DNA of 64,000 nucleotides from Antedon bifida (taxonomy: Eukaryota; Echinodermata; Crinoidea; Comatulida; Antedonidae). Below are positions 1 to 64,000 of this stretch, one piece after another. The stretch is from positions 14,844,085-14,908,084 of the forward strand of contig OY727103.1 of NCBI GenBank assembly GCA_963402885.1, read 5' to 3'. Every line of letters starts with the position of its first letter. Within the stretch, counting starts at the first letter, position 1. A program made the translations under genes and the position numbers. The notes under the pieces were generated by a model that worked only from the letters and a program-made list of their open reading frames with translations, made no database searches and was not told where the DNA came from.

Positions 1-52
1 GCCAGGCCACTATAATAATTAAACTTCGCTTCACTTTCCTTAAAAGAAAAAG

Positions 53-986
53 AACTGCTACAGGAACTCATTGGCGGTGTTGGTGCTGCATTGACAAACG
101 GTGATGACGATGATAGCGGTGAAATCAAAACTGGAGGTGCGTAAATATTAATGATAAGCATAACTACCGCTATTGTTTCGCTTTTATTTTTAATAATTTT
201 CAACTTCAAGTCTATGTTTAGGTTTTTGTCTGTGTTTTGTAATATTTGTATATAAATGATACATTGTATTTTCTAGTTTAGACTTTAGTTTTATAATTTC
301 TTTAGGAGCATTAAAACAAGAATTCGCTGATGGTGTCGTCACTAACACAGAAGGTGATGATGACGATAGCGGTGAAATCAGAGCAGGTGCGTCACAGTTC
401 ATTTTATTCTTCATTTCTTCTTGTTCAGTGTGTTGTTACATTTTATATACATGATACAGTGTACTTGTTTGGTTAGCCTTTAATTTAGAAGTTTGTATTT
501 CTGTAGGAGCATTACAACAGGAATTTGCTGAAGGTGATGATGACGATAGCGGTGAAATCAGAAAAGGTGCGTCAACTTTAATAATTACATTTACCATTTA
601 TTCTTAATTTTTACTACATTTTTATTTGTCTGCCTGTGTATTGTTACCTTTTATATACATGATACAATGTACTTGTTTGGTTAGCCTTTAATTTGGAAGT
701 TTGTATTTCTTTAGGAACTGGTGTCGTCGCTTACACAGACGGTGATGACGATGACAGTGGTGAAAGCGGAGGTACAGTAATACTATTACTATTCTTTTAT
801 CTAGCTAGCGTATTAAAAGATGCGGTATAAAAACCATTTATATCATTTATACCATTAATTACAATGTTTGGTATTGTATATCGACAGGAGTTAAATATGG
901 CGAAGTTGCTAAACAGAATACTGGTGGTGATAGTAATGATGACGACAGCGGAGAGCAGACAATACGCTACATAGCTGAGAAACCAG
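53..986 (+). CDS. Five symmetric acidic mini-exons of the giant gene
   Basis: Exons 53-136, 306-386, 507-566, 715-771 and 888-986 are 84, 81, 60, 57 and 99 nt and all phase 1-1. The first four end in GDDDDSGE-type peptides, the fifth has DDDSGE. Exons 1-3 share a start like ALxQEF/ELLQEL, so they are duplicates of one another, and introns 2 and 3 share sequence as well (atacatgatac, cttgtttggttagcc). SGE fits the S-x-E motif of Golgi casein kinases, so phosphorylation is possible. The first exon's acceptor (AG at 51-52) has a weak pyrimidine tract and is placed by homology to exon 2. Confidence 0.75.
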
Positions 987-3900
987 GTAAGACTATTATC
1001 TGTATTTTGCTATTCAAAAAAACGAATAAAATTCGAGGAAAATTATTACAAGTAGTACAATACTTTTAAATTGTTCATCTTCAATCATTCTTTAATTTTA
1101 AACATTACAGATAGACCTACATCAAGTGATCCACAACACCCTGTAACAAATCCTGGACCTACTCGCAGTAGAAATGGTGGTAGGGAAAACACTCAGAGAA
1201 ATCCAAACAAAGAAAATGGAAAAAATGTTGGTCGGGAAATTCCTTCAAGAAGAGGAGAACAGCCTTCTTTTCAACCAACAGATTCTGATAGAGGTACAAA
1301 TTTCAATCCGAATCCAAAACAAGAGATTCCTTCTAAAAGAGACGAGACCTATCCAAATGAGCCCATTTTACCTGATACAAATGAGCCCATTTTACCTGAT
1401 ACAAATGAGCCCATTTTACCTGATACAAATGAGCCCATTTTACCTGATACAAATGAGCCCATTTTACCTGATACAAATGAAAGAAGAAATCCGATTGTGA
1501 CGAATGAAAGAAACTCCCACCAAGAACCAGTTAGAGGAGTCGAAGATCCAAACAAATCATCTTCACGAGGTGATAACGTCCCTCGTGATAAAAACGAAAA
1601 AGATTCTACTTCAACAACTACCTCTGCAGACGGTAGCAGCAGCAGTAGTAGTAGCAGCAGCAGCAGTAGTAGTAGCAGCAGTAGTAGTAGTAGTAGCAGC
1701 AGTGGTGGTGGTATGTATCCAGTAATAGGTTTCTTACCATATCCACAGCCTGATCAAGCCAACGTCGGAACGTATTCCCAAGGTAGGACTGGTTTATACC
1801 CACAAGGTGACGTAAACGGCTACTCAAGAAGAGCAGGACCTAACACCGGATTCTATCCAGGTCCTGGCACAAGTCAGTATCCATACAGAGAAGTACAGCC
1901 TAATTACGGTCCCTATCCTAGTGGATACGACTTTTATTCCAACCAAAGAACACCTGACACTGCAATGTATCCTGGAAGGGAAATGAGATACCCAACAAAT
2001 AATGGCGATTCTTACAATAATAGATATTATACATCAGCACCAAGGGGATGGTATCCTCAACAGTCACCAAATACGGGTGGATATTATAACAACGGCATGT
2101 ATCCTGGAAGTCAGTATCGGTACCCAGGCACTAACTATTATAACCAGTATCCAGATCAAAGGCAAGGTTATAATGTTGGTTATTCTTCTGATGGCATGGA
2201 TGGTTACCCCCGACAACAAACAACAGACGTCAACCCCGGTTATACACAGCAAAGAGAACGAACTTACAATGACAGTCCCACTGTTGACAATTCAACTATT
2301 CGACGTACTATATTAGATCTATTCCCAGGCTGGCATTTATGCCGAGACAGCGACAATGTCAATTTCGGTACTCATATTCCTGAACCTGGATCACAAAATG
2401 GTGGCAAACGAAATAGCAGCCTCCCGAAAAATGATGGCACAAGAACAAAATATTACCCAGAAAGAGGTACTAGTACGAACACAAATAAAGAGAGAGGTAC
2501 TGGACTGTATCCAGTAGATGGCACTGTTGAAAATAGAGGAAATCAAGATGGTGGTATTCTAAGGAGGTACTATACAGACAGGAGTAAAGGCATGAATCCG
2601 GATAGTAGGGATAGACCAACATATTCAACAAGTGGAAGCCGTTTTTATACTACTGACCGAGAAAGCAGTAACGTACCCGATAGCGGTACACCAGTCCGTC
2701 AGAGTGCTGATAAAACTGATAACGAGAGAACACATTCAGAAAGGGAGCATGAAAGAGGAATCTATACCGATTGTAATATTCATAAGATATATAAAGGCAC
2801 TTACCCAAATAGTGGTACGACAACTGGACGAAATTCTTATCCTAGCTCTGGAGGGTCGCTACCAAGAGGATATCCAGAAAGCAGCGGAACTGGAACTTAT
2901 CCTAACTCTGGTGGGACGCAACAAGGAGGATATCCAGGAAGTGGTACAGCAAGAAACGGAAATTATCCTGTTAGTGAAACGGGTACTAATGTAAATCCAG
3001 ATCGCGGTACTGGCAGTGATGGTTATCCAAACAGTGGTACAGCTGGACGATATCCAGAAAACAGTGGAACTGGAACTTATCCTAACTCAGGTAGGACGCA
3101 ACAAGGAGGATATCCAGGTAGTGGTGGTACAGTAAGAAACGGAAATTATCCTGGTAGTGAAACCGGTACCAACGTATATCCAGATCGCGGTACTGGCAGT
3201 GATGGTTATCCTAACAGTGGTACAGCTGGGCGATATCCAGAAAACAGTGGAACTGGAACTTACCCTAACTCTGGTGGGACGCAACAAGGAGGATACCCAG
3301 GAAGTGGTACAGCAAGAAACGGAAATTATCCTGGTAGTGAAACCGGTACCAATGTAAATCCAGATGGCAATCCAAACAGTGGTACAACTGGACGATATCC
3401 AGAAAACAGTGGAAGTGGAACTTATCCTAACTCGGGTGGGACGCAACAAGGAGGATATCTAGGTAGTGGTACAGGAGGAAATGGAAACTATCCTGGTGGT
3501 GAAACCGGTACCAATGTAAATCAAGATCGCGGTACTGGCAGTGATGGTCATCCTGACAGTGGTACAGCTGGGCGATATCCCGGAAACAGTGGAACTGGAA
3601 CTTATCCTAACTCAGGTGGGACGCAACAAGGAGGATATCCAGGTAGTGGTGGTACAGGAGCAAATGAAAATTATCCTGGTAGTGAAACCGGTACCAATGT
3701 GAATCCTGATAGCGGTACAGGCAGTGATGGTTATCCAAACAGTGGTACACCTGGAAAATATCCAGAAAACAGTGGAACTGGAACTTATCCTAACTCAGGT
3801 GGGACGCAACAAGGAGGATATCCAGGTAGTGGTACAGGAGCAAATGGAAATTATCCTGGTAGTGAAACCGGTACCAATGTATATCCTGATCGTGGTACAG

Positions 3901-6900
3901 GCAGTGATGGTTACCCAAACAGTGGTACAGCTGGACGATATCCAGAAAACAGTGGAAATGGAACATATCCTAACTCTGGTGGGACGCAACAAAGAAGATA
4001 TCCAACAGATAGTGGTACAGTAAGAAACGGAAATTATCCTGGTAGTGAAACGGGTACTAATGTAAATCCAGATCGCGGTACTGGCAGTGATGGTTATCCA
4101 AGCAGTGGTACTGCTGGACGATATCCAGAAAACAGTGGTACTGGAACTTATCCTAACTCTGGTGGGACGCAACAAGGAGGATACCCAGGAAGTGGTACAG
4201 CAAGAAACGGAAATTATCCTGCTAGTGAAACCGGTACCAATGTAAATCCAGATGGCTATCCAAACAGTGGTACAGCTGGACGATATCCAGAAAACAGTGG
4301 AACTGGAACTTATCCTAACTCAGGTGGGACGCAACAAGGAGGATATCCAGGTAGTGGTACAGGAGCAAATGGAAACTATCCTGGTAGTGAAACCGGTACC
4401 AAGGTAAATCCAGATCGTGGTACTGGGAGTGATGGTTATCCTAGCAGTGGTACAGCTGGGCGATATCCAGAAAACAGTGGAACTGGAACTTATCCTAACT
4501 CAGGTGGGACGCAACAAGGAGGATATCCAACAGATAGTGGTACAGTAAGAAACGGAAACTATCCTGGTAGTGAAACCGGTACCAATGTAAATCCAGATCG
4601 CGGTACTGGCAGTGATGGTTATCCTAACACTGGTACAGCTGGGCGATATCCAGAAAACAGTGGAACTGGAACTTATCATAACTCAGGTGGGACGCAACAA
4701 GGAGGATATCCGGGTAGTGGTACAGGAGGAAATGGAAATTATCATGGTAGTGAAACGGGTACTAACGTAAATCCAGATCGCGGTACTGGCAGTGATAGTT
4801 ACCCAAGCAGTGGTACTGCTGGACGATATCCAGAAAACAGTGGAACTGGAACTTATCCTAACTCAGGTGGGACGCAACAAGGGGGATATCCAGGTAGTGG
4901 TACAGGAGTAAATGCCAATTATCCTGGTAGTGAAACCGGTACCAATGTGAATCCTGATCGCGATACAGGCAGTGATGGTTATCCAAACAGTGGTACAGCT
5001 GGACGATATCCAGAAAACAGTGGAAATAGAACATATCCTAACTCTGGTGGGACGCAACAAAGAAGATATCCAACAGATAGTGGTACAGTAAGAAACGGAA
5101 ATTATCCTGGTAGTGAAACCGGTACTAATGTAAATCCAGATCACGGTACTGGCAGTGATGGTTATCCTAACAGTGGTACAGCTGGGCGATATCCAGAAAA
5201 CAGTGAAACTGGAACTTATCCTAACTCAGGTGGGACGCAACAAGGAGGATATCCAGGTAGTGGTACAGGAGGAAATGGAAATTATCCTGGTAGTGAAACG
5301 GGTACTAATGTAAATCCAGATCGCGGTACTGGCAGTGATGGTTATCCAAGCAGTGGTACTGCTGGGCGATATCCAGAAAACAGTGGTACTGGAACTTATC
5401 CTAACTCTGGTGGGATGCAACAAGGAGGATACCCAGGAAGTGGTACAGTAAGAAACGGAAATTATCCTGGTAGTGAAACTGGTACTAATGTAAATCCAGA
5501 TGGTTATCCAAACAGTGGTACAGCTGGACGATATCCAGAAAACAGTGGAACTGGAACTTATCCTAACTCAGGTGGGACGCAACAAGGAGGATATCCAGGT
5601 AGTGAAACCGGTACCAATGTAAATCCAGATGGCTATCCAAACAGTGGTACAGCTGGACAATATCCAGAAAACAGTGGAACTGGAACTTATCCTAACTCAG
5701 GTAGGACGCAACAAGGAGGATATCCAGGTAGTGGTACAGGAGCAAATGGAAACTATCCTGGTAGTGAAACCGGTACTAATGTAAATCCAGATCGCGGTAC
5801 TGGCAGTGATAGTTATCCAAACAGTGGTACAGCTGGACCATATCCTGAAAACAGTGGTACTGGAACTTATCCTAACTCAGGTGGGACGCAACAAGGAGGA
5901 TATCCAGGTAGTGGTACAGGAGGAAATGGAAACTATCCTGGTAGTGAAACCGGTACCAATGTAAATCCAGATCGCGGTACTGGCAGTGATGGTTATCCTA
6001 ACAGTGGTATAGCTGGGCGATATCCAGAACACAGTGGAACTGGAACTTATCCTAACTCAGGTGGGACGCAACAAGGAGGATATCCAGGTAGTGGTACAGG
6101 AGGAAATGGAAATTATCCTGGAAGTGAAACCGGCACCAATGAAAATCCAGATCGCGGTACTGGCAGTGATGGTTATCCTAACAGTGGTACAGCTGGGCGA
6201 TATCCAGAAAACAGAGGAACTGGATCTTATCCTAACACTGGAGGGAGGCAACAAGGAGAATATCCAGGTAGTGGTATAGGAGGAAATGGAAATTATCCTG
6301 CTAGTGAAACGGGTACTAATGTAAATCCAGATCGCGGTACAGGCAGTGATGGTTATCCAAACAGTGGTACAGCTGGACGATATCCAGAAAACAGTGGAAC
6401 TGGAACTTATCCTAACACTGGAGGGAGGCAACAAGGAGGATACCCAGGAAGTGGTACAGCAAGAAACGGAAATTATCCTGGTAGTGAAACAGGTACCAAT
6501 GTAAATCCAGATCGCGGTACTGGCAGTGATGGTTATCCAAGCAGTGGTACAGGAATCTATCCTACACCTGGTGGGACGCACCAAGGAGGATATCCAGGTA
6601 GTGGTACAGGAGGAAGTGGCAACTATCCTGGTAGTGAAACGGGTACCAATGTAAATCCTGATCGCGGTACAGGCAGTGATGGTTATCCAAACAGTGGTAC
6701 AGCTGGACGATATCCAGAAAACAGTGGAAATGGAACATATCCTAACTCTGGTGGGACGCAACAAGGAGAATATCCAACAGATAGTGGTACAGTAAGAAAC
6801 GGAAATTATCCTGGTAGTGAAACGGGTACTAATGTAAATCCAGATCGCGGCACTGGCAGTGATGCTTATCCAAACAGTCGTACATCTGGACGATATCCAG

Positions 6901-9900
6901 AAAGTAGTGGAACAGGCACTTATCCTACATCTGGTGGGACGCGAACAGGAGGATATCCAGGTAGTGGTACAGGAGGAAATGGAAATTATCCTGGTAGTGA
7001 AACGGGTACTAACGTAAATCATCAAGATCGCGGTACTGGCAGTGATGGTTATCCAAACAGTGGTACATCTGGACGATATCCAGAAAGTAGTGGAACAGGA
7101 ACTTATCCTACATCTGGTGGGACGCGAACAGAAGGATATCCAAGTAGTGGTACAGGAGGAAATGGAAATTATCCTGGTAGTGAAACCGGTACTAATGTAA
7201 ATCCAGATCGCGGTACTGGCAGTGATGGTTATCCAAACAGTGGTACTTCGGGAAGATATCCAGAAAGTAGTGGAACAGGAACTTATCCTAGCTCTGGTGG
7301 GACGCGAACAGGAGGATATCCAGTTAGTAATACAGGAGGAAACAGAAATTATCCTGGTAGTGAAACGGATACCAATGTAAATCCAGAAAACAGTGGAACT
7401 GGAATTTATCCTACGTCTGGTGGAACGCAACCAGGAGGATATCCAAGTAGTGGTACAGCAAGAAACGGTAATTATCCTGGTAGTGAAACCGGTAGCAATG
7501 TAAATCCTGATCGCGGTACTGGCAGTGATGGTTATCCAAGCAGTGGTACAGAAACCTATCCTACACCAGGTGGGACGCAAAAAGGAGGATATCCAGGTAG
7601 TGGTACAGGAGGAAATGAAAATTATCCTGGTAGTGAAACAAGTACTAATGTAAATCCAGATCGCGGTACTGGCAGTGATGGTTATCCAAACAGTGGTACA
7701 TCTGGACGATATCCAGAAAGTAGTGGAACAGGAACTTATCCTACATCTGGTGGGACGCGAACAGGAGGATATCCAGGTAGTGGTACAGGAGGAAATGGAA
7801 ATTATCCTGGTAGTGAAACTGGTACTAATGTAAATCCAGATCGCGGTACTGGCAGTGATGGTTATCCAAACAGTGGTACTTCAGGAGGATATCCAGAAAG
7901 TAGTGGAACAGGAACTTATCCTAGCTCTGGTGGGACGCGAACAGGAGGATATCCAGGTAGTAGTACAGGAGGAAATGGAAATTATCCTGGTAGTGAAACC
8001 GGTACTAATGTAAATACAGATCGCAGTACTGGCAGTGATGGTTATCCAAGCAGTGGTACAGGAACCTATCCTACACCAGGTGGGACGCAAAAAGGAGGAT
8101 ATCCAGGTAGTGGTACAGAAGGAAATGTAAATTATCCTGGTAGTGAAACCAGTACTAATGTAAATCCAGAAAACAGTGGAACTGGAACTTATCCTACATC
8201 TGGTGGGACGCGAACCGGAGGATATCCAGGTAGTGGTACAGGAGGAAATGGAAATTATCCTGGTAGTGAAACGGGTACTAATGTAAATCCAGATCGCGGT
8301 ACTGGCAGTGATGCTTATCCAAACAGTGGTACATCTGGACGATATCCAGAAAGTAGTGGAACAGGAACTTATCCTACATCTGGTTGGACGCAACAAGGAG
8401 GATACCCAGGAAGTGGTACAGCAAGAAACGGAAATTATCCTGGAAGTGAAACGGGTACTAATGTAAATCCAGATCGCGGTACTGGCAGTGATGCTTATCC
8501 AAACAGTGGCACATCTGGACGATATCCAGAAAGTAGTGGAACAGGAACTTATCCTACATCTGGTGGGACGCAACAAGGAGGATACCCAGGTAGTGGTACA
8601 GGAGTAAATACCAATTATCCTGGTAGTGAAACCGGTACCAATGTGAATCCTGATCGCGGTACAGGCATTGATGGTTATCCAAATAGTGGTACAGCTGGAC
8701 GATATCCAGAAAACAGTGGAAATGGAACATATCCTAACTCTGGAGGGACGCAACAAAGACGATATCCAACAGATAGTGGTACAGTAAGAAACGGAAATTA
8801 TCCTGGTAGTGAAACCGGTACTAATGTAAATCCAGATCACGGTACTGGCAGTGATGGTTATCCTAACAGTGGTACAGCTGGGCGATATCCAGAAAACAGT
8901 GAAACTGGAACTTATCCTAACTCAGGTGGGACGCAACAAGGAGGATATCCAGGTAGTGGTACAGGAGGAAATGGAAATTATCCGGGTAGTGAAACGGGTA
9001 CTAATGTAAATCCAGATCGCGGTACTAGCAGTGATGGTTATCCAAGCAGTGGTACTGCTGGGCGATATCCAGAAAACAGTGGTACTGGAACTTATCCTAA
9101 CTCTGGTGGGATGCAGCAAGGAGGATACCCAGGAAGTGGTACAGCTAGAAACGGAAGTTATCCTGGTAGTGAAACTGGTACTAATGTAAATCCAGATGGT
9201 TATCCAAACAGTGGTACAGCTGGACGATATCCAGAAAACAGTGGAACTGGAACTTATCCTAACTCAGGTGGGACGCAACAAGGAGGATATCCAGGTAGTG
9301 AAACCGGTACCAATGTAAATCCAGATGGCTATCCAAACAGTGGTACAGCTGGACAATATCCAGAAAACAGTGGAACTGGAACTTATCCTAACTCAGGTAG
9401 GACGCAACCAGGAGGATATCCAGGTAGTGGTACAGGAGCAAATGGAAACTATCCTGGTAGTGAAACGGGTACTAATGTAAATCCAGATCGCGGTACTGGC
9501 AGTGATGCTTATCCAAACAGTGGTACATCTGGACGATATCCAGAAAGTAGTGGAACAGGAACTTATCCTACATCTGGTTGGACGCAACAAGGAGGATACC
9601 CAGGAAGTGGTACAGCAAGAAACGGAAATTATCCTGGTAGTGAAACGGGTACTAATGTAAATCCAGATCGCGGTACTGGCAGTGATGCTTATCCAAACAG
9701 TGGCACATCTGGACGATATCCAGAAAGTAGTGGAACAGGAACTTATCCTACATCTGGTGGGACGCAACAAGGAGGATACCCAGGTAGTGGTACAGGAGTA
9801 AATACCAATTATCCTGGTAGTGAAACCGGTACCAATGTGAATCCTGATCGCGGTACAGGCATTGATGGTTATCCAAATAGTGGTACAGCTGGACGATATC

Positions 9901-12900
9901 CAGAAAACAGTGGAAATGGAACATATCCTAACTCTGGAGGGACGCAACAAAGACGATATCCAACAGATAGTGGTACAGTAAGAAACGGAAATTATCCTGG
10001 TAGTGAAACCGGTACTAATGTAAATCCAGATCACGGTACTGGCAGTGATGGTTATCCTAACAGTGGTACAGCTGGGCGATATCCAGAAAACAGTGAAACT
10101 GGAACTTATCCTAACTCAGGTGGGACGCAACAAGGAGGATATCCAGGTAGTGGTACAGGAGGAAATGGAAATTATCCGGGTAGTGAAACGGGTACTAATG
10201 TAAATCCAGATCGCGGTACTAGCAGTGATGGTTATCCAAGCAGTGGTACTGCTGGGCGATATCCAGAAAACAGTGGTACTGGAACTTATCCTAACTCTGG
10301 TGGGATGCAGCAAGGAGGATACCCAGGAAGTGGTACAGCAAGAAACGGAAGTTATCCTGGTAGTGAAACTGGTACTAATGTAAATCCAGATGGTTATCCA
10401 AACAGTGGTACAGCTGGACGATATCCAGAAAACAGTGGAACTGGAACTTATCCTAACTCAGGTGGGACGCAACAAGGAGGATATCCAGGTAGTGAAACCG
10501 GTACCAATGTAAATCCAGATGGCTATCCAAACAGTGGTACAGCTGGACAATATCCAGAAAACAGTGGAACTGGAACTTATCCTAACTCAGGTAGGACGCA
10601 ACCAGGAGGATATCCAGGTAGTGGTACAGGAGCAAATGGAAACTATCCTGGTAGTGAAACCGGTACCAATGTAAATCCAGATCACGGTAATGGCAGTGAT
10701 GGTTATCCTAACAGTGGTACAGCTGGGCGATATCCAGAAAACAGAGGAACTGGATCTTATCCTAACACTGGAGTGAGGCAACAAGGAGGATATCCAGGTA
10801 GTGGTACAGGAGGAAATGGAAATTATCCTGCTAGTGAAACGGGTACCAATGTAAATCCTGATCGCGGTACAGGCAGTGATGGTTATCCAAACAGTGGTAC
10901 TGCTGGACAATATCCAGAAAACAGTGGAACTGGAACTTATCCTAACTCAGGTGGGACGCAACAAGGAGGATATCCAGGTAGTGGTAAAGTAGCAAATGGA
11001 AATTATCCTGGTAGTGAAACCGGCACCAATGTAAATCCAGATCGCGGTACTGACAGTGATGGTTATCCTAACAGTGGTACAGCTGGACGATATCCAGAAA
11101 ACAGTGGAACTGGAACTTATCCTAACACTGGAGGGAGGCAACAAGGAGGATACCCAGGAAGTGGTACAGCAAGAAACGGAAATTATCCTGGTAGTGAAAC
11201 AGGTACCAATGTAAATCCAGATCGCGGTACTGGCAGTGATGGTTATCCAAGCAGTGGTACAGGAACCTATCCTACACCTGGTGGGACGAACCAAGGAGGA
11301 TATCCAGGTAGTGGTACAGGAGGAAATGGAAACTATCCTGGTAGTGAAACGGGTACCAATGTAAATCCAGATCGCGGTACTGGCAGTGATGGTTATCCAA
11401 ACAGTGGTACATCTGGACGATATCCAGAAAGTAGTGGAACAGGAACTTATCCTACATCTGGTGGGACGCGAACAGGAGGATATCCAGGTAGTGGTACAGG
11501 AGGAAATGGAAATTATCCTGGTAGTGAAACCGGTACTAATGTAAATCCAGATCGCGGTACTGGCAGTGATGGTTATCCAAACAGTGGTACTTCAGGAGGA
11601 TATCCAGAAAGTAGTGGAACAGGAACTTATCCTAGCTCTGGTGGGACGCGAACAGGAGGATATCCAGGTAGTGGTACAGGAGGAAATGGAAATTATCCTG
11701 GTAGTGAAACCGGTACTAATGTAAATACAGATCGCGGTACTGGCAGTGATGGTTATCCAAACAGTGGTACAGCTGGACGATATCCAGAAAACAGTGGAAC
11801 TGGAACTTATCCTAATACTGGTGGGACCCAACAAGGAGGATATCCAGGTAGTGGTACAGGAAGAAATGGAAATTATCCTGGTAGTGAAACCGGTACTAAT
11901 GTTAATCCAGATCGCAGTACTGGCAGTAATGGTTATCCAAGCAGTGGTACAGGAACCTTTCCTACACCAGATGTAACGCAAAAAGGAGGATATCCAGGTA
12001 GTGGTACAGAAGGAAATGTAAATTATCCTGGTAGTGAAACCAGTACTAATGTAAATCGAGAAAACAGTGGAACTGGAACTTATCCTACATCTGGTGGGAC
12101 GAGAACCGGAGGATATCCAGGTAGTGGTACAGGAGGAAATGGAAATTATCCTGGTAGTAAAACGGGTACTAATGTAAATCCAGATCTCGGTACTGGCATT
12201 AATGGATATCCAAACAGTGAAACATCTGGACGATATCCAGAAAGTAGTGGAACAGGAACTTATCCTACATCTGGTGGGACGCGAACAGGAGGATATCCAG
12301 GTAGTGGTACAGGAGGAACTGGAAATTATCCTGGTAGTGAAACCGGTACTAATGTAAATCCAGATCGCGGTACTGGCAGTGATGGTTATCCAAACAGTGG
12401 TACTTCGGGAAGATATCCAGAAAGTAGTGGAACAGGAACTTATCCTAGCTCTGGTGGGACGCGAACAGGAGGATATCCAGGTAGTGGTACAGGAGGAAAC
12501 AGAAATTATCCTGGTAGTGAAACGGGTACCAATGTAAATCCAGAAAACAATGGAACTGGAATTTATCCTACGTCTGGTGGAACGCAACCAGGAGGATATC
12601 CAGGTAGTGGTACAGGAGGAAATGGAAATTATCCTGGTAGTGAAACCGGTACTAATGTAAATCCAGATCGCGGTACTGGCAGTGATGGTTATCCAAACAG
12701 TGGTACTTCAGGAGGATATCCAGAAAGTAGTGGAACAGGAACTTATCCTAGCTCTGGTGGGACGCGAACAGGAGGATATCCAGGTAGTGGTACAGGAGGA
12801 AATGGAAATTATCCTGGTAGTGAAACCGGTACTAATGTAAATACAGATCGCGGTACTGGCAGTGATGGTTATCCAAACAGTGGTACAGCTGGACGATATC

Positions 12901-15900
12901 CAGAAAACAGTGGAACTGGAACTTATCTTAATACTGGTGGGACGCAACAAGGAGGATATCCAGGTAGTGGTACAGGAAGAAATGGAAATTATCCTGGTAG
13001 TGAAACCGGTACTAATGTCAATCCAGATCGCAGTACTGGCAGTAATGGTTATCCAAGCAGTGGTACAGGAACCTATCCTACACCAGATGGGACGCAACAA
13101 GGAGGATATCCAGGTAGTGGTACAGAAGGAAATGTAAATTATCCTGGTAGTGAAACCAGTACTAATGTAAATCGAGAAAACAGTGGAACTGGAACTTATC
13201 CTACATCTGGTGGGACGAGAACCGGAGGATATCCAGGTAGTGGTACAGGAGGAAATGGAAATTATCCTGGTAGTAAAACGGGTACTAATGTAAATCCAGA
13301 TCTCGGTACTGGCAGTGATGGATATCCAAACAGTGGTACATCTGGACGATATCCAGAAAGTAGTGGAACAGGAACTTATCCTACATCTGGTGGGACGCGA
13401 ACAGGAGGATATCCAGGTAGTGGTACAGGAGGAAATGGAAATTATCCTGGTAGTGAAACCGGTACTAATGTAAATCCAGATCGCGGTACTGGCAGTGATG
13501 GTTATCCAAACAGTGGTACTTCGGGAAGATATCCAGAAAGTAGTGGAACAGGAATTTATCCTAGCTCTGGTGGGACGCGAACAGGAGGATATCCAGTTAG
13601 TGGTACAGGAGGAAACAGAAATTATCCTGGTAGTGAAACGGGTACCAATGTAAATCCAGAAAACAGTGGAACTGGAATTTATCCTACGTCTGGTGGAACG
13701 CAACCAGGAGGATATCCAAGTAGTGGTACAGAAAGAAACGGTAATTATCCTGGTAGTGAAACCGGTACCAATGTAAATCCTGATCGCGGTACTGACAGTG
13801 ATGGTTATCCAAACAGTGGTACAGCTGGACGATATCCAGAAAACAGTGGAACTGGAACTTATCCTAACACTGGTGGGACGCAACAAGGAGGATATCCAGG
13901 TAGTGGTACAGGAAGAAATGGAAATAATCCTGGTAGTGAAACCGGTTTTAATGTCAATCCAGATCGCGGTACTGGCAGTGATGGCTATCCAAGCAGTGGT
14001 ACAGGAACCTATCCTACACCAGGTGGGACGCAACAAGGAGGATATCCAGGTAGTGGTACAGGAGGAAATGAAAATTATCCTGGTAGTGAAACGAGTACTA
14101 ATGTAAATCCAGATCGCGGTACTGGCAGTGATGGTTATCCAAACAGTGGTACATCTGGACGATATCCAGAAAGTAGTGGAACAGGAACTTATCCTACATC
14201 TGGTGGGACGCGAACAGGAGGATATCCAGCTAGTGGTACAGGAAGAAATGGAAATTATCCTGGTAGTGAAACCGGTACTAATGTAAATCCAGATCGCGGT
14301 ACTGGCAGTGATCGTTATCCAAACAGTGGTACTTCAGGAGGATATCCAGAAAGTAGTGAAACAGGAACTTATCCTACATCTGGTGGGACGCGAACAGGAG
14401 GATATCCAGTTAGTGGTACCGGAGGAAACAGAAATTATCCTGGTAGTGAAACGGGTACCAATGTAAATCCAGAAAACAGTGGAACTGGAATTTATCCTAC
14501 GTCTGGTGGAACGCAACCAGGAGGATATCCAAGTAGTGGTACAGCAAGAAACGGTCATTATCCTGGTAGTGAAACCGGTACCAATGTAAATCCTGATCGC
14601 GGTACTGGCAGTGATGGTTATCCAAACAGTGGTACAGCTGGACGATATCCAGAAAACAGTGGAACTGGAACTTATCCTAACACTGGTGGGACCCAACAAG
14701 GAGGATATCCAGGTAGTGGTACTGGAAGAAATGGAAATAATCCTGGTAGTGAAACCGGTTTTAATGTCAATCCAGATCGCGGTACTGGCAGTGATGGTTA
14801 TCCAAGCAGTGGTACAGGAACCTATCCTACACCAGGTGGGACGCAACAAGGAGGATATCCAGGTAGTGGTACAGAAGGAAATGTAAATTATCCTGGTAGT
14901 GAAACCAGTACTAATGTAAATCCAGAAAACAGTGGAACTGGAACTTATCCTACATCTGGTGGGACGCGAACCGGAGGATATCCAGGTAGTGGTACAGGAG
15001 CAAATGGAAATTATCCTGGTAGCGAAACGGGTACTAATGTAAATCCAGATCGCGGTACTGGCAGTGATGGATATCCAAACAGTGGTACATCTGGACGATA
15101 TCCAGAAAGTAGTGGAACAGGAACTTATCATGGCTCTGGTGGGACGCGAACAGGAGGATATCCAGGTAGTGGTACAGGAGGAAATGGAAATTATCCTGGT
15201 AGTGAAACCGGTACTAATGTAAATACAGATCGCGGTACTGGCAGTGGTGGTTATCCAAACAGTGGTACAGCTGGACGATATCCAGAAAACAGTGGAACTA
15301 GAACTTATCCTAATACTGGTGGGACGCAACAAGGAGGATATCCAGGTAGTGGTACAGGAAGAAATGGAAATTATCCTGGTAGTGAAACCGGTACTAATGT
15401 CAATCCAGATCGCGGTACTGGCAGTGATGGTTATCCAAGCAGTGGTACAGGAACCTATCCTACACCAGGTGGGACGCAAAAAGGAGGATATCCAGGTAGT
15501 GGTACAGGAGGAAATGTAAATTATCCTGGTAGTGAAACCAGTACTAATGTAAATCCAGAAAACAGTGGAACTGGAACTTATCCTACATCTGGTGGGACGC
15601 GAACCGGAGGATATCCAGGTAGTGGTACAGGAGCAAATGGAAAGTATCCTGGTAGTGAAACGGGTACTAATGTAAATCCAGATCGCGGTACTGGCAGTGA
15701 TGGATATCCAAACAGTGGTACATCTGGACGATATCCAGAAAGTAGTGGAACAGGAACTTATCCTACATCTGGTGGGACGCGAACAGGAGGATATCCAGGT
15801 AGTGGTACAGGAGGAAATGAAAATTATCCTGGTAGTGAAACCGGTACTAATGTAAATACAGATCGCGGTACTGGCAGTGATGGTTATCCAAACAGTGGTA

Positions 15901-18900
15901 CAGCTGGACGATATCCAGAAAACAGTGGAACTAGAACTTATCCTAATACTGGTGGGACCCAACAAGGAGGATATCCAGGTAGTGGTACAGGAAGAAATGG
16001 AAATTATCCTGGTAGTGAAACCGGTACTAATGTCAATCCAGATCGCAGTACTGGCAGTGATGGTTATCCAAGCAGTGGTACAGGAACCTATCCTACACCA
16101 GGTGGGACGCAAAAAGGAGGATATCCAGGTAGTGGTACAGAAGGAAATGTAAATTATCCTGGTAGTGAAACCAGTACTAATGTAAATCCAGAAAACAGTG
16201 GAACTGGAACTTATCCTACATCTGGTGGGACGCGAACCGGAGGATATCCAGGTAGTGGTACAGGAGGAAATAGAAATTATCCTGGTAGTGAAACGGGTAC
16301 TAATGTAAATCCAGATCGCGGTACTGGCAGTGATGGTTATCCAAACAGTGGTACAGCTGGACTATATCCAGAAAACAGTGGAACTGGAACTTATCCTAAC
16401 ACTGGTGGGACGCAACAAGGAGGATATCCAGGTAGTGGTACAGGAAGAAATGGAAGTTTTCCTGGTAGTGAAACTGGTAAAAATGTCAATCCAGATCGCG
16501 GTACTGGCAGTGATGGTTATCCAAGCAGTGGTACAGGAACCTATCCTACACCAGGTGGGACGCAACAAGGAGGATATCCAGGTAGTGGTACAGGAGGAAA
16601 TGAAAACTATCCTGGTAGTGAAACGGGTACTAATGTAAATCCTGATCGCGGTACTGGCAGTGATGGTTATCCAAACAGTGGTACTTCAGGAAGATATCCA
16701 GAAAGTAGTGGAACAGGAACTTTTCCTACATCTAGTGGGACGCGAACAGGAGGATATCCAGGTAGTGGTACAGGAGGAAATGGAAATTATCCAAGTAGTG
16801 GAACCGGTACTAATGTAAATCCAGATCGCGGTACTGGCAGTGATGGTTATCCAAACAGTGGTACTTCAGGAAGATATCCAGAAAGTAGTGGAACAGGAAC
16901 TTTTCCTACATCTAGTGGGACGCGAACAGGAGGATATCCAGGAAGTGGTAGAGTAGGCAATGGAAATAACCCTGGCAGGGAAACGGGTACTAATGTAAAT
17001 CCAGAAAACAGTGGAACTGGAACTTATCCTACATCTGGTGGGACGCGAACAGGAGGATATCCAGGTAGTGGTACAGGAGGAAATGGAAATTATCCAAGTA
17101 GTGGAACCGGTACTAATGTAAATCCAGATCGCGGTACTGGCAGTGATGGTTATCCAAGTATTGGTACTTCTGGAAGATATCCAGAAAGTAGTGGAACAGG
17201 AACTTTTCCTACATCTAGTGGGACGCGAACAGGAGGATATCCAGGAAGTGGTAGAGTAGGAAATGGAAATTACCCTAGTAGTGAAACGGGTACTAATGTA
17301 AATCCAGAAAACAGTGGAACTGGAACTTATCCTACATCTGGTGGGACGCGAACCGAAGGATATCCAGGTAGTGGTACAGGAGGAAATGTAAATTATCCAA
17401 GTAGTGGAACCGGTACTAATGTAAATCCAGATCGCGGTACTGGCAGTGATGGTTATCCAAATAGTGGTACTTCAGGAAGATATCCAGAAAGTAGTGGAAC
17501 AGGAACTTATCCTACATCTGATGGGACACGAACTGGAGGATATCCAGGTAGTGGTACAGGAGGAAATGGACATTATCCTGGTAGTGAAACCGGTACTAGA
17601 CCAGATGGGTACAAGCCCGATAGCAGAACAATGGATGAAAATCCTCAAAAATTTCCAGAAAGTGGCTTAAATAGGAATGGTTATGTCAGTCGATTGAGAC
17701 CTACCGGTGGTACAGGAATGTATCCAGTTAGCGGCTCACAAAGAAAAGGATACTTAGACAGAGCATCACCAACTGGTTATCCAATTAGTGGTTCCGGTAT
17801 ATTCCCAAATAGAAGAACTGGCCCAGAACCATACCCAGACAAGAATACTGAAAGTGAATCAGTCCATCCAGGTGGAGACTCAACAGAGAACCCATATATT
17901 AATACTAATGACAAAAACTATCCAGATAATAGAGGAAATTCACAGAGTGGAGTTGGAAGAAATCATGAGGACGGTAGTGAAACTGATAGAGATACTAATC
18001 CATATGGTACGGAAACAGAAGGAATGTACCCAGATAATGGTAATGAGGGTTTAGTGACGCCCAGTAGCAGTTCAGTCCATCCAGAGAGTGGAACCAAAAC
18101 ATTGGTTGCAGGCACAAGTACTAACTCTAACACAGGTACACGACCAACTACTCATAATGGTGACGAAGTACATCCAAGTAGTGGCCCAGATGGTACTGCA
18201 ACTGTAGCAAATGGGGGTAACTGTTGTTTTATATATTTATACTTTGTAATGAGATATTTATATTTTATTTTAAAATATTCATATTTTGTGCCTATTCACT
18301 CACCATAATTTTGGCCGGATATTACATATGCACGATTTTTATTGAACCTTTCTTTTGCAGACAACAACGAATGTCCAGATAATTGTCCCTTAGTCGACGA
18401 TAAAGTATGTGGTACGGATGGTATTACCTATGTCTCGCGCTGTATTTTGCAAGCTGTGGCATGCAGAAGGAATTCAAATACCAAAATAGCATATTTAGGA
18501 CCTTGTGAGGGAGATATTGCTCCTGTAATGCCAGACCCTCCAATAAATGGCCCAGTGGAGGCTGAACCCACAAGACGTATGTTTGAATTTCTTTATTATT
18601 ACTATTATTATTATTATTATTTTCTATTCATAAGTATGCCACACCATCTCCATGCAGGATTTTGAATCCACACCTAGTATCTTCACATTTCGAAAGGATT
18701 TTAGTATGGTTCAACTATATTAATACATTGTGTAAAATACATTTTTTTATTATTATAAAAACAATAATTATTATGTTACTCACATACAGCAGCGAAAGGT
18801 GTTTGTAGAGATAGCTGTCCACTTCAAGCCCGTAACTCTCGTGTGTGTGGTACCGATGGAAACGACTATCCATCCGCGTGTGTTTTGGAAATATTTGCTT

Positions 18901-19893
18901 GCAAACTAAACATCATCGAACTGAGTGTGGCTTATGCAGGACAATGTAGAAATGACGTAGTGCCTACAGTTGGTCCATCTGCTCGTCTAAATAGAGGTAG
19001 GTTTGTCGTCTCTGTGGATATGTTTGTTCATGATGTAGATCTTCCAATCTCGTCCTATAAAATATATTTAGTTATTATTTCAGTGCAATATGAAAAGGGT
19101 TAATTTGGTTATGTCATCAATGTTAACGATTTCCACTCAAAGGTTTGCAAAATGTATACGTTTTTGACCATTTATTAATATATTTGCTTCATTATTGTGA
19201 CAAAAAATTAATTATTATACTAAAGCTCAAGAAAAGTCCACTAATAGAAATCGCCAAACCAAGCAAAAGAAAGAACGAACAGAGCAGCCCAGAACAAGAG
19301 ATGAACAACCTGCTGGAACAAACGAAAGATCAAGCCAGCCAACCACAACAGGAAAAAGTAAATGTTTTTTTTTTAATTTATTAATAGTAATCATTTATTT
19401 CATTGGATAAATCATAATTAATATTAATTAATGAAATATAATTCTAATTATTGGATAAAAGACTTTCTTTCTGAAATCATGGAGCTCAAACTCTATAGAG
19501 ATGATAGGCAAGGTAGGTAGTATTAGGTAATTTCCTGAACAGGAAAGGGGAAGCCCCCAAATCAGGCATCCAAAAGAGAATGGAGTATCGGGCCTACGTC
19601 TATAAGGCTCACTTCAATTTATTGATTTGAAAACGGTTTTTTATTACTACTATTATTATCTTTTATCTGTTTACTATCTTTAATTTACAGACAAAAGAAA
19701 AAAGTGTGTCGAACGATGTCCAACTGGAAACTCCACTTCAAAAGTATGCGGTACTGATGGCAAGACATATCTGTCAGAGTGCCATCTAAAGGCCGCTGGT
19801 TGTAGACGTAATAATCCAGACCTATGTGTAGCCTACCTGGGTCCATGCGTTGATACAATCGAATCTCCCAGCAGGTTTGAAAATCAACGATGA
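53..19893 (+). CDS. Giant secreted-type YP/GST-rich repeat protein with three C-terminal Kazal domains (5' end outside window)
   Basis: I place ten coding exons: 53-136, 306-386, 507-566, 715-771, 888-986, 1111-18216, 18361-18576, 18790-18996, 19226-19357 and 19691-19893. All have AG/GT borders, all nine introns are phase 1, and every internal exon is a multiple of three. The order is five acidic mini-exons, a 5,702-codon exon of low-complexity Tyr-Pro/Gly/Ser/Thr repeat, then Kazal, Kazal, basic linker and Kazal. Each Kazal has six Cys with the short C-x3-C opening and a VCGTDG core. By alignment to classical Kazal inhibitors the P1 residue is Leu, Leu and Thr. The start codon and signal peptide must lie left of the window. 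A long secreted, possibly adhesive or matrix polymer with protease-inhibitor ends fits, but its function is inference. An AATAAA lies at 20190. The open frame runs a little past both borders of the large exon (from 1071 and to 18308), but the splice sites exclude those ends. Confidence 0.85.
1111..18216 (+). repeat. 17.1-kb exon made mainly of a 180-bp coding tandem repeat
   Basis: From about 2818 to 17600 the frame is built from a unit of about 60 residues: six segments of 9-11 residues, five opening with Tyr-Pro and one with Pro-Asp (YPGSGTGGNGN, YPGSETGTNVN, PDRGTGSDG, YPNSGTAGR, YPENSGTGT, YPNSGGTQQGG). This gives about 80 units, some shortened by whole segments, and none breaks the frame. 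Before it are a non-repeated Y/P/G-rich part (1700-2800), a run of about 30 Ser codons written as AGC/AGT (about 1630-1702) and five copies of TNEPILPD (about 1354-1475). After it (17600-18216) the sequence is a diverged G/S/T/P-rich tail. The exon is exactly 5,702 codons with phase-1 borders. There are almost no Cys or long hydrophobic runs, so it is predicted disordered. Confidence 0.9.
18361..19893 (+). CDS. Kazal-domain exons (three) of the giant gene
   Basis: Exon 18361-18576 encodes Kazal 1, 18790-18996 Kazal 2, 19226-19357 a Lys/Gln/Thr-rich linker without Cys, and 19691-19893 Kazal 3 and the stop (TGA 19891-19893). The Cys pattern is C-x3-C-x7/8-C-x10-C-x6-C-x(n)-C, the non-classical Kazal form seen in agrin and follistatin-type proteins. 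The reactive-site stretch after Cys2 reads P-L-V, P-L-Q and P-T-G, so the first two may inhibit Leu-cleaving proteases (elastase, chymotrypsin or subtilisin type). Inhibition itself is not shown by sequence. Confidence 0.88.
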
Positions 19894-22800
19894 CAAAATA
19901 AGTTACATTTTCCTAAACATTCTGAATAGTTTTGAAATTAGATAGTGAAATGTTGATTTTAATTTATTTTGAATTTTTTTCAGAGTATTCTTTTAAGTGC
20001 ATAACTTATGTATGTATTTACAACCTCGGGCCTAGTACATTGGATTACTTCTTGTAGGCCAATATGTTGTATTACATTACGCTAAAGGATATGGCATAAA
20101 ACAATATTCGGAATATATGGTATGTCTACTGTACCTATACAAAAATAGGCAATGTAGTTATTTCCTGAACTGGAGAGGTCGCTAGTATAAATAAATAAAT
20201 TGGAAAGAAAGAAAATAAAATACGCCCTCTAGTTTTCCCGGCGTTACTGACGTCAAATTGAAGTGGTGACTCCGTATTAACTGCATACGTTTTCATACAA
20301 TTTTAGACATGATTGTTACTCATCTCAATCCGTCATTTCCGCGTATCGTTAGAATTAATAAGGCAGTTGATAATCTGTCTTGTGAAAATGTAATTTAAAG
20401 TTAACCATTAAAAGTGTAACCTGAATTCGCGCCAAAATAATCTCCGTATAATACTCCTAAACTTCCTTTCTATGAAAAATTCCAAAATACTAAACAAATA
20501 AGAGGCATGGAAGTAGTATAGAATATATCTAATCTTATATAATTTGCACAATCTGAATTGGTGAATAGTTATTAAATGGAAAACTTGGAAAACAGTGTTT
20601 GTAGTAATTTATATTCAATGTCTATGGTGTCTATAATGTATATGATATTAAACGGAAAGAGATCCATAAATAGTAGGCCTACAATTGTAAAGACTGTAGA
20701 GAGGGCCAAGCTTTAAGTGGTGACGTTCCGGCTCAGATATGTAATAGCCTACAAGGAATCTTTGGCAACCCTTCTCTTCCGAAAGAAAAATAGGCCAACT
20801 TGGCAAAAGTAAGGGTTCTTTTAGACCTGGCATGCGATCGGACTCAGCTTAAGCTCTGAATATTACGATCCAAATGAAGTGGGCCCATTACCATGTATTA
20901 TTATCTAATAAAAAATGTTCATTAACTCTGTTAAAAACATTTCATGGTTGTAAAATTTATCTCCAAAGTTAATTTGTTTTAATAACAATATAATGAGTTA
21001 GTATGCCACACCCATGTTTCGCCTCTTCATTTTGGTACATTCCATTACAATGTAGGGTATATAAAGCCATTCAAGATTATATTTATAATTGGCGGATTTA
21101 CATTCTATAACTTTTAATGAACAAAGCAAGTTCGACTGTCATCACGTCCAAGATGTTGACATTTTATGTCAGAAAATTGGCATTCCATACGTTGATACAA
21201 GACAGTGAAGATGTTCTAAATCTACCCGTGTCAAGTTGTGGTCTACGTGCAAAAAGCCATGCTACTGATATGAATCATTCTATAAAAATATTACAAAGTC
21301 ATGAAAATCCCCGGATTTTGACATCAAAAGACAATACAATGCATAGTGATATTGATGACTCGCTATTCAATATTTGTTACATAACTTTTAAAACACTTTA
21401 AGACGTTTTAAAAAAATACTCAATAATATTAAAATGAATCTAAACATTAATTGTGGAGATAAAATTCTTTGGACAAACTTAATATGTGTGTTGGTGGTGG
21501 GGTGGAGGGGGCGGTGATGGGGGGGGGGGGTGTGGCTTAATAGTCCACTTTATTGACTATAAGTCATTCAAATAACAAAGCACAATACTATTTCGGTTTT
21601 AATGAACCAAGGTCTCAATACATTTTTCAAATTAATCATTTATATAAGATGCAGGTGTTTCTAACATTATAAACATAAATATTTGATATTGATAATTAAA
21701 TCAATGGTTTTCTTAAGCTTTACCCCAAGTTTATTGTAATTATATTATGGGACGAGTCAACGTACTTTAGCCTTAAGTTATATTGGTCATGTGCCAATAG
21801 CCTTTCATCATCAAGGTATATCTTGCTGATGAATTCTTTTCAGTTGCCAACGTTAGGCTTATCTACGCAGTTGATCTACCAGAACCAAAAAGATCGCTTG
21901 CCAGTTTGCAAGCAAGAAGATTAACTTAGACGATTAAGAGGTGGATCGATGGGGATTACCTACAAATTGCGACTTACACTTCTCCATAAATCCAACATAC
22001 TACGACTAAGCCTACAATATCAATGACTTACTCTAAATACTAAAGCAAAAGTGAAACACAACCAAACGCACGTGGTCACAATGGACTGACTGAGCTACTA
22101 GACAAGCAACTAAACAAAAAAGTAGAAACTGAAAATTGAGTGCATGTGTTAACTTAGACCCTTGACGATATCTAGGAAAGCTAAGCACCGTAAAGAATCT
22201 TAATTGATAAAAAATCAACATTCATTTCTCAAATTCAAAAATATAAAAATTTTCAAAGTCATGAGTAACATAAAACTGAACAACGAGCTAATTATAATAA
22301 TAGCATTGTCATATTTTCTATATTGCATGGGCGGAGAAGGGAAATGAAGCGTGATGTGCCCAAATATGGTAGTGATATAGCCAAATATGGTAGTGATATG
22401 ACATCATCCATGTCCATAAAGTTTGATAGTGTAGACAGAGTGTGATATAGCCAAATATGGTAGTGATATGACATCATCCATGTCCATAAAGTTTGATAGT
22501 GTAGACAGAGTTTAACAAAATGGGGCAAATTAGAAGTGAATCTAACAAATAAAAATGACCATACAGTGTATATCGTCAAGTAAAAGTGTGTATTTCCATA
22601 GGTAATATAGTAATTTTGTTTTGCCATAGTAAATTAATACAATAGTCTGACGTCACAACGTGCGCCGGTGCGTACAGAACACTATCAATATTATCGCGCG
22701 CTTACGTATTTTTGTGCTGTTGTTATGTCCATACATTAAAAATATACGTTGGTAACAAAGTTATTGAACTTGTAATCGAGAAGCGTGGACGTTGCAAACA

Positions 22801-23806
22801 ATCTGTAATTATTGGTTCATAGAAACGCCCATCGTAACTTTTGCGGAGGCGTACGTAATTATTCACATCCTGTCTTCAATGTGGCAGATCAACTGGTGGT
22901 GGGGTGGGTGGCATTTTGAAAATTTCGATCAATGGAAAAATGTAAATTCAAACACAACCTAAAGCATACAATATTTGTTTACAGATAGATATAAGTATTT
23001 TATGCTGTTTTATTCAATAATATTGCGACTTTTTAACCCAAACCATCTCATGCACTATGTTTTGAGGTTCTTAGGTGCCGGTCCATAAATAGATTCCGAA
23101 ATAGTTTTTACTTATCTGCCATTATAGCACTGAATGAAAAAGAATAACGTGACCATTTTTTTTCGTAGTTTTGCACCGTAATTCTGCTTTGTATTGTGCT
23201 GTGTACGGTCTGTATATATTTTGTATACAAATGGAAATTAAATCAAAACAAAAATAGAATAACCAAACTGATTGTGTTCGGGATTTACCGGAAGTTCATC
23301 AGTTACAAAACGCATACATCCTTCAATGTATATTTTTAACAAAGTCATCACAAAATGATTCTTAAAATCGGTGACCACTGTGGTGACATTAAACATAGTA
23401 ACCTAACTTTTAAAACGCTAATAACAACATTTTCTCACGATATAACAGAGAATACTCTTTTGTTTCAGAGATTAAATCATCTTTTGACACATTTCCTATT
23501 GGTAGTCGTGGTATAAGTCAACTTCCGACTACCAAATCCTAAATCTCACTATCTCAAAATCTACCTATCTCTATAATATATCTTTACTACTTTTATATAA
23601 AAGTATGTAAAAAAGCTGTAATTTAATTACAATAGACTTAAAAAAAAAACTCCAAACTAAGAACATAACAGCAAAAAGGAAACTTAATTAATCTAATTAT
23701 TGTACTTCCTATAATTAGAACTTTGTGGAAATGAAATAAAATCAAAGACCATGAAAGACAGTGACGTCAGACTACATGCGTAATTGTTTCCGTCTTAACC
23801 AAGTAT
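19894..23806. other. Intergenic stretch, about 3.9 kb
   Basis: No convincing gene. It holds a probable 3' untranslated region of the giant gene with AATAAA at 20190, a G-rich run at 21494-21535 that could form a G-quadruplex, and a MITE copy at 22350-22515. A 94-codon open frame at 21117-21401 has no recognisable motif or splice context. Confidence 0.6.
22350..22515. mobile_element. Palindromic MITE, family 1, with an internal tandem duplication
   Basis: A block of about 68 bp (tgatatagccaaatatggtag to gtgtagacagag) is present twice in a row. The left terminal repeat is missing. Confidence 0.7.
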
Positions 23807-23879
23807 TATAAAGTATATATATGTTTCACAATAGAACACTTTTATGGTACCCTGAATCAAACAAGAAGAATCAACCAAG
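23762..23879 (+). promoter_or_regulatory. Promoter and untranslated first exon of the 264-aa Kazal gene
   Basis: A palindromic CRE-like TGACGTCA is at 23762-23769 and TATAAAG at 23807-23813. A 5' untranslated exon probably starts near 23835 and ends at 23879 before the donor GTATGT. The acceptor is at 24327-24328, 8 nt before the start codon. The TATA-to-donor distance (about 73 nt) is similar to that of the two paralogous promoters at 31.6 and 34.2 kb. Confidence 0.6.
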
Positions 23880-24335
23880 GTATGTATAATGTCACTATTT
23901 AACATAGGTTTAAAGTCAATCATAAGTAGTATTTAAGTACTGTTGCTGCAAAACTGTGTTAGTTTATCAGCTGACATCTACCAATCCGTATGAATCACTG
24001 GTCTATTAATTCGTTCCCATGAGGAAAGATTGCAATGATAATTGTAATACATGTGGTACCATGGAAGGGCACATGTAGGGTAGGGTATCCACATCCTAGT
24101 ACTGTGTAATACTATAGTAAGAAAGTAGAACACCACTATCCAGGGGACATTTTCCTGAGAAACAATATAAGTTTTAATACTACGACCAACCCCTATTCAG
24201 GAGACACTCTCTAATAAGGGAATATTTTGTTGGGGCATCTTTTAATATTAATTCTATACTGTATGTATACATCAACAATGCTGTTTAATATTGACAATAA
24301 AATTCATATTTGTTTATTGTTTTTGTAGTTCCAAT

Positions 24336-26637
24336 ATGACGAAATTAAGTATGCTTGTTGTACTAGGCCTAGCCTTTATAACCATGATCTCAGCTGCCCC
24401 TTACTACCAGAGGTACAATAACAACCCATTTCAGCATTTTCTCCGATATGGTCAAAGTAAGTCAAATCTATATTATTAAATTACTGAAAGAATATCACAC
24501 AAGTACGAAGTACAGTGTTCATTAAATGTTAGAAGTTTCTTTTCATTTGGCTATCATTTCATATAAAATGTATTGTACATTCTAAATAATTAAAACTATA
24601 GATCTAAATAGTCACACTATCAACTGTGGCACAATCATCAGGAGAAGTACAAAATATGTAATATCTGTGTAGTAGGTGCGTACAATTAAAATATATCATC
24701 TAATCGAGCTATATCATCTACTAGAATAGTCAAGACCGCATCGCGTATAATTGGATCTGCACAATTGCCTTTAGAGAACATATTTTCGGATCGTCTTCTG
24801 AAAAAGGCAGTGGCTATCAAAGATGATCAATTTCATCTGGCCTGTTCCAGTTGATGCGCAGCGGTCGGCGATTTCGTTCTATTAAGGCCAATAAGGCACG
24901 ATTTACAAATAGTTTCTTTCCAGGAGCTATTAGAGCCTTAAACATAATGTAGACACTTTTTTGTAATGTTTTTGTTTCCGCCAACAGAGCAAACAGAATT
25001 TCTATGTTGTTTCTTAAAACAAATGATAATAAATGATACTTGACTGGACTAGAACATGAAATCCGCAGTGATAGTCTATTGATAAGTACATTTGCATATA
25101 TCATATAGTTCTAAAAAAAGTTCGAATCTTGGTTGGTAAGGGGACTTTTTACAGATTTTACATAATGTTTAGTTGTTGTTTTTATTGTAATGTAATTATA
25201 ATATAATACGTATATTTTCTTTGACAGTGAACGAGAATGAAAATGAAAATAACGAGAGAGAGAACAAATTTGCAGAAAATGTAAAAAACGAGGACGACAG
25301 TAGTTCGGAGGAAGACTCCAGTGAAAGCAATGAAAGCAGTTTTACAAGTGGTTAGTATAGTTTGAAGAATATATAATGCACTAATATACTTGATCAATGT
25401 CTGAGGAGGTTCTGTAGACAGAGGAACTTAACATGGTTAATACTTTGACCAACAAGTGCATTAAAACATCTGGAGATGGGAATGAATAACTTTATTAACA
25501 CTGCAAAATGGCCTATTCAAAGTTTGAGTTTATTCATCTATATCATATTTTAAAGGACAAAGCATCTTTAAAAGGTAATTTAATAATATGTTTTTTCTTT
25601 TGTAGAGTTGTCATCTTTATCTTCAGTGGTGGGACCTAGCAGTCTAGTAGCAGAGTCATCCATGACAGATCCCCCAGTAGAGATTGCTACTGCTACAATC
25701 CCTCTTGCGACAACTACAGCTATGCCAGTTGAAACCACCACAGTCCGTGAAACCACCACAGTCCGTGATACCTCCACGCCACGTCAAGTTGATAGAGGAG
25801 ACGCTGGAAGTGGTCCAGCTCCTGGTGTAAACTCACCTCAAGTCAATGGTAAAACTTTTCTACCTTAAGATATATTGTGCTAATATATTGCGATGTTCAT
25901 AAGAATAAATATCTGTATTTCGTTCAGTTCTTGGGCCTATGTTAACTAATCAAATCAGGTGGCCTATATTGACATGAAGGGAAACAAAATGAGTGGGCAA
26001 CCTACCTTGCATGAATTGGAGAGATAAACATAGACGTCACGTTTATTTATTACGTAAATACGTTGCGTTAATAAAGGTAACATCGAAGAAGATACGGGTG
26101 ACGATGTTGGTAATATTGCATGACGATATGTTCACCAGTATACAACTATGCAATATGATCTTAATTAGTATTATCAATGGTAATGAGGGAAAGTTGAAGT
26201 TAATGATGATATTTATTTACTACAGTCGTCACAACCGGCGCAACGGTGACAAATGCCAAGAGGGCAACGGAAAAATCTAAAACTACACAAAAAATCACTC
26301 CTGAGCCAGCAAAACCGACCTGCAGGACATCATGTCCACTCGAAAACGACGCCGTGTGTGGTAGTGACGGGGAAACCTATGTTTCACAATGCGTCTTTGA
26401 AGCCGTAATGTGCAGAAACAACACACCAGAGTTCTTTGTAGAACATAAAGGGGAGTGTAAGACTGAGCAACTGGCACCGGATACGGCTAAAGGACCAGGT
26501 AATTACCACCTGGCACCGGCATGATGAAAGGGCAAAAAACTAAAAAAAAAAAAAACTATATTTAATATTTTGATATTAATATTATTATTACTGTTTTTTT
26601 AGGTAATCTAGATCCTGTAGGCGACCAGATGCCCTAA
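24336..26637 (+). CDS. Secreted single-Kazal protein with acidic Ser/Glu and Thr-rich linkers (264 aa)
   Basis: Coding exons are 24336-24456, 25228-25350, 25606-25848, 26226-26498 and 26603-26637, all joined by phase-1 introns, giving 264 residues. Exon 1 encodes a signal peptide with a Leu/Val/Ile core ending near ISAAP. Exon 2 is acidic (NENENEN, then clustered Ser/Glu with S-x-E sites). Exon 3 is Thr/Val/Pro-rich with a duplicated ETTTVR and ends SPQVNG. Exon 4 carries one six-Cys Kazal domain (core VCGSDGETY) with P-L-E after Cys2, so P1 is probably Leu followed by Glu, as in ovomucoid domain 3. The last exon adds 11 residues. Exon 3 is homologous to 36865-37014 of the gene near 36 kb. 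It is predicted to be an extracellular protease inhibitor. Confidence 0.85.
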
Positions 26638-27969
26638 ATGACGTAGAACCACCATTGTGTCATTGTTACTCTGCACTTCATCAACTGTAAACTGTTCACA
26701 AATGAAACACATCGAAACTGAAATACTATATTATACAAAATTATTGATAACGTTTTTTAAAAATCAATTGATAAGCATGTCGCTCAGAGGTCACAAAGAA
26801 GACTAGAAACTAAAGTGCTATTTATATACGTTATCGTTATCTCCTATAATTGGGATTACTTTATTCTATTTTACAACATTGATAAAGAAAAGAAAAGACA
26901 ATCACGTGAGCAAAAGCTGATAGAAAAGGCATCAAATATGGAGTCTACAATTAATTATGCATTTGGAGAAGGGGTAAACATTTTTTGGGGTAGACTTGAT
27001 GTATATTATTAACACATCATTTACAACGAAATATATTCAAATATTATAATATTGAACTAATAATAAACTGAATTGTATATTGAATAAATTATTAAAACAG
27101 TCGCTGGCAGGTCCATTTTATATAACATTAAATGTAGTCAGAATAACATAATATTTTAACATTATGTACGTACCTTGAATGAGTACTAATAAAATATGAA
27201 AGTAAAACAATGTTTTATTGTCGAACTGTGATATTATATATTATTATGATTCTTGCTAGGAACCAATACTGCCTAATCAAATTGTAAGCGATTATGTTTA
27301 TGACGCGCGGCACGTGCCAAAACTTATGAAGATACGATTGAAGATACGTACGAGGTATCCGTCGATTGGGTTGCCTAAAAAATCAACATTTATATTCGAT
27401 ATTAATATTGTAAATCAATTGATCTCATGTGTGCTATACATCAATTCTTTCTAGCCATGAATAATTGAGGTTGGATTAGGGTTGATGACACACGGGTTCG
27501 TCTGTAGTGGATTTAAGTTAAAACTTTTTTTATCATGTGAAAATGGCCTACGTGCGGGAGACCCAGATATTGGCAACCCTGCACTGACACATAGTCAGTA
27601 AAAAAAAGTATAAAAATGAGAAATGATTTTAAATTGAATCACATATTTGTTTGTAAGCAACTACCAAGCAAGTCGTGTATATTGTTGACGAGATCATCCA
27701 AAAAAGGTATTTATTGTATTTGTGTTATCAGCATTGTTAAACAATTTTTATGTGAATTATATTTTAGGAAAACTGTACTACTTAAACTTCAGGTTACATC
27801 TTTTATATTAATATTTAACTGTTTGTCAGTGTCACAATTAACGTAATGGCTGCCCTACCATTTTATAGTAACTTCGGATAGTAACTTCTATACTTTTTCA
27901 TATCGATTATTCTATGGCGTTATATTATTAACTGAGTACTTTAATTTGATAATTTAAAACATTTCCCTT

Positions 27970-28132
27970 AAGCTCTATATGCACTACCAAACTAGTTTGA
28001 CAAAAAAAGTGTGATGTGCCCAAATATGGTAGTGATATGCCCAAATATGTTACTGATTTGACAACATCGTGTCAATATATGGGCACATCACATTTGTTTG
28101 TCACATAAAGTTCGATGTGTAGACAGAGCTTA
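27970..28132. mobile_element. Palindromic MITE, family 1
   Basis: Starts aagctctatatgcactaccaaactag and ends tgtgtagacagagctta. The internal gtgatgtgccc / gggcacatcac inverted pair is intact. Confidence 0.7.
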
Positions 28133-28574
28133 ATAAGAATATTGCGAATACATTTGATTATGTGGCAGTAGGCCTATACACCCACATAACGTTCATTGCT
28201 AATAATAGGTTCTTAGGGCACGCATGGTCAGGGGGTGCTCAGCAGAGGGAAACCCTTACTGTAGGCTTGCGTTTCTTAAAATAGGTATAGCGAAAGCTGT
28301 GGGTGTAGGCTTAGTTCTATTTAGCTACTAACACCTTTGTGTCGGATGTCAAAAAAAAGAAACACGGAGAAGCAATTAAGGTACTATAATTATCGAAAAT
28401 TAATACCGTCATATAGAGAGGAACTAGTTATCAGAGATTCGAGACAGCTCAGAGATTTAGCAAGATGTATATTAATTGGGACTTTAAACTTTAACTAACT
28501 TTAAACAAAAAATAATTGAGGATTGTTTCTTATGTAATCTTAGGCCAATCAAAGGGAACATGGTTTTGGATGAC

Positions 28575-28710
28575 GCTTTAAAGGCAAGGCAAGGGTTCGG
28601 TACCTCTAAAGTGTCTAGGCCAATGTCAAGGGGTCGGTACACGTCCCCTAAATGTCTAGGCCAAGGTCAAGGGGTCGGTACACATCCCCTGCAGTGTCTA
28701 GGCCACTTTC
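28575..28710 (+). repeat. Short tandem repeat (about 41 bp, three copies)
   Basis: The phrases tgtctaggccaa and ggggtcggtacac recur three times at about 41-bp spacing. The 68-codon open frame over it is a repeat by-product. Confidence 0.6.
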
Positions 28711-29076
28711 AAACCCTCACACAGGAAAAGGAAATTATTGAAAATATTGTATACAATTTCATTTAATTATTCATTAATATTGATAACGAACGAACCTAAC
28801 AGAGATTTTTTTTTATTGGGAGTTTAAAATTGAAAATTTGAAAAATAAAAAGTTCATATAGAACGGAGAGTGCCATATGAAAGAGGTGATGAAAAAAACA
28901 ACAAATACAAGTAACGTACATTAAATCGACCAATCACAAACGATGGGTCACCCAAACTGTTACTTGTGATTGGTGAAATTTTTTGCGTGTACATATACGA
29001 GGAGCAAGATTCTTCAAATACCTAAATATCTAAAGTTACCATACTATATTATTGTTTTTCTATTTTATAGGGCATC

Positions 29077-30050
29077 ATGCGTTATTCGTTTTTCTTATGC
29101 CTCGTTCTTATTGTAGCTGTGACGGCAAGACGAGAAAGTAAGATTCATAGTGATGTATGAATAAATACAGTAGAACCCCTTTGAGGAGGCACCCCTACTA
29201 AGATGACAGTCATGATATGTGATACCCCTATTAAGGTGACACCGTTATTCAGGGGAAACGTTACTGTTAAACAAACGAAGAGTATGTTTATAAACATTCC
29301 GGTCAACCAACTATATGACACTCATTTAAGGGGAACTTACTGGGTCATGAACTGATCCTCTTTACAAGAATTCTACTGTATTTAAATCAGACATATATTT
29401 TTTCCTAATGTTTTTATAAAAAGGACAGTAAAAAAGAAAATGTGTTTCATCTTCTAAACTTAATTGATACAAAATTTATCATTCAATTGGAAATATCGCT
29501 GTTTTATGGGGTTGAAATAAATATTTAACATAATAAACTTTTCTAATGATAGGGGCGCGAAGGCAAGACGACGGTACAACCTCTAACGAAGATGGAGGTC
29601 CCGCTCAACTCGGAGGAAACACAAATTCTAACGAAAACGGTAATTATTTGGAAAAACTAAAAAATGAATTAAATCACACACATAAAAAATGTAAATATGG
29701 CTGCGACTCAGCCTACTGGGCTGAATTGCGCACATATGTAGATGACCTACGCTCAATGGAATACTAATCAACCCACATTGTTAATTCACGTTTATTATAT
29801 TTTATTTTAAAAATATATAATGTATTATTTACAGTTCATATCTTATTCACCGTATCATTTACATTTAGCCATTTCATTTACTCAGCGATGTCACTCCAAT
29901 TTGTACAAACATTGACACAAAGTACAGTTGATTTAAATTACATTTATTATGTTATCATACTTATTGATATCTATTGTGTGTTTTATTTTAGCTGCTCCAG
30001 CAAATCTGGCGAACGTGCAAGCTAATTCTCAGTCGGGGGAAGATAAATGA
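29077..30050 (+). CDS. Small secreted peptide gene, Kazal-less paralogue A (68 aa)
   Basis: Exons are 29077-29137, 29553-29639 and 29992-30050, joined by phase-1 introns, giving 68 residues. Exon 1 is a short signal peptide ending near VTARRE, after an acceptor at 29069-29070. Exon 2 encodes RRQDDGTTSN and PAQLGGN, nearly the same as exon 2 of the gene at 32.3 kb. Exon 3 encodes AANLANVQANSQSGED-like sequence and stops early. If intron 2 is retained, the frame stays open to 29767 and adds a Lys-rich tail with C-x3-C, so two C-termini are possible. Function unknown. A 5' untranslated exon could not be placed with confidence. Confidence 0.68.
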
Positions 30051-30524
30051 AAATAAATCGCAATTTCAACAACAAAATAAATATGTAGACCTGTGCATAT
30101 TTTTCTGGTTTTAATTAATAGTTAGATTAATTATTTCATGTATTTTAATAAAATTAACAGCATCAACCAGGGAAAAGTACACTCCCTGATCTAACAATAT
30201 ACCATGCTATGTAATTACTAATTAAGAAATAGTGGATGCAATTTATCTATAACAATCAACCGGTAATTGTTGTATATCTATTGCATCTGAGTTTAATATT
30301 TCAATAGGCGTACAAAATGGTGATACAGTATAAGAATTTGTTTTATTATGTTAAAATAAAAACGATCTACTTCAAAAATAATACAGCTTATCAACGAGTG
30401 TAATAAAAACAAGTATTCTTGGTGAAATAAATATAAATGTAAAATACTTTGAATTATTATTTTGTGTGAAACTGACTAGTATCGAAGTCATTTCGGGTTA
30501 AACCAGGATAAACTGCCTATAGTC

Positions 30525-31020
30525 TACACTAGCAAACTTTACCAAATATTTGATATCATACTCCGATTTAACTACTGTAGAAGTTCGTTATGCAAGCTGA
30601 TAAACTTAAATTTGCTAGTGAGGATTTGTCCCTACCAAACTTTGGAGAACTACCTTCTCTTACTGGAGGCTGACTTTTTGTACATCTGCAGATTAATATG
30701 AATACAACGAAAGTTACTTGATTGGCTGTGTTCATCATTCACATCAGCAAACTAGTTTGTCAAGAAGGTACATAGCCTAAAACTTAAAACTTTTGTTTGC
30801 AAACTTTAGCAAACTCCGAGTTAAGCTCCTGTCTACACTATCAAACTTTATGTGAAACAGAAACGAAATCTAGGCTTACAATAGCAAACTTTAGTTTGCA
30901 AACTTGAATAATGCAAACACAAATTTGGTATGTGCAGACCTGGATTAACTTCTACTAACCAATTTGCTGCAGTTTTCTTGGCAAACTTGGAGTTTTCTCA
31001 AGTTTGAGGTGACAAACTGA
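30525..31020. repeat. Degenerate repeat rich in aaactag/caaactt half-palindromes
   Basis: The stretch repeats caaactt/aagtttg elements many times, and at 30828-30870 contains one end of the MITE family described elsewhere (tctacactatcaaactttatgtg). It looks like a nest of decayed inverted-repeat elements. No gene seen from 30051 to about 31590. Confidence 0.5.
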
Positions 31021-31576
31021 TTAGGCCGCCGACTTCATAAATTATTCAATCTCAATCAAAGGGTAAAACAACATTCATAAAACTTTCCGCAAAACATCAT
31101 CATTATTTATTATAGTTCTAAAAGACTGATAACAAGCCTATTGGGTTCACTATAAACCGTTTATTTCAAAATAGATTAGAAAAAAAATCGTTAGAATTAC
31201 AAAAAATGCAATTGGTCCTGGCGTTTAATTCAGAAACAGGTTTGAGTATAAATGACAAGGTGGTGAGTTATTGACTTGATAACTTCTTCTAAAGCAATGT
31301 CAAGGTATCAGTGTTAAAAACAACAGCGGGTTAAGAAAGTATCAACTTTCCCAGAAAACGTGAACCATCTGTCGATTCGACTAACTAAAGCAATATAAAC
31401 AGATTCAAAAGAGATACTTAAAGAAATTATTTATTATAAACAACGTGGCAAAAGTTAAAGCAAGTATAGGTAACATGATGGTGATATGCAACAAAACAAA
31501 GGTAAAAACACCAGCAGGTTTAAGACACTCGTGTATAAAAGTAACTTTCCCTGAAAACACCAGCCACTGAAATTCA

Positions 31577-31679
31577 CAGATCCATACGGTGTACTTATAC
31601 AAGATATTATTGACTCTAAACGATTTAAGAAGACCGGAAAAAAGTATTATTTCAAAGCAGCTAATAATCAAGTATCAAG
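31577..31679 (+). promoter_or_regulatory. Promoter and untranslated first exon of paralogue B
   Basis: The block cagatccata..ggt..tac.tata..agatatta at 31577-31610 matches 34164-34192 upstream of the next Kazal gene. A TATA-like element is at about 31595-31602. The untranslated exon ends at 31679 before GTAATA, 84 nt from the TATA element, as in the paralogue. The acceptor is at 32274-32275. Confidence 0.6.
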
Positions 31680-31739
31680 GTAATATCTATATATAGATCA
31701 CTAGATCGTCTGTTTATAGTGCTCGATACTATGTGTTGA

Positions 31740-31805
31740 GCCAGATATATATCTGATGAAGGGCTAGAGTGTTGCCCGAAAGCTCTGCTAATTTTTCTGG
31801 CTGTT
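31740..31805 (+). ncRNA. Type I hammerhead ribozyme candidate in a Penelope-like repeat
   Basis: The core is complete: CUGAUGA at 31753-31759, GAAA at 31778-31781 and a UA cleavage site at 31789-31790. Stem II is GGGC (31761-31764) with GCCC (31774-31777), with one extra A before it. Stem III is A-G-C (31781-31783) with G-C-U (31787-31789) around a UCU loop. The outer part of stem I is GCCAG (31740-31744) with CUGGC (31797-31801). A very short stem III is known for hammerheads in Penelope-like elements. Confidence 0.65.
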
Positions 31806-31935
31806 TTACTTTATCGTTTTGATTTAGCTTTTTTCATATTTTATTTTGTATCTCTATTGAGATCCAGCCATTTATACCCACAGCATTGTCTTTATTTTCA
31901 GTAATTTGCCTTTGGATTTATATATATATATGATT
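31750..31935 (+). mobile_element. Penelope-like terminal repeat fragment, copy 1
   Basis: The sequence from the hammerhead core to the (TA) run at 31932 is repeated with few changes at 61238-61410, including the shared tail cagcattgtc..ttcagtaatttgcctttgg. It lies in the first intron of paralogue B and carries no protein part. Confidence 0.55.
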
Positions 31936-32283
31936 ATGATTTTGGTTATTTAAGCTATTCATATATTTTTTTTCCTTTGCAAAAACGTTTTTGTTATTTT
32001 TTTGTTCTGTGTTTTATTTGTTTTCTATGTGTTCTAATATGCATGCCAATACACGTACGGTGAGAGTTATTTATTTTCTTAGTGTTTAATGTTTAGTTCT
32101 TAATATTTGTTAGCCTTTCCTATAATTATTTTACTGTTTATATTCCCCATGTTTAATAAATTTTGTTGTGGTTAAATAAAAGAAATAAAAACTTTTTAAC
32201 GACGTAGTAAATAAATAATAACGTATACTGTTGTTTGTGTTATTTTCTATAATTAACATTTTTCTTTGTTATTAGGATAAAAA

Positions 32284-33235
32284 ATGAAGACATTTGGCTT
32301 TTTACCAATACTTCTTGTCCTGATTGCGTTATCTGCAGTAAGACCTGCAAGTAAGATTAATGTTTGTTTATATATATATTTATTGAAATGTATGTACATC
32401 ATCAATGACATTTTAATTACAGTAAAAAATATTACAAAACAAATGTTTGTTATCAGTAATAAGATTCCATAACTGGGCCCAACGATGACATAAAAATGTG
32501 TACACTTTGGCAGATTTTCATCGATAATATACAAAGTTGTCCTTGATGACTGAAAGTTAGTTTTCTGTACACACATATTAACCTAAACATCACTTTAAAA
32601 ATGATTATCTCTTCAACCTTAAACCAAAAATTAGGCAACCAATATATATATTAAATCAATAACCACAATAATTAAGGTTCTAAAAACCGAATAAAATCAA
32701 CTAATCAATAATTACAATATTGATAGTGACCCGAAGGCAAGATGATGAGACAACCTCTAACAAAGGTGATCCCGCTCAACTCGGTGCTGGAGGAAACACA
32801 AACTCTAATCTAAACGGTAATTATTTAGATTCCTCAATAAAATAAGAAAAATCTGAAATGGAATAAATTCGAACCAAATTATTTAACGAAACATTTAAAA
32901 TATTGTGTATCAGTTTAATAAGAGCCTAAAAACTGTGAAAGGAAGTGCTAATGTCCTATCTTGTGCATCGCAAATGGATCCGCCTATGTTAGAAATGTAA
33001 GCGTCACTGCAATACCATTGACAAAAAGAACTATTGAAAGTATTATTATCATATATCTATTATTATGTGTTTTATTTTAGTCGCTGCAGCAAATCTGGCG
33101 AACGTGGAAGCTGATTCTCAGTCGGTAGAGGTTGATAAAAATGATGTTCTTGACGAGATCAGGCGAGCTAGACGAGGAGCAGGTGGTCCGTGCAAGGCGG
33201 GTTGTCATGAACCACCGAGAAGCCCGAGTAGATAG
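32284..33235 (+). CDS. Small secreted peptide gene, Kazal-less paralogue B (103 aa)
   Basis: Exons are 32284-32350, 32727-32816 and 33081-33235, joined by phase-1 introns, giving 103 residues. Exon 1 is a signal peptide (MKTFGF then Leu/Ile-rich, ending SAVRPA) nearly the same as that of the Kazal gene at 35.1 kb. Exon 2 matches exon 2 of paralogue A (RRQDDETTSN, PAQLG). Exon 3 begins AANLANVEADSQSV, then adds an acidic part, a basic RRARRG and a C-terminal CKAGC loop. The dibasic site before the two Cys suggests a processed peptide with one disulphide; this is inference. A polyadenylation signal is at about 33282. Confidence 0.75.
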
Positions 33236-34163
33236 TGTTAAATATTATATCTAAATGCACATTCTTCTATACATAAATAATAATAAATATATTATTTTTA
33301 GAAACCGGTCTTCCTTATAATAAAACGCGTATTCTTGGTGAAATAAATACATGATTAGAATAAATGATATTTTGATTCTTTCTCTTTTTGTGAAACTTGA
33401 ACAGTATAGTATTCAAGTCATAGAGAGACCAACTTTAGATACTGCACATTGGTAAGCTCCTCGACATAACGAATTTTTATATGACAAATATGGTAAAAGT
33501 ATCTCTGCACTAACGGATTAAAGACATTGGTGTACAAACTAAGTCAGTATTAATGTCCGTATGGCGCGCCATAATAAGTCCGTGAATTCATATCAACCGC
33601 TGATGTAATGCTAGTCTGGGTTCCAGACGGAGTTTTGACTTAATATTAGTAAAAAGATAAATATTTTGGCACATATGGCGTTTCATACGTATACTATTTG
33701 AGCTTGAATTTCAGGCCCGATTTCAGGTTCAAACATCGAAATGCCTCGTAATAACTACAGACTTGGGGCAAGTCTAATGTAATGCTAATGCTACAGTAAT
33801 GTATGGCGCGCCAAGAAGTCATTTGTTCGGAAATAAAGATTTCATAGTTTTAAACTAAGAAAATAAAACTAAGGTATTTCTATTAATAGAGATATCTCTA
33901 TTTAAAACTACAGTAAAATATCTATCAAAAAGATACCGGTTATCTATTAAAAACTAATGTAAGCCGAACAGAAAAGTGCACTTCGGAAATTAAATCTTTA
34001 TGGAAGAAAGTTTCAAGGTCACTAGGTCAAATGTAAAAGGAAATTACAATAAATAATTCAGTGACGTTTAAGTTGGAGGATAAACGCAAACTTCTTGAAA
34101 ACGCAATGAACTTATTACGTAAAGGATGGTGATTTGACGATTTTAAAACTAAACGGATATATA
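33236..34163. other. Intergenic stretch between paralogue B and next Kazal gene
   Basis: Its first part (about 33330-33420) resembles sequence after paralogue A (about 30415-30490), including ttggtgaaataaata, so the duplication covered the 3' flank. No gene seen. Confidence 0.5.
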
Positions 34164-34264
34164 CAGATCCATAAGGTATACTATAAGATATTAATAATTT
34201 TAAACAACTTGACAAGACGGAAAGCAAGCACAATTTGAAAGCAGCAAGTGATCAGTAAATAAAG
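34164..34264 (+). promoter_or_regulatory. Promoter and untranslated first exon of the 208-aa Kazal gene
   Basis: Homologous to 31577-31679. The TATA-like TATAAG is at 34182-34187 and the untranslated exon (containing aaagcagc as in the paralogue) ends at 34264 before GTAATG. The acceptor before the start codon is at 35097-35098. Confidence 0.6.
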
Positions 34265-34859
34265 GTAATGTGTTTCTATATTTAATGTATTTAGTATGTA
34301 GGTGTGCAATTAACATAAATGATAGGCATAAAGATGTGCCAATTACATAAGTAGAAAATCTGAATTCATACACTGATTTTCCTAGTCACAGAAATTATTG
34401 TTAAAAACCGAAACAAACTTATTTTGCATAGGCCTAATAAAAAAAGACTAATGTAACGTTTGAAAGGTCATATTATAAATGTGATCTATATTTATTTCTT
34501 TTGATAGGGAGAGCATTATAATATTGGAATTCATTTTTGACGACGTCGTAATTTTAGTTACATTTTCAATATAATTGTAGCTGGTAATTAATTTTACAGC
34601 GATTGCCCGCTACTCTAGATGTAATATAAAGCAATATTAATTATGAGCGTATAAACAGCGAAATCACAAAATTAAATGTTTAGGAAATCCATTATCAATC
34701 GCGCAAATAAATCACAATCATAAAACAATTTATTGTAATTTAATGTTACCATTTTTCTTTGTATTGTGCTTTTTACAGTTTTATTGTAAGTTTTTTAATG
34801 TCTTTTTAAAAAATGTTTTTTAATCTATTGCTCTAAAAACAGGATCATTTGTAAAACAG

Positions 34860-34935
34860 GTACAATCTCTATACCTGATATGTTTTTATCCTGTATACAT
34901 ATGTTTTTAAATAAATAAAATAAATAAATAAATTG
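34860..34935 (+). mobile_element. Possible 3' tail of a retroelement
   Basis: Sequence ending in (AAATAAAT)n at 34905-34935 after a T-rich, cctgtatacat-containing stretch looks like the tail of a non-LTR element. No coding part remains. It lies in the first intron of the 208-aa Kazal gene. Confidence 0.3.
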
Positions 34936-35106
34936 TTTCCTTGTTAATATTTTTGAGTGAAATGCTACATAGGCCGTGCGGTAATGAGTAATGGTCCGCA
35001 GGTTGCGGTAACATCAGTATGGGTGTGGTAAAATGTGTCGTTTTTGTATCTTATGTATTAATTTTTATTGATAAAATCTTTTTCTTTCATTTATTAAGGG
35101 TCAAAG

Positions 35107-37786
35107 ATGAATACATTATCATTATTATCAATACTTCTTGTTCTGATTGCGTTGTCTGCAGCAAGGCCTGGAAGTAAGATAACTTTTTTTTATGTTTAGG
35201 CCTATGTACATTAATGTTACTTGAAACATTATCAATTATTGTTCAACTATTGTAATTGACAAACCCTTACCAAGAAGGAAAACTGAAAAAATGAAATAAA
35301 AAATTACTAATTAACAAATTTGACAAATTTTTGTAGACACAATAAAACTAACATCACTTTAAAATCCTTACCTAACATAAAGCTAAAGTTAACCAAATCA
35401 CCAAACACGGATGTGAAATTAAAAATCACAAATTAATCACAAAATGAAGACAACTTCTACAAATACTGGAGGCCTATAACAACAAGAAAGGGCAAGAAGC
35501 AATGTAGTAGGCCTACACCATATTCAGTATTCAGTGGTAATACACATGTTCTAAAAACCAAAACCACGCTTGGTCAACAAAACAAATACACTATTTACTT
35601 CAAGACGGGAAATGAGTAATTTCTAAAACTGAAATGTCACCATCATATAATAGTTTTACTGTCTTATACCAAAGCAATACACCACAAAACCTCCATTCAT
35701 ATTGAATAATAAAAATGCTGTCAATACGAAACCAATAAACTATTAATTCATCAATATCCTCAATATTATATAGATCTTGTCACTGTAATACAACCACTTC
35801 ATTCATTTTGATTGATTTTAAATGCTGTTAATACGAAACTAATAAAGCACAGGAAGCAACGTAAACGTCTTTCCTTGTCAAATCAGTCCTACGACGCATT
35901 TCAAGCACTGAATCATTCCATTTTTTTTAAATCATAGCCTGTGAATTTTGAATTAATTGTGAATTTTACCGAAATAAATGACGTGTTCGTGACGTGTCTA
36001 AATTGCAACCAAGGCTGCATGTTTTGAAGGGGATTTCTTAAACAATTACTATAAATAATACAAGTAGGCCTGTGTTGTTGAACACTAATCCTTCAGCATT
36101 TAAAAGCCAAAGTTTTTTGGTTTTTGGTAATGGTTGCTAAAAAAATATAAATCTAAAAGTGAATTATGAATAAATTATCAATATAAAACAACTTTGGACA
36201 AATATATTAGTAAACTTCTCTCAATTGCCATAATCAGACTCGTGCTTTATTCATGATTTCCTCCTTAACCTGATAGGAAAAAATAATGTAGCCCAGCTAC
36301 CAACGAAGCCTTAATTATGAGATAGGTTAGACTAATCGGCAATATCACTAAATATGACTTATTTACTTTCAGGAGAACTTCGAGACGCAGACAGTGAAGA
36401 AAATAGACGACCCAATGGCCTTAGAAATTTACGACAGAAAATGCAGAGGCAGAGACAACAACAACAACAACAACAGAATACAGAAGATAGCAGCAGTAGT
36501 AGTGAAGAAGAAGAAGGAGAAGGAGAAACACAGGATGGATCTGTATTGGAAATAGATCCACCACAGTTATCAGGTATGTTTCACTATATAAAACAAAACT
36601 ATTTTTGGACTACTTAACATTAGATCGTGATAAAAGAATCATGGTATGGTATTTAAATAACCGTAAAATATCTGCCAAAAGAAAGAACAATCTAAAGCTC
36701 TATCTACACTATCAAACTAGTGTGACTTATCTCTGAGCCAAAATTTGGTAGTGATATGACATCTTCATGTCCATATATGGGCACATCACAGTTTTTTTTA
36801 TCACATAAAGTTTGATAGTGTAGACAGAGCTTAAAACAAGACACACTTATTGTATTACTTTCAGATTTGTCATCAGTAGTAATGGGAATAGAATCTTCCC
36901 TTGGGGATCCAGCACTAATGGTAACAACTGTCGCACCAGAAGTAGAAGAAAGCGGTAACGTCAACGAAACCAATAACGGGGAGCCAGGAATCAACATACC
37001 ACAAGTCGGAGGAAGTAAGTACAAATGTATGGGCAGCGATGGAAACAAAATAATGCTAGGTGGCAGCACAGGATTATGAAAAAATGGCATCTCAACATTG
37101 TCAGAGGGCGGTATATGAAGAAAAAACAAAAAGGATCTTGACCAAACTATGCTAGATTTGGTTACAATTATGCTAGATCGTTTCGAAAAAATGCTAGCAA
37201 AACTGCTAGATCATCGGACATTTCACAATTGATTTTTCAGAAATATGCTAGATTATGTAGATTTTCTAAAATTATAAATGCCAGATGAGTCAAAATTACG
37301 CAACATAGCATAATTATGCTAGATTTGGCCACTATGGTTCTATAATGTTTTCCAGCCTTTGAATGTTTCACCTCTACTTAAATACTAACAACGATAATCA
37401 TCAGACATAATGTGTTCCTTGGTGATTCAGTTCCTTTCTTTTTTGTCGCTCTCTCTTTTTTTTGTTTTGGTCTTAGTAGACGTACACAGTAATTAAAATC
37501 AAATTCGGCACAAAAGAATGTAAACGAAACTAATATAGAACGAAAAGAATAACAATCAATTATTTGTTATACTATAGAGAACCCAACAACTGCAACCGAA
37601 ACGACGAAGGAGGTCGTCTGTCCAAGCACTTGTCCTCTGGAGTTTGACCCTGTATGTGGCACAGACGACGTTACGTACCCCTCTCTGTGTGTCTTCGAAG
37701 CTATCGTCTGCAAGGACGTCAGTTTGAATACGACGGTCGCACACCGTGGCAGCTGTTTGGAAAAAGCCACTACTAACGTGCCATGA
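35107..37786 (+). CDS. Secreted single-Kazal protein with poly-Gln and acidic linkers (208 aa)
   Basis: Exons are 35107-35173, 36373-36573, 36865-37014 and 37578-37786, all with phase-1 introns, giving 208 residues. Exon 1 is a signal peptide almost identical to that of paralogue B. Exon 2 is Arg/Gln-rich with seven Gln, then SSSSSEEEEGEGE. Exon 3 is homologous to exon 3 of the 264-aa Kazal gene (LSSVV near the start, PQV near the end). Exon 4 is one Kazal domain with six Cys and P-L-E after Cys2, so P1 is probably Leu. Its core reads GTDDVTY, with Asp in place of the usual Gly. It is predicted to be an extracellular protease inhibitor. Open frames on the opposite strand at 37556-37833 are shadows. 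Confidence 0.85.
36695..36832. mobile_element. Palindromic MITE, family 1 (intron copy)
   Basis: Terminal inverted repeats read agctc(t)(g/a)tctacactatcaaact and its complement. Inside is a second inverted pair around gggcacatcac. It lies in an intron of the 208-aa Kazal gene. Confidence 0.7.
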
Positions 37787-37975
37787 GTAAAGCAGCAAAT
37801 AAGGTAATAGCCTAATATTTGTAGAGACAACAATTGGTTGAATGAGATTGTATAAATGTGGTCTGGTCTATTAAGGAAGCGTATAGTGACTACTCAATGC
37901 AAGATTGGTATCGGAATGGTAATTTCGATGACAAGATGAGACTATGTTGTAATATTTTGAGTTTGCAATGGTTGA

Positions 37976-38121
37976 TGTTGAGGATGAGGAGGAGGAGGAG
38001 GAGGAGGAGGAGGAGGAGGATATGGTGGTTGATGTTGATGATGTTGATGATGATGATGTTGATGATGTTGATGATGTTGATGTTGATGACGATGATGACG
38101 ATGATGATGATGATAATGATA

Positions 38122-38161
<40 letters not shown>

Positions 38162-38228
38162 CGATGATGATGTTGATGATGTTGATGATGATGTTGATGA
38201 TGTTGATGATGATGTTTATGATGATGAT
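37976..38228 (+). repeat. Low-complexity GAG and GAT/GATGTT repeat
   Basis: A (GAG)n run is followed by about 200 bp of GAT triplets broken by GTT and GAC. It is open in five frames and gives Met-, Asp- and Ile-rich false frames. Confidence 0.85.
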
Positions 38229-39029
38229 CGTATAATTATTTGCAATTTCTCCATAATATTTTATCACTTTATTATTTCAATAGATGCGACATTTGTAACA
38301 TTGGTGAGACCGTAAGGAAGAATGCAACATCTCTCCAAGTGCAAGTTCATAATATATTGTTATAGAATACATACAATGAATGACAATTAATTTAAAATAA
38401 AACGTATTAATAATGTTTATATGCAATACTTTGATTGGTTAATATATATTCAGGAAAAAATAAAAATAGATTGGTTTACATGGGTCTAATTATATTATTT
38501 ACTCTGTACGTCTCAGATGTAGAAGACGCCAATTTCTCCTTGTGTAACATCAATATTCTGTTAGCAAACAAACCACGAAAATGTTTAAACTTCAATTAAA
38601 TAGATCATGAATTGGGCACGTTATGCAGTCAGTTGCATACGGATTATTTGTGTAAACCAACACATTTCAACCAGTTACTACAACTTCAAATGCCCATACA
38701 GTATTCGTTACACTGCATAATACTACTGTATATATATTTACATTATTGGGGGTGTTTTCAGATTCTAGAGGTTTTGAGGAAACGTCTAAATTTCAATCAC
38801 CGATGACTGTAACTAAAAATAGTTTATTTGCTTTTTGATGACGTAAGTTATTGTTTAAAACATCCTGTTTCAGTAGCCACGGCAACAACTTAAACAAAGG
38901 TTTACCATTTAGGGGTACCTCGAAAACATACAATGTATACAACAACGACAATAGAGGTAACATTTGGACCACAACAATACATAGTCGAGATTATAACCCT
39001 AGAAGGAAATCTAAAAGGCAATTACACAG

Positions 39030-39209
39030 ACTATTTATTTATTTATTTCGTTGCATTTTATTGTATTCATAGAATAATATATAAAGAGATGATTTAATAG
39101 TCAGCGTTGGACACCAGCTGACTATTTATTTATTTATTTCGTTGCATTTTATTGTATTCATAGAATAATACAAATTGATAATTCAATAGCCAGTGTTGGA
39201 CACCAACAA
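39030..39209 (+). repeat. Tandem duplication of about 90 bp
   Basis: The block starting actatttatttatttatt and ending with cgttggacacc recurs once directly, with small changes (39030-39118 and 39121-39209). Confidence 0.75.
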
Positions 39210-39236
39210 AAACACATAGCAAGCGGCGCATCACTC

Positions 39237-39312
39237 GATACGATGGCGTCACTGTAGCGCGATACGATGGCGTCACTGTAGCGCGATACGATGGCGTCAC
39301 TGTAGCGCGATA
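39237..39312 (+). repeat. 24-bp tandem repeat, three copies
   Basis: The unit gatacgatggcgtcactgta plus gcgc occurs three times, followed by a diverged part carrying TGACGTCA at 39317-39324. Confidence 0.8.
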
Positions 39313-40231
39313 TGCGATGACGTCAATGAATGTTGCTTGAACTCCGCAAGGATCTGGTTTTTCTTCTTGTTTCGACTTTAACCAATATTTTAAGTTTCCA
39401 TTTTTGGGGCGACACTTAGACCTATACTAAATTATATTTCGACAAAATTGCTTTAGTCAGTTTATATTCACAAAAACAAGCAATAAAAACATAGATTTCA
39501 ATCTTGGTTATTTTCAATAAAGTACACCAAATATCAAAATATATTAAGTAATTTATTTTGTTCCATCGTGTAAACAAAATTAAGTTTAACTGTAGTAGCG
39601 TCCATTATTCTGAAGATACCAAGTGCCCATTTCTCCCTGAAGAAATAGGGGGAAATAAAGATGAATATATAACTCGTGTTGTCTTTTTTAGAAACATTTT
39701 GTTTAGGTCTAATAAACTCAATCAATCTGTGTATGTATGCAGTAATTTTAATTAAATTATGTACAGGTAAATACAACGATGTACACATCCTACAATTCTA
39801 TTACTAGGACGAAAAATGTATACAAGTACAGTACCATTCAGGAAACATGTACCATACCCATACAATTTCAAACATAGTTCAAACTCATGAATTTACTTAT
39901 TTAAATATATAATATGTTGAATACATCAATTAAAAATATAAACTACTTAAATATACAAATATATACTTATATTATATACTATTATTAAAACAAATAAAAT
40001 TGCCTGAGCATACAATTACTTACAAACCAATGTTTATCATTAACATGATACGGAGATAGAGGAATTATTTCCCCATAGTATGTGGTAGATTTTATTTCAT
40101 GCCGTTTTTAATGTCTTTGAGGAAATATATTTAGGGTAAAAAAAATCTTCTGAGATAAACTTATGGATTTATGCCGTCGAGGTTGAAACAACTGCTGCTG
40201 TTGTGTAATGAATTCTCAGATGAGACTAACA

Positions 40232-40365
40232 TACCTTATATACACTATCAAACTAGTTTGACAAAAAAAGTGTGTGATGTGCCCAAATAATGGTAGTAAT
40301 ATACTTATATATGGGCATATCACATTTTTTTTATCACATAAAGTTTGATAGTGTAGACAAAGCTT
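40232..40365. mobile_element. Palindromic MITE, family 1
   Basis: Carries tacactatcaaactagtttgac at the left and aaagtttgatagtgtagac at the right, with the gtgatgtgccc / gggcatatcac internal inverted pair. Confidence 0.7.
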
Positions 40366-40924
40366 ATCATTTCGAGTGGTTAAGACAGGGTCACTGTATA
40401 CCCATAATGTTCGGGTCCATGGCCTTCCTCCGCTAATAGTTCTGGTGGTAATCTTTTCGAATAAGGACTAAACAGCTTTATCGTTCATCTGGCTCGTAAG
40501 CAATTAAAAATCCAGTGCATCTTTCAGGAAGAGTAGGGGATTACCCGATGTTCTGGTCCATTTCCCCTGTCGTTAATCTAATGGCCCTACCAGTTCAATC
40601 ATTAAAAAAAATATAAGAGTGGTCCTATGTCCCAATTGGACAAAAATATAATAAAACACAATGGTTTAATGGTTTGAGTAGGGGCAGTTGGACCACAGTA
40701 TTTTATCCATTTTCACAAATCTATACAATATGATACATAAATTTTCCAATATTGTTATTTCAAAAATTTACTGACCTAGCTGAGATTGTTATATATTACT
40801 ATATTTAGATATTACTACATAGCCTATGTAAATACGTGAACATGATTGGTTGAAACTGCATCACATGACTACTGCTGCGAGGATCGTAAATCGTATATAT
40901 CCTCGAGTACGATGATATTGGAAT

Positions 40925-41025
40925 GACTTGGGAATGATATGTTCTCGGAGAATATATATTTCCCTCAGCTAGTGCTTCGGGAAATATATATTCCCTCGAA
41001 CAAAATATCATTCCCTCGGGGATGT
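40925..41025. repeat. Long imperfect hairpin
   Basis: The arm gggaatgatatgttctcgg..aatatatatttccc is mirrored by gggaaatatatattccctcg..atatcattccc across a loop of about 15 bases. It may be a MITE or a snapback element. Confidence 0.55.
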
Positions 41026-41131
41026 CAAATCTTATATTTAACCTCTAAGCAGGCAATATCTGTATAATATTGTATAATAATAATATATATTTGTACATTG
41101 TCAATAGTATAAAAAATGTCCCCAAGAAATG

Positions 41132-44100
41132 CTATTGACACTCTCTTTGCAAACGTTGAAAAATCAAATATCGAGAAGGGTCCACCCTTTTTAGTTTACT
41201 TTGAACTTGTTGCGGTAGTGTCCACATTGCCTTTTGCGATAAATCATTAACAAAAAAGAGTCTACCCAGGTTTTCGCTTGCCATGCTTCGATGCATCATC
41301 CAATTGTCAATCAGAAGAGATTCGTCGTAGTACAGTCCGCATTTACATTTTTGTCGCCTTTGTTGTTGATCTTGTATCGCACACATATCCATTACAAATT
41401 TTGATACATCATGATTATCAGTGACCTCTTGATAAACTGGGTCATCCACAGGAGGGGTAGGTAATGGCGGGCGAGCCTCTATCGGCAACGGTTGTTGAAC
41501 TGCTATCGGATCAGGTTCACTCACCCTTCGCATACGTGGCACTTGTCGTTTCGTTGGTAATTCAACAGAACGAGCAGTTCGCATTTTTTTTTGTTTATCT
41601 ATGGGCGTTGTTAGCTTCAGGTCTGTGATTTGGCTTCCGGGAATGTCATGATCCATAAAATAGTCAATAACTTCTTGTATTGTTGGAAACTTTAGATTCT
41701 TTGTTACTTCGTACCTGTCATTTTGTGGCAGTACTTTGAAGTGATATATATTCAATCTTGTGTGCCTAGAAAAAAAAAAATTAATTCATTATTACTGCAA
41801 TTATTCATTCATCAGTGGAAAATTATTGTCATTTGCATATAAAATATACATAGAAATTATGTTTGCTCTGAGATATAGAAAAACAGATAAATAAAAAACG
41901 AACAAAAACAATTACAATTCAGTGTCACATCACTCTCGTACGGTATACTGAACTAAATGAATAAAATAACTGATATGACATCAATGTTGTCACAAGAATA
42001 GTGATTGGCCATAGTGTTATAGCATATCTAAGGATGGTGTCCCATCAATAGAGGTGTTTTGTGTCCCATCAATAGAGGTGTTTTGTGTCCCATCAATAGA
42101 GGTGTCTTTGTGTCCCATCAATAGAGGTGTCTTTGTGTCCTATCAATAGAGGTGTCTTTGTGTCCCATCAATAGAGGTGTCTTAGTGTACCAAAAAGGGG
42201 GGTTGAACTGTTGTCTTTATTGCCTCCATCCCTATTAATAATTATTCACAATCATTGAAACAACAAATAAACAAAAATAACTGTAAAATTCATATCAAAT
42301 GAGACAGTGTCCCTCCCATTATGTATCATTATTTCAGATTTCTGCTTCGTTACACCATAATGAATACTTGACCCCGCCCAACAGTTAAGTTTCAAAATGA
42401 TGCATTTAATTAGATTTTTTTCTCTAATGAATAAATTAAAATTGATATTAAACAGTTTTGTAAAAACAATTTTTACATTATTGCTACAATTATCGTACTG
42501 ATAATTAGATTCACCCACTTATTTGTTACCTAATACAGGAAGAAGATCACTTAATGACGGACATTATTTCGACCTTGGTGGTTTTACTGGAATAATACCG
42601 ACTTAATTTGAAGAAAAGATGCTTTTTGATGGAATTGGTAATTGATGCATTATTAGTTGGATATCCTCTACTTAAATGGCAATCATCCGCTAGACAACGC
42701 CTTGTGACAAACTGTTTGTGTTTGTTTTCTGTGCCGATTTGTTTGCGCCAGACGAAAGGGTTCATTGTTTTTCAGGCTATTTTACAGGCTATGTCTGCAC
42801 TATCAAACTAGTTTGATAAAAAAAGTGTGATGTGCCCAAATATGGTAGTGATATACCCAAATATGGTAGTGATATTACATCATTATGTCCATATATGGGC
42901 ATATCACATTTTTGTTATCACATAAAGTTTGATAGTGTAGACGGAGCTTAACATTTTTTGTCACATAGATTGATAGTGTAGATTGTAGATTTAGACTGTG
43001 GTCAAAATTAAAGGAAATCTCTTAAACAACAATAAACCTTATTAACGTACTAATTAATGTGAGAAAAAAAAATAAACTACTGTACAGACTACACTAAATT
43101 TCTTGGGAAATTCTAGGAATTTAAATTTATATCAATCAATGATAATCATAGACACGTTCAGAAAAGGAAACATTTAATTTAAGGTTAATGGCCTGAAGCT
43201 TAGGATGCTTTGGTTATTTATGAACTTTTTTACCTTGACGAACCTCAAGGTTCAATGCAAGCAAACTCTATTTTAGAGTTATTTTATCTCTTCCCTTGTC
43301 AAACAAAACGAATAAACGCAGCATTTGAATTGAATAATTGCATAGGGAAATTAAAGCGCGAGTATCTGTCTTGAGGTTCAGGAAGAGACAGAGGAGTGAC
43401 CATACATGTTATTATGAGGGCGTGTGTTGTACGTTGGACTACTGATTGCGAGATTATGGGGTCCATACCAACAGTAGTTGCTTGTATCCTTAGGGAAGAA
43501 ACTTTACTTACATTTGCCTCTCTCTACCCAAATTTGCAAATGGATATCCAGTAAGGTCAAAACACTATTTTTGGTGATTACTAGCTGCATTATGGAAGTA
43601 TATTTCCATACATGTTTGATCCAAAAATGACCGGGGTAATATAATAATTTAGAGTGCTTAGAGGTTTCACAACATTAGGTGCTTCATAAATCAAGGATAT
43701 AATTATTATTATGTAAAACAATCAAAACATTCTCAACATTACCTCTTGCTTTTAGGAATAACATTACATACCACAAATCTAATGTACAGTTTAACTGTCC
43801 TAATACCGGACACCTTTGGGCGACCAAATATGTCTAGTTTTCCGGATAATCTGGTATTCAGAATGTGCTTTTAATGATAAAGAGGAAATTTGGACCTTTT
43901 TAACTTTGAAAAAGTCTGGTTTTGGGAGAGTTTCTGGTTTTCAAAGAGTCCGGTATTTGGAGAGTTGTTTGGATTTAGGTTTGTGGTACATTATGTTATT
44001 CCTAAAAGCAAGAGGTAATACTGTAGGTAGGGTTTATACTTACACAACAGAAATTGTAAGAGCGTATGGACTGGAGTTGCTTCTTCGTATGAGGTACGCG

Positions 44101-44624
44101 CCTGTTTGATGTATGTGTGGGTTCATCATCTTTACCAACTAAAAATAAAAATACTACAGTATTATCATTAATTTTGCAATTAAAAAAACAATAACAAAAT
44201 GAACAAAGAAGATGTAACAATGCTAACAAATATTGATTATAATAAACATATATAAATTCAGTGATATTAATATTTTTGTTTTTAGTATTCAGCCAGGTAA
44301 AACCTGACTAGGTCAGGTCATACTGTCTAACCTGTATTCTAATCTATTAACTACAGTAGTAATATAAATATGAAGTATATTTACCTCACTATATTCGACT
44401 ATGTCATAATAACAATTAATGGTTTTTAAATCTTCTGACCACCAAAGGTTTTGTAAACCATTACGATCTGGATTGTTATCATGTGAATTCCGTGTTTCCC
44501 TACTGTGCTGTCTTTCGGGAGATATAGGTATCGAAATTGTTGGGATGTCTGGCCGTGGTGGAATCGGCGGTCCGATGTTATCGTTTAATGCTTTACCCAA
44601 GATGCGTTTCATTTTTTCAAACAT
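41132..44624 (-). CDS. SH2 and WW-like adaptor protein (incomplete model)
   Basis: Two exons are supported on the minus strand. Exon 44694-44385 has an acceptor at its start, the start codon at 44624 and a donor after GAG (phase 0). It encodes PPIPPRP, a likely SH3-binding stretch, then a polar part. Exon 41765-41132 encodes the second half of an SH2 domain (IYHFKVLP, then a KFPTIQEVIDYF helix), a proline-rich linker (PPLPTPP), and near the end GRLFFVN..W..P, resembling the last two strands of a WW domain. The exon with the SH2 arginine strand (FLVR) must lie between 44384 and 41766, but I could not find it. The role is probably tyrosine-kinase signalling. Confidence 0.55.
42035..42187 (+). 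repeat. Tandem repeat of about 26 bp, six copies
   Basis: Copies of gtgtcccatcaatagaggtg with a short T-rich spacer follow each other six times within the SH2 gene's intron. Confidence 0.85.
42788..42951. mobile_element. Palindromic MITE, family 1 (longest copy)
   Basis: Both ends (tatgtctgcactatcaaact and agtttgatagtgtagacgga) and the internal inverted pair are present. The internal catatggtagtgatat module is doubled. Confidence 0.75.
43787..44026 (+). mobile_element. Diverged pogo/Tigger-like MITE
   Basis: It shares taccggacacctttggg and following sequence with the cleaner copy at 51460-51622. The right end is diverged; an aatactgta near 44026 may be its remnant. Confidence 0.4.
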
Positions 44625-47029
44625 TACCTATATTGTTATTTATCATGCGAAAGAAACAGATAGTATTTCGATAAGAACACTTGCATGCAGGAACCTGTGA
44701 AAATGTAAAAGTTGTCAGCCACGTGAAATAAAAATCGCTTAAAATTGTTCACACAATAGCGACAATGTATTCTGGTTGCAGTATGTACAGTATCTCAAAT
44801 CACGTCTTACAAATGCGTATCAAACCGGTAAATCAAATATAGCAGTATTTTCAAAGTATTGTCAAACAAAAATACATTCTGCACAGCCTTTAATGCTCAA
44901 AGTTCATAAATTAGAGTCGCGCATCAATGAGTAAACTTCACAATTCAACCAATCACAAACAGACTTGGTGTGATGTAGCATGGTAGTTTAACATCCTGTT
45001 AGAAGGCAAAAGGTGAAAAAATTAAACAATTTAATGCTTTATTTGTACAGGAAAAGTTTAATAAACCAATTTTATCAGTACAATTACCTCATCTTATGAC
45101 ATTACTTTTATATTATAAATAGTCTAAGTGTTTTGTTTAAATTGTATTAATATTGAAAAATCTGCTAGATCTTAAAGTTCTGTAATCTCTACAATAAATA
45201 AAATAATTTAATTACAATTAGGGCTAATTATAGCTGCAAATCCACAAGGGGCAGAAAAGGGCTGGGGACGTATGTAAAAACGAAATGTATACACAGTAAA
45301 CTTTCTCAATACCAGAAAGCCAGCCTAATGTGTTTGTCAGGTTGATCAAAATTTGATATTTATTATAATATTGAGGAAAACAATTCCAGATTTATCGGTT
45401 GAGTTGAGTTGGGTTTTGGTGGGAGGAGGAGGATTGCACCAATATATAATCTCTCTTTCATGGTCCAATTCTCCTACAGTAGGTTCCTATTGTTTACTGG
45501 CTTCCTGCCAATTTTAAATTATTTCTAGTGTCACAGTTCCCATTTAAAGTGATAGGCAAAGAAAACATTTGCTTATTGTTGTACTGAATTTTTTCACTGT
45601 TATTATAAAAGCGCTTTTGACAAACAAAGCTGCTTCAAACACTGTGTGTTCTATAATGTTAATTCACCACCACCTTGCCATATATTTTTTCCTTGACTCT
45701 TAGACTACTGCAGTGGTTTTATAAATCAAGAGTACAATTTGTAATCAGAATTTTATGAGATAAATGTAAAGTTAACAACAATCGGTGAAACATTGAGATT
45801 TTTAAACCTAACAAGTCTTACTTTATATGGAAGAAGTCTCCCCTTATATGGAAGAAGTCTTCCCTTATATGGAAGAAGTCTAGTAGATATCCGACTAATA
45901 ACGACATAGGAAACGTATACATTTTAATGAAGGACGAAATTAGAGTATTGCCACATTACCCACAGAACACATATTCTGACCGAGCGAACACATTTTCTAA
46001 CTGAAGTTAACCTCAGACCAAATACGTGACTGAACATTTAGAAAACCATGATGTCATAAAAGCATAGAAAACTGGATCTGAGAAGATGTTGTACTGCATG
46101 TTATAATGTGACTACTGTATCTTTAAAAAATGTGAAATACAGTATGTTTAAAAAGTTACAAACCTATGACATTACAATGCATTTATAGTATCAAGTTGGT
46201 TGTATGCTAATGATGAACTTTATCATGTGGTATAACAATCAAAAAGTGTTTTTTTTTCGTTTCGTTATATTTATTCAACCAAACATACATTTTAACATAA
46301 TATTTTCTCCTTATTTTAGTTAGGATCTGGTTTAGAAGTAAAAAACTTGTCTCAATCAGACCCTCACAAAACAATATATAAGAATTAGTTTTAAATAAGG
46401 AAAAGGTAAACTGATATAATGTATAGTACTCATAACACAACAATGTCAGTACATGACCAGGATATTGACTATGATTGTGCTTTATACCCTAAAAACTTAA
46501 CTTTAATCTCAGATTAGGTTGAAAAAAAAAGTGTTAAAGCAAGAGTTCTTCAATCTAGTTATGGTGGATCTCTTCCTTGGTGAAAATTAAACTGTTCAAT
46601 TAAAGGTCAATAAAATTTTCCTGCACTCAACCACGTAATCCAGAATCTAATGTGTTTACTTTACAGTATAACAAACAAGAATATATAATCATTAATATAG
46701 TATGTCTATCTGGTAAAAACTAAAAGTATTTCTGAAGATATTATTACCACCAGTGTTTATATCTGTATAATTAATATAATAAATACAGTACCTATGATTA
46801 GGTACAGTACCAATAGATCCATATGTTAATGTTATGCAAATAATTATAATAATCCACGGAAATGAAGTGATATCAAAATGAATGATCATACAGTATTTTT
46901 CAACTTATTATAGGAAAACATTACAATAACAAATATTATTAACTCGCCTAGGATGCAAGCGAGTTTTTCCTAGAAGACCTGTAATGTAGCAGGTTGAAGT
47001 GCTGTACTACATCTTTCCATGAATTCTAA

Positions 47030-47152
47030 AACTCTGTCTACACTATCAAATTTTATGTGCCCATACTTTGATGGACATGATGATGTCATATTACTACCAT
47101 ATTTGGGCATATCACTACCATATTTGGGCACATCACACTACTTTTACTGAGT
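47030..47152. mobile_element. Palindromic MITE, family 1 (one end lost)
   Basis: Begins ctctgtctacactatcaaa and carries the doubled catatttgggca(t/c)atcac module; the right terminal repeat is missing. Confidence 0.6.
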
Positions 47153-48829
47153 AAAATCCAGGAAAGTCTATTTTCAAACGGCATGGTGTTGAATTTTATA
47201 ATACAGTAGTACAATGTTTGATTTACATAAGGATATCTATTGAAAATACCAAATACATGGCGGATAAGTTTGTACTTAGCATCAAGTGTATAAGCTTGTT
47301 ATAGATTAATGAATGACATTCGTTACACTGTATTAGCATGCGTTCAGGACAGTGGAAAGTTATACAGTATGAGAAGAGAGAAATGCAGGTAGCCCTGCAA
47401 AAAATATACCTATGTAACATAGAGATATAGTATCATCAATGTACTATTGCATTTTTTACTAATGTAGATTGAATGAAATAAACAAAACTTTAAAACTTAC
47501 AGTATATTAAATTATATGTACACAGTAATATTAATATTATTAAACGTGACATGATGAACTATCCAGTTGTATACAATTACTTCCTTTAGTAACCAAACAC
47601 AATGCATTTCATACCAACACTTGGATTCCTTTATTCCACCTACTCAAATAGTCAACTGTACTGTATTTTATAATTTTACCCAATATACTTCCTGTTTTAA
47701 ATACCATTCAAAATAAATAATTAAAGATGTATTGTCCCCCGAAAAAATATTTGTTGTTGTTAAATATGCCATTTTAATGTCACAATTTAGTTATCCACTT
47801 TGAACAAAAATTAAATTAAAAAAATTACTGTATTTAATTTTACCTGAAAAAAATTAAATTTGAAGCAAAAAAATAGTCAAATTGGCTGCCAGTCAATAGG
47901 TTTTTGGTTGAATTTGACCATTTATTTTGTCATTTTATATGAAAAAACATCATATTTTTTAGGGTTTTTTTTATTAACTTTAAAAACTTTATTAAAACTA
48001 CAAAATAACCTATTCAAAGTCTGATTTAATTAAAATCTTAATTTTTCATATTTTTGGGGGACAATACATGCAAATAAAACCAACAAAAATTATAATCATG
48101 CTATCAAATAAATTTCCTAAAATCAAATACTGTGAAGTACTAGTATAAAAGTAAAGTTACGATACATGATACTTTGTTAGCAAATTTAAATGAAAAATAT
48201 AGCCAACCCATCTTTTCTTGATATTTTTTCATTTATTTGTTTCTGATCATTAATTGATGGAGTGGGTGTGGTATTGTTGGATTTATGTTCTAACTTGTAA
48301 GTTGCAAAACATCGGTAGTACACATACAATTAAATAACAAATAAGTCTAATTAGTTGGTCAGAATTAATGGTAAACACTGGAAATTGTTTATATCCTGAA
48401 TAATAATCATGCATATAAATCTGGGTGTGGCTATACTATAAAACAAACATGTTTAAAATAAAAACTAAATTATTAATACTTTAATAACCATCATATTCAT
48501 GTAATTAATTCACATAATTTCAGTGCACAAATGAGTTACAATTATATGGATTAAACAGCGAAAAATAGGAAATTGACTTGGTTAAATAAAAAATACTGAG
48601 TGCAAGTGTGGAATATCCCTAAGAAGGGAAGACACATGCCTTAAACAAACAAACCACATGTCTAAATAAAGGTCAAGGAACTATGATATAGGATTTGCCT
48701 ATAATGCATTATTTCCAAATACATTTGCATAAAATCATTGATAATTATCTGTCTCTGGTCTGGAAAAGGGACAAAGAAGAGGCGGGCCATAACAAACTTG
48801 GAATGAAAAGAAAGCGGACGAAGGAAAGG

Positions 48830-49575
48830 AGAGGCAGACCATGAAAAATAAGGAATGAAAAGAAAAAGAATGAAAAGAAAAGGAATGTAGAAGAGGCTGG
48901 CAGAACATCAAAATCATGGAATGAAAAGAAAAGGGATGAACAAGAGGCGGACCATGAAAAACATGGAATGAAAGAAAAGGGATGTATAAGAGGCTAGCAG
49001 ACCATGAACAACATGGAATGAAAGAAAAGGGATGTATAAGAGGCTAGCAGACCATGAACAACATGGAATGAAAGAAAAGGGATGTAGAAGAGGCTAGCAG
49101 ACCATGAACAACATGGAATGAAAAGAAAGGGGATGAAGAGGAGGCTGGCAGACCATGAACAACATGGAATGAAAGAAAAGGGATGTAGAAGAGGCTAGCA
49201 GACCATGAACAACATGGAATGAAAAGAAAGGGGATGAAGAGGAGGCTAGCAGATCATGAACAACATGGAATGAAAAGAAAGGGGATGAAGAGGAGGCTAG
49301 CAGATCATGAACAACATGGAATGAAAAGAAAGGGGATGAAGAGGAGGCTGGCAGACCATGAAAAACATAGAATGAAAGAAAAGGGATGTAGAAGAGGCTA
49401 GCAGACCATGAACAACATGGAATGAAAAGAAAGGGGATGTACAAGAGGCTAGCAGACCATGAACAACATGCAATGAAAAGAAAGGGGATGAAGAGGAGGC
49501 TGGCAGAGCATGAAAAACATAGAATGAAAAGAAAAGGGATGAACAAGAGGCAGACCATGAAAAACATAGAATGAA
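48830..49575 (+). repeat. Minisatellite, about 50-bp unit, about 15 copies
   Basis: The unit runs acatggaatgaaa(a)gaaa(a)gg..gatg..gaggct(a/g)gcagaccatgaaca. Consecutive copies at 48961, 49011 and 49061 are exactly 50 bp apart. Open frames on both strands over it (such as 49094-49567) come from the repeat. Confidence 0.9.
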
Positions 49576-50129
49576 AAAAAAGATAGAAGCTAGATAGTTA
49601 TTAAATGAATATAGCATATAAATAAATACAAATTATATAATAATTAAAACCAAAAAAAAATAATTAAAAATAGATGTCACTGAATAGTAATAGAACTGAT
49701 GAATAGTAAAAATAACCTAAGAACAATATTTTGAAAGTAAATAATGCTTCACTTATGCTTAATTTTTTTTGATGAGATCATTCTTAAATCATATGGTAAA
49801 TTATTCCATAGTTTTGGGCCTTGATAATTTTTTGTTAGGAACAAAATTGAGGAAGCATTAAGTTTAATGGGTTATTAAGTCTTGTGTTTCTAGTGTGCAT
49901 TATAGGTTTAAAGTATAAGTTTATGATATGTGGTAATCTACAAAAAAAATCTGAAACAAATTGTAATACTGTACATACAATTCATAAACTTATATAAACA
50001 AAGGCGCAGAAGGTGATGCAAAATCAGAAAAAAGTAGCACATCGAATTAAAAGTATTTGATGCAAATATGTTAAATGAGTGTTTCCCAAGACTTCTATCT
50101 AGGCATATGGCCTACCATAAATTAAACTT

Positions 50130-51110
50130 AATTAGGCCTAGCTAGGCCTACTACTACTACTGCAGGCTAGCCTTAAACTAGGCCTAGGTAGGGCCTAGGC
50201 CTAGGTCTAAAACAAAAAAGGTTTTTAATAATAATTATATCAGTCACGTTTGAAATCACTCACTCCAGGCTATGCCACAGCCTAGGGGCACTATGTGAAT
50301 TATCCTCCTACTACGCCTAGGCTAAATAGCCTAGAGGCCTACTACACCACCGGTCCATCTGCACCACCACCGCTCAGTCAGCAGAGTCACACACACTGCT
50401 GCAACTGGCACTCTGCATGATGCAGCAGCACTAGCCTAGGCCTAGCCTAGCTAGGCCTAGCCTAGCTAAAAAATGTTTTTTTTTCTTTTTTTATATTACA
50501 TTCTCTTCATCTGAAAGATATATAAAGTTCATACCTTCATAGAGTCCCAAGCCAGCACCAACCATTGGTTAGTTAGTTAATTAGAGGCCTTGCCTAGCCT
50601 TTTTTAGGCCCATCTTTTTTCGTTCGTACTACGTACGTCATCGCGATCGTCTGCTGCACCAAATATAAGAGGTATATTTTGGGTACGTAATATGTACCAC
50701 AAAATATTCCTCCGAAATGTTTTTTACGTTATAGAGGGCGACATAAAAACAACATGGCTGCGTCCACGAGATACACATTTCAATCCTTTTCTCGATCAAA
50801 GTTGATATTTCTGAAAAGTAGGTTCACATTGAATTTTAAAATTTCTATCAGAGGTGTTATGTCAGAACTGGTTTAGGTTTATTTAATAATTTAGGTATGG
50901 GCTGGCCAAGTTAGCCTAGCTAGGCCTACTACTACTACGGATACATACAGCAGGTCTCTACTACTATCTATCTAGGCCTAGGCTAGTACTAATATCTAGT
51001 AGGCTGGAGTAGGCATCGCCGCGCCTACTCTCAAACAAGCCTGCTTGGCTGACTGGTGCCACGGTGGAGCCTAGTAGTTGATCTAGCCTAGCTAAGCCTT
51101 GCCTAACTAC
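50130..51110. repeat. Cluster of TAGGCCTA-type palindromes
   Basis: ctaggcctag and overlapping forms recur many times (for example 50130-50215, 50430-50470 and 50915-50995), on both sides of the divergent promoter. Such motifs are frequent in some marine deuterostome genomes. Confidence 0.7.
50535..50753. promoter_or_regulatory. Bidirectional promoter between MRPL42 and a minus-strand transcript
   Basis: A good minus-strand donor (AAG|GTATGA) at 50535/50534 implies a first exon running left from about 50640. MRPL42 starts at 50754. The space between is CpG-containing (cgtacgtcatcgcgatcg, 50632-50649) and without a TATA box. The minus transcript may be the SH2 gene, with a 5.8-kb first intron; that link is inference. 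Confidence 0.45.
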
Positions 51111-52740
51111 TTACTACCAAGCTAGCCCTAACTTACCTACTATAATGTTTTTATTTTTGAATTTGTATAGATTTAAATGCAATGTCACGACGCATATTTT
51201 CCTCTGGAACCATTCACAGGTGAATAATTTGATTAAACAATATATATATATATATTATGTTAACTCCACCTTTTTTAGGAGACATATTGTTTTTAAAAGT
51301 TCCGATGCTGTTTATTTGTTTGTTTTGTTGCTTGCCTTCAAATCAATCAAATTGAATTGAATTATATCATTTTGTGAACTCTTTTTTAGGTTCAGAAGAT
51401 TTTTTTTCTGTAGCAGAACAATTTTTCTGGACTTTACAGTATCACTATCTACTTTACTACAGTCAAGTCTCCCAATACCGGACACCTTTGGGCTGGCCTA
51501 ATATGTCTTGTTTTCTGGAAAATCTAGTATTCGGAATGTGTTTTACTGGCAAAAATGAATTGTATCTCAAGAAAAGTCTGGTTTTTGGTTTTCAGAGAGT
51601 TTGGTATTGGGAAAGTCGACTGTATACCATTCCCTCACCTCAACCTAAAGAACTATTTTTATTTGTGTATACCATATTTTGTCTACAAAAATACTTATAC
51701 ATGTTCATAGTGTCATGATGACCTTCCATTCTGTAAAAAAAACATCTTTGTTTTCTTCTTTTTAGTAAGCAATGGACAGAAACATCAGATGGTTCAATGT
51801 TTGTTTGCTATCATCCTGCCAACGATTTTCCGTACGAACACACAAAGGTAAAATTTTAGAATGTAAAATCTCATACTATCATACCTTGGATATGAGGTTC
51901 TAGTGTTAAAAGTTCAACTACTGACAGCTTGATAATCAATTGCAGGCCTTGTCTTTTGAATATTATAAGTCTGCTACAAATTGCACTCCTCAATACATTA
52001 GGGATGCTGTAGGTGTGCTGTTTGTATTTTGGTGTATAGAAGTTTACCAAATTTAAGCGTGTTGTAAATCGCACTCCTCAAGGTCAGTTTAGGAGTGTGT
52101 TAGGTGAGTGATCACACTCGCTCGCCTTAAAAGAAAAGGCCTGCAATTGTAGTTATATTCAAATACAATACATTAGATTTAATTACTATAAATTAACTTG
52201 TCTTAACTCTTTCTTACTCAATTCTTTTTTACCATTTGTTGAACCGCATAGACATAACCAGATATATTTTTATATCTTTTTGATGACAATATCAAAAGCA
52301 ATATTTAGTTTGTTTTTATCTTTTAGCCAATAACGCGACAAGACCCAGTTAATCCAGACATGCATGTAAGTTATATCAAGATTTTGGTATTCCTTTTTTT
52401 TGAAAATTTTGTTTTGCTTTGGCTTCATTATTGAAATGATAATTTCTGTTTTTATTATTTGTACAGCACAGCACTGAGAGTATACTAAAAAGTAAACTTC
52501 AATTTGACCATTATGAAATGGAGAAAAGAGGACCTAGCATTTCCGATCTAAGCCAGACTTATTATACGACAAAGCACAGATGGTATCCTGTGTAAGTAGA
52601 AACATTGTTTAATTTATGTGTTTATTTAAAATTCACTGATCTGAATTTCCTCAAATTCAACCACAAATTTCATTTTCAGTGGAATTCGAAGAAGGAATTT
52701 GAAGAATCCGAACCCACCCAGAGACCGAGATTATTTATGA
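50754..52740 (+). CDS. MRPL42: Mitochondrial ribosomal protein L42 (mL42)
   Basis: Exons are 50754-50817, 51171-51219, 51766-51847, 52327-52365, 52467-52591 and 52680-52740, all with consensus AG/GT borders, giving 139 residues against 142 in human. The family is recognised from TSDG..FVCYHP, PYEHTKPI..DPV, and the highly conserved TTKHRWYP followed by RRRNLKNPNPPRDR. It is a component of the large subunit of the mitochondrial ribosome. The N-terminus (MAASTRY..FSRSK) is basic and free of acidic residues, as expected for a mitochondrial targeting signal. Introns hold a pogo-like MITE. Confidence 0.95.
51460..51622 (+). mobile_element. pogo/Tigger-like MITE in an MRPL42 intron
   Basis: It begins cagtcaagtctcccaatacc, ends ggtattgggaaagtcgactg, and is flanked by TA on both sides, the target duplication of Tc1/mariner/pogo elements. 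At 163 bp it has no coding capacity. Confidence 0.75.
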
Positions 52741-52767
52741 TATGTTTGGAATGATCAGCTAAAATGG

Positions 52768-52858
52768 AGTACTGGTAGTGATATGACATCATCATGTCCA
52801 TATATGGGCACATCACATTTTTTTGACACATAAAGTTTGATAGTGTAGACCGAGCTTT
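52768..52858. mobile_element. Palindromic MITE, family 1 (3' half)
   Basis: Contains tggtagtgatatgacatcat, the gggcacatcac arm and the terminal aaagtttgatagtgtagac. It lies just after the MRPL42 stop codon, perhaps inside its 3' untranslated region. Confidence 0.65.
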
Positions 52859-53521
52859 AGTCTCCTGATATTGTTCACCAAGAAAGTGATTTTGAACCAG
52901 TCGTCCTATTCACCAGTGTCAAGGAAATATTTCCCTTAAGACCTATTTCACAATAGATAGAATGTTTTTTTTATTTTAAGCATGTTTTTCTGGAAAATTG
53001 TCTTTACAGTCTTATCATCGTCATTACCTACATCATCAGGATGTCATTATATTACTACATTCCTCCTCCGGACCCTTCTTCCCACCCTCCAACATGCACC
53101 GTTTTTTTCCCCCCTGCTCTTTAAATACACAATTTGTAAGTCGTTCTATTGTACACATAATTTAGAAAAACAATATACACAAAGTATTAATGCTTGCATA
53201 AAGTTTATTAAAAGATAAGATAATACATATTTTAAAATGTTGTTTTTAATCTTATTGTTATTTTCACAAGTTTCCATATTAGTTGTTATAATAAGTAAAG
53301 AATGAATATCAATCTTTCTGTGTATAATGAACACATTTTGTAAAAATAAACTCAATTTAAAACATGTAAGTTGTTAAATATTATCTTAAGGATGAAAGAA
53401 TATCGAATGTGGCCAGAATAAATGTAGGCCTATATATTAAAGGTCCCGTCACCATTCACCAATGATTAAACATATTATATCAATCAAGTACACTTTATTT
53501 TGTATCTTTGCTAATGCCCTT

Positions 53522-53679
53522 TTAGTTTTTCTTGAGGGCTTTAGTCATGCCTCGCTTCTTAGCCAACTCTTTCATCAAGTTCTTTGAAGCCAACGCCTTT
53601 TTGGCTGCCATCATCTTTTTGGCCGCCATCATCTTCTTAGCCGCCATCATACGAGCAACCTTCTTTGTCTTCTTGTTGC
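53522..53679 (-). CDS. Terminal exon: cationic Lys/Ala/Met peptide
   Basis: It starts after a TTTAATAG acceptor and ends at TAA (53524-53522), with AATAAA on the minus strand at 53499-53494. The 51 residues include 17 Lys, 2 Arg and only 1 Glu, with three copies of MMAAKK. The alternating Lys pairs and Ala/Met pairs would make a charged helix, as in some antimicrobial or nucleic-acid-binding peptides. I do not recognise a named family. Confidence 0.75.
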
Positions 53680-56600
53680 CTATTAAAGTAGATTAAGAAC
53701 AAGTATAAGTATACAAGAAGTAAATAACGTAACCTCCTAATATGACAACACTTTCTACCGACCTAAAAAAATCGACATCCTAATCAACTTATATTAAAGA
53801 TGTTTAATTATATAATTCAAAATAAATCAAAGGATTATTTTAAATTTGAAATGAAAATATAAGTGATTTTATTTTTCACGATGCTTTTTTCATGTCATAT
53901 TCGACACAAATTCCAAGCAAAATGTTTTTAATTGATGATCTGTTAACGCAACTCAATGAGGTAGGCAAAACGCAATATAAGTTGACCAATCACAAGCAAT
54001 AGTTCAGCTGATCCAACGCGTCGGGATTGGTCAATACTAATTTATTATGACCGCACATTCACGAACAAAAAATTGCTGTCAACCAACATTGAATCTCAGC
54101 CAACTGTTTCTGTTTCTATATTTTTAAAATATATATAACATTTTACCCAAGTAATAAAAACAATTTAAGGTACAATTTTTAACTTGCACAAATTGAAACC
54201 TGTTGCTGGTGGAGGTGGGCATACAAATTGTAAAATCAACATTTCAAAATTATTATTACAGTGCTGAACCGGAATTACGAAAAAGATGGACGTTTCGGAA
54301 CCATCATGGAACCATTCAAATGAGTAAATAAAATATAAAGTGGAATGTTGATTTATTTGGTTTTTTTACGTTATAATATTATTCAAAAACCTAAATATAC
54401 AATCGCGAAAATATATTGACAATTACAGTTCTACAGTTATTTTTATTATTATTGGTGAAATACAATTTATATATCAGAAGTGGCTCGTGAAAATAAAAAT
54501 GAGTTTAAAAAAAACTTCAACTTGCCGTGACTATCCGCGTCGTCGCCAGTGGAAACGTTGCCTGTAAACAAACGTTTATATTTCTCAATTGACAGAAGAC
54601 ACGTCCGAGGGAATAATAATAATTTAAAAATCAAAATTGATAATCTTTTAATTAAAGAAAAACAACATTTAAATTGTCTTAGAATCACAATTGACACCCA
54701 ATTTAACTGGAAACAGCAATTAACTCAAATTCAAGAAATATTGGAGCAATGAGAAAAATATATTTTAACAACAAATATTCTTTTTTCATTATAATACCAT
54801 GGTTCTTCAGTATTTATCGTATTGTAACTTGTTATGGGGAACTGTTACAAATAAACATTTCCAATGTCCATGGACTACTACGGTAACTACAAAATTGGAC
54901 CATCTTTTTATATTACAGAAAAAAGCGCTTCGTATTTGTTTCAATCAACTTATCGAGCCCATACCAAACCACTCTTTTCTAAATTTAAAACAAATATATT
55001 TGATATCATAATTTTCAATCTGCTTTCTTTGTTAAAATACGAAAATAATAAACTCCCAAATCATTTACTAACTACTTTATGAAACATAGTCAACTACATT
55101 ATTTAAACTGCATCTGCAAATTCTAAATTCAAATTAGTATATAAAAGAACTATTTACTTTCAAGAATTATGATGAACGTTAAATAAGACCAGTTAAGATC
55201 GGTTTAAATAGAAATTGTAGCTTTGTTTTCTTTTATTTATTATTAGTTTATGTATTTTTTTTCTTTTTCGTATTTAATGTTATATTTGGGTTGGGTCAAA
55301 CTTATATGACTCTCCACCCCCTCTATTCCCCTACCCCCACATGATTACTTCATTGTATTTATTATCTTGTATGTATTTTGTGGAAATAAAATAGAATAGA
55401 TTTTTAATTGAATAATTAAGGTAAATATTAGTATTGACAAACTAATAATATTTCATTCTTGTTTACATTATCAGTTGAAGAGCAATTTTACAACATGGTA
55501 ACAAATAGTATTTATAAGAAAAAAAAACAAAAAACCGTCTAAAACTAGGCCTATATAATAAAAAAACATAAACCTACCATCATTCCTCTCCTCCATATCA
55601 CCTATAAAAAAACAAATAACATGGTTATATTATGATAATGTCAATTCAACACAATTATTAACATTATTATTTGACTGTATCATTATCAGATAAACCATAT
55701 ATGTCAACTTCAAGTTTTATTGGTTTACTATCAAAGAACTACTTATATTATTATACGAATCGAAACCAGAAGAAATGTTTTCATTATAAAAATAATAGTA
55801 TATATTTATCATGAATGAGTAATCTGTTACTTTTTTTTATTTTCTGAAGTTTAAATAAATTCCGGTAATGTTTGACTAGGACAGTAAAAAATACTGGAGC
55901 AAAATATTTTTGTCTTCAATGGTTTAACAGATTTTTATTCGATAGATGTATTGCATAATAACATGGAGGGAATATAGTTTATCTATTCATAAACGCGGTG
56001 AACCTACCTCCTTCATCCCTCTTGTTCGGATCTGTAAAAGGAAAATATTAATATTATGATAATATTATTATAACTTTTTTTAAAACCTTTTTACCAGTTG
56101 TTGGAATACAACAATAACAGTTATTAATTATTATGTCATTTTTCGATAAAACTTGAGCTTGCGCGTAAGTGAATTCACCAATCATAAGATTTTTGTCTTC
56201 CATGGTTTAACAGGTTTTTATTCGATAGACCCAAAACAATTATCAAAGGGCCCATAAGAAAGGGAACTATTAGTAAAAAATAATCGGTAACAATTGCTAA
56301 GTTATAATTTGACAATATGGATCACTCGCCCATGCAGGTTGTTAATAATTTTAATTTTATCTCATTAGGCCGAATTCCATAAATTATTTATTCTATGAAA
56401 ATAATATAAACCCTATTTTATTTTAAATCATTGTACGTTATTTTAGAACCATGATAAAATGTCACTTTTGTTGTGTTAAAAACTTACCGCCAGGAGTCTG
56501 GTCCCCTGTGAAAATAATCATAAAACAACGTAATTCAAATTATTCCATATCAAAAATGTTAACATATTATTTTTCACAAGTTTATTTGTGTAGAAAATTC

Positions 56601-59600
56601 AGGGGATTTCATAGGTTACAGTGGCACAAGCCAAAACAATTATCAAAGGGCCCATAAGAAAAGGTTTTTTGGAAAAAATAATCGGTAACAATTATTGCTA
56701 AGTTATAATTTGACAATATGGATCACTCACCCATGCAGGTTGTTAATAATTTTAATTTTATCTCATTAGGCCGAATTCCATAAATTATTTATTCTATGAA
56801 AATAATATAAACCCTATTTTATTTTAAATCATTGTACGTTATTTTTAGAACCATGGTAAAATGTCACTTTTGTTGTGTTAAAAACTTACCGACAGGAGGC
56901 TGTTGCACTGTGAAAATAATCATAAAACCACTTATTTCAAATTGTTCCATATCAAAAATGTTATCACAAGTTTATTTTTGTAGAAAATTCAGGGGATTTC
57001 ATAGGTTACAGTGGCACAAGCCAAAACAATTATCAAAGGGCCCATAAGAAAGGGAACCGTTAGTAAAAAATAATCGGTAAAAATTGCTAAGTTATAATTT
57101 GACAATATGGATCACTCGCCCATGCAGGTTGTTAATAATTTTAATTTTATTTCATTAGGCCGAATTCCATAAATTATTTATTCTATGAAAATAATATAAA
57201 CCCTATTTTATTTTAAATCATTGTACGTTATTTTAGAACCATGATAAAATGTCACTTTTGTTGTGTTAAAAACTTACCGCCAGGAGTCTGGTCCCCTGTG
57301 AAAATAATCATAAAACAACGTAATTCAAATTATTCCATATCAAAAATGTTAACATATTATTTTTCACAAGTTTATTTGTGTAGAAAATTCAGGGGATTTC
57401 ATAGGTTACAGTGGCACAAGCCAAAACAATTATCGAAGGGCCCATAAGAAAAGGTTTTTTGGAAAAAATAATCGGTAACAATTATTGCTAAGTTATAATT
57501 TGACAATATGGATCACTCGCACATGCAGGTTGTTAATAATTTTAATTTTATCTCATTAGGCCGAATTCCATAAATTATTTATTCTATGAAAATAATATAA
57601 ACCTTATTTTATTTTAAATCATTGTACGTTATTTTTAGAACCATGGTAAAATGTCACTTTTGTTGTGTTAAAAACTTACCGACAGGAGGCTGTTGCCCTG
57701 TGAAAATAATCATAAAACAACGTAATTCAAATTATTCCATATCAAAAATGTTAACATATTATTTTTCACAAGTTTATTTGTTTAGAAAATTCAAGGGATT
57801 TCATAGGTTACAGTGGCACAAGCCAAAACAATTATCAAAGGGGCCATAAGAAAAGGTTTTTTGGAAAAAATAATCGGTAACAATTATTGCTAAGTTATAA
57901 TTTGACAATATAGATCACTCGCCCATGCAGGTTGTTAATAATTTTAATTTTATCTCATTAGGCCGAATTCCATAAATTATTTATTCTATGAAAATAATAT
58001 AAACCCTATTTTATTTTAAATCATTGTACGTTATTTTTAGAACCATGGTAAAATGTCACTTTTGTTGTGTTAAAAACTTACCGACAGGAGGCTGTTGCCC
58101 TGTGAAAATAATCATAAAACCACTTATTTCAAATTGTTCCATATCAAAACTTTTATCACAAGTTTATTTTTGTAGAAAATTCAAGGGATTTCATAGGTTA
58201 CAGTGGCACAAGCCAAAACAATTATCAAAGGGCCCATAAGAAAGGGAACCGTTATTAAAAAATAATCGGTAAAAATTGCTAAGTTATAATTTGACAATAT
58301 GGATCACTCACCCATGCAGGTTGTTAATAATTTTAATTTTATCTCATTAGGCCGAATTCCATAAATTATTTATTCTATGAAAATAATATAAACCCTATTT
58401 TATTTTAAATCATTGTACGTTATTTTAGAACCATGATAAAATGTCACTTTTGTTGTGTTAAAAACTTACCGCCAGGAGTCTGGTCCCCTGTGAAAATAAT
58501 CATAAAACAACGTAATTCAAATTATTCCATATTAAAAATGTTAACATATTATTTTTCACAAGTTTATTTGTGTAGAAAATTCAGGGGATTTCATAGGTTA
58601 CAGTGGCACAAGCCAAAACAATTATCAAAGGGCCCATAAGAAAGGGAACCGTTAGTAAAAAATAATCGGTAAAAATTGCTACGTTATAATTTGACAATAT
58701 GGATCACTCGCCCATGCAGGTTGTTAATAATTTTAATTTTATCTCATTAGACTGAATTCCATAAATTAATTATTCTATGAAAATAATATAAAACCAATTT
58801 TATTTTATACATTGTACGTTATTTTAGAACCATGGTAAAATGTCACCTTTGTTGTGTTAAAAACTTACCGAAAGGTAACTGGTTCCTTGTGAAAATAATC
58901 ATAAAAAAACTTATTTAAAATTATTTCTTATCAAAAATGTTATGATAATATTAATATTATTATAATATTCTATGTGGATTAAAAGTAACTTTTTTTTAAA
59001 CCTTTTTACCAGTTGTTGGAATACAACAATAATTATTTATTAATTATTTTTCGATAAAACGTTGAGCTTGCGCGTAAGTGAATTCACCAATCATAAGATT
59101 TTTTCCTCCATGGTTTAACAGATTTTGATTCAATAGATGTATAACATAACATGGAGGAAAAATGATAATAAGTTATGGTCGTATTGAACAACATAACACG
59201 ATTAATCTACTATAAAAAAATGTATTTTATTTCAATTTATTCAGCCTGTATTTTATTATATTCAAACATAATTATGCTTTCCCCACATTTTGAAAATTAC
59301 ATTTATAAGCAATATACTTTTTTATCAGTTGATAAAATATGTTTCAGATAATAGGTTAGGAAGCGGTTCATGAAAAGAAGAACAGTAAAAAACGTCAACT
59401 TACCATCGCTGCTGCCGCTTCCATCTGTAAACAAAAGTGTAATCATTACCATAATGCCTTATGCAGTTTAAGTTTTCTCGTATATAAGAGAACATAACAC
59501 GATTAATCTACTATAAAAAATGTATTTTATTTCAATTTATTCAGCCTGTATTTTATTATATTCAAACATAATTATGCTTTCCCCACATTTTGAAAATTAC

Positions 59601-61395
59601 ATTTATAAGCAATATACTTTTTTATCAGTTGATAAAATATGTTTCAGATAATAGGTTAGGAAGCGGTTCATGAAAAGAAGAACAGTAAAAAACGTCAACT
59701 TACCATCGCTGCTGTAGCTGCTTTCACCTGTAAACAAAAGTGTAATCATTACCATAATGCCTTATGCAGTTTAAGTTTTCTCGTATATAAGAGAAACAGA
59801 CTTCTGTTCATTTACTGATTATGAATTATAATAAATATTGCATTAGTATTGACAAACTAATGATATTTCATTATTGTTTACATTAAATCAGTTGACAGAG
59901 CAATATACAACATGAACATAATTGTATATATTTATTATGACGCATGACTAATCTGTAATTTGATTGGACGATTATTTGATTTTCTGATTATTATAAATTA
60001 TTATGTAATTTTTCGCTAAAACTTTAAAGCTTTAGCATGTGTGTAAGTGAATTCACAAATCACAGTTCGAAGATCCATCCATAATAATGTTCAAATTGCT
60101 CGCCTGTTGCGTTTACCATGGAGAAAAAACAAATAGTTTTGTTTTTTCTCAATGGTTTAACAGATTTTTATTCGATAGATGTATTACATAATAACATGGA
60201 GGAAAATGATAATACGTAATGGTCATATTGGACAACATAACACGCGCACGATTATAATCTATTATACTAGAAATTGCAAAGTACAAGCATAGAGCGTATA
60301 GTGAATCACTTGCAAGCAGGGCCCTAAAACCGAATGTCTATATTCGAACGTTTCTCATTGGATAACAAAAGACCTCCCATGGACTAGGAGTTTCGAAGGG
60401 TGTATAAATGAAATATAAGATTCGTGACTTTAATCAAATAAAAGAAACGTTAACAACGTGTAGTTCTGTAATCGCAAAATCGCAAAATTATGATAATATT
60501 CTATGTGGATTAAAAGTAACTTTTTTTTAAAAACCTTTTTACCAATAATTATTTATTAATTAGTATGTCATTTTTCGATAAAACGTTGAGCTTGCGCGTA
60601 AGTGAATTCACCAATCATAAGATTTTTTTCTCCATGGTTTAACAGATTTTGATTGGATAGATATATTACATAACATAATAACATAGAGGAAAAATGATAA
60701 TAAGTTATGGTCGTATTGAACAACAGAACACGATTAATCTAATATAAACAAATTTATTTTATTTCATCCTGTATTTTATTATATTCAAATATAATGATGC
60801 TTTCCCCAAAATTACATTTATAAGCAATATACTTTTTTTATCAGTTGATAAAATATGTTTCAGATAATAAGTTAGGAAGCTGCTCATGAAAAGAAGAACA
60901 GTAAAAAACGTCAACTTACTATAGATGCTGTAGCTTTCACCTGTAAACAAAAGTGTAATCATTACCATAATGCCTTATGCAGTTTAAGTTTTCTCGTATA
61001 TAAAAGATACAGACAATTATTTTGTATCCACACATTTCTGGGTTTCAAGTTCAAGCATAATTGTGTTATATTTTAAATGTATTAATACTCACAGCATTGT
61101 CATTTTACAGTAATTTGCCTTTGGATTTATATATATTTTCTACTGTTTGTATCAATTTTGATCTGATTTTGCTGTAATTATTGAGGGTACTTTGGATAAC
61201 TTTACCAAATTACTTTATCCAAATTCCCTCACTTGCACTGATGAAGGGCTAGTGTTGCCCGAAAGCTCTGCTAACTTTTCTGGCTGTTTACTTTATCGTT
61301 TTGATTTAGCTTTTCGCTTTTTTTTTTGTATCTCCATTGAGATCCAGCCACTGATACCCACAGCATTGTCATTTTTTTCAGTAATTTGCCTTTGG

Positions 61396-61451
<56 letters not shown>

Positions 61452-63688
61452 AATCTGCAGACAGTACTGTTTCGATCTCATTAGATCTCGTCAGTGCAGC
61501 TCAGGTTTCGAAATGAAATGTACCGCAGAACTGGCACAATATAGGCTGAGCCAGGTATGCGGGACATGGTACACTGATTATGAACACAAAGAGTGCACAA
61601 GCTCAACGAGCGTGCTTTGCAAAATGCTAATAGTATTCACAACAAAAATGCATCGTTTCGAAATGAAGAGTGCTCTACAAAACAACATACTATATATGCA
61701 TATAGCAGAAAGTAGAGGAGCGTAATATCCAATCTGCAGACATATATCATAAAATTTAATCAACGTCTTCCAGAAAACAAAATACAATAGATACCGCGAT
61801 ATCCGAGGTAAAGATAATATATGGTAAAGAATTGCATTAGTATTGATTTTTTTTTCGGTAAAAAAAAAACCCTATTTTTAACCGGTTTTGATATTGAACG
61901 TTTTGGATTAAATGTTTAAAATGACAATGACAATTTCTCTTACCATCCTCTTTCTTGTTCACATCAACTAAAAGAAACATTATAAGATAACATGATTATA
62001 ACAGTATTTATTATATGACGCATGCGCATAATTGGATTTAATAATAGGGTTTCTTTAAAATCTGTTAAGTTTTAAGTTTGTATATAGTTAAAGTTAATAA
62101 ATCTGGGATTTTTCTAATAACTTGTTTACAATATAATAGGCCTACAATTTATTTTATTTTAATTTATTTAGCCTGTATTATTTATTATATTTAAACATAA
62201 TGATGCTTTCCTCACACCATTTTATACATACACTTTTTTTTTATCAGTTGGTAAAATATGTTTAAGATAATAAGTTATGAAGCGGCTCATGTAAAGAAGA
62301 ACAGTAAAAAACGTCAACTTACAAACGCTGCTGCTGCTGATATCTGTAAACAAAATTGTAATCATTACCATAATGCCTTATGCAGTTTAAGTTTTCTCGT
62401 ATATAAAAAAGATTCAAAGTGAATTATTATCATTTTACTGATTATGAATTATGATAAATATTACATGAGTATTGACAAACTAATGATATTTCATTATTGT
62501 TTATATTATCAGTTGACAGAGCAATTATACAACATGAAAATAATAGTATATATTTATCATGAATGAGTAATCTGTTACTTTTTTTTATTTTCTGAAGTTT
62601 AAATAAATTCCGGTAATGTTTGACTAGGACAGTAAAAAATACTGGAGCAAAATATTTTTGTCTTCAATAGTTTAACAGATTTTTATTCGATAGATGTATT
62701 ACATAATAACATGGAGGAAAAATAGTTTATATTCATAAACGCGGTGAACCTACCAGCAGCCCTCTTGTTCTGTAGTGATTTATTTTATATTTTATTGATT
62801 TGATTTTTTAAAAATTATTATTACAGTACTAAACCAGTATTATTTATTATAGTAAAACTTAATACTGTAATGGTATTACGGAAATATATTGAATTACACT
62901 TACGCTTGAGCATGCGCGTAAGTGAATTCACCAATCACAAGGGACAGTCCGAAGATCCATCAATGATTGGTCAAATTACTTTTACGTTTACCATAGAAGA
63001 AACATTTTTTTAATATTTTTCCCTCCCGGGTTTTTATTCGATAGATATTACATAATAACATGGAGGAAAATAATAATACGCAATGGTCATATTGGACAAC
63101 ATAACACGATTATAATCTATTATAATAGAAATTGCAAAATATAAGTGAAAAAAGACAAAACCGAAATATGTTTTGGCTAATAAAGTTAGGAAGCGGCTCA
63201 TGTAAAGAAAAACAGTAAAAAAAAACGTCAACTTACCATCGCTGCTGCCGCCGCTGCCTGTAAACAAAAGTGCAATCATTATTATACGCCTCATACAGTT
63301 TAAGTTTTCTCGTATATAAAAAAAGAGTCAAAATGAAGTATTATCATTTACTGATTATGAATTATGATAAATATTGCATTAGTTTTAACGATCTAATTTA
63401 TATTTCATTATTGTTTACATTATCAGTTGACAGAGCAATTATACAACATGAAAATAATAGTATATATTTATCATGAATGAGTAATCTGTTACTTTTTTTT
63501 ATTTTCTGAAGTTTAAATAAATTCCGGTAATGTTTGACTAGGACAGTAAAAAATACTGGAGCAAAATATTTTTGTCTTCAATAGTTCTACAGATTTTGAT
63601 TCGATAGATGTATTACATAATAACATGGAGGAAAAATAGTTTATATTCATAAACGCGGTGAACCTACCAGCAGCCCTCTTGTTCTGTT
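53522..63688 (-). CDS. Micro-exon gene ending in a cationic Lys/Ala/Met-rich peptide (5' end outside window)
   Basis: On the minus strand I place, in transcript order: 63688-63668, 63257-63237, 62343-62323, 61967-61944, 60940-60920, 59727-59704, 59424-59404, 58487-58470, 58099-58082, 57697-57680, 57295-57278, 56907-56890, 56505-56488, 56031-56008, 55601-55578, 54561-54526 and 53679-53522. The first sixteen are 18-36 nt, multiples of three, and phase 1 on both sides; most end in a split Gly codon. They encode short Ser-rich, Gln/Pro-rich or acidic blocks (GSGGSSD, GESSYSSD, GQQPPV, DMEERND). All acceptors are AG; one donor is GC. The last exon encodes 51 residues with 17 Lys. A secreted, proteolytically matured peptide is plausible, but no signal peptide is in view. 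Function unknown. Confidence 0.7.
54526..54561 (-). CDS. 36-nt micro-exon with a GC donor
   Basis: The acceptor is GTTTACAG, as in several other micro-exons of the gene; the donor is GCAAGT. It encodes NVSTGDDADSH, acidic, with one possible N-glycosylation site (NVS). Confidence 0.65.
54600..55395 (+). mobile_element. 5'-truncated, decayed LINE (jockey/CR1-like) 3' end
   Basis: Broken frames contain motifs of the region after the reverse transcriptase of jockey-type elements: a YCNLLWG stretch, LFILQKKALRI, then HTKPLF and NKLPNHLL in another frame. It is frameshifted and ends in an aataaaataga-type tail near 55390. It sits in antisense orientation in an intron of the micro-exon gene. The protein part is dead. 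Confidence 0.65.
56290..58900 (-). repeat. Tandem array of 388/402-bp units, each carrying one 18-nt micro-exon
   Basis: Micro-exon ends at 56488, 56890, 57278, 57680, 58082, 58470 and 58869 are spaced 402, 388, 402, 402, 388 and 399 bp. Two exon types occur: A (GDQTPG) at 56488, 57278 and 58470; B (G/V-QQPPV) at 56890, 57680 and 58082. A and B together form a 790-bp higher unit (56488 to 57278; 57680 to 58470). Intron sequence is almost identical between units, so the duplication is recent. Plus-strand open frames of 68-75 codons repeated here are shadows. Confidence 0.9.
58869..58885 (-). pseudogene. Decayed micro-exon (17 nt)
   Basis: This copy has cacaag in place of cacagg at the acceptor. 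The AG is shifted by one base and leaves a 17-nt exon that would break the frame, so it is probably skipped. It is the most diverged unit at the array's edge. Confidence 0.55.
59160..59790 (-). repeat. Tandem duplication of about 300 bp carrying micro-exons
   Basis: The stretches around exons 59404-59424 and 59704-59727 repeat almost exactly at 300-bp spacing (gattaatctactataaaa to tcgtatataagag). Related copies surround the exons at 60920, 62323 and 63237. Confidence 0.8.
61092..61450 (+). mobile_element. Penelope-like terminal repeat, copy 2, with (TA)n
   Basis: The tail cagcattgtcatttt..ttcagtaatttgcctttggatt occurs twice in direct order (61092 and 61361). Between the two are a hammerhead core (CTGATGA 61238-61244, GAAA 61261-61264, TA 61272-61273) and sequence shared with 31805-31935. 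The strand that should pair in stem I is replaced, so this ribozyme copy is probably inactive. It ends in a TA microsatellite (61398-61449). Confidence 0.6.
62754..62769 (-). pseudogene. Decayed micro-exon with a lost acceptor
   Basis: Against the intact copy at 63688-63668, the acceptor cag has become cac (two-base change). The next AG would leave a 16-nt exon and break the frame. The donor and inner sequence (AACAAGAGGGCTGCTG) are unchanged, so the exon is probably not used. Confidence 0.5.
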
Positions 63689-64000
63689 CTGATTTATTTT
63701 ATATTTTATTGATTTGATTTAAAAAAAATTATTATTACAGTACTAAACCAGTATTATTTATTATAGTAAAACTTAATACTGTAATGGTATTACGGAAATA
63801 TATTGAATTACACTTGTTCAACATTAGCAATGAGTTATAATAAAGTCAATCATTACCGTATTGCGTATAGGCAAATTAAAGCGTTAAAGAGCAGTCAAAA
63901 GGTGTCAACTTTGACTAATATATAAATAGGCCTACGGACGATTTCAAAATATTTATATTTTTTTGGTACAACCATAAACCAATCTTTATAGGTGCATTAT
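63689..64000. other. Right edge, no exon seen
   Basis: I see no further micro-exon here. The 5' part of the micro-exon gene, including any signal peptide, should lie to the right. Confidence 0.4.

Follow-up and report, generated by a model that had tools for sequence, protein, structure and literature searches.

A crinoid gene model composed mainly of short phase-1 exons, with predicted micro-exon-gene architecture

Can a long run of exons, most of them no longer than 36 nt, form a single gene in an echinoderm, and what kind of protein would such a gene encode? The question is raised by a 64,000-nt stretch of the Antedon bifida genome (hereafter the window; assembly GCA_963402885.1, contig OY727103.1, positions 14,844,085 to 14,908,084), in which 17 minus-strand exons with AG/GT borders, one of them GC, had been proposed to join in frame into a micro-exon gene. 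Coordinates above 64,000 continue the window's numbering into its right flank.

Exon structure of gene A

Sixteen of the 17 proposed exons were strong candidates, all with AG acceptors and all with GT donors except exon 38 (54561-54526), in which the donor is GC (Table 1). The 17th is presumably the EQNKRAA exon, which fits the right edge of the original prediction but has a weak acceptor and is doubtful. As had been claimed, the internal exons within the window are all phase 1-1 (15 of the 15 strong ones). The exon count, originally given as 16 or more, turned out to be considerably larger. Our model of this minus-strand gene, gene A, extends to 78510, approximately 14.5 kb past the window edge, and comprises 39 exons over 25 kb that encode 386 residues with no internal stop; the two alternative frames of the spliced sequence contain 16 and 28 stops.

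The model begins with a signal-peptide exon, followed by a 28-nt bridging exon that passes from phase 0 to phase 1, then by 36 symmetric exons (phase 1-1, 18-60 nt), and ends with a lysine-rich exon. A signal-peptide exon ending in phase 1 had been suggested as the decisive feature to seek in the right flank; the exon is present, but it ends in phase 0 and the bridging exon comes next. Phase 1 is found in 37 of the 38 introns and phase 0 in the other; of the internal exons, 36 begin in phase 1 and one in phase 0. Exons of 36 nt or less number 34 of 39 and make up 66% of the coding sequence, and the 37 internal exons taken together (the longest 60 nt, 36 of them symmetric) account for 79%. Skipping any subset of the phase 1-1 exons keeps the frame, as had been proposed, but 2 of the 703 possible exon-to-exon joins create a stop, the other 701 being stop-free.

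Of the 38 candidates listed, the 39-exon model omits 75044-75015 (30 nt, score 9.2), which is AT-rich and was not picked by the gene finder. Also left out are 72727-72710, which uses another acceptor for exon 10; the pair at 70109 and 63688, which is doubtful; and two copies that break the frame, one at 58885 and one at 62769, the second with its duplicate. A further candidate seen by eye near 73340 was dropped because of a poor donor and a junction stop.

Several measurements bear on whether this chain is coding. Among strong AG...GT pairs on the minus strand between 53.4 and 79.5 kb (window and right flank), the length was divisible by three in 37 of 40 (24 of 27 distinct sequences), and at a looser threshold in 38 of 53. 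The corresponding control values were 0 of 6 on the plus strand of the same interval, and 12 of 33 (minus) and 9 of 27 (plus) in 62 kb of other sequence. A hand-made gene finder, with weights set by hand, returned a 40-exon path scoring 156.3 for the real sequence; it found a path in 17 of 20 dinucleotide shuffles, with a top score of -0.3. Stop-free single-exon candidates on 114 kb of minus strand numbered 39 in phase 0, 41 in phase 1 and 28 in phase 2, and showed no clear preference for phase 1, because each exon is too short to carry a phase signal. A chance origin of the exon chain is unlikely, and the data support the view that it behaves like coding sequence with micro-exon-gene architecture, in agreement with the original prediction.

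Table 1. Features of gene A in the window and its right flank
Feature	Position	Strand	Length (nt)	Description
Exon 39, terminal	53522..53679	-	158	phase 1 in, TAA stop: GNKKTKKVARMMAAKKMMAAKKMMAAKKALASKNLMKELAKKRGMTKALKKN
Exon 38	54526..54561	-	36	phase 1-1, GC donor, acidic: NVSTGDDADSH
Exon 37	55578..55601	-	24	phase 1-1, acidic: DMEERND
Exon 36	56008..56031	-	24	phase 1-1, dibasic linker: DPNKRDEG; diverged copy at 74618, right flank
Exon 35	56488..56505	-	18	Q/P family: GDQTPG
Exon 34	56890..56907	-	18	Q/P family: VQQPPV
Exon 33	57278..57295	-	18	Q/P family: GDQTPG
Exon 32	57680..57697	-	18	Q/P family: GQQPPV
Exon 31	58082..58099	-	18	Q/P family: GQQPPV
Exon 30	58470..58487	-	18	Q/P family: GDQTPG
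Decayed 18-nt unit, probable pseudo-exon	58869..58885	-	17	out of frame because of its length; good donor, weak acceptor; by eye
Exon 29	59404..59424	-	21	Ser family: DGSGSSD
Exon 28	59704..59727	-	24	Ser family: SESSYSSD
Exon 27	60920..60940	-	21	Ser family: GESYSIY
Exon 26	61944..61967	-	24	dibasic linker: FDVNKKED; duplicate at 68388
Exon 25	62323..62343	-	21	Ser family: DISSSSV
Decayed linker unit, probable pseudo-exon	62754..62769	-	16	out of frame; by eye
Exon 24	63237..63257	-	21	Ser family: GSGGSSD
Doubtful extra exon	63668..63688	-	21	EQNKRAA; phase 1-1, pyrimidine-poor weak acceptor; gene-finder pick, below first threshold; outside the 39
Signal-peptide exon	78424..78510 (flank)	-	87	ends phase 0
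Tandem duplication, one copy	59055..64000 in window, to about 65476; other copy to about 71898		6421	minus strand; nine exons per copy, six of first copy in window

Duplication and divergence of the cassettes

The cassettes fall into serine/aspartate (e.g. GSGGSSD), tyrosine/tryptophan (SYSSYSSYSSYPWYPS) and proline/glutamine (GQQPPV) types and dibasic linkers (NKKE, NKRD). Several have been amplified through local copying of an exon together with its intron, the 18-nt Q/P exons lying in tandem units spaced about 390-400 nt apart, and once amplification took the form of a nine-exon block. The two 6421-bp copies of that block differ internally by one base, and this duplication could be an assembly error, the copies being nearly identical. 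In searches that scored only the best candidates and skipped very common words, the matches to two repeat units (8 of 8 and 17 of 17) all lay at the gene A locus; because both searched units matched this locus alone, an origin of the units from a dispersed repeat is disfavored.

Accepted homologous exons vary in length solely by threes (60/21/24, 18/30/48 and 21/24 nt, the decayed 16- and 17-nt copies being left out). In their near flanks, by contrast, 50 of the 62 indels between pairs have lengths not divisible by three. Exon length changes in threes, in copies whose flanks are in some cases only 44-77% identical, argue against the idea that the locus is a decaying tandem array with no working gene, its splice motifs persisting through recent copying of units. 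The near identity of the duplication copies, the two decayed exon copies and the doubtful exon at 63688 are what such decay might leave behind, but 386 stop-free codons, an AATAAA approximately 22 nt past the TAA stop, and a neighboring paralogue with matching ends all speak for a gene, and we regard decay as very improbable.

For the two families tested, Ser and 18-nt, copies diverge more in exons than in flanks. Examples are 10 of 21 exon positions against 5 of 130 flank positions (p=1e-6), 7 of 21 against 3 of 130 (p=3.5e-5) and 4 of 18 against 17 of 368 (p=0.012); these comparisons are non-independent, given gene conversion and common ancestry, and splicing may constrain the flanks close to the exons. 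In the 18-nt family, each of the four differences at inner codons is an amino-acid change. The excess was not significant in 2/10 Ser-family pairs (p=0.14), the 60-nt Ser exon being excluded from the test, and in the 18-nt family the six pairs within a type showed none. For the dibasic-linker exons, 20 of 87 exon positions and 132 of 477 flank positions differed (p=0.43); greater conservation of these exons was thus undetected and purifying selection on them is not significant.

The predicted protein and its paralogue

The signal peptide of gene A, MNRVAVVILAVAVIATLIEA, has a hydrophobic core and A at -1, as judged by eye. It is followed by a 314-residue pro-region with a charge of -28, containing 75 Ser, 56 Asp+Glu, and blocks rich in Tyr/Trp and in Pro/Gln, and by a lysine-rich tail with a charge of +18 (+17.7). 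The predicted cationic tail and acidic upstream part were therefore both found. No cysteine occurs after the signal peptide. The 18-residue hydrophobic moment of the tail peaked at 0.32, a value matched or beaten by 844 of 1000 shuffles, and of the properties of an amphipathic antimicrobial helix the tail has only the positive charge. The proposal that the pro-region neutralizes an antimicrobial peptide is thus left with the charge balance as its argument. Searches with Pfam (genes A and B) and NCBIfam (gene A) gave no family match at cut-off, the sole hit being a sub-cut-off match of gene A to DUF1600.

Gene B, a paralogue, lies 4 kb upstream of gene A (86747-82721, flank coordinates). Both genes have a signal exon of 87 nt, a second exon that goes from phase 0 to phase 1, and an exon for a basic tail; they differ in the middle, which in gene B is partly uncertain: top gene-finder paths give some phase-0 middle exons and skip a Cys-rich exon. 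The signal peptides are similar and the tails align at 46% identity; the moment of B's tail was 0.48, with 298 of 1000 shuffles equal or better. A search with the signal peptide returned A, B and one weak match, C9 (E 0.27), and one with the Cys-rich exon of B returned B plus a weak, stop-containing match (E 0.88). Each tail retrieved its own gene alone, so distant members of the family may escape detection. A repetitive open reading frame of 5750 aa, rich in Gly/Thr/Tyr/Pro, lies 35 kb off on the opposite strand.

One reading of this composition is a structural or mineral-associated matrix protein, like elastin or the vertebrate secretory calcium-binding phosphoproteins (SCPPs), in which a disordered Ser/Asp- and Tyr-rich chain would be spliced almost constitutively and exon duplication would chiefly alter length. 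Elastin and casein genes contain small symmetric exons, and elastin also has phase-1 cassettes and Lys modules. Like these and the SCPP genes, gene A combines small symmetric cassettes with a predicted secreted, low-complexity, fast-evolving deuterostome protein; its Ser, acidic, Tyr/Trp and Pro/Gln content and the repetitive open reading frame point the same way. However, S-x-E, the SCPP phosphorylation motif, is depleted in the pro-region (1 observed against 4.6 expected, 314 residues, 2000 shuffles), and S-x-x-D/E stands at chance level; a phosphoprotein signature was rejected. SCPP introns are described as all phase 0 (PMC7807025), in contrast to those of gene A, and the rapid divergence of the exons suits a repertoire better than a scaffold. 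A matrix protein is, in our judgment, unlikely.

The dibasic linkers suggest another reading, in which NKKE, NKRD and RKKE would serve as cleavage sites, and prohormone-type convertases would release peptides of three kinds (Ser-rich, aromatic and Lys-rich), much as neuropeptide or host-defence precursors are processed, with exon choice setting the peptides. Outside bridging exon 2, the dibasic pairs of the pro-region all lie in lysine-linker exons (3, 4, 7, 9, 10, 14, 17, 23, 26 and 36) placed around peptide-coding exons, and cutting the chain there would leave a free tail of +15 and fragments no longer than 65 residues, some of them very short. Most sites, however, are KK, in general a poor site for convertases, and an acidic residue follows most of them. 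Since the linkers are also no more conserved than their flanks, detectably, and the tail is not amphipathic, we consider a multi-peptide precursor improbable.

Relation to known systems and implications

Echinoderm antimicrobial peptide precursors such as the centrocins and strongylocins have a signal peptide, an acidic pro-region and a cationic mature end, as gene A does. They are encoded by few exons and give Cys-stabilised peptides, whereas the gene A tail lacks both Cys and an amphipathic moment. The bicycle genes of aphids, including a megacycle gene of more than 100 micro-exons, resemble gene A in their many micro-exons, almost without exception of a single phase. Further parallels are rapid evolution and a structure more conserved than sequence, in genes described as encoding putative effectors (PMC9168663). 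The internal exons of bicycle genes are reported to start almost all in phase 2, not phase 1 (PMC9168663), so that gene A does not belong among them. Bicycle proteins carry Cys-Tyr-Cys motifs, which are absent from the gene A product.

Micro-exon genes (MEGs) are the closest comparison. They have been defined by approximately 80% of the coding region lying in short symmetric exons of 6-36 bp (PMC5825161), and the traits attributed to them include a signal peptide, runs of short symmetric exons, frame-keeping skips, a mature region that changes faster than the signal peptide, and tandem gene and exon duplication (PMC5825161, PMC4350168, PMC7653826, PMC8293314). MEGs encode a signal peptide or a membrane anchor, and they make protein variants by alternative splicing. 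Gene A has a signal peptide, short symmetric exons, frame-keeping skips, gene and exon duplication, and a middle that has changed faster than the signal peptide. Its host is an echinoderm by mitochondrial gene strands, gene order, genetic code and COX1 similarity. Because echinoderms and flatworms share that mitochondrial code, a flatworm origin was considered, and it was rejected on the strands, the gene order and COX1. Gene A therefore differs in its host, which places it outside the platyhelminth MEGs, in its 18-60 nt internal exons, and in having no sequence relation found with Pfam or NCBIfam profiles; its alternative splicing is a prediction. MEGs are said in one report to appear restricted to platyhelminths (PMC4350168). 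The original comparison was with schistosome MEGs, and the architecture does resemble theirs, but the class is wider, with MEGs reported from tapeworms (PMC7653826) and the aphid bicycle genes as a phase-2 analogue (PMC9168663). Overall, the original observation is confirmed and its interpretation partly supported.

On balance, gene A is probably an echinoderm gene of micro-exon-gene build for a secreted, mostly disordered, charge-balanced protein of variable composition, a reading in which we infer transcription, splicing variation, secretion and function from the sequence. The signal-peptide and bridging exons would fix phase 1 ahead of the cassettes; the gene would be transcribed and its protein exported. 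The spliceosome would include or skip cassettes in frame, giving variants with constant ends and a differing middle. Through its acidic middle and basic tail the protein may pair with itself, or with further polymers of an extracellular secretion; the variable middle would tune the interaction, and the tail would act as a constant binding end. The expected setting would be an outward-exposed secretion (mucus, adhesive, cuticle or defence) that favors a varied repertoire.

A broader reading, which we put forward tentatively, is that of an independently evolved deuterostome system of micro-exon variation, in which 36 phase-1 cassettes, many from local exon-intron duplication, would have been diversified by positive selection, and splicing would draw from them a large set of charge-balanced secreted proteins, the signal peptide and the polycationic tail being fixed. 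Like designs are known in parasitic flatworms and aphids, so that of gene A may represent an independent origin. Our searches of the open-access literature, with echinoderm terms and more generally (titles and abstract openings of 20 of the 24 papers found), returned no echinoderm micro-exon gene. Such genes are likely to be missed by ordinary annotation, and the phase pattern (signal exon, 0-to-1 bridge, phase 1-1 cassettes, basic tail) offers a signature with which to search for them. If the broader reading is true, the origin of the system is still legible in one locus, where units are copied with their introns, symmetric exons keep the frame, and peptide blocks diverge as the introns stay similar. 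Micro-exon genes have been interpreted as a means by which parasites vary what the host sees; their design in an echinoderm would, if true, mean that it has arisen repeatedly, and outside the parasitic flatworms.

Exon organization of gene A and gene B

The original prediction placed 17 exons of the micro-exon gene, here gene A, in the window. By reading the minus strand by eye together with a splice-site scan, we found 16 strong exons there; the 17th, presumably 63688-63668, is doubtful, as its acceptor lacks a pyrimidine tract, and a related copy, 0.9 kb from it, is no longer in frame. The prediction had also called for a search of the right-hand flank for a signal-peptide exon, which was found there with the rest of the gene. 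All exons lie on the minus strand; in gene A, 34 are 36 nt or shorter and hold 66% of the coding sequence, and the 37 internal exons (25 distinct sequences) account for 79% of it. The 38 introns measure 210-1192 nt (median ~440 nt), and AATAAA lies ~22 nt 3' of the stop codon. Judged from its sequence, gene A is very probably real.

Features of the locus; coordinates up to 64000 are those of the window, and larger ones run rightward on the same contig (64001 is contig position 14908085)
Feature	Coordinates	Strand	Length	Phase	Content
Gene A model	78510 to 53522	minus	39 exons
Gene A exon 1		minus	87 nt	0 out	MNRVAVVILAVAVIATLIEARPNLANKLT, signal peptide
Gene A exon 2		minus	28 nt	0 to 1
Gene A exons 3-38		minus	18, 21, 24, 30, 36, 48 or 60 nt	1-1 (every one)
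Gene A exon 39		minus	158 nt		terminal, includes stop
Copy related to the doubtful exon	62769-62754		16 nt
Tandem duplication	59055 to 71898		6421 bp
Gene B	86747-82721
Gene B signal exon			87 nt		MNRLAVMILAVAVFATLAEAKTFAKKEEE
Gene B second exon			34 nt	0 to 1
Gene B middle, modelled			177, 27, 54, 33, 72 nt	1-1 (five exons)
Gene B tail exon			155 nt		basic
Stop-free frame	1056-18308	plus	5750 residues		Gly/Thr/Tyr/Pro/Asn/Ser repeats, e.g. GNYPGSETGTNVNPDRGTGSDGYPNSGT
Tandem repeat	49094-49597	plus			~(HGMKRKGMKRRLADHEQ)n
Repeat pair	61238-61411 / 31753-31931				92% identical
Copy of 61238-61411	67659
Short element	78930-79076				many similar copies, both orientations, in 22381-52860 and 80.9-107.1 kb

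The predicted protein combines exons of Ser/Asp/Gly, Tyr/Trp (SYSSYSSYSSYPWYPS, DSYLPSSWF, LGLVWW), Pro/Gln (GDQTPG, GQQPPV), acidic and dibasic linker (DQNKRDA, SFQNKKE, YDVNKKEE, FDVNKKED, DPNKRDEG) types. The proposed cationic C-terminal peptide with 17 Lys, preceded by Ser-rich or acidic blocks, was borne out: the 314-aa pro-region after the signal peptide (75 Ser, 56 Asp/Glu) carries a charge of about -28, and the last 52 aa (17 Lys, 2 Arg) about +18. Dibasic pairs of the pro-region are located in the linker exons and exon 2. An amphipathic killer helix in the tail was not supported, because its helical moment was no better than that of shuffled sequences. Pfam returned nothing at cut-off for gene A (a single match below it, DUF1600, E 0.025) and no match for gene B; NCBIfam had no match for gene A.

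A distance of 4.2 kb separates gene A from its upstream paralogue, gene B. Over 72 nt the two signal regions share 82% identity, matches around them are only of chance length, and the tails show 46% identity in alignment. Within gene B, the 27- and 54-nt exons were phase 1-1 in all paths listed, the Cys-rich 177-nt exon was positioned by eye, and later middle exons took other phases in the best-scoring gene-finder paths. Because the ends are conserved and the middle is free, the comparison points to one family, with micro-exons that would have filled the middle of gene A.

Elsewhere in the window, the 5750-residue frame looks like an exon of a giant structural or mucin-like protein; its first 1000 and last 999 residues gave no Pfam match. 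The repeat at 61238-61411 lies within a gene A intron and recurs in that intron's duplicate.

Frame, exon skipping and tests against chance

The joined gene A frame contains only its terminal stop, and the other two frames contain 16 and 28. The claim that any subset of exons can be skipped was nearly, but not strictly, correct, since a stop codon is created in 2 of the 703 possible forward joins of phase-1 exons (exon 3 or exon 4 joined to exon 6); all other joins at most alter the split codon.

Among strong minus-strand AG...GT pairs (threshold 10.5, 9-66 nt apart) in the gene A region, 37/40 had lengths divisible by three (24/27 distinct sequences), as compared to 0/6, 12/33 and 9/27 in controls at the same threshold. 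Other thresholds gave 38/53 (9.5), 38/46 (10) and 30/32 (11). Exon 2 was one of the three exceptions; the others were an alternative within exon 1 and one at exon 7 that exceeds that exon in length. The phase of individual exons tells little: over 114 kb, the minus strand has 39 (phase 0), 41 (phase 1) and 28 (phase 2) stop-free single-exon candidates, and the plus strand has 5, 7 and 4, respectively.

A gene finder based only on splice motifs and base composition, supplied with the first and last exon and with weights set by hand after the locus had been inspected, scored the real locus at 156.3 with 40 exons; its path omitted exon 4 (weak acceptor) and included extra exons at 70109 and 63688. 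Three of 20 dinucleotide-preserving shuffles yielded no path; the scores of the other 17 did not exceed -0.3, on paths of 14-16 exons, 2-7 of them symmetric. Of five further real stretches, one produced no path and the others scored 39.1, 98.3, 128.7 and 15.5, with 4-14 symmetric exons; other genes may be present in the high-scoring ones.

Duplication and divergence of exons

Gene A exons were duplicated together with introns. The 18-nt family comprises six intact units ~390-400 nt apart and one decayed unit, and the Ser and Tyr/Trp families also grew by copying. The tandem duplication repeats a nine-exon block whose copies differ at one internal base; it either arose very recently or reflects an assembly error, and its copy number may differ among individuals. 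Two repeat units searched against the 315.6-Mb genome had 8/8 and 17/17 matches, among the best-scoring candidates, at the gene A locus.

With two frame-breaking copies set aside as decayed, accepted exon copies differed in length by threes (60/21/24, 18/30/48, 21/24), and most pairwise indels in the adjacent flanks (50 of 62) were not multiples of three. Ser-family exons, the 60-nt member omitted, differed at 4-10/21 sites versus 0-13/125-130 in flanks (p <0.05 in 8/10 pairs; these p values and those below are not independent, as the pairs have common ancestry). Nine between-type pairs of the 18-nt family differed at 4-5/18 exon versus 15-21/368 intron sites (7-8/228 for the truncated last unit), all with p <0.05, and 4/4 inner-codon differences were nonsynonymous. 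In the six within-type pairs there were 0-1 exon differences and no excess, and linker exons diverged no differently from their own flanks. Because Ser-family and 18-nt-family exons diverge beyond their flanks, diversifying selection on them is suggested, though not proven.

Host and known relatives

On the 15.8-kb mitochondrial contig, COX1 was identified by family search and the other genes were named by eye. COX1 matches the 1occ chain, a solved mammalian COX1, at 326/412 residues, and AAA codons within the compared stretch (four of the five in COX1) all fall at Asn sites of that chain. ATA codons on the contig are compatible with Ile and AGR codons with Ser; the AAA-Asn/ATA-Ile/AGR-Ser code is common to echinoderms and flatworms. 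The order COX1-COX2-ATP6-COX3-ND3-ND4 is echinoderm-like, not flatworm-like, and ND1, ND2 and ND6 are on the strand opposite COX1. At 5579-5942 of this contig, tRNA-Arg (tcg) adjoins an ND4L-like frame between ND4 and ND5, a placement that we take to be unusual for echinoderms and that could help to name the class.

Flatworm micro-exon genes (MEGs), which PMC5825161, PMC4350168, PMC7653826 and PMC8293314 describe as having short symmetric exons, a signal peptide and a fast mature region, have their design in common with gene A, as do aphid bicycle genes, but in phase 2 according to PMC9168663. Membership in the vertebrate secretory calcium-binding phosphoproteins (SCPP) was ruled out by intron phase, which PMC7807025 describes for these genes. 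Open-access full text searched with echinoderm terms yielded one unrelated paper and no echinoderm gene of micro-exon design. We therefore class gene A as one that would work like MEGs and bicycle genes, not as a member. Rival explanations diverge mainly over the role of the secreted product, and the best explanation of gene A is a putative splicing-based repertoire of secreted, charge-balanced proteins.
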